From Flagellimonas yonaguniensis (GTDB lineage Bacteria; Bacteroidota; Bacteroidia; Flavobacteriales; Flavobacteriaceae): DNA of 64,000 nucleotides. The DNA lies in the NCBI RefSeq assembly GCF_029193885.1, contig NZ_JARFVB010000002.1, forward strand, positions 248,001 to 312,000, read 5' to 3'. Positions 1 to 64,000 of this stretch are shown in pieces. The first letter of the stretch is position 1; the number at the start of each line of letters is the position of its first letter. The translations under genes were made by a program, and so were the position numbers. The notes under the pieces are model-generated. The model saw only the letters and a list, made by a program, of their open reading frames with translations, did not search any database and was not told the origin of the DNA.

Positions 1-50
1 CCTAAAAAAGAATCAAAACATAATTTATATGTAAATTTAACGTTAACTAA

Positions 51-81
51 TTGTAAACTAAATGTAACATAATTATATTTG
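51..81 (+). promoter_or_regulatory. Bacteroidota-type promoter
   Basis: TTG at 51-53, a 20-bp spacer and TATATTTG at 74-81 match the Bacteroidota sigma-A pattern (-33 TTG, -7 TAnnTTTG). It points right, toward a short ORF at 135-224. Expected transcript start is near 86-88. Pattern match only. Confidence 0.5.
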
Positions 82-134
82 TTACATTAAATCAGTTAGT
101 TATGACAGTCCGAATCAATGCATGGAGGAAATTG

Positions 135-224
135 ATGATTAAAAAATATCAGCAATTATGGCAATATGCCAAGGACTACGCTAGAAAGTGTAGATTGGTG
201 TATAAGCGCATGTATAGCATATAG
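135..224 (+). CDS. possible 29-residue basic small protein
   Basis: ATG at 135 is preceded at 7-8 bases by a GGAGGA ribosome-binding site, which is notable because Bacteroidota often lack Shine-Dalgarno sites. A consensus promoter lies upstream. The product (MIKKYQQLWQYAKDYARK...) is rich in Lys, Arg, Tyr and Gln, has one Cys, and has no clear membrane segment. It stops one base before the stop codon of rsmG on the other strand. I do not recognise a family, and a chance ORF cannot be excluded; the case rests on the promoter, site and ORF occurring in series. Confidence 0.3.
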   Translation: MIKKYQQLWQYAKDYARKCRLVYKRMYSI

Positions 225-225
225 T

Positions 226-861
226 TTAGCCCTTGTACTTCTGGGGCAAATAGACAACTTTTTTGGTCTCAAAGAATTCCTCTTCAAAATACTCGTTCAA
301 ATCAAAGACCTGAACGGTTTCGTATCCCTTCAGTTCTTCCGTAAGGTCTCCACCTTTAAGGTAAAGTATGCCGTTTTTGCGCTGATGCGCAGACTCCTTT
401 TTGATTTTCCCCTTGGTCCAATGTACGAATGTGGGCATAGCCGCAACCGCACGGCTCACAATAAAATCAAACTGTCCGGGGATTTCCTCCACACGGGAAT
501 GATAGGTTTTGACATTCGTTAACCCCAAGCCTTCGACCACCTCATTGACCACTTTTATTTTTTTACCTATGGCATCAACAAGGGTAAATTTCACGTTTGG
601 AAACAAGATAGCCAACGGAATACCAGGAAATCCACCACCGGTTCCAACATCCAAAATTTCAGAACCTTCGTTGAACACCTGTATTCGGGCAATCCCCAGA
701 GAGTGAAGCACATGGCGCAGATACAACTCATCAATATCCTTTCTGGAAACCACATTGATTTTTTGGTTCCAATCTTGGTACAACGTTTCCAACTTTATAA
801 ACTGGGCTTTCTGTTCGTCGTTGAGCGTCGTAAAATATTTAAAGATAAGTTCCGCTTTCAT
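226..861 (-). CDS. rsmG: 16S rRNA (guanine(527)-N7)-methyltransferase RsmG
   Basis: SAM-dependent methyltransferase that makes m7G527 in the 530 loop of 16S rRNA; loss of it is linked to low-level streptomycin resistance in other bacteria. The 211-residue length is normal for the family. The SAM-binding motif ILDVGTGGGFPGIPL lies near residues 68-82, followed by the typical FTLVDAIGKK strand and the FDFIVSRAVA motif. The ATG start gives the expected N terminus. It is transcribed away from the desaturase gene. A TAGCTTTG element at 882-889 (minus strand) may be its -7 box, though no good -33 TTG was found. Confidence 0.95.
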   Translation of the reverse strand: MKAELIFKYFTTLNDEQKAQFIKLETLYQDWNQKINVVSRKDIDELYLRHVLHSLGIARIQVFNEGSEILDVGTGGGFPGIPLAILFPNVKFTLVDAIGKKIKVVNEVVEGLGLTNVKTYHSRVEEIPGQFDFIVSRAVAAMPTFVHWTKGKIKKESAHQRKNGILYLKGGDLTEELKGYETVQVFDLNEYFEEEFFETKKVVYLPQKYKG

Positions 862-926
862 GTTCCAAACATTATTTTTGACAAAGCTAATACTTTTGAC
901 GACCTTAACACCGTTCTAACAAAACC

Positions 927-961
927 TTGTTAACTCTAAAGAAGCATTTTAGTTACCTTTG
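927..961 (+). promoter_or_regulatory. promoter of the desaturase-aminotransferase pair
   Basis: TACCTTTG at 954-961 is a perfect -7 element. A TTG lies at 927-929, with a spacer of 24 bp that is slightly long. The start codon follows 14 bp later, so the leader would be very short. Confidence 0.45.
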
Positions 962-975
962 TAAAAACTTTTTTT

Positions 976-2079
976 ATGGATAAGAATACCATCCGGTTTT
1001 CCAGAAGAGATTCCGCACAATTTTTCAGAACGTTGAACAAAAGAGTAAACGAATACTTCAAAGAAAACAACCTTAAGAAAACCGGGAACTGGAAACTTCA
1101 CTTGAAAACCATGGTGATGTTTGCCATTTTTTTGACCCCTTATTTTTTAATGTTGACCTTGAACCTGCCTTTCTGGGGCTATTTACTACTTTCCATTACC
1201 ATGGGAGTTGGGATGGCCGGAGTTGGGATGAACGTAATGCACGATGGGAACCATGGTGCATACTCAAATAAAAAATGGGTGAACAAGCTCATGGGAAGCA
1301 GTATTTACATCTTGGCAGGAAATGTTTACAACTGGCAAGTACAACACAATGTGCTGCACCATACCTATACCAATATCCACGAGCACGATGAAGATATGGA
1401 AGCAGGAAGAATCCTAAGATTCTCCAAACATGCAGAGTGGAGAAAACACCATAAGTTCCAACACTACTACTCTATTTTCCTATACGGTCTATTGACTTTC
1501 AACTGGGCCATCACAACGGACTTCCAACAGATGTACCGTTACATGAAAAGGAAATTGAGCTACGGAAAACTTCCAAACCCTGTGATCAACTGGAGCACTT
1601 TGGTGATTACCAAAATCATCTATTTGACCATTTGGATCGTGCTACCATTGATTTTTGTTGATATCGCTTGGTGGCAAGTATTGCTTGGATTCTTCATTAT
1701 GCACTATGTTGCCGGGGTAATCCTAAGTGTGGTATTCCAATTGGCGCATATCGTGGACCATGCAGAGACACCGTTGCCCGACGAAGAAGGAAACATGAAA
1801 AACACCTGGGCCATCCACCAGCTGTTCACCACTGTGAATTTTGGCACTAAGAACAGGATCGTCAACTGGTTTACCGGCGGATTGAACCATCAGGTAGAGC
1901 ACCATATCTTCCCGAACATCAGTCACATTCATTACACAAATATTTCAAAAATTGTGAAACAGACTGCGCAGGAGTTCAATTTACCTTATCACGAATATAA
2001 AACTACCAGAAAAGCCATAATTTCGCACTTCAAACACTTAAAAGAGCTAGGTAAAAACCCAGCGCTTCAGTATCAGTAA
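976..2079 (+). CDS. membrane fatty acid desaturase (linoleoyl-CoA/front-end type, no cytochrome b5 domain)
   Basis: Di-iron integral-membrane acyl desaturase that introduces a double bond into fatty acyl chains, probably for membrane fluidity. All three histidine boxes are visible: HDGNH (89-93), HNVLHH (124-129) and HQVEHH (305-310). The third, with Gln first, is the form typical of delta-6-like front-end and acyl-lipid desaturases. Hydrophobic segments lie near residues 47-62, 67-85 and 210-245. At 367 residues it has no fused cytochrome b5. The next gene, an aminotransferase, starts 13 bp downstream and may be cotranscribed, with no obvious metabolic link. Substrate and regioselectivity cannot be read from the sequence. 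Confidence 0.9.
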   Translation: MDKNTIRFSRRDSAQFFRTLNKRVNEYFKENNLKKTGNWKLHLKTMVMFAIFLTPYFLMLTLNLPFWGYLLLSITMGVGMAGVGMNVMHDGNHGAYSNKKWVNKLMGSSIYILAGNVYNWQVQHNVLHHTYTNIHEHDEDMEAGRILRFSKHAEWRKHHKFQHYYSIFLYGLLTFNWAITTDFQQMYRYMKRKLSYGKLPNPVINWSTLVITKIIYLTIWIVLPLIFVDIAWWQVLLGFFIMHYVAGVILSVVFQLAHIVDHAETPLPDEEGNMKNTWAIHQLFTTVNFGTKNRIVNWFTGGLNHQVEHHIFPNISHIHYTNISKIVKQTAQEFNLPYHEYKTTRKAIISHFKHLKELGKNPALQYQ

Positions 2080-2092
2080 AAACGAAATATCA

Positions 2093-3277
2093 ATGAGCAA
2101 CCATCTATCTGACAGGATCAAGAACATGTCCACGTCAGCAACTTTGGCCATGGCCGCCAAAGCACGGGAATTACGAAACGAAGGAAAGGATATTATCGGT
2201 TTGAGCTTGGGGGAGCCCGATTTCAACATTCCTGATTTCATCAAAGAGGCCGCAAAACAGGCCATTGACGAAAATTATAGCAGCTATACACCTGTTGATG
2301 GTTACGCAGAGCTCAAAACCGCTATCTCCAACAAGTTCAAAAGAGACAATAATCTTAATTACGGCCCGAACCAGATCGTGGTCTCCACGGGGGCGAAACA
2401 ATCGCTCTTCAATGTGGCCATGGTAGTGCTCAACCCAGGTGATGAAGTAATCCTTCCTGCACCTTATTGGGTAAGCTATAGCGATATCGTAAAATTGGCA
2501 GAAGGAGTTCCCGTTGAAGTTCTTACGCAAATCGATACCGATTTTAAGATGACGCCAGAGCAATTGGAAGCGGCCATTACGCCTAAAACCAAAATGCTTT
2601 GGTTCAGTTCTCCTTGTAACCCCAGTGGTTCCGTATATAGCAAGGAGGAATTGGAAGGTTTGGCCGAGGTACTTAAAAAACACCCGGACATTTATGTGGT
2701 ATCGGATGAAATCTACGAGCACATCAATTTTGCAGGCGGTCATGTAAGCATCGCCGGCATCGATGGCATGTACGATAGAACCGTTACCGTGAATGGGGTG
2801 TCCAAAGCTTTTGCCATGACCGGATGGCGTATCGGCTACATTGGCGCCCCCGAATGGATTGCCAAAGGATGCACCAAATTACAAGGTCAGGTTACCAGTG
2901 GCACCAATGCCATTGCACAACGTGCCGTTATTACCGCATTGGAGGCTCCCGTGAGCAAAATCCAGTTCATGATCGATAAGTTTCACGAAAGAAGGGACCT
3001 TGTCCTTGGTCTTTTGGGAGAAATAGAAGGATTTAACCTCAACGTGCCCGAAGGTGCATTTTATGTTTTCCCCGATATTTCGGCATTCTTTGGAAAAACC
3101 TTGAACGGTGTTACCATTAACAATGCTTCTGATTTTTCATTGTATTTATTGGAACATGCCAATGTGGCCACGGTTACGGGCGAAGCATTCGGAAACCCGA
3201 ATTGCATTCGTATATCCTACGCGGCATCAGAAAAAGAATTGAAAGAAGCCATTTCGAGAATAAAGGCCGTTCTTTAA
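2093..3277 (+). CDS. class I pyridoxal-phosphate aminotransferase (aspartate aminotransferase-like)
   Basis: Fold-type I PLP enzyme of the aspartate/tyrosine/aromatic aminotransferase family (subgroup I-gamma, like Thermus and Bacillus AspC). The PLP lysine is Lys238 in GVSKAFAMTGWRIGYIG. The family motifs NPSG (in SPCNPSGSVYSKEE), SDEIYEHI and the C-terminal NCIRISYA arginine motif are all present. The length of 394 residues is normal. The usual role is aspartate plus 2-oxoglutarate to oxaloacetate plus glutamate, but aromatic or prephenate use is possible in this subgroup. The gene ends in a hairpin terminator shared with the convergent trkH. Confidence 0.92.
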   Translation: MSNHLSDRIKNMSTSATLAMAAKARELRNEGKDIIGLSLGEPDFNIPDFIKEAAKQAIDENYSSYTPVDGYAELKTAISNKFKRDNNLNYGPNQIVVSTGAKQSLFNVAMVVLNPGDEVILPAPYWVSYSDIVKLAEGVPVEVLTQIDTDFKMTPEQLEAAITPKTKMLWFSSPCNPSGSVYSKEELEGLAEVLKKHPDIYVVSDEIYEHINFAGGHVSIAGIDGMYDRTVTVNGVSKAFAMTGWRIGYIGAPEWIAKGCTKLQGQVTSGTNAIAQRAVITALEAPVSKIQFMIDKFHERRDLVLGLLGEIEGFNLNVPEGAFYVFPDISAFFGKTLNGVTINNASDFSLYLLEHANVATVTGEAFGNPNCIRISYAASEKELKEAISRIKAVL

Positions 3278-3335
3278 TCCATAAAAATTACAAGTCATGC
3301 TGGATTTGTTTCAGCATCTCCTGATAATAAATGCA

Positions 3336-3367
3336 AAACCTCTTGGAGTTTACTTTGAGAGGTTTTT
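3336..3367 (+). terminator. intrinsic terminator after the aminotransferase gene
   Basis: Eight-base stem AAACCTCT (3336-3343) and AGAGGTTT (3358-3365), with the T-run continuing to 3367. It abuts the stop codon of trkH, which reads in from the other side. Confidence 0.75.
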
Positions 3368-4858
3368 TTACGTCTTTTTCCAGAAATATGGGGTAAGTAC
3401 GATCAGTACAGTGAAAAGTTCAAGACGCCCCAAAAGCATCAAGAAACTACACCACCACTTTCCTGCATCGGGAAGGCTGTTATAATTGCTCACAGGGTTC
3501 AAACTACCCAAAGCCGGTCCCACATTACCCAACGAAGAGGCAGAACCACCAACGGCCGACACAAAGTCCAAGCCCAAGAATCCGAGAACCAAAGACCCAA
3601 TGATAAAAAGCAACATGTACAGCACGAAAAAAGCCACCACGTTGTACACGATATGTTCCGTTACCGTTTTTTGATTGTAACGGACGGGAATCACCGCATT
3701 GGGATGCAAGGTTCGTTTAAATTCCAAAATACCGTTTTTGATAATCAGCAGGTGACGCATTACCTTGATCCCACCGGCTGTTGAACCAGCAGACCCTCCT
3801 AAAAACATCAAACCAAAAAAGAACACGGTCAAAAAGGGGGTCCATGAGGTAAAATCAGCCGAAACAAAGCCTGTTGTGGTAATCACGGCGATGACCTGAA
3901 ACAAGGTGTGCCTAAAGGCACTTTCCGCTTTTCCCAAAACCATGGGATGAAAATCCGACACAGGAACATCGGCCCTAAAATAAACGCCCAGTGCAGCAAT
4001 AATGGCAAAAACCACTATAAATCCGAAGTAATACTTGAACTCCTCGTCCTTAAAAACACGTTTTACCCGTCCTGTCAAGGCAAAATAACTGAGTACGAAA
4101 TTGCTTCCCGCCAAAAACATGAACAGGATGATGATATATTGAATCAATGGCTGATCGTTCCAAAAAGCCAAACTTGCATTTTTGGTGGAGAATCCTCCGG
4201 TTGACATGGTTGCCAAAGCATGGTTGATGGCATCAAAAAACGACATGCCCGCAAACTTCAACAATAAGGTTTCCAAAACCGTATATCCAAAATAGATAAG
4301 CCATAACCTTTTGGCGGTATCCGTAATCCTTGGGTGGAGCTTATCCCCTCCCGGGCCAGGTGCCTCGGCTGCGAACAACTGCATTCCCCCTATACCTAAA
4401 AGTGGTAGAATGGCAATGGCCAACACGATAATCCCCATTCCACCGATCCAATGGGTAAGGCTTCGCCAGAGCAGAATTCCTTCGGGCAGTGCTTCTATAT
4501 CATCTAAAATGGAAGCTCCCGTGGTGGTATAGCCCGACATCGTTTCAAAAAAAGCATCAGTAATGGAAGGTATCGAACCAGAAAAAAGATAGGGCAACAT
4601 TCCTGATATGGACATCACGATCCAACCAAAGGTCACAACAATGTATCCTTCTTTCCTTTTGACTTCTTTTTTATGTCCCCGTGTGTAGAACATGGCCATC
4701 ATCCCAAAAAGCATGGTCACAATGGCAGCTAACATGATATCCATAGTGGCACCATCCTTATAAATGCCACTGGCAAGTGCCGCCAATAGCATAAAAGAGC
4801 CGTTGCAAAGCAACAAGAGTCCCATGATATGGATGATGATTCGTGTATTGAGTTTCAT
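3368..4858 (-). CDS. trkH: Trk potassium uptake membrane subunit TrkH
   Basis: Potassium-translocating channel-like subunit of the Trk/Ktr family in the inner membrane. At 496 residues it has the expected multiple hydrophobic segments and four P-loop-like segments, for example around GYTTTGAS, MSTGGFST, ITTTGF and GGSAGSTAGG. I chose the ATG at 4856-4858 (MKLNTRIIIHIMG) because it overlaps the trkA stop as TAATG, a translational-coupling arrangement; a longer in-frame start would lie inside trkA. It works with TrkA, encoded directly upstream. Confidence 0.95.
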   Translation of the reverse strand: MKLNTRIIIHIMGLLLLCNGSFMLLAALASGIYKDGATMDIMLAAIVTMLFGMMAMFYTRGHKKEVKRKEGYIVVTFGWIVMSISGMLPYLFSGSIPSITDAFFETMSGYTTTGASILDDIEALPEGILLWRSLTHWIGGMGIIVLAIAILPLLGIGGMQLFAAEAPGPGGDKLHPRITDTAKRLWLIYFGYTVLETLLLKFAGMSFFDAINHALATMSTGGFSTKNASLAFWNDQPLIQYIIILFMFLAGSNFVLSYFALTGRVKRVFKDEEFKYYFGFIVVFAIIAALGVYFRADVPVSDFHPMVLGKAESAFRHTLFQVIAVITTTGFVSADFTSWTPFLTVFFFGLMFLGGSAGSTAGGIKVMRHLLIIKNGILEFKRTLHPNAVIPVRYNQKTVTEHIVYNVVAFFVLYMLLFIIGSLVLGFLGLDFVSAVGGSASSLGNVGPALGSLNPVSNYNSLPDAGKWWCSFLMLLGRLELFTVLIVLTPYFWKKT

Positions 4859-6207
4859 TAGAGGAACAGCTTTTCTATCCTTGGTATGGCCTTGGGCAAG
4901 CAACAGACCACGACCTTATCCCCTTCGGCAATCCTAAAATCCCCCAAGGCAATGATACCCTCCCCGTTTCTGATCACGCCACCGATACTTGCTTCCCTTG
5001 GAAAATTGAGTTCTTTGATGATTTCACCATTGACAAGTGAGGATGCTTTTACCTCAAACTCCAAAATCTCAGCGTTCAAATTGTTCAAACGGGTCAGGGC
5101 AAGTACCTCTCCTTTTCGGATATACCTAAAGATACTGTTGGCAGCAAGTAGTTTTTTATTGATGAGTGTATCCACCCCAATGGAATGGGACAACTGGAAA
5201 TAGTCCATGTTTTCCACCAAAGCAATGGTTTTCTTGATTTTTTTGTTTTTGGCCACCAAACAAGACATAATGTTGGTCTCTGAATTTCCCGTTACAGCGA
5301 TAAAAGCATCCATGGCCTCCAAGTTTTCCTCTTCCAACAGCTCCACATTCCGTCCATCCCCATTAATCACAAGCGCATGGGGCAGTTCATCCGCGATATC
5401 GAATGCTTTTTCCTTGTTCTTTTCGATCAATTTCACATTGAACTTTTTGTTGCAAAGGTCCCGTGCTGTTTTATAGCCGACCTTACTTCCTCCCAGGATC
5501 ATCACATTCTTGATGTCCTGCTTTTGCATTCCTGAAAGCTTGTACAATTCCTCAACTCCCTTATCGGAAGTAATGAAGTACACTTGATCGCCCTCTTTAA
5601 AAATGGTATCCCCCCTTGGGATTAAAGTAAACTGGGTTCCAGTTCGCTGAAGGGCAATGGGCATAAAATTGAGTTCGGGAAAAATTCTCGCGGCCTCTTT
5701 GACCATCTTCCCTACAAAAGGAGCGGTCTTAGGCAGAATTACCCCGAACATGGTCAATAATCCTTCTTCAAATTGATAGGTGTCGTTAAAAGCCGACTGA
5801 TTGAGCATCAACTGGATTTCCATGGCTGCGAGTCGCTCTGGGGAAATCAATTCATCAATCCCCAACTGATCAAATTTGATAAGTTCACGATTGTCCATGA
5901 ACTCCGTGTTGGAGATTCTGGCCATGGTACGTTTACAACCCAATTGCTTGGCAAGAACACAAAGGGTCAAATTGGTGGTTTCCGAAGCAGTGACCCCTAT
6001 AACAAGATCGGAGCTATCCACCTGTGCATCCTGCAATACCTGAATGGATGTGGCATCACCTCGAAGCACCCGAATATCCAAATGGTTATCCGCATAGGAC
6101 AATCTTTCCTTGTCGGTATCAATCAAAGTGATTTCCTGTGCTTCGTAGGACAACAATTTCGCCAAGTGGAACCCCACTTCACCAGCACCTGCAATAATGA
6201 TTCTCAT
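4858..6207 (-). CDS. trkA: Trk system NAD-binding regulatory subunit TrkA
   Basis: Cytoplasmic gating subunit that binds NAD(H)/nucleotides and regulates TrkH. It has two RCK-N/RCK-C halves: the first Rossmann motif is at the N terminus (IIIAGAGEVGFHLAKLL) and the second near residue 235 (VMILGGSKVGYKTA), each followed by an RCK-C domain. The length of 449 residues matches full-length two-domain TrkA. Its stop overlaps the trkH start by one base. The 167 bp upstream contain a 7-bp perfect inverted repeat (6241-6259). Confidence 0.95.
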   Translation of the reverse strand: MRIIIAGAGEVGFHLAKLLSYEAQEITLIDTDKERLSYADNHLDIRVLRGDATSIQVLQDAQVDSSDLVIGVTASETTNLTLCVLAKQLGCKRTMARISNTEFMDNRELIKFDQLGIDELISPERLAAMEIQLMLNQSAFNDTYQFEEGLLTMFGVILPKTAPFVGKMVKEAARIFPELNFMPIALQRTGTQFTLIPRGDTIFKEGDQVYFITSDKGVEELYKLSGMQKQDIKNVMILGGSKVGYKTARDLCNKKFNVKLIEKNKEKAFDIADELPHALVINGDGRNVELLEEENLEAMDAFIAVTGNSETNIMSCLVAKNKKIKKTIALVENMDYFQLSHSIGVDTLINKKLLAANSIFRYIRKGEVLALTRLNNLNAEILEFEVKASSLVNGEIIKELNFPREASIGGVIRNGEGIIALGDFRIAEGDKVVVCCLPKAIPRIEKLFL

Positions 6208-6377
6208 TGATTAGAATAGGATGTGTTCTTAAATAAACTCCATTTGTACGCTACAAATGACACTAAGAATGGTACGCTATACTTAAACTCCATACTTTTA
6301 ACCAAATACGGAAAATAAATCCCTTTGGAGGGCAAAATTACACAAATATTTTTGTCTGCATCCCTTTAGCTAAGTTG

Positions 6378-6385
6378 TATATTTG
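6378..6385 (+). promoter_or_regulatory. -7 element of the ubiE-porT promoter
   Basis: TATATTTG, a perfect TAnnTTTG match, lies 16 bp before the ubiE start codon. A TTTG at 6351-6354 could be the -33 element, with a spacer of 23 bp. Confidence 0.45.
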
Positions 6386-6401
6386 CCAGCAAATTGAAGC
6401 G

Positions 6402-7130
6402 ATGTCAAAAAAGGTAACGCCCTACAAAGAGTCTGAGCTCGGCAAGAAGGAGCAGGTAAAACAGATGTTCGATAACATTTCCGGCAATTACGATGGTCTC
6501 AATCGGGTTATTTCCTTGGGAACGGATGTAAAATGGCGCAAAAAAATAGTGGCCTTTTTAAAGGAGAAATCCCCTGAATCCATTTTGGATATAGCTACCG
6601 GGACAGGCGACCTTGCCATTGCGATGATAAAGACTGGTGCCGAAAAGATAGTCGGCCTGGACCTTTCCCCTGGCATGTTGGAAGTTGGCAAAACCAAGGT
6701 TTCCAACAAAAGCCTCCAAGACACCATTGAAATGGTGTTGGGCGATAGTGAAAACCTCCCTTTCGATGACAATTCATTTGATGCCATTACTGTGGCGTTC
6801 GGGGTACGGAATTTTGAAAATCTGGAAAAAGGACTCGAGGAAATCTACAGAGTACTGAAACCTGGAGGGCATTTTGTGGTTCTTGAGACTTCGGTTCCGA
6901 CCAAAACACCCTTTAAGCAAGGGTACAAGCTCTACACAAAATATATTTTACCAGCCATTGGCAAAGTTTTTTCCAAGGATAAATCCGCCTACAATTATTT
7001 GAGTGAATCCGCCTCAGTTTTCCCTCACGGGGAGGCTTTCAACAATATTTTGAAGAAAATTGGGTTTATAGGTGTAGAGAACAAACCACAGACCATGGGT
7101 GTAGCATCCATTTACGTCGCTTCAAAATAG
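6402..7130 (+). CDS. ubiE: demethylmenaquinone methyltransferase UbiE/MenG
   Basis: SAM-dependent C-methyltransferase that converts demethylmenaquinone to menaquinone, the last step of quinone synthesis in this lineage. Family motifs are clear: MFDNISGNYDGLNRVISLG near the N terminus, the SAM motif ILDIATGTGDLAI, and VAFGVRNFENLEKGL. I chose the ATG at 6402 (MSKKVTPYKE) over an in-frame start 27 bp upstream, because the upstream stretch contains the -7 promoter element. The product is 242 residues. porT follows with no spacer to speak of. Confidence 0.95.
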   Translation: MSKKVTPYKESELGKKEQVKQMFDNISGNYDGLNRVISLGTDVKWRKKIVAFLKEKSPESILDIATGTGDLAIAMIKTGAEKIVGLDLSPGMLEVGKTKVSNKSLQDTIEMVLGDSENLPFDDNSFDAITVAFGVRNFENLEKGLEEIYRVLKPGGHFVVLETSVPTKTPFKQGYKLYTKYILPAIGKVFSKDKSAYNYLSESASVFPHGEAFNNILKKIGFIGVENKPQTMGVASIYVASK

Positions 7131-7131
7131 A

Positions 7132-7833
7132 TTGATGAAAAATCTCCTTATCCTTTTTGGACTTCTAGCATTGTCAAACACCGCTGCCCTAGCCCAATTT
7201 GGTGGGGACCCCATTTTAAACCTTCAGAACGAGGATAAGAAATTTTTGAACTGGGGGTATTATCTCGGTTTTAACCAATATGACTTTCAGTTTGAGTACA
7301 AGGATGATATAGGTCAAGATATTTTGGTCGACAAAAGCTTGGGTTTCAATGTGGGTCTGATCGGCGAACTCCGAATCAACGAGTTTTTGGACGCCCGTTT
7401 TGAACCAGGTCTACTCTACACCTCCAGGACTTTGGGTTTTCCTGGGTTTACCACTCAGGTCGATGCCTTGCGGGAAGTTCGTTCCACCTATATCCGTTTT
7501 CCATTTCTGATCAAGGCCAGCACCCGCAGAATAGGAAATTGGAAGCCTTTTATTATCGGTGGAGTTTATACATCCATCAATTTGGGAAGCAACGAAGATA
7601 GCTTGGACGACAATAGCAGTGGCCAATTTAGGATGAAGCAGAATGTTTATGGCTACGAACTTGGCTTTGGAATCGATTTTTATACCGAATATTTCAAGTT
7701 CACCCCATCCATACGAGGGGTATTTGCCCTTACGGACGAATTGGTTCCCGATGTGGACCCAAACAGTCCTTGGACAGGAAACATCGCTGCCATGCGTACC
7801 CGGGGCATTTTCATCAATTTCACTTTTGAATAA
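7132..7833 (+). CDS. porT: type IX secretion outer-membrane protein PorT (SprT)
   Basis: Small outer-membrane beta-barrel required for the type IX secretion system and gliding in Bacteroidota. There is a signal peptide (LLILFGLLALSNTAALAQ) followed by alternating beta-strand segments ending in FINFTFE, a typical C-terminal aromatic strand. Length about 233 residues is as expected for the PorT/SprT family. The start is TTG at 7132 or, more likely, ATG at 7135 immediately after it. It follows ubiE with one base between. It ends two bases before the convergent methyltransferase stop. Confidence 0.88.
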   Translation: MMKNLLILFGLLALSNTAALAQFGGDPILNLQNEDKKFLNWGYYLGFNQYDFQFEYKDDIGQDILVDKSLGFNVGLIGELRINEFLDARFEPGLLYTSRTLGFPGFTTQVDALREVRSTYIRFPFLIKASTRRIGNWKPFIIGGVYTSINLGSNEDSLDDNSSGQFRMKQNVYGYELGFGIDFYTEYFKFTPSIRGVFALTDELVPDVDPNSPWTGNIAAMRTRGIFINFTFE

Positions 7834-7834
7834 A

Positions 7835-8554
7835 CTATCCCCTGCGTATCTCGTTCAGTAAGATTGCGGTTGCTGTGGCCACATTGAGACTTTCCGTAGT
7901 AGCTGATCCGTATTGTGGAATGGAAATCCTTTCAGAGATAAATTTTTCGACCCGATCGGAAATCCCATTGGCCTCGTTGCCCATTACCAAAATTCCTTTT
8001 CCACCCAAATCAGCTTTATAAACCGGTTCGCCATCCATATAGGCCCCATAGATAGGAAGCTTCGTATTGCCCAAAAACTCCTCCAAATCCAAATATGGGA
8101 TATGTACTCTTGCAATGGAACCCATGGTGGCCTGAAGCACTTTGGGGTTATAACAGTCCACAGTATCTGCCGAGCATACAAGTTGTTTTACCCCAAACCA
8201 ATCACAAAGACGAATGATGGTTCCCAAATTACCTGGATCCCTAACGGCATCCAAAACCACTACCCAATCATCGACTATGTCTTCCTTGGGTTCGACCATA
8301 TGAAAAACCCCCAACACACCGTTCGGTTGTTTTAAACTGCTCATTTGCTTCAAGTCCTTTTTGGATATGACTTCCGCTTCTTTGATACTCTCCGAAAGCC
8401 CAACATCATCAACAAAGACCTTAAAGGGCTTCATTCCCGCCCCCAACAATTCATTTACCACCTTTTTTCCTTCGACCACAAAGAGCCCATGTTGAGATCG
8501 GTACTTTTTTTGCTTTAGGCTAACAACTAGTTTAATTTGGTTTTTTGTAACCAT
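7835..8554 (-). CDS. SpoU/TrmH-family RNA 2'-O-methyltransferase
   Basis: SPOUT-class methyltransferase acting on rRNA or tRNA ribose. It has an N-terminal substrate-binding domain (KYRSQHGLFVVEGKKV) and the three SPOUT knot motifs: DAVRDPGNLGTIIRLCDWFG, ILVMGNEANGIS and ATTESLNVATATAILLNE. The 239-residue length fits the family. The RNA target cannot be predicted. Its start codon lies only 24 bp from that of the divergent tamL gene, so the two promoters must overlap the coding ends. Confidence 0.9.
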   Translation of the reverse strand: MVTKNQIKLVVSLKQKKYRSQHGLFVVEGKKVVNELLGAGMKPFKVFVDDVGLSESIKEAEVISKKDLKQMSSLKQPNGVLGVFHMVEPKEDIVDDWVVVLDAVRDPGNLGTIIRLCDWFGVKQLVCSADTVDCYNPKVLQATMGSIARVHIPYLDLEEFLGNTKLPIYGAYMDGEPVYKADLGGKGILVMGNEANGISDRVEKFISERISIPQYGSATTESLNVATATAILLNEIRRG

Positions 8555-8572
8555 CTAAATCGTGTATTTTTG
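8545..8572 (+). promoter_or_regulatory. tamL promoter inside the 5' end of the methyltransferase gene
   Basis: TTG at 8545-8547 and TATTTTTG at 8565-8572, spacer 17 bp. The tamL ATG is at 8579, so the transcript would be almost leaderless. Pattern match only. Confidence 0.35.
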
Positions 8573-8578
8573 GCTTCT

Positions 8579-11167
8579 ATGAATGGTTCTTTTGGTGTAA
8601 CATGCAACTGGGCAAAAATAGGATTATTGTTGCTTTTGCTAAGCATTTTGGGTTGCAATACCTTAAAAAAGGTTGGGGAGGATGAATTATTGCTCACCAA
8701 AAACACCATTTTGATCAATGACGAAAAGGTTACCGATAGCGAAGTAAAAGGCCTAATATCCCAAAAACCCAACAGCAGTGTTCTGGGTTATCCTCTAAAA
8801 CTGAACCTTTATAATCTTGCCAAAGAAAATCCCGATTCATCTTTCCAAGATTGGCTGCACAAAAAAGAAAAAAGGGAAAAACGATTGAACAACTTACTGT
8901 CGCAGAAGCAGGTCAATAGGCTAAGTGAATCATTCCTTATAAAAGGATACAGCGAATTTCTGAAAAGAATCGGGGAACCTCCTGTAATCATCGATACTTC
9001 GGAAACCAATAAATCCCTTAGCAAACTGAAATCCTATTATAACACCAAGGGATACTTCAACAATACCGGAGCATATGAAATTGTGAACGGCAAAAGAAAG
9101 AAAAGGGCACAAATCGAGTACAATATTACCTTAAACTCGCCCTACATCGTGGATACCATCCAAAAGAACATCACATCCCCGGAGTTGGACTCCATTTACG
9201 ACCAAGCCAACAGGCAAAGCTTTGTAAAGCAAGGCGAACAATTTGACTTGGAGAAATTTACCATGGAGCGGGAGCGCCTTACAACCCTGTTCAGGAACTC
9301 GGGGGTTTATAATTTTCAGGAAAGCTCCATCAACTATACCATTCTCAGGGATACGACCATCGCATCGGACGATCAATTGATGGATGTACAACTGAACATC
9401 AAAAAATTCCGAAGCACGAATGATAGTACGGATACCAACATGCCCTACAAAGTGGCCCGACATAAGCAAATCAACATTTATGCAGATTATGACATTAATG
9501 GAGCCACGGACACTTTGAAAAGCGTGCAGCACGAAAATTACAATATTTACTACAGCGGCAAACTCAGGTATAGGCCCAAGGCACTTACCGATGCCATTTT
9601 CTTTGAGAAAGACAGCATATACCGTGATTTGGATAGGATTCGAACCTATAGGCAAATCACCAACCTCAATACCTTTAAATACCCCAACATTGATTTTGTG
9701 CCCGATTCCACACAAACAAAACTGGAGACAAACATTTATTTGGCCGCAAAACCCAAATATTCGCTGAACTTGAATTTCGATGTTACCCACTCCAATATCC
9801 AACAAGTAGGCACAGCCTTTAGTGCCTCTGTCATTACACGGAATGTTTTTGGAGGAGCCGAAACATTGAATGTTTCGGCCAGGGGGTCCATTGGTCTCTT
9901 GAGCGATGCGTCACTATCGGATGAAACATTCACTTCCGAGCTCGGTGGGGACATCAACATCACATTCCCTCGGATTTGGTTACCATTCAGCACGGAACGC
10001 ATCATACCTTATTATATGCTTCCCCAAAGCCGATTGTCCGTAGGTACCAACTTCCAGCGGAACATTGGATTGGATAAACAGTCGCTGAACTCCATTTTAT
10101 CCTATAATTGGTCTCCCACAACAAGGCTCAAGAACAATATTGAACTGTTGAACGTCGAATTTGTACGCAATGTAAACACCAACAATTTCTACAATGTGTA
10201 CCGAAACACTTTTTCCAACTTGGATGAAATTGCGGATGATTTTCAGGATGATCCCGAATATTCCTCCTATTTTGAGCCTATTCAAGAGGAAGGGGAAGAC
10301 CCTAGATTGAGCATCCCCACAGGAGCAAATAATTTCGTTCGAAATGTTTTGAATGATTCAATTCCCGTGAGTCCGGAAGATAAGGAATTGGTGAACAGCA
10401 TTGAAGAAAGACGTATAAGGTTAACGGAGAACAACCTCATTTTCGCCACCAATTTTACCCATACCAAAAACAGCAAGTCAGGGATAAACGACCTTGATTT
10501 TTATCAATACCGTATAAAACTGGAAAGTGCCGGGGGCATGCTCTCCCTACTGACCAATGTGATACCTTTCAACAAAAACCCCAACGGACAAAATCTGGTC
10601 TTCAGCGTTCCATATTCGCAATATGTAAAAACAGAGTTCGACTATATCCGTCATTGGAGCATAGGCGGCGGACAGGTAATTGCATTTCGAAGCTTCTCCG
10701 GATTGGCCATTCCCTATGGAAACTCCGACAACGTTCCTTTTGTTCGCAGTTATTTTGCAGGAGGGTCCAACGATAATCGTGCCTGGAACGCCTACGAACT
10801 AGGGCCGGGAAGTACGGACAACATCAATGATTTTAACGAAGCCAACCTAAAGCTTGCTATGAATCTCGAATACCGATTCCCAATAGCTGGGGATGTAAAA
10901 GGTGCTCTATTTGCCGATGCCGGCAACATCTGGAACGTATTCGATAATGAGACAAATCCGGAGGCCGTATTCAGTGGTTTTTCCTCACTGGGCGACATAG
11001 CATTGGGCACTGGACTTGGGCTTCGGTACGATTTTACATATTTTGTTTTCAGGTTGGATGTAGGCTTCAAGACCTATAATCCTGCCAAAGTCGGGTCCAA
11101 TCGCTGGTTCGATGGCTACAGCTTCAAACAGGCAGTCTTCAACATAGGTATCAATTATCCCTTCTAG
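8579..11167 (+). CDS. tamL: TamL-type lipoprotein Omp85 (BamA/TamA family outer-membrane protein)
   Basis: Member of the Omp85 outer-membrane assembly superfamily. The ATG at 8579 gives a short N terminus, a hydrophobic segment and a lipobox ending LSILGC (about residues 18-23), so the barrel protein is predicted to be lipid-modified. This is the diagnostic feature of TamL, the Bacteroidota counterpart of TamA. POTRA-like segments follow, then a C-terminal 16-strand-type barrel with the Omp85 motif region (RSYFAGGSNDNRAWNAYELG) and a terminal FNIGINYPF strand. At about 862 residues it is in the expected range. The partner TamB is not in this window. The in-frame start 42 bp upstream would remove the signal peptide from the N terminus and is less likely. 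Confidence 0.85.
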   Translation: MNGSFGVTCNWAKIGLLLLLLSILGCNTLKKVGEDELLLTKNTILINDEKVTDSEVKGLISQKPNSSVLGYPLKLNLYNLAKENPDSSFQDWLHKKEKREKRLNNLLSQKQVNRLSESFLIKGYSEFLKRIGEPPVIIDTSETNKSLSKLKSYYNTKGYFNNTGAYEIVNGKRKKRAQIEYNITLNSPYIVDTIQKNITSPELDSIYDQANRQSFVKQGEQFDLEKFTMERERLTTLFRNSGVYNFQESSINYTILRDTTIASDDQLMDVQLNIKKFRSTNDSTDTNMPYKVARHKQINIYADYDINGATDTLKSVQHENYNIYYSGKLRYRPKALTDAIFFEKDSIYRDLDRIRTYRQITNLNTFKYPNIDFVPDSTQTKLETNIYLAAKPKYSLNLNFDVTHSNIQQVGTAFSASVITRNVFGGAETLNVSARGSIGLLSDASLSDETFTSELGGDINITFPRIWLPFSTERIIPYYMLPQSRLSVGTNFQRNIGLDKQSLNSILSYNWSPTTRLKNNIELLNVEFVRNVNTNNFYNVYRNTFSNLDEIADDFQDDPEYSSYFEPIQEEGEDPRLSIPTGANNFVRNVLNDSIPVSPEDKELVNSIEERRIRLTENNLIFATNFTHTKNSKSGINDLDFYQYRIKLESAGGMLSLLTNVIPFNKNPNGQNLVFSVPYSQYVKTEFDYIRHWSIGGGQVIAFRSFSGLAIPYGNSDNVPFVRSYFAGGSNDNRAWNAYELGPGSTDNINDFNEANLKLAMNLEYRFPIAGDVKGALFADAGNIWNVFDNETNPEAVFSGFSSLGDIALGTGLGLRYDFTYFVFRLDVGFKTYNPAKVGSNRWFDGYSFKQAVFNIGINYPF

Positions 11168-11181
11168 AGCAAATATTTTAT

Positions 11182-11189
11182 TACTTTTG
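11182..11189 (+). promoter_or_regulatory. -7 element before fbaA
   Basis: TACTTTTG matches TAnnTTTG 30 bp before the fbaA ATG. No convincing -33 TTG lies at the right distance, so confidence is modest. Confidence 0.35.
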
Positions 11190-11219
11190 TCTCCTATTTA
11201 ATTTGAAACCAATATAACT

Positions 11220-12287
11220 ATGTCCCACAATATCAAGCCCGGGGTTGCTACCGGTGATGAAGTACAAACAATCTTCAACCACGCAAAAGAAAACGGATAT
11301 GCACTTCCGGCCGTGAACGTAATTGGCTCGGACAGTATCAACGCCGTAATGGAAACCGCTGCCACATTGAATTCTCCCGTAATCATTCAATTCTCCAATG
11401 GAGGAGCACAGTTCAACGCAGGTAAAGGACTTTCCAATGAAAATCAAAAAGCTGCCATCTTGGGAGCAGTTGCCGGCGCAAAACATGTCCATCAATTGGC
11501 CGAAGCTTACGGAGCAACCGTAATCCTTCACACAGACCACTGTGCCAAAAAATTATTGCCTTGGATCGACGGGCTATTGGACGCTAGTGAAAAGCATTAT
11601 AAAGAAACTGGCAAATCATTGTTCAGTTCGCACATGATCGACCTTTCCGAAGAGCCGATCGAGGAAAACATTGAAATCTGCAAAGGGTACTTGGAGCGCA
11701 TGAGCAAAATGGACATGACTTTGGAGATTGAATTGGGAATCACCGGAGGTGAAGAAGATGGTGTTGACAACACCGATGTTGACGATTCCAAATTGTACAC
11801 CCAGCCCGAAGAAGTGGCCTTCGCTTACGAAGAACTTTCAAAAGTTAGTCCAAAATTTACCATCGCAGCTGCATTTGGTAACGTTCACGGGGTATACAAA
11901 CCAGGTAACGTAAAATTGACTCCAAAAATCCTTAAGAACTCCCAAGAGTTCATTACCGAGAAATATGGTGTGGAGCACAATCATATCGATTTTGTATTTC
12001 ACGGAGGTTCCGGTTCCACTTTGGAAGAGATTAGGGAAGCCATTGGTTACGGTGTCATCAAAATGAACATCGACACCGATTTGCAGTATGCATTCTTGGA
12101 AGGTGTACGGGATTATATCCAAGGTAAAGCGGATTATTTGCAGACACAAATTGGCAATCCTGATGGGGATGACCAACCCAACAAAAAATTCTACGATCCA
12201 CGTGTTTGGCTTCGCGAAGGCGAAAAAACTTTCATCGCCCGTTTGAAAAAAGCCTTCGAAGACCTGAACAACGTAAACACTTTGTAA
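11220..12287 (+). CDS. fbaA: class II fructose-bisphosphate aldolase
   Basis: Zinc-dependent aldolase that splits fructose 1,6-bisphosphate into dihydroxyacetone phosphate and glyceraldehyde 3-phosphate (glycolysis and gluconeogenesis). At 355 residues it is the long E. coli FbaA-like form. The zinc motif HTDHC is near residue 104, and later metal/phosphate motifs include NVHGVYKPG, FHGGSGST and KMNIDTD. The TamL gene ends 52 bp upstream. accD starts 28 bp downstream and may share the transcript, although the two enzymes act in different pathways. Confidence 0.96.
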   Translation: MSHNIKPGVATGDEVQTIFNHAKENGYALPAVNVIGSDSINAVMETAATLNSPVIIQFSNGGAQFNAGKGLSNENQKAAILGAVAGAKHVHQLAEAYGATVILHTDHCAKKLLPWIDGLLDASEKHYKETGKSLFSSHMIDLSEEPIEENIEICKGYLERMSKMDMTLEIELGITGGEEDGVDNTDVDDSKLYTQPEEVAFAYEELSKVSPKFTIAAAFGNVHGVYKPGNVKLTPKILKNSQEFITEKYGVEHNHIDFVFHGGSGSTLEEIREAIGYGVIKMNIDTDLQYAFLEGVRDYIQGKADYLQTQIGNPDGDDQPNKKFYDPRVWLREGEKTFIARLKKAFEDLNNVNTL

Positions 12288-12315
12288 GCCTTTAGTCTAA
12301 CTAAATATTGATTGC

Positions 12316-13176
12316 ATGTCGTCTTGGTTTAAAAGAAAGGAAAAAGGAATACAGACAGCTACCGAGGAGAAAAAAGACACCCCCAAGGGGCTATGGTACA
12401 AATCCCCGACCGGTAAGATTGTCGAAGCCGAGGATTTGGCCAAAAACTTCTATGTAAGTCCAGAAGATGATTATCACGTACGCATAGGCAGTAAAGAATA
12501 TTTTGAAATCCTTTTTGATGACAACAAGTTCCGCGAACTTGACACAAAAATGACATCCAAGGACCCTTTGAAGTTCGAGGATACCAAAAAATATTCCGAC
12601 CGTCTAAAAGCAGCCCAGAAAAAAACAGGGCTAAAAGATGCCGTGAGAACCGCAGTTGGCAAATCACAAGGAAAGGACATTGTTGTGGCCTGTATGGATT
12701 TTGCCTTCATTGGAGGCTCGATGGGAAGCGTGGTAGGCGAAAAAATATCGCGTGCCATTGATGTGGCCAAAAGAAAGAAGGTCCCATTTGTCATGATCTC
12801 CAAGTCAGGAGGTGCACGTATGATGGAAGCCGCCCTATCCTTGATGCAGTTGGCCAAAACATCCGCTAAATTAGCGCAGTTGGCCGAAGCAAAAATACCA
12901 TACATTTCATTATGTACGGACCCAACCACAGGAGGCACCACCGCTTCGTACGCTATGTTGGGGGACATCAACATTGCCGAACCCGGTGCGCTGATTGGTT
13001 TTGCCGGACCAAGGGTTGTAAAGGATACGACAGGGAAAGACCTTCCCGATGGTTTCCAAACATCTGAGTTTTTAAAAGAACACGGCTTTTTGGACTTCAT
13101 AACCCATCGCAGGGACTTGAAGAAAAAAATCAATCTATATATAGATTTGATTACCAATCAACCTGTAAGAAATTAA
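12316..13176 (+). CDS. accD: acetyl-CoA carboxylase carboxyltransferase beta subunit, zinc-ribbon cysteines absent
   Basis: Beta subunit of the carboxyltransferase that transfers CO2 from carboxybiotin to acetyl-CoA, the first step of fatty acid synthesis. The crotonase-fold core is intact: [48 protein letters not shown], and IGFAGPRV. The N-terminal zinc ribbon of most AccD proteins (two C-x2-C pairs) is replaced by S30-P-T-G33 and S48-P-E-D51, so no zinc can be held there. Otherwise alignment continues through this region. A strong terminator follows. Product 286 residues. Confidence 0.95.
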
Positions 13177-13203
13177 AAAAAGCCCCGAATTCGGGGCTTT
13201 TTT
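13175..13203 (+). terminator. intrinsic terminator of fbaA-accD
   Basis: Perfect palindrome AGCCCCGAATTCGGGGCT (13181-13198), flanked by A-run and T-run, so it could work in both directions. It begins at the accD stop codon. Confidence 0.9.
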
Positions 13204-13280
13204 GTTGAGTAAGAAAATTACACATCGCACCAGCATCCAAAGTTTATTTCCAATAAGTCTTTTGGTTTCAAATAAAAAAC

Positions 13281-13288
13281 TATCTTTG
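13281..13288 (+). promoter_or_regulatory. -7 element of the rpsO promoter
   Basis: TATCTTTG matches the -7 consensus; TTTG at 13261-13264 lies 16 bp upstream. The leader to the ATG would be about 45-50 nt, long enough for S15 autoregulation, though no specific pseudoknot was worked out. Confidence 0.5.
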
Positions 13289-13340
13289 CACGCTGATTGA
13301 AGGACAATCAATACATAAAAATCATTTAAATAATATTGGA

Positions 13341-13610
13341 ATGTATTTAACAAAAGAAGTTAAAGCCGAGATTTTCAAGAAACACGGCGGCTCTGAGAGC
13401 AACACCGGTTCTACGGAAGGACAAATTGCCTTGTTCACGCACCGTATCAACCACTTGACAGGACACCTTAAAAAGAACCACAAAGATTACAACACTGAGC
13501 GTTCTTTGGTGGCATTGGTAGGTAAAAGACGTAGTCTTTTGGATTACCTAAAGAAAAAAGATATTGCAAAATACCGTACCTTAATCAAGGAACTAGGTAT
13601 CAGAAAATAA
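13341..13610 (+). CDS. rpsO: 30S ribosomal protein S15
   Basis: S15 binds the central domain of 16S rRNA and starts platform assembly. The 89-residue length and the sequence (ESNTGSTEGQIALFTHRINH, LVGKRRSLLDYLKKKD) are canonical. As in many bacteria, pnp follows on the same strand, but here a hairpin terminator and a 218-bp gap with several stem-loops separate them. Confidence 0.98.
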   Translation: MYLTKEVKAEIFKKHGGSESNTGSTEGQIALFTHRINHLTGHLKKNHKDYNTERSLVALVGKRRSLLDYLKKKDIAKYRTLIKELGIRK

Positions 13611-13616
13611 AAACAT

Positions 13617-13644
13617 AAGGGGAGGCATTGGCTTCCCCTTTGTT
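13617..13644 (+). terminator. terminator or attenuator after rpsO
   Basis: Stem AAGGGGAG (13617-13624) with TTCCCCTT (13633-13640, one G-U pair), loop GCATTGGC, then TGTTTT. The T-run is imperfect, so some read-through into pnp is possible. Confidence 0.6.
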
Positions 13645-13726
13645 TTGGTTGAACGTGTTTCAACAAAAAGTCCCGGCATAAACTGGGCAAACACAAAAAG
13701 CTACAAAATAGTTTTTCATTGGTCAA

Positions 13727-13816
13727 GTGCCCCAGGGCACACACAACAACAACACAACCCGACCGCCCGGATGGCGGTAGACCAAATGTTTAACGACCCG
13801 ACCAATAGGGTTGGGT
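13727..13816 (+). promoter_or_regulatory. structured leader of pnp
   Basis: Three potential hairpins precede pnp: GTGCC/GGCAC (13727-13740), ACCGCC/GGCGGT (13762-13778) and ACCCGACC/GGTTGGGT (13796-13816). ACCCGACC also occurs at 13757-13764, so the distal arm GGTTGGGT could pair with either copy, giving alternative folds next to the start codon. Autoregulation of pnp through leader RNA structure is known in E. coli; that this leader does the same is inference. Confidence 0.4.
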
Positions 13817-13828
13817 AAGATTAATTTT

Positions 13829-16063
13829 ATGATTCCAAAGACATTCAAAGAGGTCATAGACCTTGGTGACGGTAGAGAGATTTCTATCGAAACCGGAAAA
13901 CTGGCAAAACAGGCCCATGGCTCTGTTGTTGTCCAATCTGGCAAGTGTATGCTATTGTGTACAGTTGTCTCAAATTACAAAGCTGCAGATGTGGACTTTT
14001 TGCCACTTACTGTGGATTATCGCGAAAAATTTGCTGCTGCTGGACGTTATCCAGGTGGTTTCTTTAAGAGAGAGGCAAGACCAAGCGATGGCGAAGTATT
14101 GACCATGCGTTTGGTGGACAGGGTGTTGAGACCTTTGTTCCCTAAAGATTATCATTCCGAAACACAGGTAATGATTCAGTTGATGTCGCATGACGAAGAT
14201 GTTATGCCTGATGCTATGGCCGGATTGGCTGCTTCGGCTGCCATTCAACTTTCGGATTTTCCATTCGAATGTGCTATTTCCGAAGTTCGTGTAGGTAGGG
14301 TAAACGGTGAGTTCATCATCAACCCAACAAGGGAACAATTGAAAGAGTCCGACATTGATATGATGATCGGTGCCTCAGCAGATTCTGTAATGATGGTAGA
14401 AGGTGAAATGGACGAGATTTCCGAAGAGGAAATGGTAGAAGCCATCAAATTTGCCCACGAAGCCATTAAAGTACAATGTGCTGCACAGGAAAAATTGGCC
14501 GAAGCTTTCGGTAAAAAAGAAGTTCGTGAGTACGAACCTGAAGCTGAGGATGAAGATCTTCAGAAAAAAGTACACGACATGGCCTACGATAAGGTATATG
14601 AAGTGGCCAAAGCAGGTTCATCCAAAAAAGAACGCAGCGAGGCATTTGCTGCTATCAAAGAAGAAATCAAGGAGTCCTTCTCCGAAGAGGAATTGGAAGA
14701 AATAGGCGACTTGGTTTCCAAATACTACCACAAAGCTGAAAAAGAAGCAGTTAGAAACCTTACTTTGGAAGAAGGGCTTCGTTTAGACGGTCGTAAAACA
14801 ACAGATGTTAGACCTATCTGGTGTGAAACTGATTATTTACCATCTGTACACGGTTCAGCCATATTTACTCGTGGTGAAACGCAAGCTTTGGCAACCGTAA
14901 CTTTAGGTACCTCTAGAGAAGCAAACCAAATAGACATGCCATCTTACGAAGGTGAGGAAACATTCTATTTGCACTACAACTTCCCTCCTTTCTCAACTGG
15001 TGAAGCACGACCAATCCGTGGTACTTCCCGTAGAGAGGTAGGACACGGTAACTTGGCACAACGTGCCCTTAAAGGGATGATTCCTGAGGATTGTCCATAT
15101 ACCGTGCGTGTCGTATCCGAAGTATTGGAGTCCAATGGTTCTTCTTCCATGGCTACCGTATGTTCTGGTACCATGGCATTGATGGATGCCGGTGTTCAAT
15201 TGAAAAAACCTGTGTCTGGTATCGCAATGGGATTGATCACCGATACGGAAACCGGAAAATATGCCGTTCTTTCCGACATCTTGGGTGATGAAGACCACTT
15301 GGGAGATATGGACTTTAAAGTTACCGGTACAGCAGATGGTATCACAGCTTGCCAAATGGATATTAAGGTAAAAGGTCTTTCGTATGAGATCTTGGTAAAA
15401 GCTTTAATGCAGGCCAAAGACGGTAGAATGCACATTTTGGGCAAACTTACCGACACGATTGCCGAGCCAAGAGAAGAAGTTAAATCTTATGCTCCAAAAA
15501 TTGTGACCAGAATTATTCCTGGCGAATATATTGGCGCACTTATTGGAAAAGGTGGTGAAGTGATTCAAGAGCTCCAGAAAACAACCAACACTACGATTGT
15601 TATCAACGAGGATCCTGAAACCGAAGAAGGTATCGTGGAAATTCTTGGTACAGATCAGGATGGTATCGATGCCGTATTGGCCAAAATCGATGCTTTGATG
15701 TTCAAGCCTGAGGTTGGAAGTGTTTACGAAGTGAAAGTAATCAAGATGCTTGACTTTGGAGCCGTAGTGGAATACACCGAGGCACCCGGTAATGAAGTAT
15801 TGCTTCATGTATCCGAATTGGCATGGGAACGCACCGAAAATGTTTCCGATGTAGTGAATATGGGAGATGTTTTTGATGTAAAGTACTTTGGTCTTGACCC
15901 AAGAACCAAAAAGGAAAAAGTATCAAGAAAAGCCTTGTTGCCAAAACCTGAAGGTTACAAAGAACGTCCTCCTAGAAATGATAGAGGCGGTGACCGTGGT
16001 GATCGCAGAGGTGGTGGCGACCGTAGAGGGGGCAACCGAGACAGAAAGCCAAGAAGGGATTAG
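13829..16063 (+). CDS. pnp: polyribonucleotide nucleotidyltransferase (PNPase)
   Basis: Phosphorolytic 3'-5' exoribonuclease of the RNA degradosome. Domains in order: RNase PH 1 (about 10-225), alpha-helical linker, RNase PH 2 (about 320-545, with [20 protein letters not shown]), KH (around 560-615, [16 protein letters not shown]) and S1 (around 625-695). The C-terminal tail is rich in Arg-Gly-Gly/Asp repeats (for example [17 protein letters not shown]), a likely extra RNA-binding segment. I use the ATG at 13829 ([15 protein letters not shown]); the in-frame TTG 18 bp upstream lies inside the leader hairpin. Product 744 residues. Confidence 0.97.
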
Positions 16064-16086
16064 TTTCAACACAGTCCCACACTATA

Positions 16087-16124
16087 AAAACAACCCCGGG
16101 AAAACACCTCGGGGTTTTGTTTTT
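16087..16124 (+). terminator. pnp terminator
   Basis: Stem AACCCCG (16092-16098) and CGGGGTT (16110-16116) with an 11-base loop, followed by TTGTTTTT; the flanking A-run extends the stem. Confidence 0.85.
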
Positions 16125-16218
16125 AAAAAAAATGTAACCAAAATGTAACTTTTCGGTTTTTTGAACGTATAACCTAATGAGCTCCGGTTCACAAATTTAA
16201 TTTGAAGGGATTTTTTAG

Positions 16219-17082
16219 ATGAGACAGTTAAAGATTACAAAACAGGTTACCAATAGGGAAACCGCTTCGTTGGACAAGTATTTGCAGGAAATCGGTAAAG
16301 TGGATTTGATTACCGCTGATGAAGAAGTGGAATTGGCACAGCGAATTAAAGCGGGAGACCAAGTAGCCTTGGAAAAATTAACTAAAGCCAACCTTAGGTT
16401 CGTTGTTTCTGTGGCAAAACAGTACCAAAACCAAGGGTTGACACTTCCTGATTTGATCAATGAAGGAAACTTGGGACTTATCAAAGCAGCACAACGTTTT
16501 GATGAAACCCGTGGATTTAAATTTATTTCATACGCTGTTTGGTGGATTCGTCAATCTATTCTTCAAGCTTTGGCAGAGCAATCCCGTATTGTTCGTTTGC
16601 CTTTGAACAAGATCGGCTCCATTAACAAGATCAACAAAACATTTGCTTTCTTGGAGCAAGCACACGAGCGTCCACCATCCGCAGAGGAAATTGCCAAAGA
16701 ATTGGACATGACAGTGGAAGACGTGAAGCAATCCTTGAAAAACTCAGGTCGCCACGTATCCATGGATGCACCTTTAATCGATGGTGAAGATTCCAACCTT
16801 TATGATGTATTGCGCAGTGGTGAATCTCCAAACCCGGACAAGGAACTTTTGCACGATTCCCTTCGTACTGAAATCGAGCGTGCATTGGAAACCCTTACCC
16901 CTCGAGAAGCTGACGTCATCAGGCTTTACTTTGGTTTAGCGGGTCAACATTCCATGACCTTGGAAGAAATCGGTGAAACTTTTGATCTTACCAGAGAAAG
17001 AGTTCGTCAAATCAAGGAAAAAGCAATCCGTAGGTTAAAACATACTTCCAGAAGTAAGATTTTGAAAACATATTTGGGATAA
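16219..17082 (+). CDS. rpoD: primary RNA polymerase sigma factor (RpoD/SigA)
   Basis: Housekeeping sigma factor. At 287 residues it is the short Bacteroidota form without region 1.1. It has region 1.2 ([20 protein letters not shown]), region 2 ([36 protein letters not shown]), region 3 ([15 protein letters not shown]) and region 4 with the -35-binding helix-turn-helix ([20 protein letters not shown]). This is the factor expected to read the TTG/TAnnTTTG promoters listed here. Confidence 0.96.
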
Positions 17083-17204
17083 AGTGTGAAAAACACTCCA
17101 TAAATTACAGTTAAACTATCCTTAAATTTGATTTTTGGCAGGAAAGTTGTAATTTAGTAAGATATAACAGTTTATCATGACTGTTCGTTTTTTGATTGAT
17201 GAAT

Positions 17205-17233
17205 AAACTCCGGCTGATTACCGGAGTTTTTTT
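17205..17233 (+). terminator. rpoD terminator
   Basis: Perfect 9-bp stem AAACTCCGG (17205-17213) and CCGGAGTTT (17221-17229), loop CTGATTA, and a run of T. Confidence 0.9.
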
Positions 17234-17257
17234 CGTTTAAGGATGGCTGTAATTGGC

Positions 17258-17265
17258 TAACTTTG
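17258..17265 (+). promoter_or_regulatory. -7 element before rpe
   Basis: TAACTTTG, a consensus -7 box, ends four bases before the first possible rpe ATG. If used, the transcript would start at or after that ATG, which bears on which start codon is real. Confidence 0.4.
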
Positions 17266-17269
17266 TACT

Positions 17270-17929
17270 ATGAACAAATCAATGATTGCCCCTTCGCTCT
17301 TGGCATCCGACTTTGCCAATCTTCAACAAGAAATAGAAATGGTGAACCAAAGTGATGCCGATTGGTTTCATTTGGATATCATGGATGGTGTTTTTGTTCC
17401 GAACATTTCCTTTGGAATGCCAGTGATACAAGCTATCGCCAAGCATGCCAAAAAGCCATTGGACACCCACCTTATGATTGTTGACCCGGACAGGTACATT
17501 AAAACTTTCGCCAATTTGGGAGTAGATCATTTAACCGTTCATTACGAAGCATGCCCCCATTTGCACAGAACCCTTCAAGCTATAAAAGCAGAGGGGATGA
17601 AAGCAGGGGTGGCCATCAACCCACATACTTCCATAAAATTATTGGAAGATACCATTCAGGATATTGACATTGTTATCGTGATGAGCGTTAACCCAGGTTT
17701 TGGAGGTCAATCTTTTATCGAGAACACCTATCAAAAAGTTGCCGACCTAAAGGAGCTCATCAATCGAAAAAATGCAAATACATTAATTGAAATTGACGGT
17801 GGCGTAAATGCGGACAATGCCAAAAAATTGATGGATCATGGAGCGGATGTTTTGGTTGCCGGCAGTTTTGTTTTTAAAAGCGACAACCCGACCGAAACCA
17901 TTAAAAAATTAAAAGAAGAGATAGCATAA
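17270..17929 (+). CDS. rpe: ribulose-phosphate 3-epimerase
   Basis: TIM-barrel epimerase of the pentose phosphate pathway that interconverts ribulose 5-phosphate and xylulose 5-phosphate. Motifs: IAPSLLASDFANL, DWFHLDIMDGVFVPNISFG (metal and catalytic Asp), HLMIVDP, VMSVNPGFGGQSF and EIDGGVN. The start is either ATG 17270 (219 residues) or ATG 17282 (MIAPSLLASDF, 215 residues); the promoter position favours the second. The stop overlaps the ypdA start (TAATG). Confidence 0.96.
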   Translation: MNKSMIAPSLLASDFANLQQEIEMVNQSDADWFHLDIMDGVFVPNISFGMPVIQAIAKHAKKPLDTHLMIVDPDRYIKTFANLGVDHLTVHYEACPHLHRTLQAIKAEGMKAGVAINPHTSIKLLEDTIQDIDIVIVMSVNPGFGGQSFIENTYQKVADLKELINRKNANTLIEIDGGVNADNAKKLMDHGADVLVAGSFVFKSDNPTETIKKLKEEIA

Positions 17930-18897
17930 TGCAGCAATTTGATGTTGTCATCATTGGGGGTGGCCCCATCGGAATCGCCTGTGGCCTAGAAGCCAAAAAA
18001 CAGGGCATTTCTTATATCATTATTGAAAAAGGACCTATTGTAAATTCCTTGTTCAACTATCCCGTGAACATGCAGTTCTTCTCCTCTTCCGAAAAGTTGG
18101 AGATTAACGAAATCCCTTTCATCAGTAAAGAGGCCAAGCCGAAACGTAACGAGGCCTTGGAATATTACCGTAGGATCGTGACCTCAAACCAGCTCAACAT
18201 CCATCTTTTTGAAAAAGTGCTGGATACCGAAAAGCAAGGAGAAAACTTCTTGGTCAAGACAGATAAAGATGAATACCAGGCCAAAAACGTAGTCGTTGCA
18301 ACCGGATTCTACGACCTGCCCAACACCATGGATATTCCAGGTGAGAATCTACCAAAGGTATCCCATTACTATAATGACCCACACTTTTATGCCAGTCAAA
18401 AATTGGTAGTGGTCGGCGCCAGTAATTCTGCCATAGATGCCGCTTTGGAATGTTGGCGGAAAGGCGCAGAGGTAACCCTTGTGATTCGTGGTCCTGAAGT
18501 GGGGCCACGCGTAAAATATTGGGTACGACCAGATATCATCAATCGTATTGATGAGGGTAGCATCAAAGTGTATTACAATTCAACCGTCAAGGAAATAAAA
18601 CCTCATGAAATCGTCATCAATTCACCAGAAGGGGAAGTGACCTTGGAAAATGATTTTGTGCTGGCACTAACAGGCTACAAACCCAATTTTGCTTTTCTGG
18701 AAAAACTGGGCATCACATTGTCGGACGATTCCAAAAGATTGCCCAACTATGACCCTGAAACCATGGAGACCAATGTAGACGGTCTATTTTTGGCAGGTGT
18801 CATCTGCGGAGGTATGGAAACCCATAAATGGTTTATCGAAAACTCGCGCATTCATGCCCCCATTATCATGAAAGCCATCAAGCAGAAAAAACTGTAA
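17929..18897 (+). CDS. ypdA: YpdA-family thioredoxin-reductase-like FAD/NAD(P) oxidoreductase
   Basis: Flavoprotein disulfide reductase of the YpdA type, proposed or shown in Firmicutes to reduce bacillithiol disulfide. It has the FAD-binding motif VVIIGGGPIGIACGLEAKKQG at the N terminus, a second Rossmann motif VVVGASNSAIDAALECW, and the C-terminal GLFLAGVICGG with the flavin-contacting end. It lacks a CxxC active site like other YpdA proteins. Start overlaps the rpe stop by one base, suggesting coupling. Whether this organism makes bacillithiol is not shown here. Confidence 0.85.
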   Translation: MQQFDVVIIGGGPIGIACGLEAKKQGISYIIIEKGPIVNSLFNYPVNMQFFSSSEKLEINEIPFISKEAKPKRNEALEYYRRIVTSNQLNIHLFEKVLDTEKQGENFLVKTDKDEYQAKNVVVATGFYDLPNTMDIPGENLPKVSHYYNDPHFYASQKLVVVGASNSAIDAALECWRKGAEVTLVIRGPEVGPRVKYWVRPDIINRIDEGSIKVYYNSTVKEIKPHEIVINSPEGEVTLENDFVLALTGYKPNFAFLEKLGITLSDDSKRLPNYDPETMETNVDGLFLAGVICGGMETHKWFIENSRIHAPIIMKAIKQKKL

Positions 18898-18943
18898 CGG
18901 ACCAATCGTATATACCCAAACAATACATCTGGAAATCATTTGA

Positions 18944-19019
18944 TTGCGGAAACTGGGAATTTATCCACTATATTTATGAAAACAATCAAACCACCTGAAA
19001 GGTACCGGTTTTCATAAAT
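18944..19019 (+). promoter_or_regulatory. promoter overlapped by a 12-bp perfect inverted repeat
   Basis: ATTTATGAAAAC (18972-18983) and GTTTTCATAAAT (19008-19019) are exact inverted copies 24 bp apart. The first arm overlaps a -7-like TATATTTA (18969-18976), with a TTG at 18944-18946, spacer 22 bp. There is no T-run, so a terminator is unlikely. A repressor operator or a leader hairpin ending 8 bases before the serine hydrolase ATG are both possible. Confidence 0.45.
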
Positions 19020-19027
19020 TCACTCCC

Positions 19028-20569
19028 ATGCTTAAAATTAGATTTTCCCTTGTTGCCCTTTTCCTGATTTTCCACTACACACAGGCTCAATCGACCACCA
19101 ATGTCGACCTAGAGGCAGTGGATGCCTATTTTGCCAAAATGGTAAAGGATTGGGATGTGCCGAGTGCATCCATCGGAATTGTTAAAGACGGTCAACTGGT
19201 CTTTACGGGAAATTACGGCGTACTGGAAGTTGGAGAAAGCGAAAAACCCAACGAAAACACCCTATATGCCATCGCATCCAATTCCAAGGCTTTTACCACA
19301 GCTATTATTGGGATGCTGGTACAAGAAGGTAAGTTGGATTGGAACGACAAGGTTAAAAAATATTTGCCCTATTTTGAATTGTATGATCCTTGGGTCAGCG
19401 ACAATACCACAATCAGGGATATTCTGAGCCACCGGGTTGGTTTGGGCACATATAGTGGTGACAATATTTGGTACAAATCCAATTTGCCCGCCAAAGAACT
19501 CATAAAGCATTTTAAATATGTTCCAAAGGCATACGATTTCAGGGCTGGCTATGGGTATTCCAATTTAATGTTCATTACGGCAGGAGAACTCATTGAAACC
19601 GTTACCGGAAAAAGCTGGGGAACCAATGTGAAAGAACGTATTTTGGAACCTCTGAAAATGCATCGGACCATTTCATCCATCAATGATTTGGACAGTAAAG
19701 GGAATTATGCAACCCCACACGCCAGAAAAGACAATCAAAACTACGCCATCCCATGGGCCAATTGGGACAATGTAGCGGCAACAGGCGGACTGATTTCCAG
19801 CGTTTCCGATATTTCCAAATGGATGATCTTCAATTTGAACCATGGAATAATCGGGAAGGATACGCTTTTGGCAAAACGTACAAGAAATATGGTCTGGACC
19901 CCTCACAACAATCATTATGTGGACCATACCGTCCCCAACGACTTCAACCAACATTTTAACGCTTATGGACTAGGATGGGGCTTGAGCGATTATCAAGGTC
20001 GATTAAAGGTCGGTCATACCGGTGGATATGATGGTATGATTACGGCCATCACCATGATTCCAGATGAAAAATTGGGCGTTGTTGTTCTGACCAACGGCCC
20101 CAAAAGCCCCATTATGGCAGCAACATACTACGCTTTGGACAATTTTTTGGGTGTAACCACTGAAAAGGATTGGTCCGCAGATTATCTGAAATTGAAAGAT
20201 GAAGCCCAGGAAAAGGATACCCGCATTGCCGACAGGAAGAAAAACAGGGTTTTAAATACCGAGCCCATCATCAAACCAGAGGATTTCGTAGGCGAGTATG
20301 AATCCAAAGTCTACGGCAAAATCGATATTTTGAAAAAGAACAATGAGCTGAAGTTGGATTTCTCCCATTCGCCGTTACTCTCTGCCACCTTGACGCATTG
20401 GAATTTTGATGTATGGCAAATCCACTGGGACCACCCCCATGCATGGTTCAGTTTTGGAACCATCAAGATTGAAACGGACAACAATTTAAATGTGACCGGT
20501 TTTGATTTTGATGTACCCAATGACGATTTCTTTTTTGAGGAGCTGAAACCCCAAAAAATCAATAGATAA
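19028..20569 (+). CDS. exported class C beta-lactamase-like serine hydrolase
   Basis: Serine hydrolase of the beta-lactamase/DD-peptidase (AmpC/Pbp4*) superfamily. A signal peptide (LKIRFSLVALFLIFHYTQAQ) precedes the catalytic domain. Motifs: SNSK (the S-x-x-K nucleophile near residue 88), GYSN (Y-x-N) and VGHTGG (K/H-T-G). A C-terminal DUF3471-like lipocalin-type domain covers roughly 410-510. Such proteins include esterases, peptidases and housekeeping hydrolases; beta-lactam resistance should not be inferred. Substrate unknown. Product 513 residues. Confidence 0.85.
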   Translation: MLKIRFSLVALFLIFHYTQAQSTTNVDLEAVDAYFAKMVKDWDVPSASIGIVKDGQLVFTGNYGVLEVGESEKPNENTLYAIASNSKAFTTAIIGMLVQEGKLDWNDKVKKYLPYFELYDPWVSDNTTIRDILSHRVGLGTYSGDNIWYKSNLPAKELIKHFKYVPKAYDFRAGYGYSNLMFITAGELIETVTGKSWGTNVKERILEPLKMHRTISSINDLDSKGNYATPHARKDNQNYAIPWANWDNVAATGGLISSVSDISKWMIFNLNHGIIGKDTLLAKRTRNMVWTPHNNHYVDHTVPNDFNQHFNAYGLGWGLSDYQGRLKVGHTGGYDGMITAITMIPDEKLGVVVLTNGPKSPIMAATYYALDNFLGVTTEKDWSADYLKLKDEAQEKDTRIADRKKNRVLNTEPIIKPEDFVGEYESKVYGKIDILKKNNELKLDFSHSPLLSATLTHWNFDVWQIHWDHPHAWFSFGTIKIETDNNLNVTGFDFDVPNDDFFFEELKPQKINR

Positions 20570-20644
20570 GCTTATCTTATAATGGGTACATATCTCAACA
20601 TACTATTTTACATTTCTAAATCATCCTAGAAACAACTTTCCCAA

Positions 20645-21118
20645 ATGAACTTTTACGATTTTGAAGCAGAACGATTGGATGGTACTCCTGAATCCATGGA
20701 AAAATACAAGGGCAAAACAATTATCGTGGTCAATACCGCCAGCAAATGTGGCCTTACACCTCAATATGAAGGTCTGGAATCACTTTATAAGACATACAAA
20801 GAGCAAGGATTAGTGGTTTTGGGATTTCCCTGCAATCAATTTGGCAATCAAGAACCTGGAACCACCAATGATATTCAAGAATTTTGTCAAGTCAATTATG
20901 GTGTCAGCTTTCCCTTGTTTGCCAAAATCGATGTCAACGGAAGCGATGCCCATCCTATTTTCAAGTACCTGAAATCGGAATTAAGTGGTTTGTTGGGGAG
21001 TAAAATCAAATGGAACTTCACAAAATTTGTCATTGATAAAACCGGTAAGCCTGTAAAACGGTTTGCGCCGACCACAGAACCTGCCAAAATGGAGGCATTT
21101 ATCCTAAAAATAATCTAG
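20645..21118 (+). CDS. glutathione peroxidase-family thiol peroxidase
   Basis: GPx-fold peroxidase that reduces hydroperoxides. Peroxidatic Cys35 sits in [12 protein letters not shown], with the Gln and Trp/Asn tetrad motifs [13 protein letters not shown] (including Cys63) and WNFTKF. Cys81 (EFCQVNYG) is at the usual resolving position, so it is probably thioredoxin-dependent rather than glutathione-dependent. It is not a selenoprotein. At 157 residues it is the short cytoplasmic form with no signal peptide. The next gene starts 16 bp downstream on the same strand. Confidence 0.93.
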
Positions 21119-21134
21119 GTAAATCATATCGCTG

Positions 21135-21857
21135 ATGATCAATTATAGAATTTTATGGGCTTTGACGATTTTCTTATTCATTCAATGTAAATCACCACAA
21201 AAAGAGACCCCAAACAACCCGACAAATTTACAAATAGTCGGTGCCATGAAAAATGTAATGTGGAGTGGTGATTTGGATGGCAAAATCGAACTGGATTCCA
21301 TACAAAACAAGTCTGGCCTTTATGGAATTGGCCCTCAAAGTTTTCTGACCGGGGAAATATTGATTAATGATGGTGTGAGCTATTTGTCCAAAGTCACTTC
21401 GGATTCCACCATGTCCGTTGAACGAAATTTTCAAGTTTCCGCGCCTTTCTTCGTTTACACCAATGTTACAGAATGGAAACAAATAAAACTACCACAAGAT
21501 ATAAAGGACATTAAAGATGTAGAAAACTTCTTAAGTTCCATGACCACAGAACAGGGTACTCCTTTTGCCTTTAAATTGGTGGGGGATATTTCAAATGCTA
21601 TCATCCATATTCAAAATCTGCCCATGGGAACCAAAGTATCTTCCCCAGCAGAAGCCCACCAAGGCCAGACCAATTACTCTCTAATTGATGAGAAGGTAGA
21701 GGTAATCGGGTTCTTCTCCACAAAACACCAAGGTGTCTTTACCCATCATGATTCTTATTTACACATGCACCTGATTACCAAGGACCTAAGCAAAATGGGA
21801 CATTTGGATGAAATGGAGATAGCGAATATGACATTGTTTCTGCCAGAAGGGTTCTGA
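21135..21857 (+). CDS. alpha-acetolactate decarboxylase-like lipoprotein
   Basis: Resembles alpha-acetolactate decarboxylase (BudA/AlsD), which converts 2-acetolactate to acetoin. The conserved N-terminal block SGLYGIGPQSFLTGEILINDG and the zinc-ligand pattern H210-x-H212-x10-H223 (LHMHLITKDLSKMGHLDE) are present with family spacing. Unlike most characterised enzymes it has a hydrophobic leader ending at Cys18 (LFIQC, an atypical lipobox), so a membrane-anchored exported form is likely. The protein stops 17 residues after His223, giving a short C-terminal tail. No acetolactate synthase is nearby. Family call is good; activity is untested. Confidence 0.75.
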   Translation: MINYRILWALTIFLFIQCKSPQKETPNNPTNLQIVGAMKNVMWSGDLDGKIELDSIQNKSGLYGIGPQSFLTGEILINDGVSYLSKVTSDSTMSVERNFQVSAPFFVYTNVTEWKQIKLPQDIKDIKDVENFLSSMTTEQGTPFAFKLVGDISNAIIHIQNLPMGTKVSSPAEAHQGQTNYSLIDEKVEVIGFFSTKHQGVFTHHDSYLHMHLITKDLSKMGHLDEMEIANMTLFLPEGF

Positions 21858-21862
21858 CCACT

Positions 21863-22906
21863 TCAAACTACCTTTAAACGAGACTGCAAAGCCCCAGTTT
21901 CCTTGAGCATGGTCCTGCCATCCTTAAAACTTAAATACGTGCAACCTGCCCTCTTGTTGGTAATACTGATGTCGCACAACATGCCCCAATGACGGGCAAC
22001 CTCTCGCCAAGCCCAAAACAATGAATGTTTGGGATCGTAAATATGGGTAGCCTCTCCCCCTGCTCCATTCACTTCGATAATGCTAAAGTTCTTTCCTTGA
22101 CAAAGTTCCTCAATGGTATTGTAAAGAACATCCAATCGGCCATAATGGAAACCTTCCATTTGGGAGCAGATATGATCAATTGTTTGCATCAACTCCTCAT
22201 TGATCTTATGGCTGATATCCACGAACTTGGCGCCTCGGGTATGGCTTCCGTAGGGCACCAAGACAAATTCTTCGTTCTTTTCCAATACATTTTGAAGCTG
22301 GCTGCCAAACTTCTGTTCCAACACCTTTAACTGCAAGTGGCTACGAGGATTCCTTTTGATGAGTTCCAACATGGTACACTGCCCATCGCCTGTGATGGAC
22401 AAAAATTCCTTGGACACTATACCTGTAATTGTGCCGTGAGCTTCATCTGGCTTGCGAACGTAAAAGATACCCACCTCTTTTTGGTATGGGATAAGTTCTT
22501 GCACCAAAAAGTTCGAGGGCGTCCAATTCACATATTTCTGAAATTCATCTTTATTATGGATTTTTTCTACCCCAAAGGCCTTCATTCCAATGTCCGGTTT
22601 GGCGATAAAAGGAAAATTGATACCTTCATCCAGCACCCGTTCCAAAGCCATTTCAGGGGATTCATCTTTATCAACAAAAAGTGTTTGGGGAATAAACCGA
22701 TCTGGAATCATATTGTATATTTCCATTTTGGAAATCATGGCCATCCCCCCATTTTTCATTCCAGGATTGGCGGCGTTAAAAAAGAAAAAGGAACGCGCCT
22801 TGATGGAATAGTACAGCCAAACGGGAAACATGGGGTAATAAATCAGCCAAAACGGCCAATATTCCCAATGAGAGATTCGATGCCATATAAGTTTCAGTGC
22901 ATCCAT
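21863..22906 (-). CDS. ATP-grasp domain protein of unknown substrate
   Basis: An ATP-grasp ligase-like protein of 347 residues. The N terminus (YWPFWLIYYPMFPVWLYYS) is aromatic and hydrophobic and may associate with the membrane. ATP-grasp features include NFPFIAKPDIGMKAFGV (nucleotide lysine), NFLVQELIPYQKEVGIFY and the C-terminal metal-binding FSIIEVNGAGGEATH. I do not know the substrate; related Bacteroidota proteins are annotated as D-alanine-D-alanine ligase-like. It is the last gene of a leftward DinB-NRDE-ATP-grasp group, with 5 bp to the NRDE gene. Confidence 0.75.
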   Translation of the reverse strand: MDALKLIWHRISHWEYWPFWLIYYPMFPVWLYYSIKARSFFFFNAANPGMKNGGMAMISKMEIYNMIPDRFIPQTLFVDKDESPEMALERVLDEGINFPFIAKPDIGMKAFGVEKIHNKDEFQKYVNWTPSNFLVQELIPYQKEVGIFYVRKPDEAHGTITGIVSKEFLSITGDGQCTMLELIKRNPRSHLQLKVLEQKFGSQLQNVLEKNEEFVLVPYGSHTRGAKFVDISHKINEELMQTIDHICSQMEGFHYGRLDVLYNTIEELCQGKNFSIIEVNGAGGEATHIYDPKHSLFWAWREVARHWGMLCDISITNKRAGCTYLSFKDGRTMLKETGALQSRLKVV

Positions 22907-22911
22907 TTCAG

Positions 22912-23628
22912 TTACAAAGTGAGTTCGCTAGGCGAAAAAGGAACTTCGAAAAATCTATCGTTCAGCAAATCCAAGTGGCGCATCACAATTTCCTCGTCAT
23001 CCAAAACAGCTTGGGTAACGCTAAAGGTTTTTAGACCAGAATCCCGATCAATTATAAAACCGTTCTCAAAATCATCATGGTTATTGGAATGAAAGTCAAC
23101 CACCCCACCTGTGGAAATTTGGGAATTTCCGTCCATGAACTTTTGAAACAATTTTCTTCGATGTTCGATCACCTCATCTTTATAAAGTGTGGCAGAGGAC
23201 CAAATATGGCTTTTTGTCGCATCCAACGGTCTAAAATATTTTTGATGGCCATCCCATCTAAACTCCAATAATTTACCATTGAACAAAATCAAGGTAAAAG
23301 GTTCTATGTTCAGGAGTTGCATTTCCTGAAGCAGATCATAAGGTTGCTCGGATGCGACAACATCCAGAAGCACCAATCCCCGACTACGGGCATAATTCCC
23401 CTTTGGAACATGATTCACAAAACCACCATTGAGGAGCACGGCCACCGAACCGTACTCGTTAAGAGCGAACCATGTGCCCCCTGCTTTGGGGTCTTTCGGA
23501 AAAAGCACCTTTACCGAACCTATGGTTTCCTCTTGCGGCCGCAAGGCCAAAGGCCTTGAAATATGTTCATCGCGGTTGGAGGTAATAACCCGCTTGCCAC
23601 CTGAAGATATAAAACTTACTGTGCACAT
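22912..23628 (-). CDS. NRDE (TANGO2-like) family protein
   Basis: Starts with Met-Cys (MCTVSFI), and the N-R-D-E signature is in ITSNRDEHISRP. A later GGTWFALNEYGSVAVLLNGG segment is also typical. The family resembles N-terminal nucleophile hydrolases; human TANGO2 is linked to heme and lipid handling, but the bacterial role is not settled. The length of 238 residues is normal. It overlaps the upstream dinB-family gene by 13 bp. Confidence 0.88.
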   Translation of the reverse strand: MCTVSFISSGGKRVITSNRDEHISRPLALRPQEETIGSVKVLFPKDPKAGGTWFALNEYGSVAVLLNGGFVNHVPKGNYARSRGLVLLDVVASEQPYDLLQEMQLLNIEPFTLILFNGKLLEFRWDGHQKYFRPLDATKSHIWSSATLYKDEVIEHRRKLFQKFMDGNSQISTGGVVDFHSNNHDDFENGFIIDRDSGLKTFSVTQAVLDDEEIVMRHLDLLNDRFFEVPFSPSELTL

Positions 23629-24101
23629 GCCTTTCTGTATTGTATGGTAGATGGCGCCACTCCAAAAGACTCAGGGATTTCTTGTGTGGAAAGGTGCCTA
23701 ATCCCGACTTTGATCAAAGCTTGGTGATGGATGGTATGCTCCAAATTGTACATCACTTCCCTAAAGTAATTGGAGTCCATACAGTTTTCCTCTCCTGCTA
23801 GCTCATAACTGATTTTTATGGTCTTATTGGGTTTGTTCAAATGCTCCTGAATATATGTCAACCTATCCAATGCATAAGCCAAATCCTCCTCAATTTGGAG
23901 GTTGCGCTCCCTGCGATCATAGGAAACATCGGAAAGCTCATACCCTTTGATCAAACAAAGGTAAAGCTCGATGATGTGTCGCGTGTGCTGCCCAATGGTG
24001 GCATTGGACAATATCTCGCATGGTTGGGAATAACAATCTTTGGATAGTTCAGACAGTACCTGCTTAAACTGCTCCAAAGTTTCCAAGGAAGATTTGAACA
24101 T
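23616..24101 (-). CDS. DinB-family four-helix protein
   Basis: A 161-residue protein of the DinB/YfiT superfamily, which are metal-binding helical bundles used as thiol-dependent transferases. Metal-ligand-type histidines are seen in TIGQHTRHIIELY and LEHTIHHQALIKVG. It ends in CAQ. No substrate can be predicted. It is first in a three-gene leftward group and overlaps the NRDE gene, so translation is probably coupled. Confidence 0.85.
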   Translation of the reverse strand: MFKSSLETLEQFKQVLSELSKDCYSQPCEILSNATIGQHTRHIIELYLCLIKGYELSDVSYDRRERNLQIEEDLAYALDRLTYIQEHLNKPNKTIKISYELAGEENCMDSNYFREVMYNLEHTIHHQALIKVGIRHLSTQEIPESFGVAPSTIQYRKACAQ

Positions 24102-24167
24102 GATGTTTAGTTATAGGTTATTTAATTCGTATTTCGATGAATTTGAGCATTAAGATAGAAAGAATAA

Positions 24168-24611
24168 TCAATTCTTTATTTTCTCCCAGTTTTTATCTGC
24201 TTCGGAAACCAAATCATTTGGAGAGGCATCAAGCCAAAACTGCAGGGTGTTATTCTTTCCTTTGTTGTAGAACAGATAAAGTTTTCCGTCCCTGATTTCG
24301 TAAGTCTCTGGATCCACATTTACCTTTTTACCGCTGGTAGCCACTGCATAGGCGCAATAGCCTCCATACTTTGGAAGATAAGAGGATGGGCTTTCCCTGA
24401 ACTTTTCTAAATTTTCTTGGTTGTAAAACTTAAACCCGACTCCATCATAGGTTGTGGAGAACTCTTTCTTTCCTTCCAATGGCCTATCGCCAAAATACGA
24501 TACTACATCATATCCATGGACAGCATATCCGTTTTTGGTATTGTAATCCATGGTTTGGGCAAAACCGAAAGCTCCCATCATCAATAAAGCCAACAATAAA
24601 AATCTCTTCAT
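24168..24611 (-). CDS. exported YHS domain-containing protein
   Basis: Signal peptide MKRFLLLALLMMGAFGFAQ (start chosen at the ATG in 24609-24611 because it gives a standard signal; an in-frame start 21 bp upstream adds an unlikely extension). The YHS-like region (GYAVHGYDVVSYFGDRP, followed by FKFYNQENLEKFRESPSSYLPKYGGYCAYAV) contains the Y-G-G-Y-C signature of this exported subfamily. A metal-related role is possible but unproven. Product 147 residues. Confidence 0.85.
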   Translation of the reverse strand: MKRFLLLALLMMGAFGFAQTMDYNTKNGYAVHGYDVVSYFGDRPLEGKKEFSTTYDGVGFKFYNQENLEKFRESPSSYLPKYGGYCAYAVATSGKKVNVDPETYEIRDGKLYLFYNKGKNNTLQFWLDASPNDLVSEADKNWEKIKN

Positions 24612-24886
24612 TGCTAAATAATTAGTGAACAACTCTCAGTTTAGTCCAAAGAGATATGGATTCCTTTCAATCAATACAGAAATAACTTCAAACCTCAATC
24701 ACTTACCCATAACAATTGCAGACTATACCAATTCTAAAGATGCACACCTACTCCTACCCTTCCATTAAAAACTTGGGGGAATAAAAAAGTCCGCTTCAAT
24801 CAGATTATTGACCCTTTCACATGAAAAGCCCAAAAATCCCAGGGTATTTGGATTTCTTTCGCAGTAAATCAATCTTATCGATTTAC

Positions 24887-27319
24887 ATGAAAAAAACAGC
24901 AATCCTATTTTGTTTCATTTTTATGGGGTTTTATGCCCACAGTTTGGAACTAAAAAGACTATTCAACCAAAGTGGGTCACCGGAGAAAATAACAATAAGC
25001 GGTATTGTCAAAGATCTAGCAACAGGTGAGACACTTCCTTTTGCAAATGTTTTTGTAGTAGGAACAAACAATGGGACAACCACCAATATTGATGGGTATT
25101 TTACCTTGTTCGATGTTCCTGTTGAAAACACAAGCATTCGGGTAAAATACATCGGATATGAGGCCAAGACCATAAAAGTAGCGTCAACGATGGCCAATAC
25201 CAATATTGAAATATTCCTCACACCCACCACAGAACAATTGGATGAAGTTGTACTTTCCGCTGAAACCGAACAACAGGTGGTTCGGTTCAACAAAAAAGTC
25301 AGCCAAGTGGCATTGTCTCCCAAGGAATTGGCGTCTATCCCGAACCTTGGTGAAAAAGACATTTTCAGGGCCCTGCAATTGTTGCCCGGGGTGAGCGGGA
25401 CCAACGAGTCATCTGCGGGATTGTATGTGCGCGGTGGGACACCCGATCAAAACCTGATTCTGTTAGATGGGTTTACCGTTTATCATGTGGACCATTTTTA
25501 TGGATTTTTCAGCGCTTTCAATAGCGAGGCGCTTAAAGACATTCAACTTTACAAAGGCGGGTTTCCAGCAGAATTTGGTGGAAGAATTTCCAGCATAATG
25601 GAACTCACTGGAAAGACCGGCAATAACAATAAATTTACTTTATCCGCAGGGGCAAGCTTATTGAGTGCCAATATTGCCATGGAAATTCCTTTGGGGAAAA
25701 AAGCCAATCTTTTAATTGCGGGCAGGAGATCATATACCGACATCATTCAAAGTGGTCTCTACCAGGACATATTCGACCTTTATAACGATGACAGTTCCTT
25801 TGGATCGGACGACCAAAATATGGGAGGTGATTTTCAAAACCAACGGAACGAGACAGAGCCCACTTTTCATTTCTATGACCTTAATGCAAAACTCAGTTAT
25901 CGGCCAAGTGACCAAGATATTATTTCCCTATCCCTATACAATGGGGAAGACAATTTGGATAATTCCCGGGAATCCCAAAACACTTTTGGGCAAGACAATG
26001 AAGGCAGTGTGGACACGAACATAAGTGATGTGTTGAATTGGGGGAATTTGGGGAGCAGTCTCAGATGGGCAAGAAAATGGAACGAAAAACTCTATACCAA
26101 AACAATTGTTGCCTACTCCAATTATTTTTCCAAAAGGGACAGACTAAGTGATGTAACCGTACAACGCACCGACAGCACCACAAACAGCGTACTGGGAATA
26201 ATAGAGGACAACGAACTCAAGGACTTGACGGCTCGCCTCCATGCCGAATATCAGATCAATTCCGATCATATGTTGGAGTTTGGCGGCCAGTACACTTCCA
26301 ATCAGGTTAAGTACGATTATATCATGAACGATTCTTTGGAAATCATTACACGGGACAACGACGGTAATTTGGCATCTTTATTTGTTCAGGATAATTGGAG
26401 CGCAACCTCGAAATTAGATCTTTTGGGAGGAATAAGGGTTTCACATTTTGATATTACAGAAGAAATCTACTATGAACCCAGGATTTCAGGCACATATCAA
26501 TTGTCCGATGAAATAAAACTTAAAGCTGCTTGGGGCAAATACTATCAATTTGTAAACCGAATAGTTCGAGAAGATGTTACCCAGGGCAGTAGGGATTTTT
26601 GGCTATTGGCCAATGACGAGACCAATCCCATTAGCTCCTCAGAACATAGGATATTCGGCATAAGCTATGAAAACGATGGTTGGCTATTGGATGTCGAATA
26701 TTTTGAAAAGGACATGACCGGACTGTCCGAATTTTCCCTTCGGTTTCAATCTGCACTAAGATCTGGTTCCGATGACCAATACTTTTTTGAAGGAACGGGC
26801 ATTGCCCGTGGAGTGGAATTCCTGCTTCAAAAAAAGGTCGGTGCCTATACGGGTTGGTTGGGATATACATTGAGCGAAGTGGTACATACCTTTCCCGATA
26901 TCAGCGACAATCCATATTATGCACTGCACGACCAACGCCATGAGCTTAAATGGGTGAACATGTTAAAAATAGGAAAGTGGGATCTCGGAGCCACTTGGGT
27001 CTACGGCAGTGGTAAACCCTATACTGCCCCCGATGGTGAATATACCATCACTTTATTGGACGGCACCACCTATGAGTATGTGAGTGTAGGTGATAAAAAT
27101 GGGCTTCGCCTCCCCCCATACCACCGGTTGGACCTGAGTGCCACCTACTCTTTTAAATTGGGAGGGGGCACTGGAAACGCGGGGCTATCCCTCTTCAACC
27201 TTTACAATAGGACAAACATTTGGTACAAAGAGTTCGAGGTGGTAGAAGACAATGTCATCGAGACCAACGTGAACTATATTGGATTTACCCCAAGTATATT
27301 CTTCAATGTTAAATTTTAA
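24887..27319 (+). CDS. TonB-dependent outer-membrane receptor with carboxypeptidase-like N-terminal domain
   Basis: Energy-coupled outer-membrane transporter. The ATG at 24887 gives a signal peptide (MKKTAILFCFIFMGFYAHS). Then comes a carboxypeptidase-D regulatory-like domain (ISGIVKDLATGETLPFANV, up to about residue 120), the plug (SSAGLYVRGGTPDQNLILLD) and a long 22-strand-type barrel ending FFNVKF. About 810 residues, in the range of non-SusC receptors. A DUF4249 lipoprotein follows 10 bp after the stop, a pairing seen repeatedly in Bacteroidota. The substrate is unknown. Confidence 0.9.
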   Translation: MKKTAILFCFIFMGFYAHSLELKRLFNQSGSPEKITISGIVKDLATGETLPFANVFVVGTNNGTTTNIDGYFTLFDVPVENTSIRVKYIGYEAKTIKVASTMANTNIEIFLTPTTEQLDEVVLSAETEQQVVRFNKKVSQVALSPKELASIPNLGEKDIFRALQLLPGVSGTNESSAGLYVRGGTPDQNLILLDGFTVYHVDHFYGFFSAFNSEALKDIQLYKGGFPAEFGGRISSIMELTGKTGNNNKFTLSAGASLLSANIAMEIPLGKKANLLIAGRRSYTDIIQSGLYQDIFDLYNDDSSFGSDDQNMGGDFQNQRNETEPTFHFYDLNAKLSYRPSDQDIISLSLYNGEDNLDNSRESQNTFGQDNEGSVDTNISDVLNWGNLGSSLRWARKWNEKLYTKTIVAYSNYFSKRDRLSDVTVQRTDSTTNSVLGIIEDNELKDLTARLHAEYQINSDHMLEFGGQYTSNQVKYDYIMNDSLEIITRDNDGNLASLFVQDNWSATSKLDLLGGIRVSHFDITEEIYYEPRISGTYQLSDEIKLKAAWGKYYQFVNRIVREDVTQGSRDFWLLANDETNPISSSEHRIFGISYENDGWLLDVEYFEKDMTGLSEFSLRFQSALRSGSDDQYFFEGTGIARGVEFLLQKKVGAYTGWLGYTLSEVVHTFPDISDNPYYALHDQRHELKWVNMLKIGKWDLGATWVYGSGKPYTAPDGEYTITLLDGTTYEYVSVGDKNGLRLPPYHRLDLSATYSFKLGGGTGNAGLSLFNLYNRTNIWYKEFEVVEDNVIETNVNYIGFTPSIFFNVKF

Positions 27320-27329
27320 TCCAAAAACA

Positions 27330-28163
27330 ATGAGACTATTAAAATATATAATGATTACGTCGATTATACCTCTAACAGCATGTGAGGATGTCCCTGATTA
27401 TAAGGTACAAAGTGAACCCGTAATTGAAGCCTACTTGTACGAAGGTGACCCAGTTGACGATATTATATTAAAAAAATCGAGTTTATACAACGAGGAGGAC
27501 AATGATCAAACAACCTACCTAACCAATGCCAATGTTCATATAATCCTTGATAGTGAAAGTTATGAATTATCCATGATGCCAGGGGAAGCAGGTCGTTACG
27601 AATACACGGGAGATGATCTTACGATCAAAATAGGTGAGACATACAGAATTGAATTTGAGCATGAGGGAGAAACCGTTCACGCAGAAACCACTATCCCCCC
27701 ACTTCCAGAAAATGGTAATATTTCACATGATGAAATATACATTCCATTGATTGACACCCCATCTGAATTGAGGGATTTTACCGAGTCCTTTCAAGAAACA
27801 ATCGATATAACATGGAACAATGAAAATGATGACTATCACTACCTTTTAATCGAAAACATTGAAGCAAATCCAGAGCCAATCAACCAATTGGAGGCCCTAG
27901 CGGGAATCGGGGAGAATTTTGAATATGTCAGTTCGCCAACACAATCCAACATTTTTTCCTTAAGGGCCACGGTTCACTATAATCAATTTGGCCTGCACCG
28001 GGTAACACTTTTCCATGTAAACGAGGAATATGCCCAGTTGTATGAGACGACCAGTCAAGATTCCCGTGACCTGTACGAACCATTCACTAATGTAAAAAAT
28101 GGGCTGGGAATCTTTACCGGGTTCTCCAGTGTGACCTTTTATTTTGAGGTACTCAAAAAGTAA
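27330..28163 (+). CDS. DUF4249 lipoprotein, partner of the TonB receptor
   Basis: Begins MRLLKYIMITSIIPLTAC, a lipoprotein signal with Cys at the cleavage site, then the DUF4249 start EPVIEAYLYEGDPVDDIILKKS and the CNA-like strand pattern (YRIEFEHEGETVHAETTIP). 277 residues. An in-frame start 51 bp upstream lies inside the receptor gene and is rejected. By analogy with SusD it may sit on the outer-membrane receptor as a substrate-binding lid, but this is inference. Confidence 0.82.
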   Translation: MRLLKYIMITSIIPLTACEDVPDYKVQSEPVIEAYLYEGDPVDDIILKKSSLYNEEDNDQTTYLTNANVHIILDSESYELSMMPGEAGRYEYTGDDLTIKIGETYRIEFEHEGETVHAETTIPPLPENGNISHDEIYIPLIDTPSELRDFTESFQETIDITWNNENDDYHYLLIENIEANPEPINQLEALAGIGENFEYVSSPTQSNIFSLRATVHYNQFGLHRVTLFHVNEEYAQLYETTSQDSRDLYEPFTNVKNGLGIFTGFSSVTFYFEVLKK

Positions 28164-28255
28164 TGACAAGGACCCTATTAGGATAATCCATTTAATTTTG
28201 AGTATTTAATGAAAGTCAACCATCTTTTAGAAATGTGTAAAACCGACCTATGAAA

Positions 28256-28750
28256 TTAGCTGAGTGTTCCCATCAACTTTTTCAACAATGGAAGAAACGC
28301 TTCCTTCTCCTTTTTGGTAAGGCAAGCGATGGAATCCTTTGCTTCATTGAACCGAATTTTAATTGCTCTATCTATTATATCCTTTCCCTTTTCTGTCAGT
28401 CCAGCTTTCTTGACCCGACCATCCATTGCATCAGGAGATCTATAAATAAGACCTAATTTGGTTAACCTATCAAGTAAAGCGGTCATGGCCCCTGAGGTTA
28501 TCAAGACGGATTGCATGAGTTCTTTGGGAGACAATTCAAAGGGCGATCCACTGCGTCTCAATGTGGCCAATACATCCAAATCTGTATAATGAATCTCAAA
28601 CTCACCCAAAGATTGATTGGCTCTTTTTTCCAAGCCTTTACCCAAAATCAGTAATCTTCCGACTATGTGCATGGCAGTAGCATCTAAATCCGGTCGTTCT
28701 CGATTCCAATCCGAAATCAAAGTATCGATAATGTCATTTTTATTCTCCAT
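28256..28750 (-). CDS. MarR-family transcriptional regulator
   Basis: Winged helix-turn-helix repressor of 164 residues. The recognition helix and wing are in TSGAMTALLDRLTKLGLIYR and SPDAMDGRVKKAGLTEKG (the D-x-R wing motif of MarR). It is divergent from an S41 peptidase; two copies of an 18-bp palindrome sit between the genes, so control of itself and the peptidase is likely. Confidence 0.9.
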   Translation of the reverse strand: MENKNDIIDTLISDWNRERPDLDATAMHIVGRLLILGKGLEKRANQSLGEFEIHYTDLDVLATLRRSGSPFELSPKELMQSVLITSGAMTALLDRLTKLGLIYRSPDAMDGRVKKAGLTEKGKDIIDRAIKIRFNEAKDSIACLTKKEKEAFLPLLKKLMGTLS

Positions 28751-28771
28751 TTCACTAAAATTACAGAAAAC

Positions 28772-28829
28772 TATCTTTATATAAAGATAAAATTGAATAT
28801 ATTCACCAAAGTATCTTCATGTAAAGATA
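28772..28829. promoter_or_regulatory. two MarR operator candidates, 40 bp apart
   Basis: TATCTTTATATAAAGATA (28772-28789) is an exact 18-bp palindrome. TATCTTCATGTAAAGATA (28812-28829) matches it at 16 of 18 positions. Start-to-start distance is 40 bp, about four helix turns, in the 135-bp gap between marR and the divergent peptidase gene. Confidence 0.65.
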
Positions 28830-28885
28830 TCCATACATGAATTCATCATCAAAAACTAAGTTTAGTAAATCTTAAAAGAACAATC

Positions 28886-30235
28886 ATGAAATCAACAATT
28901 CTGTTACTATTAATGGTTTTGACTTTTCCCCCATTAACTGCACAAAAGAGTCCTTATGAACATTTAAAGACACAGTTGCCGCCCGAAGATCTAAAGTCGG
29001 ATATTGACACTTGGTTTGATTGGTTGCATGCCACCCACCCCGATTTATCCTATACCGTAAAAGATATAGACAGGTTATATCAAAGTGTGGCACAAATAAG
29101 GGATAGTATTATCCATCCTATGGAAATTTTAGAGTTTTGGAAACGTATATCGCCCTTAAACAGTCAATTATCTGACGGACATACATTTGTTGGATATATC
29201 AACAGTACCATTGTTGAAGATTATATTTTAAATGGAGGAAATTTATTTCCTTTTGAAGTCATCTTCAACAAAGACGATCTGGTCATCCATTCTCTGATTG
29301 ATGGAAAACCTTCCGAATATATGGGACATCAAATAGTAAAAATCAACAACATTCCCATAGAGACCATAACATCTTCCCTATTGTCAAGAATAAATGGTGA
29401 TTCAGAAGAGCACCGGAAAGCCATATTGCAAACAAAGTTCTCCATATTTTATATGTTGATGTATGGAGAACAGCAGAAGTTCGACATTGAAGTACTGTAT
29501 GATAAAAAAACGCAGGTGATTTCCATAAATGGTATATGCGGCCTTCCCAAACTTTATCGGGAAGAAACCTTTGAAGACAATTTTGATTTAAAGATCCTGG
29601 ACCATGAAAATGCGGTGCTCACAGTCAATAGCTTTTGGTGGGATGACCCGGAAAGGTATTACTCCTTCATGGATACATCTTTTTCCGCTCTTCAAAGCCA
29701 TGGGATATCCCATTTGATAATCGATATACGTAAGAACGGAGGCGGTGATGATCAATTTTGGATGAAGGGCATATTAAGATATATTGCGGACAAACCCTAC
29801 CGTTGGGGATCAAACTACAAAAAGAAAATTATTGCCAAATTCAGGGACCCTGGTGAGGTCATTGGCTCCATTAAAGAAGGGGAAATAGATACATTGATTC
29901 CTGTTGACACCACAGCAACCAACACATTCAAAGGAAAAGTATCCATACTGATTGGCCCATATACCTATTCATCTGCCATTTTGTTCGCCAATACTGTTCA
30001 AGATTATACGTTTGGGCAACTGGTAGGAGAACCAACAGGAGGCAAGAGCGGGCAAACAGGTTCTATCCAATTCTTTAAGATGCCAAACACAGGACTTACA
30101 GCTGTCTCGCCACGATTTTATTTGGAAAGGCCCAATGGGGGGAAAACCACCGAACCCGTAACACCGGATATCATCATTGATTATAACAAATTGTCTCCTG
30201 ACGAACTCATTGCTTTTCTTTTAAATCAACATTGA
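28886..30235 (+). CDS. exported S41-family (tail-specific-like) peptidase
   Basis: 449 residues with signal peptide KSTILLLLMVLTFPPLTAQ. The C-terminal S41 domain has IIDIRKNGGGDDQFW, the nucleophile region GPYTYSSAILFANTVQDY (Ser in SSA) and VGEPTGGKSGQTG. Between them lies a weak PDZ-like region (SLIDGKPSEYMGHQIVKI NN-type). It is periplasmic or secreted; the substrate is unknown. Probably under control of the divergent MarR regulator. Confidence 0.85.
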   Translation: MKSTILLLLMVLTFPPLTAQKSPYEHLKTQLPPEDLKSDIDTWFDWLHATHPDLSYTVKDIDRLYQSVAQIRDSIIHPMEILEFWKRISPLNSQLSDGHTFVGYINSTIVEDYILNGGNLFPFEVIFNKDDLVIHSLIDGKPSEYMGHQIVKINNIPIETITSSLLSRINGDSEEHRKAILQTKFSIFYMLMYGEQQKFDIEVLYDKKTQVISINGICGLPKLYREETFEDNFDLKILDHENAVLTVNSFWWDDPERYYSFMDTSFSALQSHGISHLIIDIRKNGGGDDQFWMKGILRYIADKPYRWGSNYKKKIIAKFRDPGEVIGSIKEGEIDTLIPVDTTATNTFKGKVSILIGPYTYSSAILFANTVQDYTFGQLVGEPTGGKSGQTGSIQFFKMPNTGLTAVSPRFYLERPNGGKTTEPVTPDIIIDYNKLSPDELIAFLLNQH

Positions 30236-30623
30236 CTTAGCCAAGTCATTGTGTTTGACCAAGTCAAATCATCATATCTTGGGTAAAATCCAATGAGACA
30301 AGGCTCTTGATTCATCTCAAATTCCAACTTTCATCCAAATGGGAAACATGCAAAAACAGTAAACCATATTAGGTAATACAAAATACAACCAGCTATGCTA
30401 TGAACTTACTGTTTTTGCAAGATTTCCTCTTGAGCAAACAAACTATTTATCAATACAGATTGACCATTAGTAAAACCATAATGAAATTTGGCTATGAATT
30501 AAAAAAATCCGAGTAGTTCATTTATCCAGGTTACTTGAATCCCGCATAGGTGGCTCAGATTATCCGGCTTATCCATTGAATGGTTGCTTTAAGTTTTTCC
30601 ACGCCCAATTGACCGCATGAAAT
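30236..30623. other. 388-bp gap with an hxlR relic only
   Basis: Between the convergent S41 peptidase and MFS genes. Apart from the hxlR-like relic near its centre I see no gene, RNA or clear terminator. It contains repeated CCAAGTCA-type words near its left end (30240-30266) of unknown meaning. Confidence 0.5.
30440..30516 (+). pseudogene. relic of an hxlR-type regulator gene (3' end)
   Basis: Reading in frame to the TAG at 30514-30516 gives YRLTISKTIMKFGYELKKSE, which matches the C-terminal part of the intact HxlR protein encoded at 32936-33316 (VIETIMKFGYELIKEEG). At DNA level 30475-30500 and 33227-33252 differ at one of 26 bases. No intact domain remains upstream, so this looks like the degraded tail of a second regulator gene or a partial duplication. 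Confidence 0.55.
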
Positions 30624-31778
30624 TCACACTCGCATTTCTTTCACAAATTTCACTTTCATAAAAATCGTGAACAAGCACATCAGTAAGCAAACAATACTTG
30701 ACCATATTACATTGTGTACACCGTAACTTGCAATCCAAAACCCACCAAGTAGTGTACCAATCGTTACTGCAAGGTTCCCACATGAGGTAAACAAGCTATT
30801 TATCAATTCGGATGTACCGGATATGGAAGAAGTCAAATTTAAATTGCCGATCACAAACCCTCCCGTATGGATCAATCCCCAAATAGCCGTTATTAAGACT
30901 ATAAGCCAATAATACATTCCAAACCAATACACCAAAAGGTGTACACTGATCAATAACACAATAAAAAGGACAGTTGCTTTCTTTGGGTATTTTCCCATAT
31001 ATTTTCCAGCCAACCGGTTACCATATATCCCCATTGCACCAAACACCAAAAGCATTAGGCTAATATCCGTTCCATCCATCTTGGAAACCGACCCTAAAAA
31101 TTCGGCCATATAGGCATAGGTGGAATACATTGCCGTGATTATTAGAAACGTAATCAGAAAATTGACCCATAGAACATTGTTCTTTAAAATGCCCAAATCC
31201 CTTTTTTGGGCAACTTTCTTCTCCGTCTCGATCGGTGGCATGAAAAACCAAAGTCCCAGAACAGATACAAGATTTATTAGGGCCGACAACAAAAAGGAAG
31301 CCTGCCAACCAAATAAATCGGAAATATAAGTGGCCATGGGTACACCGAGAACGGTTGCAATGGTCAAACCCGAAAAAACCATGCTGACCGATTTGGAAGA
31401 GTCCCCATGAGTTGATTGTCGGGCCGCAATGGAAAGTGCAATGGACCAATAGACCGGATGAAAAAATGCCGGTACCATCCGTACAAATACCAAAACATAA
31501 AAGTGTTCGGATATGACCGAAAGCAAATTGGATACAACAAATATTACCAAAGAAAAAATCATAAGGTTTTTTCTATTGTAAGATGACAACCATTGGACCA
31601 TGAACGGACCAGAAAAGGCCACAACAATGGCAAATGCACTTAACATCAGTCCAGCCGTATCTATGGTCACGTTAAAGTAGGCTGCCAGGTCCGGCAATAT
31701 TCCGATTACGCCAAATTCTGTTGTGGTGATTCCAAAAACACCCACGGCCAAAGCGATCAAAATCCTGTTTTTTTCCAT
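30624..31778 (-). CDS. MFS exporter of the AraJ/YdhP (DHA1) type
   Basis: Twelve-helix major facilitator of 384 residues. The N terminus RILIALAVGVFGITTTEFGVIG and the PAFFHPVYWSIALSIAARQS segment resemble AraJ-like drug or sugar efflux proteins. A basic loop (SSYNRKN) follows TM2. Divergent from the propeller/hxlR operon; an operator candidate lies between. HxlR-type regulators commonly sit beside such exporters, so induction by a reactive small molecule is plausible. Substrate unknown. Confidence 0.88.
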   Translation of the reverse strand: MEKNRILIALAVGVFGITTTEFGVIGILPDLAAYFNVTIDTAGLMLSAFAIVVAFSGPFMVQWLSSYNRKNLMIFSLVIFVVSNLLSVISEHFYVLVFVRMVPAFFHPVYWSIALSIAARQSTHGDSSKSVSMVFSGLTIATVLGVPMATYISDLFGWQASFLLSALINLVSVLGLWFFMPPIETEKKVAQKRDLGILKNNVLWVNFLITFLIITAMYSTYAYMAEFLGSVSKMDGTDISLMLLVFGAMGIYGNRLAGKYMGKYPKKATVLFIVLLISVHLLVYWFGMYYWLIVLITAIWGLIHTGGFVIGNLNLTSSISGTSELINSLFTSCGNLAVTIGTLLGGFWIASYGVHNVIWSSIVCLLMCLFTIFMKVKFVKEMRV

Positions 31779-31826
31779 TTTCCCAGTTTTGGGACAAAGA
31801 TTGGAATTTGGGTTTTGAAATTGTCC

Positions 31827-31867
31827 ATACTTACATTTTGGTCCTATACTTACCTTTTTGTAAGTAT
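31827..31867. promoter_or_regulatory. HxlR operator candidate (perfect palindrome plus half-site)
   Basis: ATACTTAC (31846-31853), CTTTTT, GTAAGTAT (31860-31867) form an exact 8-6-8 inverted repeat. Another ATACTTAC half-site lies at 31827-31834, 19 bp upstream. It is between the MFS gene and the divergent propeller-hxlR pair; TACTTAC-type palindromes are typical of HxlR-family sites. Confidence 0.65.
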
Positions 31868-31890
31868 GAAAAACATCCTTGTTATGCTCG

Positions 31891-31898
31891 TAGATTTG
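31891..31898 (+). promoter_or_regulatory. -7 element of the propeller-hxlR promoter
   Basis: TAGATTTG fits TAnnTTTG, 13 bp before the start codon. No TTG at the ideal -33 distance; the palindrome at 31846-31867 ends just upstream of where -33 would be. Confidence 0.4.
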
Positions 31899-31911
31899 TC
31901 AAAAAAATAAA

Positions 31912-32931
31912 ATGAAACCCTTCTCTGTTTTAACCATCCTGTTATTGGTGGTTTTCCTACTCTTAAGTTCCGAATTTTATTCCCAGAACAACAATGCCCC
32001 TGATTATTTCATCAAGGGCATCGACAATCCGGAGGATTTAATAAAAGTAAATGGTACCGATTGGGCAATTGTTAGTTCCATGGTTTCCACAAAACAATCA
32101 TCCGGAGCCATTTTTGCATTGAATACAAAGAGCGAATCCATTATGCTACTGTTCCGCTTAATCAATGAACAAGACAATTATGATGGTTTGACCCACTTTT
32201 CGCCCCATGGAATATACCTGACACAATCTTCCGTTGGCAACTACCAACTTTATGTCATCAATCATGGAAGTAGGGAGGCAATCGAAATCTTTGACTTGAT
32301 CATTGTCGATAAATTACCAAAATTGAAATGGAAAAGGCATATCGACTTTCCAAAAAACGTCTGGGCGAATGGGCTTGTTGTGGATGGAGACGGAAGCATA
32401 TATGCAACAAGTATGTATGATCCGACCGAAAGTGATTTTCTTCAAAAATTTGATAAAGGGAACCCTACCGGTCAAATATGGAAATGGCACAAAACAAAAC
32501 TTGAGTGGCAACCATTGCTCCCCACCTTTTTTTCCGGAGCAAATGGCATAGCAATCTCGCCCAATGGAGAAAACCTATATGTATCTGAATGGGCAAGGCG
32601 AAAAGTCCATAAAATCTCATTGGCGAAAAAAAATATTACGGCATCGGCGACAGTTGGTTTTTTACCGGACAATATCCGCTGGTCCATAGAGGGCAATCTT
32701 TTGATTGCAGGCCAAAATGGCCGCCCTGTCGAGGTTTTTGAAAGCAAGGGAATTTCTATCAAAAACATGTACTTTAGTATTGTGGAAATGTCTCCCGAGA
32801 CCTTAAAATTTGAAGAGTTGATAAAGGGAGGTGGTGCGGATTTTGCAAATGCCACGGTAGCCATGGAGGCCAATAACCTATACTGGGTAGGTTGCGTTCA
32901 AAACAATAAAATAGCTGTTTATAAAAAGTAG
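31912..32931 (+). CDS. exported six-bladed propeller protein, paraoxonase/SMP-30-like
   Basis: 339 residues with an N-terminal hydrophobic signal (VLTILLLVVFLLLSSEFYSQ). Segments FSPHGIYL, YQLYVINHGSREAIEIF, GANGIAISPNGENLYVSEWA and LPDNIRWSIEGNLLIAG follow the order of paraoxonase/arylesterase blades (PON His-Gly, N-H, N-G-I-x-x-S-x-D and D-N motifs). Several calcium-ligand-type Asn/Asp residues are kept. Lactonase or esterase activity is possible. It shares an operon with hxlR (4 bp gap). Confidence 0.7.
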   Translation: MKPFSVLTILLLVVFLLLSSEFYSQNNNAPDYFIKGIDNPEDLIKVNGTDWAIVSSMVSTKQSSGAIFALNTKSESIMLLFRLINEQDNYDGLTHFSPHGIYLTQSSVGNYQLYVINHGSREAIEIFDLIIVDKLPKLKWKRHIDFPKNVWANGLVVDGDGSIYATSMYDPTESDFLQKFDKGNPTGQIWKWHKTKLEWQPLLPTFFSGANGIAISPNGENLYVSEWARRKVHKISLAKKNITASATVGFLPDNIRWSIEGNLLIAGQNGRPVEVFESKGISIKNMYFSIVEMSPETLKFEELIKGGGADFANATVAMEANNLYWVGCVQNNKIAVYKK

Positions 32932-32935
32932 TAGT

Positions 32936-33316
32936 ATGCCGGAATTTTTTCATGATAGAAAATTATATTATACCCCAATAGAGTTTGCGTTGAGCCATAT
33001 TGGAGGTACATGGAAAATGCCAATTTTATGGCGCTTGCAAGAATCTGTCCAACGTTTTAACGAACTTAAAAAAGATATTCCCCACATAACGGATAAAATG
33101 CTCACAAGCCAGTTACGGGAATTGGAAGCAAAGGGCATGATAAATCGAAAAGTCTATGCCGTAGTTCCCCCAAAGGTAGAATACAGCCTTACCGATAAAG
33201 GAATGCAAGCAATCCCTGTTATTGAAACCATCATGAAATTTGGCTATGAATTGATCAAAGAAGAGGGAATTGAATTTCCCTCTAAACAGCACAAGAATGA
33301 TGATATACCAAGTTAA
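32936..33316 (+). CDS. HxlR-family transcriptional regulator lacking cysteine
   Basis: Winged-helix regulator of 126 residues: PIEFALSHIGGTWKMPILWRL, RFNELKKDIPHITDKMLTSQ and VEYSLTDKGMQAIPVI. Most HxlR proteins have Cys-Pro before the first helix and some sense electrophiles with that Cys; here it is Thr13-Pro14, and the whole protein has no Cys. It should therefore sense by ligand binding or another route. Likely controls the divergent MFS gene and its own operon. Confidence 0.9.
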   Translation: MPEFFHDRKLYYTPIEFALSHIGGTWKMPILWRLQESVQRFNELKKDIPHITDKMLTSQLRELEAKGMINRKVYAVVPPKVEYSLTDKGMQAIPVIETIMKFGYELIKEEGIEFPSKQHKNDDIPS

Positions 33317-33384
33317 AAATCCATAGGGGCTCGAAACCGCCATACCAAAAAATCTTTACCCCACCCCCTTAACCGATCCTTCAC

Positions 33385-34791
33385 TTACAAATTGATGGCT
33401 TGATCATTATATGAGAGCCTAAAAGCATCTTTTAATGCTTCCGAATAGGTGGGGTGCGCATACGAAATGGAAAACATATCCTTTGCAGTGACCTCATACT
33501 CCATGGCCACTACCGCTTGAGCAATCAAATCGGCCGCTCTTGGTCCAATAATGTGTATTCCCAATATCTCGCCATATACAGGCTCTGACAATACTTTTAC
33601 AAAACCATCCTTTTCCCCTGCAGCCCTTGCTCTGGAACTCGCCGAAAAAGGAAACTTTCCTGTATTGTAAGGAATGTTCCGCCATTTGAGTTCCTCTTCG
33701 GTTTGCCCCACGGATGCCACTTCGGGCCATGTGTAGACCACCTTGGGGATTGCATTGTAATTGATATGCGGTTTTTGACCATCTATCCTTTCCACAACAA
33801 AAACACCCTCCTCCTCAGCTTTGTGTGCCAACATTGGACCTCTTATCACATCTCCAATGGCATATATGTTGGACTCATGTGTGGCAAGGTTTTCATCGAC
33901 CTTTATTCTACCGTTTTCATCAACTTGAACATTGGTGTTCTCCAAACCCAATCCTTTCGTATAGGCTTTTCTTCCAACAGCAACCAGAACATACGATGAA
34001 ACGGATCTTATATTTTCCCCTTTCTGGTTTTGGTAAATTACAACGGTACGGCCCCCTTCATTTTTGACCTCTTTGACTCTTTGCCCTAACAAAACTTGTA
34101 CCCCTTCCTTTGTCAAGACCTTCTTGAGCCCTTTGCCCAAATCACCATCCATGCCCGACACCAAGGAATCTGCATACTCCAGAACAGTAACTTTTGATCC
34201 GAACCTTGCGAATATGGATGCCATTTCACAGCCGATGACACCACCACCTATAATTATGAGACTTTCAGGAATTTCATTTAGGCTCAACGCCTCTGTAGAA
34301 GTAATAATTCTTTTCTTATCGAATACAACTCCGGGTATTGAAGCGGGCTTGGAGCCTGTTGCTATAATAAATCTGGATGATGGGATGGTAACAATGCCCT
34401 TATCGTTTTCAATTTTCACAGATTCATTGTTTAAAAATGATGCTTTACCCGTGATCACCTCAATATTGTTTTTTGACATGAGGTAATCGATACCTTTGGT
34501 ATTGGCATCGACAACCTTGTCCTTACGATGAAACACCTGCCCGACATTTAGCTGTGGTGGATTGATGTCTATTCCAAATTCCTTGAACTTCCCCCTTGCT
34601 TGATAAAATTTTTTGGAAGTATCCAACAATGCCTTGGAAGGAATACAACCAACATTGGTACATGTGCCTCCCAAGGAACCATACTTCTCCACAATTGCGG
34701 TTCGGTAGCCCAATTGTGAGGCTCGGATCGCAGCGACATATCCTCCTGGACCCGAGCCTATTACCATGATATCAAATTGGTTCTTCTTCAT
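33385..34791 (-). CDS. lpdA: dihydrolipoyl dehydrogenase (E3)
   Basis: FAD flavoprotein that reoxidises dihydrolipoyl groups with NAD+. The 468-residue chain has the FAD motif IGSGPGGYVAAIRASQLG, the redox disulfide GGTCTNVGCIPSKALL, the NAD motif IIIGGGVIGCEMASIFARFG and the C-terminal catalytic AHPTYSEALKDAF. No E1, E2 or lipoyl-domain gene is adjacent; instead it is last in an RND efflux operon, with one base between it and the pump gene. It may be a second, non-housekeeping E3. Confidence 0.93.
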   Translation of the reverse strand: MKKNQFDIMVIGSGPGGYVAAIRASQLGYRTAIVEKYGSLGGTCTNVGCIPSKALLDTSKKFYQARGKFKEFGIDINPPQLNVGQVFHRKDKVVDANTKGIDYLMSKNNIEVITGKASFLNNESVKIENDKGIVTIPSSRFIIATGSKPASIPGVVFDKKRIITSTEALSLNEIPESLIIIGGGVIGCEMASIFARFGSKVTVLEYADSLVSGMDGDLGKGLKKVLTKEGVQVLLGQRVKEVKNEGGRTVVIYQNQKGENIRSVSSYVLVAVGRKAYTKGLGLENTNVQVDENGRIKVDENLATHESNIYAIGDVIRGPMLAHKAEEEGVFVVERIDGQKPHINYNAIPKVVYTWPEVASVGQTEEELKWRNIPYNTGKFPFSASSRARAAGEKDGFVKVLSEPVYGEILGIHIIGPRAADLIAQAVVAMEYEVTAKDMFSISYAHPTYSEALKDAFRLSYNDQAINL

Positions 34792-34792
34792 A

Positions 34793-37700
34793 TTAAATCC
34801 TTTGCTTATATGTTACGGTCAACCATTTGTACAAAATGGGAACAACCAAAAGGGTCAATAAGGTCGATGAAATCATTCCTCCGATCAGTGTCCATCCCAA
34901 AGGGGACCAAAGCGATGTTCCCGAAGCTGTCAAGGGAAGCAATCCCACAATAGTTGTCAATGTTGTAAGTATGATGGGTGTAAACCTTCTTTTTGCAGCA
35001 GTTTTGATGGCTTCTATTTTGGAAAGCCCCTCTTTCAGGAGTTGGTTGGTATAATCAACAAGGATAATGGAATTGTTCACCACAATCCCCACAAGGCTGA
35101 TAAACCCGACAAATGCAAAAAATGAAAAAGACCATCCCGTAATAAAAAGGGCAATGAAAGACCCACTTATGGCCAATGGAATTGCAGAGAATATGATAAG
35201 GGGCTGTCGAATGCTCCTAAACTGCAAAACCAACACTGCAAAAATCAGTATCAATGCTACCATGAGCAACGTTCCCAAATCCCCAAAACTTTCAGATTGG
35301 GTTTCATATTCCCCGCCCACATGGTAAGTATAGCCATTGGGCCATTTATAATCCTTGAGTTTTTCTATTATGGATTCCGTAATTTTTCTGGTTTCCTCAG
35401 GATTCGTCACATTAGATGTTATTGCCGTATTCCTATCGGTATTGTAATGATTGATCTTTGCATAGTCTTGATCAAATTTGATGGAAGCAAGTTGACTCAA
35501 TAAAATATTCTCTCCTCTGGCGTTTGGTACGGATACTTTACCAAAATCCCTGATGGAAGGCCTGTCTTTAAAAGGTATTCTCAATACCAAGGGATATTCC
35601 TCATCCTCTTCGCTTATTTTGATTTTATCAATACTCAGTCCGTTTAAACTGGCCCGGACAGTTTGGTCAATATCAAACAATGAGACATTGTACATTGCTG
35701 CTTTATCACGGTTTATATCAACTTTGATATCCGTTTTGGCCCTTGCCAGGGGATTTTCCACATCAATGACCCCGGGTGTTTCGGCAATCAGGTTTTCTAT
35801 ATCGTATGATATTCTTTTAAGTGTTTTGAGGTCTTCACCTATAAGAAGAATTTCCACAGGGGCCTCGAAAGGAGCTCCATTCTGCAATTCCCTAAAAGAG
35901 ATTTTCCCATTGGGATTACTATTGAAAGCCTTTCGGAAACCGTTCAATGTATTGTGGAACCTTTCCTCATCCCATTCCTTGAAATTGATCAATACCTCAC
36001 CATGATATGTTTTGTACTCCTCTGGAATCCTATTGTAATAGACCTGTGGATTACCATGCCCCGCATTGGTTGTGTAACTTTGCACATAATCCGTTGTGTC
36101 CAAAACGGATTCTATAAAACGTAAGGTTTCATCCGTATGGTCAATGTTACTGGAATACGGTTGTTCCACACTCAGTAACAGCATGGGCTTATCGGCCGTA
36201 GGGAAAAAACTGACGCCGATTTTTGGGAACAATAGTATGGAACCGATCATGGTAAGGACTCCGATGAGCATGATCAACCATCCTTTTTCGAGGGCAAAAT
36301 CCAACGTCTTGGAATATTTTTTCTCTATAAAGTCCTCTAGTTTCTCAATAATAACGGATGACTTTGTGGTGTTTTTGTCCTTTAACAGTTTTTGGGCCAA
36401 AATTGGGGTAAATACCAATGCCAGAACCAATGAACCGACCAAGACAAATATGACAGTGAGGGGCAAACTGCGAAGAAATACGCCCGGCCCACTTTCCAAT
36501 AAGGCCAAGGGGGCAAAGGCCAAGACCGTGGTAATGGTGGAACTTACAATGGCATAGCCCACTTCTGCGGTACCCATGGCAGCCGCCTTACCTATACCGA
36601 ATCCTTCCTTTTTGAACCGAATAATGTTCTCCACTACCACAATGGCGTTGTCCACCAAAAGCCCCAAGGCTATCACCAATGAAGAAATACTTATTTGATG
36701 CAGGGCATATCCGGTAAAATCAAGAAGGATTATGGCAATCAGTATCGACAACGGAATTACCGTAACCACTATGGATGCAGGTCGCCATCCCAAAAAAACA
36801 AGGATTATGATTCCCACAAGAAACACACCCTGTAATAGGTTGTTCAAAAAATCGTTTATTCTTGATTTAACCGCCGGAGCCTGTTCAAATGGGGTTTCCA
36901 ATTGAATCGATGCCGGAAGTTTTTTCTTGAAATCTTTCGCTTTTTGGCCGATTTCTTCTGAAAGCGTTAAAATATTGCCCCCCTTTTTTTGATAAACCGA
37001 CAGATAGATCGCCTTTTCGCCATTGAAACGGGCAATCCATCTAGGATCCTCATAATCGTAATTGATATTTGCAATATTTTTTAGATATACAATTTGATTG
37101 TCTTGGGACGTAATGGCTATGTTCCTTATCTCATCCAGCGATTCATAGCTTCCCGATGATTTTATGTTGAATGTCAACTTACCGGACTTTAAGCTACCTC
37201 CTGGAATGTTTGCATTGTTGGACTTCAGGACATTGACGACCTGTTTGAGGCTAATGCCCACTTGGGACATTTTTTGAAAATCCAAACTTATCCTTATCTC
37301 TTCGTGGGGATAAGCTTCAATCTCCACTTTTTTTACCACGTTGGATTTTTCAAGATCCTTTTCAAGGTCTTCCGCCAAATCATAAAGTGTCCTGAACTCC
37401 ACATCTTTCGAAACCAGTGCGTATTGATGGACAACATTCCTATCCTCAGGTTTGTATTGATTGATATCGAGCTCCAAGATACCGGACGGGAGTTCGTTTC
37501 TTATTTTACCGATTTCCGTAACTATATCATCGTATTTTCCATCATAATCGATACCAAATTCTGCATCAACATTGATAACGGCCAGACCATTGGTAACCTC
37601 TGTTTTTATTTCATCGATGTCATCCAGTTCGTCAATCAATTCTTCAATGGGATCTACAATAAGCTCTTCCATATCCTCTGGGCTAGCTCCGGGGTAAACT

Positions 37701-37846
37701 GCGATAATGGAATATTTGGGCAACTCCAAAAAAGGATCTTCAGATCTTGGCATGGACTTGAAAGATTTGTATCCGATGAAGACCAGAAGGACTATACTGG
37801 TAATTACAAACAGCCTGTTTGAAATGGCTAAATGGGGTAATCTCAT
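34793..37846 (-). CDS. RND efflux pump inner-membrane subunit
   Basis: Proton-driven AcrB/HAE1-like pump of 1017 residues, with TM1, a large periplasmic loop (about 35-330), TM2-6, a second loop and TM7-12. The TM4 motif reads GLLVDNAIVVVENI, with Asp-Asn instead of the Asp-Asp of AcrB. The TM10 segment reads IILVDYTNQLLKEG, with no Lys at the AcrB Lys940 position, so proton coupling differs from AcrB. Start overlaps the adaptor stop (ATGA). Likely exports lipophilic compounds; substrate unknown. Confidence 0.92.
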   Translation of the reverse strand: MRLPHLAISNRLFVITSIVLLVFIGYKSFKSMPRSEDPFLELPKYSIIAVYPGASPEDMEELIVDPIEELIDELDDIDEIKTEVTNGLAVINVDAEFGIDYDGKYDDIVTEIGKIRNELPSGILELDINQYKPEDRNVVHQYALVSKDVEFRTLYDLAEDLEKDLEKSNVVKKVEIEAYPHEEIRISLDFQKMSQVGISLKQVVNVLKSNNANIPGGSLKSGKLTFNIKSSGSYESLDEIRNIAITSQDNQIVYLKNIANINYDYEDPRWIARFNGEKAIYLSVYQKKGGNILTLSEEIGQKAKDFKKKLPASIQLETPFEQAPAVKSRINDFLNNLLQGVFLVGIIILVFLGWRPASIVVTVIPLSILIAIILLDFTGYALHQISISSLVIALGLLVDNAIVVVENIIRFKKEGFGIGKAAAMGTAEVGYAIVSSTITTVLAFAPLALLESGPGVFLRSLPLTVIFVLVGSLVLALVFTPILAQKLLKDKNTTKSSVIIEKLEDFIEKKYSKTLDFALEKGWLIMLIGVLTMIGSILLFPKIGVSFFPTADKPMLLLSVEQPYSSNIDHTDETLRFIESVLDTTDYVQSYTTNAGHGNPQVYYNRIPEEYKTYHGEVLINFKEWDEERFHNTLNGFRKAFNSNPNGKISFRELQNGAPFEAPVEILLIGEDLKTLKRISYDIENLIAETPGVIDVENPLARAKTDIKVDINRDKAAMYNVSLFDIDQTVRASLNGLSIDKIKISEEDEEYPLVLRIPFKDRPSIRDFGKVSVPNARGENILLSQLASIKFDQDYAKINHYNTDRNTAITSNVTNPEETRKITESIIEKLKDYKWPNGYTYHVGGEYETQSESFGDLGTLLMVALILIFAVLVLQFRSIRQPLIIFSAIPLAISGSFIALFITGWSFSFFAFVGFISLVGIVVNNSIILVDYTNQLLKEGLSKIEAIKTAAKRRFTPIILTTLTTIVGLLPLTASGTSLWSPLGWTLIGGMISSTLLTLLVVPILYKWLTVTYKQRI

Positions 37847-38895
37847 TTTACTATTTGTATTGAATCGTTAGACCTTAGATATGCGGCACCTTCTATAACA
37901 ACAGAAGCATTCGGGGGAAGACTTTCCGTATCCACCACCATATAATCCTTTCCAAAATTTGAAACCTCCACCTCTTTTTCGATAGCGGTAAGACCATTCT
38001 CCGATATAAAGACTTTCCCAATTGTTCCATTGCCTTCAACCAATGCATCAATAGGGATTTTATATTTTTTGCTGTCAGCTCCCGGATAGAGTTCCACCTT
38101 GCCTATAAACCCGTTTTTTAGATCTTCGTGAAATCCTTCCAAGGTCAATTCCACATTGTACAAACCTGTACTGGCATTGGCAGAACTTGCTATTTCTGTC
38201 ACTATTCCCCTAAGTTGTTCATTGGGGACTGCATCAAATGACACCAATGCCATATCACTCAGTTTTATCCTTATGACATCCTTGTCCGCCAATCCTATCC
38301 GTACAACCTGCGAACCATCAAAACCGGATGTCCCAATTTTATAAATGGGCTGGCCTGGAGAAACAATCTCACCTACTTCCACATACTTCTTCAATATATT
38401 GCCACGATATGGACTATTGATTATGGCAAACTGACGGTTGAACCGGGCCGTGGTAAGATTGCTCTTTGCAATTTCACTCAGGGTTTCCATATTTTGGACC
38501 TGTTCCAAAGTCCCCACAGTATCCCTGTAAAGATTTGTGGCCCTATCAAAATCACGAATGGACTTTTCATAGGTATATTTGGCACTTTCCACTTGCGCAT
38601 TGATCTCCGATAAATTTAAATTGGCAAGCCTTTGGTTTTTATTTACCGTCTCACCTGCAGAAACATTCAGGGATTGAACGACCCCGCCGATTTTGAAAGA
38701 TAAGATCGCTTCCTCATTTGAAACCAACACCCCCGAAGCCGTTATCGGATCTATGGATCTTGACTGCTCGAGCGAAATAACCCTAACAGGTTTTTTGTTC
38801 GTTTTCAGTGATTTTTCAGCAGTCCTATATTCTTTTTTGCATCCAAAAAAGGTTATGACACCTATTATGATCAAGAGATAATTTGATTTTTTCAT
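37843..38895 (-). CDS. RND efflux periplasmic adaptor (membrane fusion protein)
   Basis: Lipoprotein signal LLIIIGVITFFGC (Cys at the end) followed by the lipoyl/barrel-sandwich halves (EEAILSFKIGGVVQSLNVSAGE and the later GNILKKYVEVGEIVSPGQPI), a short alpha-hairpin and beta-barrel domain. 350 residues. It bridges the pump and the TolC-like channel encoded on each side; two bases separate it from tolC and it overlaps the pump gene by 4 bp. Confidence 0.92.
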   Translation of the reverse strand: MKKSNYLLIIIGVITFFGCKKEYRTAEKSLKTNKKPVRVISLEQSRSIDPITASGVLVSNEEAILSFKIGGVVQSLNVSAGETVNKNQRLANLNLSEINAQVESAKYTYEKSIRDFDRATNLYRDTVGTLEQVQNMETLSEIAKSNLTTARFNRQFAIINSPYRGNILKKYVEVGEIVSPGQPIYKIGTSGFDGSQVVRIGLADKDVIRIKLSDMALVSFDAVPNEQLRGIVTEIASSANASTGLYNVELTLEGFHEDLKNGFIGKVELYPGADSKKYKIPIDALVEGNGTIGKVFISENGLTAIEKEVEVSNFGKDYMVVDTESLPPNASVVIEGAAYLRSNDSIQIVK

Positions 38896-38897
38896 TG

Positions 38898-40259
38898 TTA
38901 GAGTTGTAAAGTTCTTTTTAGGTTGGCCTCGGCTATTTTTATATTATACTTTGCAATCGAAACCTTTAACTGTGTATTTGTATAATTGATCCTTGCTTCG
39001 TTGAATTCGACCAGTGGCACAAGGTTTTCCCGATACCTGCTCTGAACGATCTTAAAATTTTCCTCTGCGCTTTTAAGACCTGCCAATTGTGCATCGAACA
39101 CTTTTTGACTCTCGGCAAACTGTAATAAAGCCGAATTGACCTGGAGTTTGATGGAATTTTTCAAGTCCTGAAGTTGAAGTTCCACCTGATTTCTGTAAAA
39201 CTGTGTTTTTTTAATCTCCGCTCTGTTTCTATTTCCCTTAAATAGTGGCCAGGTAAGACGAAGGTTGACCATGTAATATTCTTGCTCCCCATCAAAGTGA
39301 TATCCATAGCCCTGATACCCAAAATCGCCTATGACATTAATGTTAGGAATCAAGTAACTCTTGTCTTTTTTCAGATGGTATTGCAACGAATCGATGGAAC
39401 TCTGAACAGCCTTTATTTCTGAGCGGTTGTCAAGTGCCTGTTGTTCAAGATCTCCTGTCAGTGTGAAATTTGTTGTCATTTCACTGTCCACCAGTATAGA
39501 ATCATTTAAATTTCTATTCAGCAAGGTGTTAAAGTACATTTTGGAGGTGGAGACTTCCCTCTCGGCTGTTGCTATTTGTGCGTCCACATCAAAAATTTGA
39601 CTTTCGGAATTATAAATGATATCCCTAGTGGCTATGTGATATTTGACAAATTTTAAGTTGACCCTCGCCAATTCTTTCAGCAGGATTTGGGTGCTGTCCA
39701 AAATCTTTTTCTGTTCAAGGTTTTTTAAATAATCGTAATATGCCCTGGTAATTTCAAACTTGAGCTGGGCCTTGTACGATTCTTCTCTTGCCTTGGTGGC
39801 GGAGATATTGGCTTGTGAAGCTTTGTATTGGTAATAAATATCCGTGTTCAACAAGGGCTGTACGATTCTCACTTTTGTATCGTGAAAATCGTTTGGCAAA
39901 AATTGTTCATCAACGTTCTCAAGATCGGTGGGGAACTGATTGTTTCCATTGATATCGTTCAGACTGGAATGGATGGGGTTCAATAAATCGCCCAAAGGAA
40001 TGGCTATGGACCTGCCTCCATTTGAAATGCTGTAATCCGCACTCAAGAAGATATCGGGGTACAACTGTCCTTTTGCAATCTTGTTTTCCTGTACACTTAT
40101 ATTGCTTTCCATTTGTGCCTGAAGGAATCTTTGATTTGACTTTATTCCCTCTTCGATATACTTGTCCAATACGGATTGACCAAAAGAGATTTGATGACCG
40201 AACAGGGCAAAAGCAATTATAAAAAGATAGGTCGGGTATGATACTTTTTTTGATCTCAT
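38898..40259 (-). CDS. TolC-family outer-membrane efflux channel
   Basis: Outer-membrane factor with signal peptide (ending GHQISFGQ), two repeated outer-membrane efflux domains and long coiled alpha-helices (AQMESNISVQENKIAKGQ, LKSAEENFKIVQSRYRENL). The ATG at 40257-40259 (MRSKKVSYPTY) is chosen; the in-frame extension upstream overlaps the thiolase gene and is not hydrophobic. 453 residues. Twelve or so bases separate it from the thiolase stop. Confidence 0.9.
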   Translation of the reverse strand: MRSKKVSYPTYLFIIAFALFGHQISFGQSVLDKYIEEGIKSNQRFLQAQMESNISVQENKIAKGQLYPDIFLSADYSISNGGRSIAIPLGDLLNPIHSSLNDINGNNQFPTDLENVDEQFLPNDFHDTKVRIVQPLLNTDIYYQYKASQANISATKAREESYKAQLKFEITRAYYDYLKNLEQKKILDSTQILLKELARVNLKFVKYHIATRDIIYNSESQIFDVDAQIATAEREVSTSKMYFNTLLNRNLNDSILVDSEMTTNFTLTGDLEQQALDNRSEIKAVQSSIDSLQYHLKKDKSYLIPNINVIGDFGYQGYGYHFDGEQEYYMVNLRLTWPLFKGNRNRAEIKKTQFYRNQVELQLQDLKNSIKLQVNSALLQFAESQKVFDAQLAGLKSAEENFKIVQSRYRENLVPLVEFNEARINYTNTQLKVSIAKYNIKIAEANLKRTLQL

Positions 40260-40270
40260 GAGATTAACGG

Positions 40271-41455
40271 TTAGTTTTGAAGGTTCTCGAATATTCCGGC
40301 CACTCCTTGCCCTCCTGCCGTGCATGCCGTGACCATACCGTATTTGGAATTTCTCCTTCTCATCTCATGAATTAAGTGAATGGCCAATTTGGTTCCAGTG
40401 GCCCCAAGGGGATGCCCCAATGCAATGGCCCCACCGTTGACATTCACTTTTTCAGGGTCTAGTTCAAGTTCTTGGATAACGGCAAGTGCCTGGGCGGCAA
40501 AAGCTTCGTTCAATTCATACAAGTCTATATCTTCTAGCCCAAGACCGGCCTTGCCCAAGACCATCGGCACTGCCTCCACAGGGCCTATTCCCATAAAAGC
40601 AGGATGTACACCCGTTGCTCCATAGCCCAACATCCTTGCCTTAGGGGTCAAATTGTGTTTTTTCACAAAATCTTCCGAAGCGATCAAAGTAAAGGCGGCA
40701 CCATCGCTTAGGGGAGAAGAATTCCCAGCTGTTACGGTACCACCTTTTTTAAAAGCAGGTTTAAGTTTTGCCAAAGCATCCAATGAAGTGGTTGGCCTAA
40801 AATGCTCATCTTGATCAATTCTTTCCGAAATGTTCTTTACATTACCATCAACATCAATTTTCCTTCCATTGGCGATGATAGGTACAATTTCATCCTCAAA
40901 TTTATGTTCTACGAGGGCCCGCCATGCTTTTTTATGGGATTCCAATGCAAAAACATCCTGATGCTCACGTGATATCCCATATTTAGCGGCAACATTTTCT
41001 GCAGTCAATCCCATGTTGATGAAATAGTCTGGATGTTTTTGTACCATTTCGGGGTTTGGTGAAAACTTGGTACCTCCCTCGGCGATCAATGTCATACTTT
41101 CCGTTCCGCCAGCTATAATAACATCGGCCATGCCACTTTGGATTCTTTGTACGGCAATGGCCATCGCCTCAAGCCCCGATCCACAAAAGCGGTTGATGGT
41201 CAAACCAGGAACAGACATCGGTAGGGCCATCAATGAGATGAGACGTGCCATTTGCATACCCTGTTCGGCTTCCGGATAGGCGCAACCAAGAATCAGGTCG
41301 TCAATCTGTTCCGGATCTATGTTTGGTACCTCTTTCAATAAGTGATTCACAACCTGTACGGCTATATCATCAGAGCGCATGTTCTTGAATGCTCCTTTAT
41401 GGCTTTTACCCACAGGACTTCGATATCCATCGATTATATAAGCTGTTTTTGACAT
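40271..41455 (-). CDS. thiolase (acetyl-CoA C-acyltransferase, FadA/FadI type)
   Basis: Thiolase-fold enzyme cleaving or forming 3-ketoacyl-CoA. Nucleophile Cys in INRFCGSGLEAMAIA, then NEAFAAQALAV, GGAIALGHPLGATG (His) and the second Cys in TACTAGGQG. 394 residues, all four catalytic blocks intact. It is the first enzyme after tetR in an efflux operon with no hydroxyacyl-CoA dehydrogenase or hydratase partner, so a standard beta-oxidation role is doubtful; a biosynthetic or detoxifying role is possible. Confidence 0.92.
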   Translation of the reverse strand: MSKTAYIIDGYRSPVGKSHKGAFKNMRSDDIAVQVVNHLLKEVPNIDPEQIDDLILGCAYPEAEQGMQMARLISLMALPMSVPGLTINRFCGSGLEAMAIAVQRIQSGMADVIIAGGTESMTLIAEGGTKFSPNPEMVQKHPDYFINMGLTAENVAAKYGISREHQDVFALESHKKAWRALVEHKFEDEIVPIIANGRKIDVDGNVKNISERIDQDEHFRPTTSLDALAKLKPAFKKGGTVTAGNSSPLSDGAAFTLIASEDFVKKHNLTPKARMLGYGATGVHPAFMGIGPVEAVPMVLGKAGLGLEDIDLYELNEAFAAQALAVIQELELDPEKVNVNGGAIALGHPLGATGTKLAIHLIHEMRRRNSKYGMVTACTAGGQGVAGIFENLQN

Positions 41456-41474
41456 AAATAATGATTTAACAAAA

Positions 41475-41488
41475 AGACCAAATAGTCT
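41475..41488. promoter_or_regulatory. second TetR operator candidate, before the thiolase gene
   Basis: AGACCAAATAGTCT is an imperfect palindrome sharing the AGAC and TAGTCT ends with the perfect copy upstream of tetR. It sits 20 bp before the thiolase start codon. Confidence 0.5.
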
Positions 41489-41506
41489 TTTTTATGGTAA
41501 AAAAAT

Positions 41507-42091
41507 TTAAAAGTTCAATATTTGTTTAAGCATCTGAATATTGTTGACAACGATACTCGGGTTCTTTTGTGCTTTTGATATAGCTATGCTTCCTTCAATT
41601 GTCGCGATAATAAAATCAGGGACTTGCCCTATATCCATATTTTGATCAAATTCATTGTTTTTTATCCCTTCTTCCAGGATTTCCCTTATCAAATCCCTCC
41701 AAGTATCAAATGCTTTTGAAGCTATTAAACGCATTTGATCATTAGTATCATCAACTTCCACTGAAGTATTCAACAAAGGACAACCATTTGGAAAAATTTT
41801 TCCTAAAATGACATCGGTATATAGCCTGAACATGGCATTTAATTTTCTCTTAGCAGTTAATTCCTTATCAATTTCCTTCTGCATTCTTGTTCCAAGTTCC
41901 TTTAGATTGAACTTAAATGCCTCAACAACAATCTCTTCTTTGTCTTTAAATGTGCGATACAATGCCCCTTTGGAATATCCAGCTTTGTCTAATATAGTAT
42001 CCACAGAGGTACCGGCATAACCATAATGGTTGAATAAAGCGGCACTAACTTCTATAAAATGGTTTCTTGTCCTAATTCCCTTTTCAGTCAA
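41507..42091 (-). CDS. TetR/AcrR-family repressor
   Basis: 194 residues. N-terminal HTH (FNHYGYAGTSVDTILDKAGYSKGALYRTFKDKEEI) and a C-terminal ligand domain with GCPLLNTSVEVDD, similar to YxaF-type TetR proteins. It heads the thiolase-tolC-adaptor-pump-lpd operon on the same strand. Related palindromes lie before its own gene and before the thiolase, so it probably represses both points; inducer unknown. Confidence 0.92.
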   Translation of the reverse strand: MTEKGIRTRNHFIEVSAALFNHYGYAGTSVDTILDKAGYSKGALYRTFKDKEEIVVEAFKFNLKELGTRMQKEIDKELTAKRKLNAMFRLYTDVILGKIFPNGCPLLNTSVEVDDTNDQMRLIASKAFDTWRDLIREILEEGIKNNEFDQNMDIGQVPDFIIATIEGSIAISKAQKNPSIVVNNIQMLKQILNF

Positions 42092-42111
42092 AATAATTTG
42101 CTTTTAAAAAC

Positions 42112-42133
42112 AAAAATAAGACTATTTAGTCTC
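42112..42133 (-). promoter_or_regulatory. tetR promoter with abutting operator
   Basis: On the minus strand TATTTTTG (42119-42112) fits the -7 consensus. The exact palindrome AGACTATTTAGTCT (42120-42133) begins right behind it, in the -7/-33 spacer, the classic place for a repressor. Confidence 0.6.
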
Positions 42134-42610
42134 TTTTTAAAAATTCCGTACTTTTTTTTTGATAATTTATCAATCTAAAAAATGTTCAAAAAGCATTTAC
42201 ATAATTTTAATAGTGGGCAATATATGAAGGGGAACAGCATAAACAAAGCACTGAAGATGGTAAGGATAGTAACTATTTTTCCTGATTCCGATAAGTTGGA
42301 CTTTGCGATTTGTCTTGTCAGTGCAGTTCTTGGATAAGGGGCAAGCTCCATTTAGGGCAATGTCAGTTTTCACATACCTTTTTTGAGCATACTGTTCCTT
42401 TTTGCCCTTTTCTCCTTTACTACAAATCCTAGGGCTACTCTTTCGAAACAAAAGGGAAAACGAATTGCAGCTCTTGTGGCCGACATTTTCCCTCCAATAC
42501 CAAAAGACTGTATCTCTACTGAAACATGACTGACTCCCAATATTAAAAAAGAATGACAATTCCCGTGTTTACCATACAGAACCTTGTGTACGGCAAAGCC
42601 CTGGCAAAGA
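42134..42610. other. intergenic region without recognisable gene
   Basis: About 480 bp between tetR and the tRNA terminator. Short ORFs exist on both strands (for example 42182-42337, plus strand, and 42197-42559, minus strand), but none has a recognised domain, signal peptide, promoter or ribosome-binding site. The region looks non-coding or decayed. Confidence 0.4.
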
Positions 42611-42650
42611 AAAAGGAGACTTCCACTTGATTTGCAGAAAGTCCCCTTTT
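42611..42650 (-). terminator. terminator after tRNA-Arg
   Basis: On the minus strand AAAAGGGGACTT (42650-42639) pairs with AAGTCTCCTTTT (42622-42611) at 11 of 12 positions, followed by T-rich sequence. It begins just after the tRNA 3' end. Confidence 0.75.
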
Positions 42651-42651
42651 G

Positions 42652-42725
42652 TGACCCCTCAGGGATTCAAACCCCGAACCGCTGGAGCCGAAATCCAGTG
42701 CTCTATTCAGTTGAGCTAAGGGGCC
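42652..42725 (-). tRNA. tRNA-Arg (anticodon TCG, reads CGA)
   Basis: On the minus strand: acceptor GGCCCCT pairs with AGGGGTC (one G-U), D-arm GCTC/GAGC, anticodon arm CTGGA-TTTCGGC-TCCAG with anticodon TCG, T-arm CGGGG-TTTGAAT-CCCTG, discriminator A. CCA is not encoded. 74 nt. It starts 12 bp after the yqeY stop on the same strand and has its own terminator. Confidence 0.95.
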
Positions 42726-42737
42726 CTATATTCGTGA

Positions 42738-43190
42738 TCACGAACTCAATTTTGCTTTGACAATGGCGGAAATGGTCTTTCCATCAGCTTGACCGGCCAA
42801 TTCTTTGGAAACAATCCCCATTACCTTACCCATGTCCTGCATACCTGAAGCTCCTACGGAATCGATGGTCATAACCACCACTTTTTCAATTTCCTCTTCG
42901 GTAAGCTGTTCGGGCAAAAACTTTTCGATTACGGCTACTTGCGCCAATTCTGGTTCCACCAAGTCCTCTCTACCTTGTTCTTGGTAAATCGCTGCACTGT
43001 CCTTACGTTGTTTTACCAATTTTTGAACCAATTTGATCTCATCCTCTTCGGATAGCTCGGCACCACCACCCTTATCGGTCTTGGCCAATAAGATGGCAGA
43101 CTTAACAGCTCGCAATGCTTCCAAGGCAACGGTATCTTTTGCCTTCATTGCGGCCTTCATTTCTGTCATCACCTTTTCTTGCAAACCCAT
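42738..43190 (-). CDS. GatB/YqeY domain protein
   Basis: 150 residues, all of it the YqeY domain related to the C-terminal tRNA-binding tail of GatB (MTEMKAAMKAKDTVALEALRAVKSA; FLPEQLTEEEIEKVV; DMGKVMGIVSKELAGQADGK). The free-standing family may bind tRNA or aid amidotransfer, but the role is not known. It lies between ftsZ and tRNA-Arg on the same strand, so the tRNA could be read from its transcript. Confidence 0.9.
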   Translation of the reverse strand: MGLQEKVMTEMKAAMKAKDTVALEALRAVKSAILLAKTDKGGGAELSEEDEIKLVQKLVKQRKDSAAIYQEQGREDLVEPELAQVAVIEKFLPEQLTEEEIEKVVVMTIDSVGASGMQDMGKVMGIVSKELAGQADGKTISAIVKAKLSS

Positions 43191-43222
43191 CTGTTCTGAT
43201 TTAGTTCGCGAAGATAAAAAAT

Positions 43223-43252
43223 AAACCCGAAAGTTTTGTCACTTTCGGGTTT
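43223..43252 (-). terminator. terminator of the dcw cluster
   Basis: Perfect 12-bp stem AAACCCGAAAGT / ACTTTCGGGTTT with loop TTTGTC, followed on the minus strand by ATTTTTTATC. It closes the ftsZ transcript just before yqeY. Confidence 0.9.
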
Positions 43253-43290
43253 ATGCTCTCCATTAAAAATGGATGTTAATTTAAACACTA

Positions 43291-45285
43291 CTAATCAACA
43301 TTATCGTGCAAAAAAGAGTTATTGGAACGTAACTGTAAATCATCGTTGCTATCCTCTCCCAAGCTGGTCCTGGACACTTTCTGTTCCTTTGGAACATCGT
43401 TCAAGTCCACTCCTTGGCGCTTATATGCCGGCTCTTTTTCTATATCATCTATACTGCTCCTATTGTTTTGGAACTTGTAATTGAAGTTTTTCAACTTTCT
43501 CCTACGTTCATCGGCTCGATCTTTCAAGATATCGCTGATGGAACTGTTCATGGGATCTAGACTGCTTGTGGTCTCTTCATTTTTCCCAGAACCTTCACTT
43601 TTTTCTTCGACCTTTATCTCCTTCTTTTCAAAAACAAGCTCGTTCTCCACCATTTTTGGCTCATGCGTCTCTGCTTTTGATTTAGCTCCAGTCAATTTTT
43701 CCTCCAACTCCATGTACTCTTGAAGGTCGTATCTGGTCTCTCCCTCTTTCTTGTATTCCAAAACAGGCTTTACCTCCACATAATCGTTCACTTCCACATC
43801 TCCCAAACCATCATCCAAGTTAAAGGTTACTGTATGTTCTTTCTCGTCCTCTTCTTCAACTTGATTCAGTGGCATATCAAAACTCAAGGTAAACTGATCT
43901 TCGTTGCTCTTTGCGGGCACTTCCTCTGCATCAACTACATCAATATTGTTGATTACATTCTTGGCTTCGATAATGACAAAGTCATCCTCTATTGGCTCAG
44001 CGACCACTTCTTCGTAGAACACATTGAAATTTCTGATGTAGTTGGTCGTTGGAATCAAGTCAGGGTCTTTAGCCTCGACTTTAGGTGCGATCTCCTCTTG
44101 CTCATCTTCCATATCCAAGGTATGTTTCACCACTTGTGGTTCTGGTTCGGGCGTTGGTTCTGGTTCGGGAACTGGAGTTTTTTCTACTTTAACTTCCTGT
44201 ACCGATGTAGCCTCCGGAGTAAGGTCTTGTTCAGCGGTTTGCTCATCTTCCAAAGTATAGAATACTTTTTTGGACTCAGTATTCACAATGTTGTCCTGTT
44301 GGTCCACATTAAACCCCGTAGCGATTACAGTAACCGCTATGGCTTCTCCAAGCGCTTCGTCCTCGCCCACACCCATAATGATGTTGGCTCCGTGACCAGC
44401 TTCGATTTGGATATGATCATTGATCTCGCCAATTTCATCGATAGTGATTTCTTGAGAACCGGAAACAATGAGCAACAATACGTTTTTAGCACCGTTTATC
44501 TTGTTATCGTTCAACAATGGTGAATCCAATGCCTTCATAATGGCCTCGGTGGCTCTTGCTGAGCCAGATGCTGCAGCTGACCCCATGATGGCCGTACCAC
44601 TATTGGAAAGTACTGTCTTGGCATCCCTAAGGTCAATATTTTGTGTATAGTGATGGGTTATTACCTCTGCGATACCCCTTGCCGCAGTGGCCAAAACCTC
44701 ATCCGCCTTTGAGAAACCGGCCTTAAACCCAAGATTGCCATATACTTCCCTAAGCTTATTGTTGTTGATCACAATCAAGGAATCCACGTTGGCACGTAGT
44801 TTTTCTATCCCCATTTGTGCTTGCTTATTACGCATGGCCCCTTCGAACTGGAACGGCATGGTAACGATACCAACCGTAAGAACATCCATTTCTTTGGCAA
44901 TCTTTGCAATAACGGGAGCTGCTCCTGTACCGGTACCACCACCCATTCCTGCGGTAATGAATGCCATTTTGGTATTGTGCTCCAACATGGCCTTTAAATC
45001 TTCCATGCTTTCCAAAGCGGCTTGCTCTCCAACTTCGGGGTTGGCTCCTGCACCCAATCCTTCGGTAAGGGAAACCCCTAATTGGATCTTGTTGGGTACT
45101 GAACTGTTTTGTAATGCCTGGGCATCGGTGTTGCAGATTACAAAATCCACTCCATTGATACCGGCCTGAAACATGTGGTTGATAGCGTTGCTTCCGCCAC
45201 CGCCGACTCCAATAACTTTAATTACGTTGCTCTTGTTCTTGGGCAAATCAAAAGCGATGTTGTCAAATTCAGTGTTCTTACTCAT
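43291..45285 (-). CDS. ftsZ: cell division GTPase FtsZ, with long C-terminal linker
   Basis: Tubulin-like GTPase that forms the division ring. The N-terminal globular domain (about 1-325) has VIKVIGVGGGGSNAINHMF and the tubulin signature GMGGGTGTGAAP. It is followed by an unusually long region of about 320 residues rich in Glu, Val, Pro and Asp (including EPEPTPEPEPQ), probably disordered, and then a conserved tail ending NNSFLHDNVD. 664 residues against 383 in E. coli; long linkers are usual in Flavobacteriia. Last gene of the dcw cluster. Confidence 0.97.
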   Translation of the reverse strand: MSKNTEFDNIAFDLPKNKSNVIKVIGVGGGGSNAINHMFQAGINGVDFVICNTDAQALQNSSVPNKIQLGVSLTEGLGAGANPEVGEQAALESMEDLKAMLEHNTKMAFITAGMGGGTGTGAAPVIAKIAKEMDVLTVGIVTMPFQFEGAMRNKQAQMGIEKLRANVDSLIVINNNKLREVYGNLGFKAGFSKADEVLATAARGIAEVITHHYTQNIDLRDAKTVLSNSGTAIMGSAAASGSARATEAIMKALDSPLLNDNKINGAKNVLLLIVSGSQEITIDEIGEINDHIQIEAGHGANIIMGVGEDEALGEAIAVTVIATGFNVDQQDNIVNTESKKVFYTLEDEQTAEQDLTPEATSVQEVKVEKTPVPEPEPTPEPEPQVVKHTLDMEDEQEEIAPKVEAKDPDLIPTTNYIRNFNVFYEEVVAEPIEDDFVIIEAKNVINNIDVVDAEEVPAKSNEDQFTLSFDMPLNQVEEEDEKEHTVTFNLDDGLGDVEVNDYVEVKPVLEYKKEGETRYDLQEYMELEEKLTGAKSKAETHEPKMVENELVFEKKEIKVEEKSEGSGKNEETTSSLDPMNSSISDILKDRADERRRKLKNFNYKFQNNRSSIDDIEKEPAYKRQGVDLNDVPKEQKVSRTSLGEDSNDDLQLRSNNSFLHDNVD

Positions 45286-45312
45286 GACAGTTGTGTTTCT
45301 CTTATGGGGTTA

Positions 45313-46641
45313 TTATTCTGCGTTGTCCAAAAAGTCCTTCAACTTTTCTGACCATTTGTCAAAAATGGATTTTCTCTCAGTATGTGAAGCCACATTTGTC
45401 TTGGCTCCCATATCGTGTTCTTGGCCTACCAAAACCTCTTCTTGGTGTGCCTCTTCTTGGTGCACTACTTGGTTTTTCTTTTCAGCCTCCAAGGAATTCA
45501 TCAGCAATCCAACAGCCGTTGCGTACAATGGGCTTGCGACCTCCTCGTCCGAATCACCGGCAAGATGCTCGTTGGGATAACCGATTCTTGTGTCCATACC
45601 AGTAATGTATTCCACCAGTTGCTTTAAATGTTTCAACTGGCTTCCTCCACCTGTAAGTACAATTCCCGCGATCAATTTTTTCTTTTGCTCCTCGTGTCCG
45701 TAGTTTTTGATTTCCACATACACCTGTTCCACGATTTCCACCACACGGGCGTGGATGATCTTGGAAAGGTTCTTCAATGTGATTTCTTTGGGCTCACGAC
45801 CTCTTAGTCCAGGAATGGAAACAATTTCATTGTCCTTGTTCTCCCCTGGCCAAGCGGAACCGAATTTTATTTTCAATAGTTCGGCCTGCTTCTCGATGAT
45901 GGAGCAGCCCTCTTTGATATCCTCGGTAATTACGTTACCCCCAAATGGAATTACGGAAGTGTGACGGATAATGCCATCCTTAAAAATGGCCAGATCCGTG
46001 GTTCCACCACCTATATCAATCAAAGCAACACCAGCCTCTTTTTCTTCCTGACTCAAAACCGCATCAGCGGACGCCAAAGGTTCCAATGTAATATTCCCCA
46101 AGTCCAATCCAGCACTTTTGATACATCTGCCAATGTTTTTAATGGATGACACCTGTCCCACCACTACATGAAAATTGGCTTCCAATCGACCACCGTACAT
46201 CCCTACAGGTTCCTTTATTTCAGACTGGCCGTCCACTTTATACTCTTGTGGCAACACGTGGATGATTTCCTCACCGGGAAGCATTACCAATTTGTAAACT
46301 TGGTTGCACAATTTGTCCAAATCCTCATTGTCTATGACCTCTTCAGAATTGGGTCTTGTGATATAATCGCTGTGGTGCAAGCTGCGAATATGCTGACCAG
46401 CAATACCCACGACCACGGAACCTATTTTAAGGCCCGAATTCAATTCGGCCTGTTCCACCGCCTGCTGAATAGACGAGATGGTCTGTGTGATATTGTTGAC
46501 CACTCCGCGATGAACACCCAAACTTTTAGACCGTCCAGTGCCCAAAATCTCAATTTTTCCATACTCATTTTCCCTACCGATGATCGCTACGATCTTGGTA
46601 GTTCCAATATCCAACCCAACTGAATAATTACCTTGTTCCAT
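45313..46641 (-). CDS. ftsA: cell division protein FtsA
   Basis: Actin-like ATPase that tethers FtsZ to the membrane. YSVGLDIGTTKIVAIIGRE (phosphate 1), ALIDIGGGTTDLAIF (phosphate 2) and GIVLTGGGSQL (adenosine) are present, with the 1C domain between. The C-terminal end KWSEKLKDFLDNAE is a plausible amphipathic membrane-targeting helix. 442 residues. Confidence 0.97.
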   Translation of the reverse strand: MEQGNYSVGLDIGTTKIVAIIGRENEYGKIEILGTGRSKSLGVHRGVVNNITQTISSIQQAVEQAELNSGLKIGSVVVGIAGQHIRSLHHSDYITRPNSEEVIDNEDLDKLCNQVYKLVMLPGEEIIHVLPQEYKVDGQSEIKEPVGMYGGRLEANFHVVVGQVSSIKNIGRCIKSAGLDLGNITLEPLASADAVLSQEEKEAGVALIDIGGGTTDLAIFKDGIIRHTSVIPFGGNVITEDIKEGCSIIEKQAELLKIKFGSAWPGENKDNEIVSIPGLRGREPKEITLKNLSKIIHARVVEIVEQVYVEIKNYGHEEQKKKLIAGIVLTGGGSQLKHLKQLVEYITGMDTRIGYPNEHLAGDSDEEVASPLYATAVGLLMNSLEAEKKNQVVHQEEAHQEEVLVGQEHDMGAKTNVASHTERKSIFDKWSEKLKDFLDNAE

Positions 46642-46644
46642 ACT

Positions 46645-47364
46645 TTAAATTTTGGTGCAAACCACTTGATTGTTGAATTCCAAACTAACTGTTGCATACT
46701 CTTCCAAGGAATTGTCCTTGGCGGCCTTAGCATAAAAGGCCATAAAATTGCTGAACTTCTTGTTCAGGTTATCCACTCCGCCCAAATTCACCACAAAGTT
46801 TTCCATGCGGAACTTAAGCTGATATTTTCCTTCGTCCTCAATATGTATCCCGATGATGTTCTTTCTCAGGAAATCATCATTGTTGATATAGTCCAAAATC
46901 ACATAGGCATCCTCAAGGGTTTTCCCTGTAATCTTTCCAGTGATTATCGGGACCCTTGCCGAATGATACCTTGACAATGGCATACGCTCCCCTTGATCAT
47001 CCAAATAAAATTTGGAGACACCTTCTATTCTTCCAATTGGCTTTCGCTGGACAATCTTGGATACAAGTTCCCCGTTCACAGTTAGATAGACCTGGGCATT
47101 TTTGACCATATCATTGGATAGTATAACCTCCTCTATAGTATTCAAAACTAACTGTTCTTTGGGCGTATTCTCTAGGGCTCCGTAATTTTGTATTAACAAT
47201 TTATTAACCGCATCCTCAGTTAAATACAAATTGTTTTCACCAACGAATTTCACAGTGACATTTTCAACCTTTTTGCCTTGGTTTCTTTCATCGGCAAAAC
47301 CGTAAAGCGCAACTACGGCAACCGACAAAACTGACAGCTTGATGTAATCCCAATTAATGCGCAT
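46645..47364 (-). CDS. ftsQ: cell division protein FtsQ
   Basis: Single-pass bitopic septal protein. Short cytoplasmic N terminus, TM (IKLSVLSVAVVALYGFA), then a POTRA-like periplasmic domain (VKFVGENNLYLTEDAVNKLL). 239 residues. Sequence is weakly conserved as usual for FtsQ/DivIB; the position between murC and ftsA supports the call. Overlaps the murC end by 11 bp. Confidence 0.9.
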   Translation of the reverse strand: MRINWDYIKLSVLSVAVVALYGFADERNQGKKVENVTVKFVGENNLYLTEDAVNKLLIQNYGALENTPKEQLVLNTIEEVILSNDMVKNAQVYLTVNGELVSKIVQRKPIGRIEGVSKFYLDDQGERMPLSRYHSARVPIITGKITGKTLEDAYVILDYINNDDFLRKNIIGIHIEDEGKYQLKFRMENFVVNLGGVDNLNKKFSNFMAFYAKAAKDNSLEEYATVSLEFNNQVVCTKI

Positions 47365-48703
47365 AACTCAGTTGTTTTTTGATTTTTGGTACTTCCATTC
47401 CAATATCCCCCGCACCAAGAGCAACCAAGACCCCTGTCGTACAGTTCTTTATCTCCTCCAATAATGTTGATTTCGAAATCAGTTTTTTATTGGGGTTCTC
47501 TATTTTGTCCAATAGCCACTGAGAGGTGACTCCTTCGATGGGCTCTTCCCTAGCAGGGTAAATATCCAGTAGGATGATTTCATCAAAATCCGATAGACTT
47601 GCTGCAAAATCATCTGCAAAATCCTTTGTTCTGGAAAAAAGATGGGGTTGAAATATCACGGTTACCTTTTGCCCTGCATGCATTTCTCGAATCGCCTGAT
47701 GCACCGCACTGATTTCTGTGGGATGATGAGCGTAATCGTCGATAAACACAAAATCTTTTTCCTTGATCTGATACGAGAACCTACGTTGCACCCCTTTAAA
47801 AGTTGCCAAAGCCTCGGCAAGGCGATGTGGTGGGCAACCCGTTTGCACCGCCATCGCAAAAGCGGCCAATCCATTGAGCAAATTGTGTCTTCCAGGCTTG
47901 TTGAACTTGACTTTCTTGATGACCTCGGAAGGCGTTACGAGATCAAATATGTAGGCTCCATGTTCAATTTCAATATTTTCGATACAGTAATCGGCACCAT
48001 CGTCAATCCCAAAAGTGATTCCCTCCAAAGGAAGTCCCTTACGCACAAACAACTTCCCTCCCGGCTTGATTTTTTCAATAAATTCATGGAACGAACGCTC
48101 CAATTCTTCTTTGGTGCCATAAATGTCCAAGTGGTCAGCATCCATCGATGTAATGCAGGCAACTGTTGGCGACAACCGTAAAAACGAACGATCGAACTCA
48201 TCTGCCTCCACTACGGAATATTCCGTGCCATCCAGCACAAAGTTACTGTCAAAATCTTCGGAAATACCACCTAAAAATGCTGTCATCGGCATCTCACATT
48301 CTTTGAGCAGATGTGCCAATATGCACGTAGTGGTCGTTTTTCCATGTGTACCTGCTACAGCCAAGCAAAATGAATCTTTGGTAATAATTCCGAGTACCTC
48401 GGAACGTTTTTTCAAGTCAAATCCCTGATTCAAATAATACTGATATTCCGAATGCTTTGAAGGCACTGCAGGCGTGTAGACCACTAATGTGTTGGGGTGT
48501 TTGAAGATATCTGAAATCAAATCGACATTATCCTCAAAATGAACCGAAATCCCCTTTTCCTTCAAGCTATCTGTAATAGGTGTCGAAGTGCGATCGTAAC
48601 CGGCCACCTCTTTGCCCACAAACTTGAAGTAGCGCGCCAAGGCAGACATACCTATGCCACCAATGCCGATAAAATAAACGCTATGTATATCCTTCAAATT
48701 CAC
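47354..48703 (-). CDS. murC: UDP-N-acetylmuramate-L-alanine ligase MurC
   Basis: ATP-dependent ligase adding L-Ala to UDP-MurNAc, first step of the peptide stem. N-terminal [20 protein letters not shown] motif [22 protein letters not shown] in [13 protein letters not shown]. 449 residues. The start codon is GTG and overlaps the murG stop as GTGA. Confidence 0.97.
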
Positions 48704-49788
48704 TTCAACAACTTTTCAATTTCGTTCACAATATGTTGTGTGGCCTTGGGCATGGCCATTTTTTTTATATTCTTTCCAAGTGTTTCCCGGGTCTCTTTAG
48801 AACCCATTAAGTCAGAAAAACTTTGTTCAAATTCAGCATCCAACTCATTTTCCCTCAACATAATGGCTGCATCCTTGGATACCAGTGCCATTGCATTTTT
48901 GGTTTGATGGTCCTCGGCCACATTGGGTGATGGGATAAAAATCACAGGTTTACCTACCAAACAAAGCTCTGAAACCGAACCTGCACCCGCCCTTGAAATA
49001 ATGACATCTGCAGCTGCGTAAGCCAATTCCATGCGGTTGACAAAGGCCAACACCTTGACCATATTCGAGCCATATTTTTTGTATTCTTCGTGATACAGTT
49101 TGCCACATTGCCAAAGCACCTGCAATCCTTTTTCTTCAAAAAAATCAAGCTCCTTTTCAATCAATTGATTGATTCGTCTTGCCCCGAGGCTACCACCCAA
49201 CACCAAAACTGTTTTCTTACCTCCATCTAACTGAAAAAATCTTGAAGCTTCATCTTTCCCTTCCTTCAAATCCACTAAATCCGTGCGTATGGGATTGCCG
49301 GTCTTCACAATTTTCTCTTTTGGAAAAAAACGTTCCATCCCATCATAGGCCACACAGATTTTCTCCGCTTTTCCTGCCAATAGTTTGTTGGTGATCCCTG
49401 CAAAGGAATTCTGTTCTTGTAGCACACAGGGAACGCCCGAGCTTTCGGCCATTCGCAACAATGGTCCGCTCGCAAAACCACCCGTACCAATTGCTACGTG
49501 GGGTTTGAATTGTTTCACTATTTTGCGTGCTTCCAACAAACTACTTATCAATTTAAATGGAAACATGAGGTTTTTAAATGTCAGTTTCCGTTGTATTCCA
49601 CTTATCCACAAACCCTTGATTTCATATCCGGCCTGCGGTACTTTTTCCATTTCCATTTTACCCTTGGCTCCAACGAACAAAAATTCTGCATCGGGATATC
49701 TCCTCTTCAACTCGTTCGCTATGGCCACTGCGGGGTAAATATGTCCACCCGTTCCTCCTCCAGAAAGTATAAACCTATAATTGTCCAC
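48700..49788 (-). CDS. murG: lipid II synthase MurG (N-acetylglucosaminyltransferase)
   Basis: GT-B enzyme adding GlcNAc to lipid I at the inner face of the membrane. [33 protein letters not shown] and the UDP-GlcNAc site [20 protein letters not shown] are visible. 362 residues, GTG start, overlapping ftsW by 14 bp. Confidence 0.97.
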
Positions 49789-50980
49789 TTAATACTTCTA
49801 AAGGATTCGTTTCATCTATTCCTTGGGATTGCTCCTCTAAATTTTCTTTTTTGTTGCTGGCACTCAATACAATTCCAATGGCCATACACGTCATCCAAAT
49901 GGATGTCCCTCCCATACTGATCAATGGTAAAGGTTGACCCGTAACGGGAAACAACTGCACCACCACCGCCATATTGATAAAAGCCTGGAATACAATCGGC
50001 AGCCCGACCCCTATCACCAATAATTTTGAAAAAACCGTTTTTGATGAATGAGCCACGACCACAATTCGGAACAACAATAAGAGATAGAAAAACAACAATG
50101 CTCCTCCTCCCAGCAATCCATATTCTTCAATAATGATGGCAAAAATGAAATCCGAGGTACTCTGGGACAACATATTTTTCATCACACTTTTTCCCGCTCC
50201 TTTGCCAACTACGCCACCCTCCGCCACTGCAATCTGTGCCAAGGTTAATTGGTGTAGATCATCTTTATCGGCTTGTTCCGGATGGATAAACGTTTCTATT
50301 CTCGATTTCCACGTTCCTGCACGCTGCGGCAATACTTCGGGTGCTTTGAACAATACAAACAGAAACATTCCTGCCAGAACGATTCCGGTCCCGATCATGG
50401 CAAATAAATATTTTAAAGGATATCCGCCCAGAAAGCACAATACCAAAGCCATAAAACTGATTATGGCCGCCGTTGAAAAATTTTCGGGCAAAATCAAGAG
50501 TACGACCAATGCCACAGGAAGCCAAAGTGGAAGAATACTTTCTTTGAAAGTTATCTTGACATCTTTGATTTTGGTAAGATACCTAGCTATCCAAATCATC
50601 AAGACCACTGCTGCCAAAGTTGATGTCTGGAAGTTCACCCCGACCAATGGAATCTTAATCCAACGATTTGCCGTTACCCCTCCTATTCGAGTTTCTACAG
50701 TTAAAGTATAGATCAACAATAGTATTACGATAGGCATCGCAATTATGGACAGTCCCTTGAAATAATGCGTAGGTATCCTGTGCACTGCATATATAATACC
50801 AAAGCCCAAAAACAGTAGTACAGCATGTTTTACCAAATGGCCCAATGTGGTTCCGTCACCATTGACGTAAACCAGATTGGTACTGGCACTATACACTGGC
50901 AAAAATGAGAAAAGTGCCAAGAGGGCCACTACACCCCAAATGGCTTTATCACCTTTCAGATTTTTGAATACTCGCAACAC
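49775..50980 (-). CDS. ftsW: septal SEDS glycosyltransferase FtsW
   Basis: Polytopic SEDS-family peptidoglycan polymerase that works with FtsI. About ten hydrophobic segments; SEDS motifs [30 protein letters not shown] and [12 protein letters not shown]. 401 residues, GTG start. Four bases from the murD stop. Confidence 0.95.
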
Positions 50981-50983
50981 GTT

Positions 50984-52318
50984 TTACAGATTTTTTATTG
51001 CATTTTTAAATTGGTCTCCTCTATCCTCATAATTTTTAAAAAGGTCGAAACTGGCACAAGCTGGCGATAACAAAACAGCATCTCCACGTTCCGCAACCTT
51101 GTAGGCAACCTTGACGGCCTCCTCCATGGAAAAAGTTTCGACCATAAGGTCGATTACGTTCCCAAAGGCATCTATCAACTTGGAATTATCCACACCCAAG
51201 CAAATGATCGCCTTTACTTTTTCTCTTACCAGCGGCATCAGCTCGGAATAATCATTTCCTTTATCGACACCTCCAACAATCCAAACAATGGGCTTTTTAA
51301 TGCCGTCCAACGCATAATACGTGGCATTTACATTGGTGGCTTTGGAATCATTGATGTACTCCACATGATTGATTTTCAATACATTCTCCAGTCTGTGGGG
51401 CACGCCCTGAAAAGACTGAATACTCTGGCGAATGGTCTCTTTTCTGACCTTAACCAACATGGCAGCCATGCTTGCCGCCATTGTGTTCTTTACGTTGTGC
51501 TGACCTTCCAAGGCCAAAATATCTTCACTCATTTCCAAGGTTTTATTTTCTAGCTTTATTTTAATCGTTTTGTCTTCCAACCAAGCTCCCTCTTCCAGTT
51601 TTTGTTTCACGGAAAAGGGTAATAATTTTGATTGAACCGGGTGCTTTTTTAGCCAATCCTGAATCACTTCATCATCAGCATCATATATCAGGTAATCATC
51701 TTTATCCTGATTCATCGCTATTCTAAATTTGGATGCGATATAGTTTTCAAACTTGTATTCGTACCTATCCAAATGATCGGGCGTTATGTTAGTGATCATG
51801 GCAATGTGGGGTTTGAAATCCACAATACCGTCCAACTGAAAACTGCTTATTTCCAACACATAGTGGTCAAAATCATTTTCAGCAACCATTTTAGCATAGC
51901 TATCGCCTATATTGCCCGCCATCCCCACATTGAGCCCACCATCCTTTAAAATATGGTTGGTCAACATGGTGGTTGTGGTTTTTCCGTTGCTTCCCGTGAT
52001 TCCAATCAAGGTTGCATCGGTATATTTGGATGCGAACTCTATTTCTGAAATTACCGGAACACCTTTTTCCACCAATGCTTTTACCAAAGGCACTTTATCA
52101 GGAATACCTGGACTCTTCATTACCAAATCGGCGTTCAGAATCTTGGCTTCGGTATGCTCACCGGACTCCCATTCAATCTCAAAATGTTCAAGAACCTTTT
52201 TATACTTTTCTTTAATTTCACCTTTGTCAGAGACAAATACCTCAAATCCTTTTTGCTTTCCCAAGATGGCAGTTCCAACGCCACTTTCTCCTCCTCCAAG
52301 TATCACCAAGCGGCCCAT
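50984..52318 (-). CDS. murD: UDP-N-acetylmuramoyl-L-alanine-D-glutamate ligase MurD
   Basis: Adds D-Glu to UDP-MurNAc-L-Ala. N-terminal VILGGGESGVGTAILGK, ATP motif GITGSNGKTTTTMLTNH, then NDSKATN and the C-terminal LLSPACASFDLFKNYEDRG, all standard for MurD. 444 residues; two bases separate its ATG from the mraY stop. Confidence 0.97.
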   Translation of the reverse strand: MGRLVILGGGESGVGTAILGKQKGFEVFVSDKGEIKEKYKKVLEHFEIEWESGEHTEAKILNADLVMKSPGIPDKVPLVKALVEKGVPVISEIEFASKYTDATLIGITGSNGKTTTTMLTNHILKDGGLNVGMAGNIGDSYAKMVAENDFDHYVLEISSFQLDGIVDFKPHIAMITNITPDHLDRYEYKFENYIASKFRIAMNQDKDDYLIYDADDEVIQDWLKKHPVQSKLLPFSVKQKLEEGAWLEDKTIKIKLENKTLEMSEDILALEGQHNVKNTMAASMAAMLVKVRKETIRQSIQSFQGVPHRLENVLKINHVEYINDSKATNVNATYYALDGIKKPIVWIVGGVDKGNDYSELMPLVREKVKAIICLGVDNSKLIDAFGNVIDLMVETFSMEEAVKVAYKVAERGDAVLLSPACASFDLFKNYEDRGDQFKNAIKNL

Positions 52319-52320
52319 TT

Positions 52321-53541
52321 CTATCGAATTTTAAGAGTGACGATGCTGATTATGGCCAACATGATTCCTATAATCCAAAAACGGGTCACTATTTTACTCT
52401 CGTGATATGATTTCTTCTGATAGTGATGGTGCAATGGCGCCATCAAGAATATGCGCTTTCCCTCTCCATATTTTTTCTTGGTATGCTTGAAATAGCCCAC
52501 CTGTAGCATAACCGATAAAGACTCGGCAAAGAAGATTCCACATAATATTGGAATCAACAATTCTTTTCTTACGATAATGGCAATCACAGCAATGACACCT
52601 CCAATGGTCAAACTCCCTGTATCTCCCATAAATACTTGTGCGGGATAGGTATTGTACCATAAAAATCCGACTAAAGCCCCAACAAATGCCGCAATAAAGA
52701 CCACTAATTCCCCCACTCTGGGCAGATAAAAAATGTCCAAATAGTCAGAGAATTGTATGTTACCGGATACCCAGGCAAAAATCCCCAGTGTCAATACAAT
52801 TATGGCCGATGAGCCCGCTGCCAAACCATCGATACCATCGGTAAGGTTGGCACCATTGGAGACGGCCGTAACAATCAAAATTACCACTGGCACAAATATG
52901 AGCCATGCATATTCTTCCATTCCTTCGCCCATCCAAGAAATAAAATCCGTATAGTCCAATTCATTGTTCTTAAAAAATGGGACATTGGTTCGAAGTGTTT
53001 TTGTCTCCTCTCCAAATACGTTTTCCACCTTAAAATTTTCGGTAATGGTGGTCGTATCCTTCTCCTTGATGGTAACCGCAGGATGGAAATAGAGCGTTAA
53101 ACCAACGATCAGTCCCAATCCCACTTGACCCATGACCTTAAATCTTCCTTTAAGTCCTTTTTTATCTTTTTTAAAGATTTTTATGTAATCGTCAATAAAC
53201 CCGATGATGCCCATCCAAATGGTGGTCACTATCAGCAGGATGACATAAATATTTTTGATATCCGCAAAAAGAATCACGGGCAATAAGGTGGACATGATAA
53301 TGATCAATCCTCCCATGGTAGGCGTTCCAGCTTTCTGTTTTTGTCCCTCCAAACCTAAATCACGGATACTTTCCCCTATTTGTTTCTTCTGCAAGAACAG
53401 TATGATCCGTTTTCCGTAGACCATGGCAATCAATAGGGACAACAACACGGACAATGCAGCCCTGAACGTAAGGAACTGAAAAAGCCCCGCGCCTGGCAGT
53501 TGGTATTGCTTCTCTAAAAATTCGAACAAGTAGTATAACAT
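52321..53541 (-). CDS. mraY: phospho-MurNAc-pentapeptide transferase MraY
   Basis: Integral-membrane enzyme that makes lipid I from UDP-MurNAc-pentapeptide and undecaprenyl phosphate. Motifs: [25 protein letters not shown] (catalytic Asp pair), [12 protein letters not shown] and [14 protein letters not shown]. At 406 residues it is longer than the E. coli protein (360) because of an extra segment around residues 160-220 ([17 protein letters not shown] region), a feature of Bacteroidota MraY. Confidence 0.96.
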
Positions 53542-53549
53542 GGACTACA

Positions 53550-55013
53550 TTATTTTTTTAGGCTCTCCAGAGCCTCTTTTATTTCTTTAAAATCATCAAA
53601 ATCGACCCGGACACCATTGGTCTCCTGGTAGGTCTCATGGCCTTTTCCCGCCACTAGGATGATATCGTTGGCCACTGCAAGCTTGCACGCTGTTCTTATT
53701 GCCTGCTTTCTATTTTCAATGGACAATACCTTTCGAACATTTTGGGCTTCAACTCCTGTTTCCATTTCTTCTATGATGGCTGCTGGAGACTCTGTTCTTG
53801 GATTGTCGGATGTGAAAATGGCCTGATTGCTCATTTCTGAAGCGATATGACCCATAACCGGACGCTTTGACTTATCACGGTCACCACCACACCCCACTAC
53901 GGTGATGACGTTTTCATTTCCAGTCCTCAATGCATTGATAGTAATCAATACATTTTTGAGTGCATCCGGCGTATGGGCATAATCAACAATAGCCGTTATC
54001 TTATCTTTTGATATGTAATATTGAAACCTGCCATCCACATTCTCCAACTCGCTCATCAGCCTGAGGGTCTCCATTTTTTCGAGCCCCAGAATATCGGCGG
54101 TGGCATAAATGGCCAGCAAATTGTACGCATTAAAATCCCCGATCAGTTTGGACCACAGTTCATTGTCATCAACTTTCAATAACTGACCGTTGAACTGTTT
54201 TTCCAAAATCTGTGCCCTGTAATCGGCGAAGGTCTTTAGAGCGTAGGTATATTTTTTGGCTCTGGTGTTCTGCAACATGACCAGTCCGTTCTTATCGTCG
54301 ATATTGACCAGGGCAAAAGCCGTTTTGGGCAATCCGTCGAACAATTCCTTCTTGGTATCCCGATATTCGGCAAAGGTTTTATGGTAATCCAAATGATCAT
54401 GGGACAAATTGGTAAAGATGGCTCCTTCAAAATAGAGCCCTTCTGCTCTTTTTTGATGGATTCCGTGTGAACTCACTTCCATAAAACAGAACTCCACCCC
54501 AGCTTCATTCATCATGGACAAATAATTATTGATGGTAAGTACATCTGGGGTAGTATGGGTGGTTTTAAACTCCTTGTCATCCACCAACACTTTGATAGTG
54601 GAAATCAACCCCACCTTAAAACCAGCTTTTTTGAACAGGTTGTACAAAAGAGTGGTTACCGTAGTCTTCCCATTGGTACCTGTAACCCCGACCAATTTTA
54701 GGTTCTTGGATGGATTATCGTAGAAGTTCGAAGCAATTACGGCCAGAGCACTATTGCAATTGTTCACTTGCAGATAAGTAACACCGTTGACCATAATTTC
54801 GGGAAGCTCTTCGCACACAATGGCCCTTGCTCCCGAATCCACAGCCTTTTGAATAAATTTATGTCCGTCGGTAAGGGTTCCACGAATGGCTACGAACACA
54901 TCGTCCATTTCAACTTTTCTGGAATCGAAATGAACGTTGTTCACCATCACGTTGGTATCCCCGCTCACAGCGGAAAGACTTACACCATACAATATGTCCT
55001 TCAATAACTTCAT
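53550..55013 (-). CDS. murE: UDP-MurNAc-tripeptide synthetase MurE, meso-DAP type
   Basis: Adds the third stem residue. ATP motif GVTGTNGKTTVTTLLYN, substrate motif TSDNPRTESP. DNPR is the signature of enzymes that use meso-diaminopimelate (lysine enzymes differ here), so A1-gamma peptidoglycan is predicted. 487 residues. Overlaps ftsI by 4 bp. Confidence 0.96.
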   Translation of the reverse strand: MKLLKDILYGVSLSAVSGDTNVMVNNVHFDSRKVEMDDVFVAIRGTLTDGHKFIQKAVDSGARAIVCEELPEIMVNGVTYLQVNNCNSALAVIASNFYDNPSKNLKLVGVTGTNGKTTVTTLLYNLFKKAGFKVGLISTIKVLVDDKEFKTTHTTPDVLTINNYLSMMNEAGVEFCFMEVSSHGIHQKRAEGLYFEGAIFTNLSHDHLDYHKTFAEYRDTKKELFDGLPKTAFALVNIDDKNGLVMLQNTRAKKYTYALKTFADYRAQILEKQFNGQLLKVDDNELWSKLIGDFNAYNLLAIYATADILGLEKMETLRLMSELENVDGRFQYYISKDKITAIVDYAHTPDALKNVLITINALRTGNENVITVVGCGGDRDKSKRPVMGHIASEMSNQAIFTSDNPRTESPAAIIEEMETGVEAQNVRKVLSIENRKQAIRTACKLAVANDIILVAGKGHETYQETNGVRVDFDDFKEIKEALESLKK

Positions 55014-57019
55014 GAAAGCTCCAATACTATTTTTTTGACCTGTTTGATATTGGTCCCCTGGTTTACCGACTGATTTTTTACTTTCCCATTCCCATGCACC
55101 TCGACTTCAATTCCCAAGTTTTCCAACAGGGAAACGGCATCCATTCCACTCATTCCCTTCACATTGGGTATAGTGCTGTATTTCTTCTGTACTTGGACAT
55201 AGTATTGCTGGTACTCTTTTTCCAAATCAGCATCTTCAATAATCCTACTATCCACTTCATCCACCATAGGTGAAATAGCGTGTATTTTTTGCGCCATGGA
55301 TTTAAACACTGGACCTGAAACATCCGCTCCATAGTAGCCTTCATCCTTATCTGGCTCATGAATCACCACAATACAGGAATATTTTGGGTTATCCGCAGGA
55401 AAGTATCCCGCAAAGGAGGAGATATACGCCAACTTATCAGGATTCTTGTGCACATAGTTTTTTTGTGTGGTTCCCGTTTTTCCTGCCATGGAAAAGTTTT
55501 TGGAATACATCCCATGTCCAGTTCCGTAATCCTTCTCCACAACATCCTTTAATAGCTGCTGCGCTTTTTTAACGGTCTCTTTTGAACAAATAGAAGAATT
55601 CAACACCTCCTTGTCAAATCGCTTTAACACCTTGTTGCCCTCACGCACTTCTTGAATCAAACGGGGTTTTACATATTCCCCATCATTGGCTATGGCATTG
55701 TAAAAAGCCAAAGTTTGAATCGGCGTCAACGAAACTTCATATCCGTGCGACATCCAACCCAAAGAAATTCCGGACCAACCCTTATCGCCAGGATATCGGA
55801 TTACAGGTGCCCCCTCTCCTTTTATTGGAATACCCAATTTTTTATGAAGTCCCATATTCATGAGACGGTTCACGAATTTTTCAGGCTGTTCCTTGTAATT
55901 TTCATTGATGATCTTCGCAAAAGCCGTGTTGGATGATACTGCAAAAGCCTTGGCGGCCGTAATTTCTCCGTACCCGCCCCATTTGGAATCCTTTACCACA
56001 CCATCATAAATACGGTATCTCCCTTTTTCGGTATCTATAACCGTATTGGTATCTATAACTTGATCTTCCAAAGCGGCCACCATGGACATTAATTTAAAAG
56101 TGGAACCGGGTTCATGGGATTCCCCAACCGCATAGTTCAACTTTTCATAATACTTTCCTTCGGACGTTCTTCCCAAATTGGAAATGGCCTTGATCTCGCC
56201 TGTTTTGGTTTCCATGACCACCACGCAACCATGATCGGCCTTGTATCTCTCCAATTGCTTTAACAATTCGTGATGGGCAATATCCTGAATATTGACATCG
56301 ATGGTGGACACCACGTCCAGACCATCTTGAGGCTCTACAATATTGTCCAGCCCAACGGGCTTCCACTGCCCTTTGGCAATTTTTTGTTTTAATCGCTTAC
56401 CTTCCTTACCACGGAGATAAGATTCCCCAAAGGCCCCGTCCAATCCTACACGAGTATAGTAACCATTTTCATCCACACGTTCATAACCAATGCTTCTGGC
56501 AGCCATTTTACCCAAAGGGTATTCACGAACCACACGATGGGTCTCGATAAAGCCTCCTTTGTATGGCCCAAGGTTGAACAATGGAAATTGCTTGATTCGC
56601 ACATAATCCAAGTACCCGACATTTCTAGCGACAAGTTTGTATCGGTTGCCATTAGCCCGTGCCTTACGGAACAATTGTCTGTAATAGGAAGAGGGTCTAT
56701 CGAACATTTTGCCCAAGGAATCGGACAGGGCAGCTACGTGGTTCTCAAAATTTTCTTGGGAAACCGTCTTTGCATCAAACCGGATTTCATATTTAGGAAC
56801 GGATGCCGCCAACAAACTGCCGTCTTCTGAATATAGGTTTCCGCGATTGGGCTCAATAGTAAACATCTTTTCGGTCTTACTCAGGGCAAGCTCCTTGTAC
56901 TTTTTGCCTTGCACCATTTGGATATCCACCAGTTTTACCACAACGGCAATGGCCAACACAAGAAGCCCCCCGGCTACGAGGTACAATCTGTTCATGATAT
57001 TTTTTTCGGTAATGGCCAC
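55010..57019 (-). CDS. ftsI: septal transpeptidase FtsI/PBP3 with one PASTA domain
   Basis: Class B penicillin-binding protein. TM near the N terminus (LYLVAGGLLVLAIAVVVKL), dimerisation domain, then transpeptidase with STFK nucleophile (EPGSTFKLMS), SSN (VSSNTAFAK) and KTGT (AGKTGTTQK). A C-terminal PASTA domain (IPNVKGMSGMDAVSLLENLG) is present; E. coli FtsI has none. 669 residues; GTG start overlapping the ftsL stop by one base, or ATG eight codons later (MNRLYLVAGG). Confidence 0.95.
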   Translation of the reverse strand: MAITEKNIMNRLYLVAGGLLVLAIAVVVKLVDIQMVQGKKYKELALSKTEKMFTIEPNRGNLYSEDGSLLAASVPKYEIRFDAKTVSQENFENHVAALSDSLGKMFDRPSSYYRQLFRKARANGNRYKLVARNVGYLDYVRIKQFPLFNLGPYKGGFIETHRVVREYPLGKMAARSIGYERVDENGYYTRVGLDGAFGESYLRGKEGKRLKQKIAKGQWKPVGLDNIVEPQDGLDVVSTIDVNIQDIAHHELLKQLERYKADHGCVVVMETKTGEIKAISNLGRTSEGKYYEKLNYAVGESHEPGSTFKLMSMVAALEDQVIDTNTVIDTEKGRYRIYDGVVKDSKWGGYGEITAAKAFAVSSNTAFAKIINENYKEQPEKFVNRLMNMGLHKKLGIPIKGEGAPVIRYPGDKGWSGISLGWMSHGYEVSLTPIQTLAFYNAIANDGEYVKPRLIQEVREGNKVLKRFDKEVLNSSICSKETVKKAQQLLKDVVEKDYGTGHGMYSKNFSMAGKTGTTQKNYVHKNPDKLAYISSFAGYFPADNPKYSCIVVIHEPDKDEGYYGADVSGPVFKSMAQKIHAISPMVDEVDSRIIEDADLEKEYQQYYVQVQKKYSTIPNVKGMSGMDAVSLLENLGIEVEVHGNGKVKNQSVNQGTNIKQVKKIVLELS

Positions 57020-57336
57020 TATTCCGCTGATTTAACTTTTATTTTTTTTGGCGGGTTTTGTGATGGTGCCAATCCTTTTTCGGCCACCACCTCGCGCAAA
57101 GTTGATTCGAGCTTCAGTTGCTGCACATTGGAACGTGCCTCAAAAAACTCACTTTTAAGTTTTCGCACCTCCTCGTTCAACTCTGCAATCTCCAATACTT
57201 TTTTATCGGCATTGTGACTACTGGAAATCATCAAGGCCGCCAAGAAGGAAGCAAACAACAAAAACATCCAGTTCTTGGGAGCATCGCCGCTCACCAAAAA
57301 CTTTCCTTTTAATATGTCCAGTAATCCTTTTCTCAT
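57019..57336 (-). CDS. ftsL: FtsL-like cell division protein
   Basis: Small bitopic protein of 105 residues: basic N terminus, one TM (WMFLLFASFLAALMISSSH) and a coiled-coil leucine-rich periplasmic region (VLEIAELNEEVRKLKSEFFE). Position between rsmH and ftsI is that of FtsL. Sequence is poorly conserved across phyla, so the call rests on topology and place. Confidence 0.85.
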   Translation of the reverse strand: MRKGLLDILKGKFLVSGDAPKNWMFLLFASFLAALMISSSHNADKKVLEIAELNEEVRKLKSEFFEARSNVQQLKLESTLREVVAEKGLAPSQNPPKKIKVKSAE

Positions 57337-57349
57337 TTCGTGTTCGTTT

Positions 57350-57424
57350 TGTCATTCCCGCGAAGGCGGGGATCTATCCTTCAATCATCTTTCGTCCGCC
57401 CCTTCGACTGCGCTCAGGGTGACA
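57350..57424. repeat. REP/MITE-like palindromic element
   Basis: Begins TGTCATTCCCG and ends CAGGGTGACA; TGTCA and TGACA are inverted ends. Inside is the stem CCCGC GAAG GCGGG near 57357-57370, and CTTCGACTGCGCTCAGG to the right. These strings look like dispersed intergenic repeats common in Bacteroidota and some Proteobacteria. A further TGTCATTTC follows at 57433. The element fills most of the ftsL-rsmH gap. Confidence 0.6.
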
Positions 57425-57451
57425 GCTCAAAATGTCATTTCAACTACACCC

Positions 57452-58354
57452 TTATATTTTTTCCGCAATGCGGAGTTTTGCACTTCTTGCCCTATTGTTA
57501 TTGGCTATTTCTTCTGCTGATGGAACAATCAATCCTCCAACTTTCTTCAAAGGGACATTGATGTTCCCGTAAAAATCCTTTTCAGGCTCGCCGTCAAACT
57601 TACCGGCCCGGATAAAGCGCTTTGCCAACCGATCCTCCAAGGAGTGGTAACTGATCAAGCTCAAACGACCACCTTCTTTCAAAATTTCGGGCACTTGCTC
57701 CAAAAATTCCTTGAGCACCTCAATCTCTTGGTTGACCTCTATTCTGATAGCCTGATAGATCTGCGCCAAAATTTTGTTCTCCTTCATTTTTGGCAAAAAC
57801 CTGCTCAACACCTTTTTAAGGTCATCAGTTGTTTTGATGGGCTCTTCCGATCTGGCTGCGACTATAGTCTTGGCCATGGCATTTGCATTTCGCAATTCAC
57901 CATATTGAAAAAGAACCGACGCTAAATCTTCTTGGGAATAGGAGTTCACTACCTGATAGGCGGACAACTCGTTGTTTTTATCCATCCGCATATCCAAATC
58001 CGCATTGAATCGAATAGAGAAACCGCGGTCTGCCTCGTCGAACTGATGGGAGGAAACCCCAAAATCCGCCAAAATTCCATCAACTTTCCGAATGCCATAG
58101 AACTTTAAAAACTGTTTGAGGTAGCGAAAGTTTTGATTGATCAATTGAAACCTATCATCATCTATTATATTCTGAAGGGCATCTTCATCTTGATCAAACG
58201 CGAACAACTTTCCGCTACTACCCAATCTTTTCAAAATTTCTTTGGAGTGCCCACCGCCACCAAAGGTGACATCCACATACACTCCATCTTCCTTTATATT
58301 CAATCCGTCCACTGACTCCTTCAGTAATACCGGATTGTGATACGCACTACTCAT
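57452..58354 (-). CDS. rsmH: 16S rRNA (cytosine(1402)-N4)-methyltransferase RsmH
   Basis: SAM-dependent enzyme for m4C1402 of 16S rRNA (MraW). NPVLLKESVDGL, SAM motif YVDVTFGGGGHSKEIL, ADFGVSSHQFDEADRGFS and SYHSLEDRLAKRFIR are canonical. The ATG at 58352-58354 (MSSAYHNPVLL) gives 300 residues and overlaps mraZ by 8 bp; ATG 58360 would add two residues. A longer in-frame start lies within mraZ and is rejected. Confidence 0.96.
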   Translation of the reverse strand: MSSAYHNPVLLKESVDGLNIKEDGVYVDVTFGGGGHSKEILKRLGSSGKLFAFDQDEDALQNIIDDDRFQLINQNFRYLKQFLKFYGIRKVDGILADFGVSSHQFDEADRGFSIRFNADLDMRMDKNNELSAYQVVNSYSQEDLASVLFQYGELRNANAMAKTIVAARSEEPIKTTDDLKKVLSRFLPKMKENKILAQIYQAIRIEVNQEIEVLKEFLEQVPEILKEGGRLSLISYHSLEDRLAKRFIRAGKFDGEPEKDFYGNINVPLKKVGGLIVPSAEEIANNNRARSAKLRIAEKI

Positions 58355-58802
58355 CGTCATCAAAAATCTCCTCGGCCAGATCCGCATAATCTTTCTCGCT
58401 TTCCGCCAAGACTTTCTCGTACATATCCTTGTTCCAAATCTCGATCTTGTCAAAAACCGCGTTCAGAACCACTTCTTTTTCGATACCAGCAAACTCAACC
58501 AAATTTTTTGGGATTTGCAATCTCCCAGAATCCCCATCAATGCTCACTTCCTTCATTCCGGCAACAAAATTTCTCACAAAAGCATCATACTTTCGGTTGA
58601 TTTTGCTTTTCTTCATCACTTTCTGCATCAACACATCGAACTCAGCCTTGGGGTATAATTCCAGGCATTGCTGAAAAACAGACCGCTTGATCACAAACCC
58701 ATCCTTGATTACGGGCAACAGTTGGTTCTTCAAAGAAATGGGCAACAACACCCTTCCTTTGGAGTCCGCTTTGCAATCATGTTGTCCTATGATATGGGTC
58801 AC
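58347..58802 (-). CDS. mraZ: transcriptional regulator MraZ
   Basis: AbrB-fold DNA-binding protein of 151 residues with two MraZ repeats (IIGQHDCKADSKGRVLLP and VSIDGDSGRLQIPKNLVEFA). First gene of the dcw cluster, and in other bacteria it binds its own promoter. GTG start. Three direct repeats at 10-bp spacing just upstream fit its known mode of binding. Confidence 0.95.
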   Translation of the reverse strand: MTHIIGQHDCKADSKGRVLLPISLKNQLLPVIKDGFVIKRSVFQQCLELYPKAEFDVLMQKVMKKSKINRKYDAFVRNFVAGMKEVSIDGDSGRLQIPKNLVEFAGIEKEVVLNAVFDKIEIWNKDMYEKVLAESEKDYADLAEEIFDDDE

Positions 58803-58831
58803 TAGAAATCAATTGGTTACTTAATACAACT

Positions 58832-58839
58832 CAAATATA
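58832..58839 (-). promoter_or_regulatory. -7 element of the mraZ/dcw promoter
   Basis: TATATTTG on the minus strand, a perfect TAnnTTTG, about 30 nt before the mraZ GTG. The -33 region falls inside the MraZ boxes. Confidence 0.5.
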
Positions 58840-58851
58840 TAGATTTTATTT

Positions 58852-58915
58852 CCACATTTCTCCACTTAAAACCACTTTTGTTAATAAATTCCCCACTTTT
58901 GAATAAAATCCACTT
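58852..58915 (-). promoter_or_regulatory. MraZ-box array upstream of mraZ
   Basis: On the minus strand AAGTGG occurs at 58872-58877 and 58862-58867, and ATGTGG at 58852-58857: exactly 10 bp apart. Further AAGTGG copies lie at 58893-58898 and 58910-58915. MraZ sites in E. coli and mycoplasmas are three or so tandem boxes with a 10-bp period and GTG/TGGG cores. The array covers the -33 region. Confidence 0.65.
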
Positions 58916-59032
58916 GTTTGTACCCCAAAATGGAACTTGTGACCGATGTCCAACACGTGATAAGATTTGAGCCGAATGAAGAAACTTGCCCCACTTATGT
59001 AAAAACCTAAAATCTTTGTGATATGAAATTCC

Positions 59033-59040
59033 TATATTTG
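59033..59040 (+). promoter_or_regulatory. -7 element of the hydrolase-engB promoter
   Basis: TATATTTG, 26 bp before the hydrolase ATG. The nearest TTTG (59015-59018) is only 14 bp upstream, so the -33 part is unsure. Confidence 0.4.
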
Positions 59041-59066
59041 CGCCTCTTACTACCAACTGACTATAG

Positions 59067-59831
59067 ATGGAAGAGCATTTAATCGAGGATGGCAAATACC
59101 GATATATAGAAAAGGGAGAAGGTACTCCCATGATCATATTGCACGGTTTGATGGGAGGCTTGAGCAACTTCCAAGGAGTATCCGAATATTTTCCACCTAA
59201 AGGATACCAAGTACTTATTCCAGAATTGCCCATTTACGATATGCCATTGTTAAAAACCACGGTAAAGAACTTTGCCACGTTCTTGGAAGGGTTTATCGAA
59301 CACAAGGGTCTGAAGGATGTTATCTTGCTTGGAAATTCCTTGGGCGGACATATTGGTCTGTTACACACCAAAATGTTCCCCGAAATGGTAAAGGCTTTGG
59401 TAATTACAGGAAGTTCTGGACTCTACGAGAGCGCCATGGGTGATGGATACCCGAAGCGTGGTGATTACGAGTTCATTAAAAAGAAGGCAGAGGACGTATT
59501 TTACGACCCAAAAGTGGCCACAAAGGAAATCGTGGACGAGGTTTTTGCAACCGTGAACGACAGGATGAAGTTGGTAAAGACATTGGCCATAGCCAAAAGT
59601 GCCATTCGCCATAATATGTCCAAAGACCTGCCCCACATGAATACACCAACATGTATTATTTGGGGAGAAAACGATACAGTGACCCCACCGAATGTGGCCA
59701 AGGAATTCCATGAATTGCTACCTGATTCCGATTTATATTGGATAGAAAAATGTGGCCATGCCCCCATGATGGAGCACCCCAACGACTTTAACCATATTCT
59801 TGAAGCTTGGCTGAAAAAGCGTAACTTCTAG
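59067..59831 (+). CDS. alpha/beta hydrolase
   Basis: 254 residues, no signal peptide. Oxyanion region ILHGLMGGLSN, nucleophile elbow LLGNSLGGHIG (Ser near residue 94), acid region WGENDTVTPP and catalytic His in KCGHAPMMEHP. Similar to C-C hydrolase/haloperoxidase-like esterases; substrate unknown. The engB gene follows after two bases, so they probably share a transcript. Confidence 0.92.
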   Translation: MEEHLIEDGKYRYIEKGEGTPMIILHGLMGGLSNFQGVSEYFPPKGYQVLIPELPIYDMPLLKTTVKNFATFLEGFIEHKGLKDVILLGNSLGGHIGLLHTKMFPEMVKALVITGSSGLYESAMGDGYPKRGDYEFIKKKAEDVFYDPKVATKEIVDEVFATVNDRMKLVKTLAIAKSAIRHNMSKDLPHMNTPTCIIWGENDTVTPPNVAKEFHELLPDSDLYWIEKCGHAPMMEHPNDFNHILEAWLKKRNF

Positions 59832-59833
59832 GC

Positions 59834-60448
59834 ATGAAAATTACCTCAGCAGAATTTGTGATGAGCAACTCCAATGTTGCCAAATGCCCCAATGAGCCCT
59901 TACCCGAATACGCCTTTATCGGTAGGTCCAATGTAGGGAAATCATCCTTGATCAATATGCTGGTGGAGCGAAAAGCACTGGCCAAAACCTCGGGAAGACC
60001 CGGAAAGACACAACTCATCAACCATTTTAAGATCAACAACAATTGGTTTTTGGTGGATTTGCCAGGTTACGGCTATGCTCGGGTTTCCAAAAAAGACAAA
60101 AAAACCTTTCAGAAATACATTACCGAGTATTTTCAGAAAAGAAAGCAACTGGTATGTGGTTTTGTGTTGGTGGATATCCGCCACGACCCACAACCTGTGG
60201 ACCTTGAATTCATGGAATGGCTGGGCACCAACCAGATTCCTTTTGCCATAATCTTTACCAAGGCGGACAAACTCAAACCTGCCGTTATCGAAAAGCAAGC
60301 AAATGCTTACCTCCAAAAATTATTGGAAGGTGCTTGGGAAGAAGCACCTCCACATTTTACCACTTCATCAACCAACCGAATGGGGAGGGAAGAACTTCTT
60401 GAGTTCATCGACGGTATCAACCAACAATTTTTCCAGAGCAACAAATAA
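59834..60448 (+). CDS. engB: ribosome biogenesis GTPase EngB (YihA/YsxC)
   Basis: Small GTPase for 50S assembly. G1 GRSNVGKSSLIN, G3 DLPGYG, G4 FTKADK and G5 TSS are all present. 204 residues, normal. Follows the hydrolase gene by two bases. Confidence 0.96.
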   Translation: MKITSAEFVMSNSNVAKCPNEPLPEYAFIGRSNVGKSSLINMLVERKALAKTSGRPGKTQLINHFKINNNWFLVDLPGYGYARVSKKDKKTFQKYITEYFQKRKQLVCGFVLVDIRHDPQPVDLEFMEWLGTNQIPFAIIFTKADKLKPAVIEKQANAYLQKLLEGAWEEAPPHFTTSSTNRMGREELLEFIDGINQQFFQSNK

Positions 60449-60552
60449 CCATAAAGCCCTACTTTCCTCATTAATCAAACAAGGTAAGATTAGGTCCGAT
60501 TTTACGACTAATAGCTACCTGAAAAAGCTTTTATAAATCAAAAATCGATACA

Positions 60553-61281
60553 ATGAAATCTGTATTGCACAAAGCAGCAACTCGCGGCCACGCTGACCAT
60601 GGCTGGTTGAATTCACATCATACTTTTAGTTTTGCAGGCTACCACGACCCAGAGCGCATGCACTTTGGGGTTTTGCGTGTACTGAATGATGACCAAGTGG
60701 CTCCCGGAAGAGGTTTTGGAACCCACCCGCACGACAATATGGAAATCATATCCATTCCTTTGGGAGGGGATTTGGAACACAAGGATAGCATGGGCAATAC
60801 CACGACCATCAAAGAAGGGGACGTACAGGTAATGAGTGCTGGCACCGGTATTCAGCATAGCGAGTACAACAAAAACACAGACCAAGAAGTTAAGTTTTTA
60901 CAGATATGGGTTTTCCCCAACAAGCGAAATGTGGAACCTAGATATGACCAGATTTCCATTCGGGACATTGAAAAAAAGAATGCCTTTTACCAAGTACTTT
61001 CACCCAATCCTGATGATGAAGGGGTTTGGGTACATCAAGATGCTTGGTTCCATTTAGGAAAATTTGAATCGGGTGCCTCAGATTCCTATCGGATAAAAAA
61101 AGAAGGCAATGGGGTTTACGCATTTATTTTGGATGGAGATGTTGAGATCGATGGCCAAAAACTGGGAAAACGAGATGGGTTTGGCGTATGGGAAGCGGAC
61201 AGTTTTGATTTAAAATCGCTTACCAATAGCCGAGTTTTGTTAATGGAAGTTCCGATGGCCTTGCCGCGAATCAATGGATAA
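60553..61281 (+). CDS. pirin-family protein
   Basis: Bicupin of 242 residues. Metal ligands in the N-terminal cupin: FGTHPHDNMEIISIPLGG and later QHSEYNKN. Starts with RGHADHGWLNSHHTFSF, typical of YhhW-like pirins with quercetinase-like activity. Function here unknown; single gene. Confidence 0.93.
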   Translation: MKSVLHKAATRGHADHGWLNSHHTFSFAGYHDPERMHFGVLRVLNDDQVAPGRGFGTHPHDNMEIISIPLGGDLEHKDSMGNTTTIKEGDVQVMSAGTGIQHSEYNKNTDQEVKFLQIWVFPNKRNVEPRYDQISIRDIEKKNAFYQVLSPNPDDEGVWVHQDAWFHLGKFESGASDSYRIKKEGNGVYAFILDGDVEIDGQKLGKRDGFGVWEADSFDLKSLTNSRVLLMEVPMALPRING

Positions 61282-61344
61282 ATTAAATTGAAAAAGGTAG
61301 GATAATCAATATGCCGGATGCAGGAAGGGACCTGAACATACCCC

Positions 61345-61422
61345 AATCCGTCAATTGAAACTCAGCATCCGTCAATTACCAACCGTAATAATGCGTTTTC
61401 TTTCATTATTTTGAATAACGCA
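61345..61422 (+). promoter_or_regulatory. direct repeats spaced 21 bp, plus an inverted repeat
   Basis: ATCCGTCAATT occurs at 61346-61356 and 61367-61377, exactly 21 bp apart (two helix turns), like sites of LytTR-type regulators. TGCGTT (61392-61397) and AACGCA (61417-61422) form an inverted repeat just before the next ATG at 61430. Confidence 0.45.
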
Positions 61423-61429
61423 CATCAAA

Positions 61430-61909
61430 ATGAATGATAGCAATAACGGAATTTCAAGTTTTTTAAAAAGAATCAACCTACTTCACAAAGCCATAATGGC
61501 AAGTCCGATTCTGGTTGGCATAGTTGTATACCAATTGGCGGACAACCCATATTTATTGATTTTGCATGCATGGGATATTTTATTGGCTTTTGTAATCTGC
61601 ACTATTGTTCTAGGCATATATTTAAGCGACCTGATTTTTAGAAAATATCTTTTGGGCATTTCAACCGACCTATCACTACCCAAAAAACTTGAGAAATTCC
61701 AAACTGTCTTTTTATTGAAAATGATACTTCTGGAAATGCCTTCACTTATAAGTGCTGCAGTTTTTTATTTGACCCAAAACCAACTATACCTCATGATCAT
61801 CGGAGGAATGGTGGTTTATATGATTTTACAATCACCAAAAAAGGAAAGTATAATCCGTGCCTTGGATTTAAGGGGTAAGGACAAAGTTAAATTCAATCAA
61901 GCGAATTAG
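61430..61909 (+). CDS. unknown four-helix membrane protein
   Basis: 159 residues with four hydrophobic segments (about 22-38, 45-65, 90-112 and 118-135) and a short charged C terminus (RGKDKVKFNQAN). No known domain was recognised. A predicted lipoprotein gene follows 7 bp downstream; the pair likely forms one unit controlled by the repeats upstream. Confidence 0.75.
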   Translation: MNDSNNGISSFLKRINLLHKAIMASPILVGIVVYQLADNPYLLILHAWDILLAFVICTIVLGIYLSDLIFRKYLLGISTDLSLPKKLEKFQTVFLLKMILLEMPSLISAAVFYLTQNQLYLMIIGGMVVYMILQSPKKESIIRALDLRGKDKVKFNQAN

Positions 61910-61916
61910 TCCACAC

Positions 61917-62582
61917 ATGTTCAGTTCCGCACTTTTTAAATTTGTATGCCCTTTCCTTATTCTTTTAATCATGTCCAATTGCACTTCTTCCCGTCAAGCA
62001 ACAAAAATTGAAAACGCCACTGTGGAAAAAATTAAAAAATTAGACAAAAAATCGATTATTAAAATGGGGCAAAACATTTTAAAACAGGAAATCGGGGAAA
62101 ATGCACCCGATTTTTATGAGCAAAAGGTATATGCCAATGCCAGCTCAGTATTGGTACAGTTCCAAGTGCCCCTAAAGTTTGCAGCACTTAATTCGAACTA
62201 TTATTATGGCGCATCCATTGAATTGATTTCAAAATCCTTGACCCTTGATCCAATCTTCAACTCAGATTCGGTTTCAAATGGCTTGGATTACCTATCATTC
62301 TACAGACCTACTAAAAGCGACCACCGTTCAATAGAGGATATTTTACACAAAATCAATAGCCCCTATAAATCAATGAGGAAGATTTGGCGCGCCTTAATAG
62401 ACCAACACGAACGCCTTACAGTAATTGAAAAGGAAAATTATTATGAAATTGAATCCCTGTCACAACATCAAAGTTCCCGATTTAAACTAATGAAAGGTTC
62501 AGGGGAGACCCTAAATCGTTCACATCGACATCTTAAATCCCAAACTATGAAAGAAATGGGTTATGTTGAAATCAAAAAATAG
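61917..62582 (+). CDS. unknown lipoprotein
   Basis: 221 residues. Signal sequence with lipobox ILLIMSNC, then a basic region (KIENATVEKIKKLDKKS) and a mixed alpha/beta domain rich in Tyr and Ser. Family not recognised; no repeats or enzyme motifs seen. Likely periplasmic-facing lipoprotein coexpressed with the membrane protein before it. Ends 18 bp before the convergent gldC stop. Confidence 0.75.
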   Translation: MFSSALFKFVCPFLILLIMSNCTSSRQATKIENATVEKIKKLDKKSIIKMGQNILKQEIGENAPDFYEQKVYANASSVLVQFQVPLKFAALNSNYYYGASIELISKSLTLDPIFNSDSVSNGLDYLSFYRPTKSDHRSIEDILHKINSPYKSMRKIWRALIDQHERLTVIEKENYYEIESLSQHQSSRFKLMKGSGETLNRSHRHLKSQTMKEMGYVEIKK

Positions 62583-62600
62583 GCTCTGAAGATTGGAGGC

Positions 62601-62936
62601 CTACTTTTTAAGCTCCAACTTTTCCGCAAAGTAATCACAAAAATCCTTCATGGTAGCGGTCATCTTTTCGTCCTGTGTGGCCTTGAAAAAAGTATCGGCC
62701 ATGGTAACCAAGGTCTGATGAAAAAACACCTTCATCTCGTCCACGGGCATATCCTTGGTCCAAAGATCGATTTTCAACGATTCTTGGTTTTTGCTATCCC
62801 AAACGGACAGCATCATGGCTTTGGCCTCTTCCTCATTAATACCACCGTCCTGCGCCGACCATTTCAATTCCTCGGGCACTCGGTTCTCATCCAATCCAAC
62901 CTTCAAGGTTATCTCCGAAGTGTGTTCTACTGCCAT
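62601..62936 (-). CDS. gldC: gliding motility protein GldC
   Basis: Small cytoplasmic protein of 111 residues (EITLKVGLDENRVPEELKW, EEAKAMMLSVWDSKNQESLK) with no signal peptide, matching GldC. In Flavobacterium johnsoniae GldC improves gliding and follows gldB, as here, where the gldB stop directly abuts its ATG. Confidence 0.92.
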   Translation of the reverse strand: MAVEHTSEITLKVGLDENRVPEELKWSAQDGGINEEEAKAMMLSVWDSKNQESLKIDLWTKDMPVDEMKVFFHQTLVTMADTFFKATQDEKMTATMKDFCDYFAEKLELKK

Positions 62937-63926
62937 TTATCTTTTTGGTTTGTAATTTGACTGTTTTAAAATTTCATCCGCGGGCATCTGCAATAATTGC
63001 TTAAGACCCATATCCGTTTTTTCCATAAAGGCCCTCACAATTTGCCACCCCATGTATCTTCCCAACCTTGGAGGCGATTCGTTGTCCAGTTCCAATCCAA
63101 ATTTGGTAAAGGGTGCCGGGTCCAAAAATTTCCTGTCCAATCCCGTATCGGTACTGTACAGCAGCTCCCGTTCCACAAAATACGTCCACATTTGTTCTTC
63201 ATTGGCCCTGGCCCATTCCATCTGTTCTTCGGAATATCCAATTTTCTGGGCATCCGTTGCAGAAGGCATCAGTTTATCTTTCAGATAAAGTTCTTTTCCA
63301 AAATAGACCATGCGGGAAAGCAGTGTCCGGTTACGAGGAAAGTTGATCACTTTTTTGGAAAAAGCACTTGCCACATCGGAAATCAAAAACTTTTTGTCCA
63401 AAGAGGTTGCTATGTATCTTTGGATACCTTCATAAAAATGATGGTCTTGCCCCAAATAATTATCCAGACCGATCAATAAAAGGGAATCCGTCAAAATAAC
63501 CCGGCTTTCGTACCCAACATCCGAAGTGAGTGTAACCACATGAGGTGTTTCGGTCTCTGGAAAATAATATTTTATGTGTTTGAAGAGAGATTCCAAATCC
63601 TCCGATTCCTGCTCAAAATTGCCAAAAGCCTTGGCAACTTCATCAGACAATTCAATTTGAATCGTATCGGCAAGCTTGGCAATCCAAACGCTATCGGGAA
63701 ATTGTTCCGGGAACAAGTAAGGGTATTTCCGTTTCAAGTTCTGGATGTCATTTGCTTCAGCATTTGCAAACGCTTCATCAAACCTTGAAATCTGTAAATC
63801 AATGGCAACCTTATCAATTTCTTCTTCGGTCTTATCGGTTTCCGCACAGGATGAAAGCAACAAAATCATCATTAAAACAAAACTTCTGAACACGGGAATT
63901 GTAAAGTATTTGAACAACCACTTCAT
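62937..63926 (-). CDS. gldB: gliding motility lipoprotein GldB
   Basis: Lipoprotein needed for gliding in F. johnsoniae. Start at the ATG in 63924-63926 (MKWLFKYFTIP) gives a signal with lipobox LLLSSC, then a 300-residue DUF-type domain (SRFDEAFANAEAND; NFPRNRTLLSRMVYFGKELYL). 329 residues. An in-frame start 72 bp upstream would put an odd leader before the signal and overlap the promoter; rejected. Confidence 0.92.
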   Translation of the reverse strand: MKWLFKYFTIPVFRSFVLMMILLLSSCAETDKTEEEIDKVAIDLQISRFDEAFANAEANDIQNLKRKYPYLFPEQFPDSVWIAKLADTIQIELSDEVAKAFGNFEQESEDLESLFKHIKYYFPETETPHVVTLTSDVGYESRVILTDSLLLIGLDNYLGQDHHFYEGIQRYIATSLDKKFLISDVASAFSKKVINFPRNRTLLSRMVYFGKELYLKDKLMPSATDAQKIGYSEEQMEWARANEEQMWTYFVERELLYSTDTGLDRKFLDPAPFTKFGLELDNESPPRLGRYMGWQIVRAFMEKTDMGLKQLLQMPADEILKQSNYKPKR

Positions 63927-63959
63927 TTTTAAGGGCACAGGGTTTAAATTTACAGGGCA

Positions 63960-63967
63960 CAAAGGTA
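63960..63967 (-). promoter_or_regulatory. -7 element of the gldB-gldC promoter
   Basis: TACCTTTG on the minus strand matches TAnnTTTG, 33 bp before the gldB ATG. The -33 part may lie beyond a good TTG; spacing could not be matched. Confidence 0.4.
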
Positions 63968-64000
63968 ATTTATAGAATCTAAATAGTAAGATATGCAAAC

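Follow-up and report, generated by a model that had tools for sequence, protein, structure and literature searches.

RESULTS

Organization of the locus

The stretch of DNA that was analysed (64,000 nucleotides, referred to as the window) belongs to Flagellimonas yonaguniensis, whose genome comprises 4.29 Mb in 44 contigs. Between an S41 peptidase gene and a dihydrolipoyl dehydrogenase-like gene the window contains three genes only, coding for an MFS transporter, a paraoxonase-like propeller and an HxlR-type regulator (Table 1). The propeller and hxlR genes are on the same strand and are 4 bases apart, whereas the MFS gene is divergent from this pair, with a palindrome and an additional half-site lying in between. 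Inspection of the reading frames and their coordinates confirmed the three-gene layout described in the initial annotation, as well as the perfect palindrome and half-site between the divergent genes, and the common strand and the short gap agree with its placement of the regulator in the propeller operon.

Table 1. Genes and predicted sites at the locus (positions in the window)
Feature	Position	Strand	Remarks
S41 peptidase gene (flank)	28886-30235		Pfam/NCBIfam scans
Decayed MFS-HxlR remnant, upstream intergenic stretch beyond the MFS gene	30359-30507	.	nucleotide similarity
MFS transporter gene	30624-31778	-	384 aa; Pfam MFS_1 (PF07690)
Extra predicted operator half-site, MFS side	31827-31834	+	ATACTTAC
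Predicted operator, perfect 8+8 palindrome	31846-31867	.	ATACTTAC-N6-GTAAGTAT; conserved near HxlR orthologues
Candidate -7 promoter element for the propeller-HxlR operon	31891-31898	+	TAGATTTG; weak
Paraoxonase-like six-bladed beta-propeller gene	31912-32931	+	339 aa; Pfam SGL and Str_synth
HxlR/DUF24 winged-helix regulator gene	32936-33316	+	126 aa; Pfam HxlR
Dihydrolipoyl dehydrogenase-like gene (other flank)	33385-34791		Pfam/NCBIfam scans

The flanking dihydrolipoyl dehydrogenase-like gene, whose matches in the genus do not exceed 54% identity, is next to an RND efflux operon (OEP, HlyD, AcrB), lying 1 base past its gene for the AcrB-type pump; gene and operon together span 33385-40325. 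The gene content also includes a TonB receptor with a CarboxypepD_reg domain and DUF4249, as fits Bacteroidota.

The propeller resembles PON1 in fold and active-site residues

The best match of the propeller among PDB sequences was PON1, both with the single protein (E 3.4e-8) and with a 14-row profile (E 2.6e-14). PON1 was also the first hit when the predicted model of the protein (pLDDT 86.4, pTM 0.85) was used in fold comparison (TM 0.75; for 3srg Z 35.2 and 2.6 A over 299 residues). Among the matches listed, the Z score was about 35 for PON1, at most 29.2 for strictosidine synthases and about 27 for DFPase and Drp35, which places PON1 ahead of the next fold family by about 6 Z units. The description of the protein as a six-bladed paraoxonase-like propeller was borne out by these results, although identity to PON1 (PDB 3srg, 1v04) in the fold alignments was only 20-23%.

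According to PMC7766523, the catalytic calcium of PON1 is held by N224, N270, N168, D269 and E53, and H115 and H134 form a dyad. The window protein was aligned with 13 relatives that have full-length ORFs and are 21-32% identical; L063, a near-copy of L062, and L067 and L068, both cut by contig ends, were left out. In all 14 rows E41, D42, N153, N211, D253 and N254 (window numbering) are invariant and correspond to E53, D54, N168, N224, D269 and N270 of PON1. The window protein also has both dyad residues, as H99 and H118, so that the five calcium ligands and the histidine pair, whose absence would have spoken against the proposed enzyme, are all retained. Of the two histidines, H118 is conserved in 12 of the 13 relatives and H99 in 7; the remaining six have Gln, Arg or Ser in the position of H115, and lactonase chemistry is therefore not shared by the whole family. 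A difference from PON1 was seen at D169, which is replaced by G154 in the window protein and by Gly, Ser or Ala, never Asp, across the 14 rows. D169 belongs to the second calcium site of PON1, and because of its replacement this site of the propeller is probably different.

In scans with family models the propeller matched Pfam SGL and Str_synth only; no PON/arylesterase family model was matched at E 0.001, and NCBIfam gave nothing. For this reason we call the protein PON-like rather than PON, and its fold and residues suggest that it would be PON-like also in its working. It has a hydrophobic N-terminal stretch (about residues 6-24), from which export is probable. The idea that it hydrolyses lactones or aryl esters gained support at the level of the active site and the fold, and no further; one of these two would be the likeliest substrate class judged from sequence and model. 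To our knowledge, few of these bacterial PON-like propellers have a known natural substrate.

The transporter is probably of the efflux kind

The MFS protein matches PF07690 with 137.4 bits (cut-off 33.4). Its nearest NCBIfam models are PRK03545 (SotB), named 'sugar transporter' (201 bits, cut-off 401), and the Cmx/CmrA chloramphenicol efflux family (182 bits, cut-off 400). Both matches extend over nearly the full length, but the scores are about half of the respective cut-offs, and the protein is a member of neither equivalog group. It is probably a transporter of the drug/metabolite efflux kind (DHA1), with outward transport as the predicted direction. The best full-length match in 60 genomes of the genus was 31% identical, and in 295 genomes of the class there was one match at E 1e-45 besides the protein itself (32%), with no HxlR gene seen by eye in its 1.5-kb flanks. 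No HxlR of the window type was found in the MFS loci L036-L049 (E 1e-4).

The regulator lacks the sensing cysteine

Membership of the regulator in the HxlR family is clear (PF01638, 105.1 bits, cut-off 20.8), and its relatives in the PDB are 7kd3 and 7bzd. The latter, the winged-helix protein HxlR of Bacillus subtilis, matches residues 8-104 with E 7.8e-26, but has Cys11 where the window protein has Thr13. According to PMC7835342, the DUF24 regulators that have been studied sense electrophiles by means of a conserved cysteine near the N-terminus, which in B. subtilis HxlR is Cys11. Such a residue, characteristic of the thiol-sensing proteins YodB, HypR, QsrR and HxlR of B. subtilis, is missing from the window protein, which has no cysteine at all in its 126 residues; neither the DUF24 thiol switch nor the Cys-Lys formaldehyde switch of B. 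subtilis HxlR (PMC7835342) is present. The absence of cysteine is common in the orthologues (23 of 25 readable sequences; L105 has two and L108 one). Induction by quinones, which had been suggested for both operons, is therefore excluded by the usual thiol route, and the regulator more likely responds to a ligand that it binds.

The orthologues were collected in two steps: 19 were found in 247 genomes sampled from the class (match starting at residue 1, 54-68% identity), and the 7 best from 69 genomes of the genus were added (three with 69-72%, four with 45-52% identity). In the HxlR tree the window protein groups with these orthologues. The host genome codes for 9 HxlR proteins in its 4.29 Mb; 7 of the 8 others formed, together with the HxlR of L066 (see below), a separate group with a support of 0.997, in which the empty row L138 was also placed.

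The predicted operator accompanies the HxlR clade

In shuffled versions of the window the palindrome occurred on average 0.18 times with up to 3 mismatches allowed, and in the real window once, without mismatch. Its core, ACTTACN6GTAAGT, is found at a single place in the 4.29-Mb genome, the reversed pattern used as control at none (exact matches only). When the 150-base stretches preceding the HxlR starts were searched with at most 3 mismatches in the 14 fixed bases, L122-L131 and weaker HxlR rows being left out of the count, near-copies of the operator were detected in 17 of the 26 orthologue loci, against 0.39 expected from Markov shuffles. For the first 19 orthologues the numbers were 14 and 0.28 (plain shuffles). 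The nine loci without an upstream operator were L106, L109, L113, L118, L120 and L135-L138, of which L138 runs off its contig end; in L135-L137 the hxlR start codon is overlapped by an operator-like site (2 or 3 mismatches). In 12 larger loci (about 141 kb) there were 15 operator sites, 11 of them at the hxlR start and 4 elsewhere.

These observations show that the operator tracks the HxlR regulator across genomes whose neighbouring genes differ, and this conservation ties it to the clade at the level of sequence. They are good evidence, though not proof, that the HxlR of the window binds the palindrome, and the proposed control of both divergent genes by HxlR is well supported. No report of such an operator was found among the open-access papers listed.

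The sequence TAGATTTG upstream of the propeller is a candidate for the -7 promoter element, whose consensus in Bacteroidota is TAnnTTTG. We consider this candidate weak because no TTG is present at the usual -33 spacing from it and sigma-70-type sites were rarer in the region than in shuffles (6 compared to 10.5).

Orthologues of the regulator usually face DJ-1/PfpI genes

In 19 of the 26 orthologue loci the gene next to hxlR matched DJ-1/PfpI, and the orientation was divergent in all 19; Pfam confirmed the identity of all five of these proteins that were scanned. In L105 and L106 the place of DJ-1/PfpI is taken by a gene for an F420-type NADP oxidoreductase, followed by an SDR gene (from Pfam for L105, by eye for L106). 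DJ-1 together with an oxidoreductase is found in L136 and L137 and, as read from the sequences, in L139-L141. The DJ-1 protein of L104 has a signal-like stretch at its start.

This divergent HxlR-operator-DJ-1/PfpI module (L103-L121, L132-L137) is present in many genomes of the class. It has an orthologous regulator and the operator in common with the window locus, but there the partner genes are an MFS pump and a PON-like propeller. Neither an MFS protein nor a propeller like those of the window was found near the 26 HxlR orthologues (flanks up to 1.5 kb, E 1e-5) or in the 12 larger loci (flanks up to about 6 kb, E 1e-3). The HxlR regulator and its operator are therefore widespread, and it is the partner genes at the window locus that are unusual. 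Searches of the open-access literature returned no paper on an HxlR-operator-DJ-1 module or on HxlR with a divergent PfpI gene.

Relatives of the propeller and search for the three-gene set

Searches with the single propeller protein in three overlapping samples of 148, 395 and 395 genomes yielded matches in 5, 5 and 17 genomes, respectively, including its own; all others were partial, with E 2e-9 or weaker. A profile search of 345 genomes gave three, again including its own (E 1e-8). The genomes of the same genus within the 148-genome sample had no propeller. Among plasmids 16 records were obtained: 6 with at least 80% cover, 3 with 71-73%, and 7 short SGL-type matches. Seven of the nine better-covered records were used, H5 and H9 being apparent repeats of H4 and H8. 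Phages gave no match at E 0.001 and pattern scans of viral contigs were negative. The first scan of genome contigs found none, the second nine loci. The relatives come from Alphaproteobacteria, Gammaproteobacteria, Acidobacteria bins and one Rhodococcus plasmid. L019, L058, L059 and the weak single-protein matches were rejected as other propellers not close to the window protein (L058 has the appearance, by eye, of a distant PON relative), and L015 appeared unrelated by eye.

The relatives have varied neighbours. On a Novosphingobium plasmid the propeller gene has carboxylesterase and alpha/beta hydrolase genes as neighbours, and a TonB receptor gene is close by; in L060 and L065 it adjoins amidohydrolase-like genes, named from sequence only; elsewhere, in separate loci, a formaldehyde dehydrogenase or a LysR regulator is the neighbour. 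A Nitratireductor plasmid carries it beside an MFS gene and an HTH protein gene, in the order HTH-MFS-propeller. This row was rejected as the same set, as the HTH protein fits XRE-type models and not HxlR, and the MFS protein has no blastp match to that of the window (E 0.001).

The initial annotation had proposed to look for the same three-gene set elsewhere. We did not find it in the genomes and loci covered: an MFS protein of the window type was present in none of the 16 propeller loci (E 0.001), and such an MFS or propeller in none of the 26 HxlR loci. MFS-looking ORFs noticed by eye in L055, L056 and L061, and about 0.65 kb from hxlR in L144, did not match the window MFS at E 0.001. One of the 16 propeller loci, L066 from Pseudohongiella, has an HxlR gene (51%). 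We did not count it as support, because its product groups in the tree with other HxlR proteins and not with that of the window, and because a single hxlR gene in the roughly 150 kb concerned is about what chance would give, the host genome having 9 in 4.29 Mb. The hxlR gene of L066 is divergent from zinc-type oxidoreductase-like, alpha/beta hydrolase-like and PON-like genes (3135-6972), the first two again assigned by their sequences. No paper on HxlR together with a paraoxonase was found in the open-access literature.

A remnant next to the MFS gene

Beyond the MFS gene, positions 30359-30465 resemble bases 30716-30818 of this gene (67%, E 5e-7). After a single intervening base, positions 30467-30507 resemble the 3' end of hxlR at 33219-33259 (85%, E 1e-6). 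This is what a second MFS-to-HxlR unit would leave on losing its middle, and the fusion argues for a longer-standing association of pump and regulator at this place. The remnant also includes part of an imperfect inverted repeat of 27 bases (30336-30432), whose arms are 43 bases apart. Since the sampled genomes of the genus have no propeller and the best MFS match in the genus is so distant, the three-gene unit appears patchy in distribution and was probably acquired or assembled in this lineage.

DISCUSSION

The explanation that we prefer, with a probability of roughly one half, is that the locus is a chemical-defence unit that regulates itself and that, within the set of genomes searched, only this species has. 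Dimers of HxlR would occupy the palindrome in the intergenic region, perhaps with weaker occupancy of the half-site, and thereby repress the pump gene on one side and the propeller-HxlR operon on the other. The DNA would be freed from HxlR by a small compound that the regulator senses by other means than a cysteine switch. The MFS protein would expel this compound, if it transports outward as predicted, and the propeller, whose active-site residues and fold are established on the sequence and the model, would be exported and, acting as a calcium-dependent PON1-like hydrolase, open a lactone or aryl-ester bond outside the inner membrane. Such a pump-plus-hydrolase logic is plausible.

Several observations argue against a defence unit. 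The three genes were together in no relative found, and the esterases, amidohydrolase-like proteins, formaldehyde dehydrogenase and different MFS protein near the propeller relatives fit catabolism equally well. Both closest NCBIfam models of the MFS protein score under their cut-offs, 9 of the 26 orthologue loci have no upstream operator at 3 mismatches, the region offers neither a -33 element at the usual spacing nor a promoter-like excess, and 6 of the 13 propeller relatives have another residue in the position of PON1 H115.

We regard as unlikely that the unit is catabolic, with extracellular hydrolysis of a lactone or ester from the environment by the propeller, the MFS protein importing or exchanging the freed acid as food and HxlR sensing the substrate. 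The hydrolase genes and the TonB receptor on the Novosphingobium plasmid, the amidohydrolase-like neighbours in L060 and L065 and the MFS and XRE-type genes on the Nitratireductor plasmid would fit this assumption. It is opposed by the three genes being alone between the S41 peptidase and dihydrolipoyl dehydrogenase genes, by the HxlR clade mostly facing DJ-1/PfpI genes elsewhere, and by the second-best NCBIfam match of the transporter being a chloramphenicol efflux family, the first bearing only the name 'sugar transporter'.

The prevalence of divergent DJ-1/PfpI genes points to another explanation, which we do not think likely either, namely that a carbonyl or electrophile response was re-used: the ancestral signal of HxlR, as for its DJ-1/PfpI and NADP oxidoreductase partners, would still induce the locus, and the pump and propeller, captured by this control, would act on whatever accompanies the stress. 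DJ-1-type proteins act on reactive carbonyls, and the F420-type NADP oxidoreductase in some of the loci, accompanied in L105 by an SDR and replacing DJ-1 there, is consistent with such a response; the sensing cysteine of the studied DUF24 proteins, however, is missing from the window HxlR and from nearly all readable orthologues.

Quenching of acyl-homoserine lactone signals is very improbable, for although PON2 is reported to hydrolyse such lactones (PMC7915308, PMC4684340), no pointer to signalling was seen in the locus or its relatives, and a signal outside the cell would need no exporter. Roles of the unit in the turnover of organophosphates or homoserine lactones, both of which had been considered, are unsupported.

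As to the origin of the proposed defence unit, we offer a tentative and rather doubtful scenario: HxlR and its operator may be a portable switch in the class, usually set on DJ-1/PfpI, sometimes with an NADP oxidoreductase, and here connected anew to a pump and to a PON1-type lactonase that is secreted, the unit having later been duplicated and one copy lost. If this were true, a cysteine-free sensor would answer a class of ligands destroyed by DJ-1-type and PON-type enzymes alike. A local repressor combined with a pump and a hydrolase is a familiar kind of system; new here are this combination of genes and the change of HxlR partners. The HxlR-operator-DJ-1 module, which many genomes of the class share, is accessible to experiments in cultured strains. 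The window locus provides a genetic context for a bacterial PON1-like enzyme with intact active-site residues, and the compound that releases HxlR would be a good candidate for its substrate.
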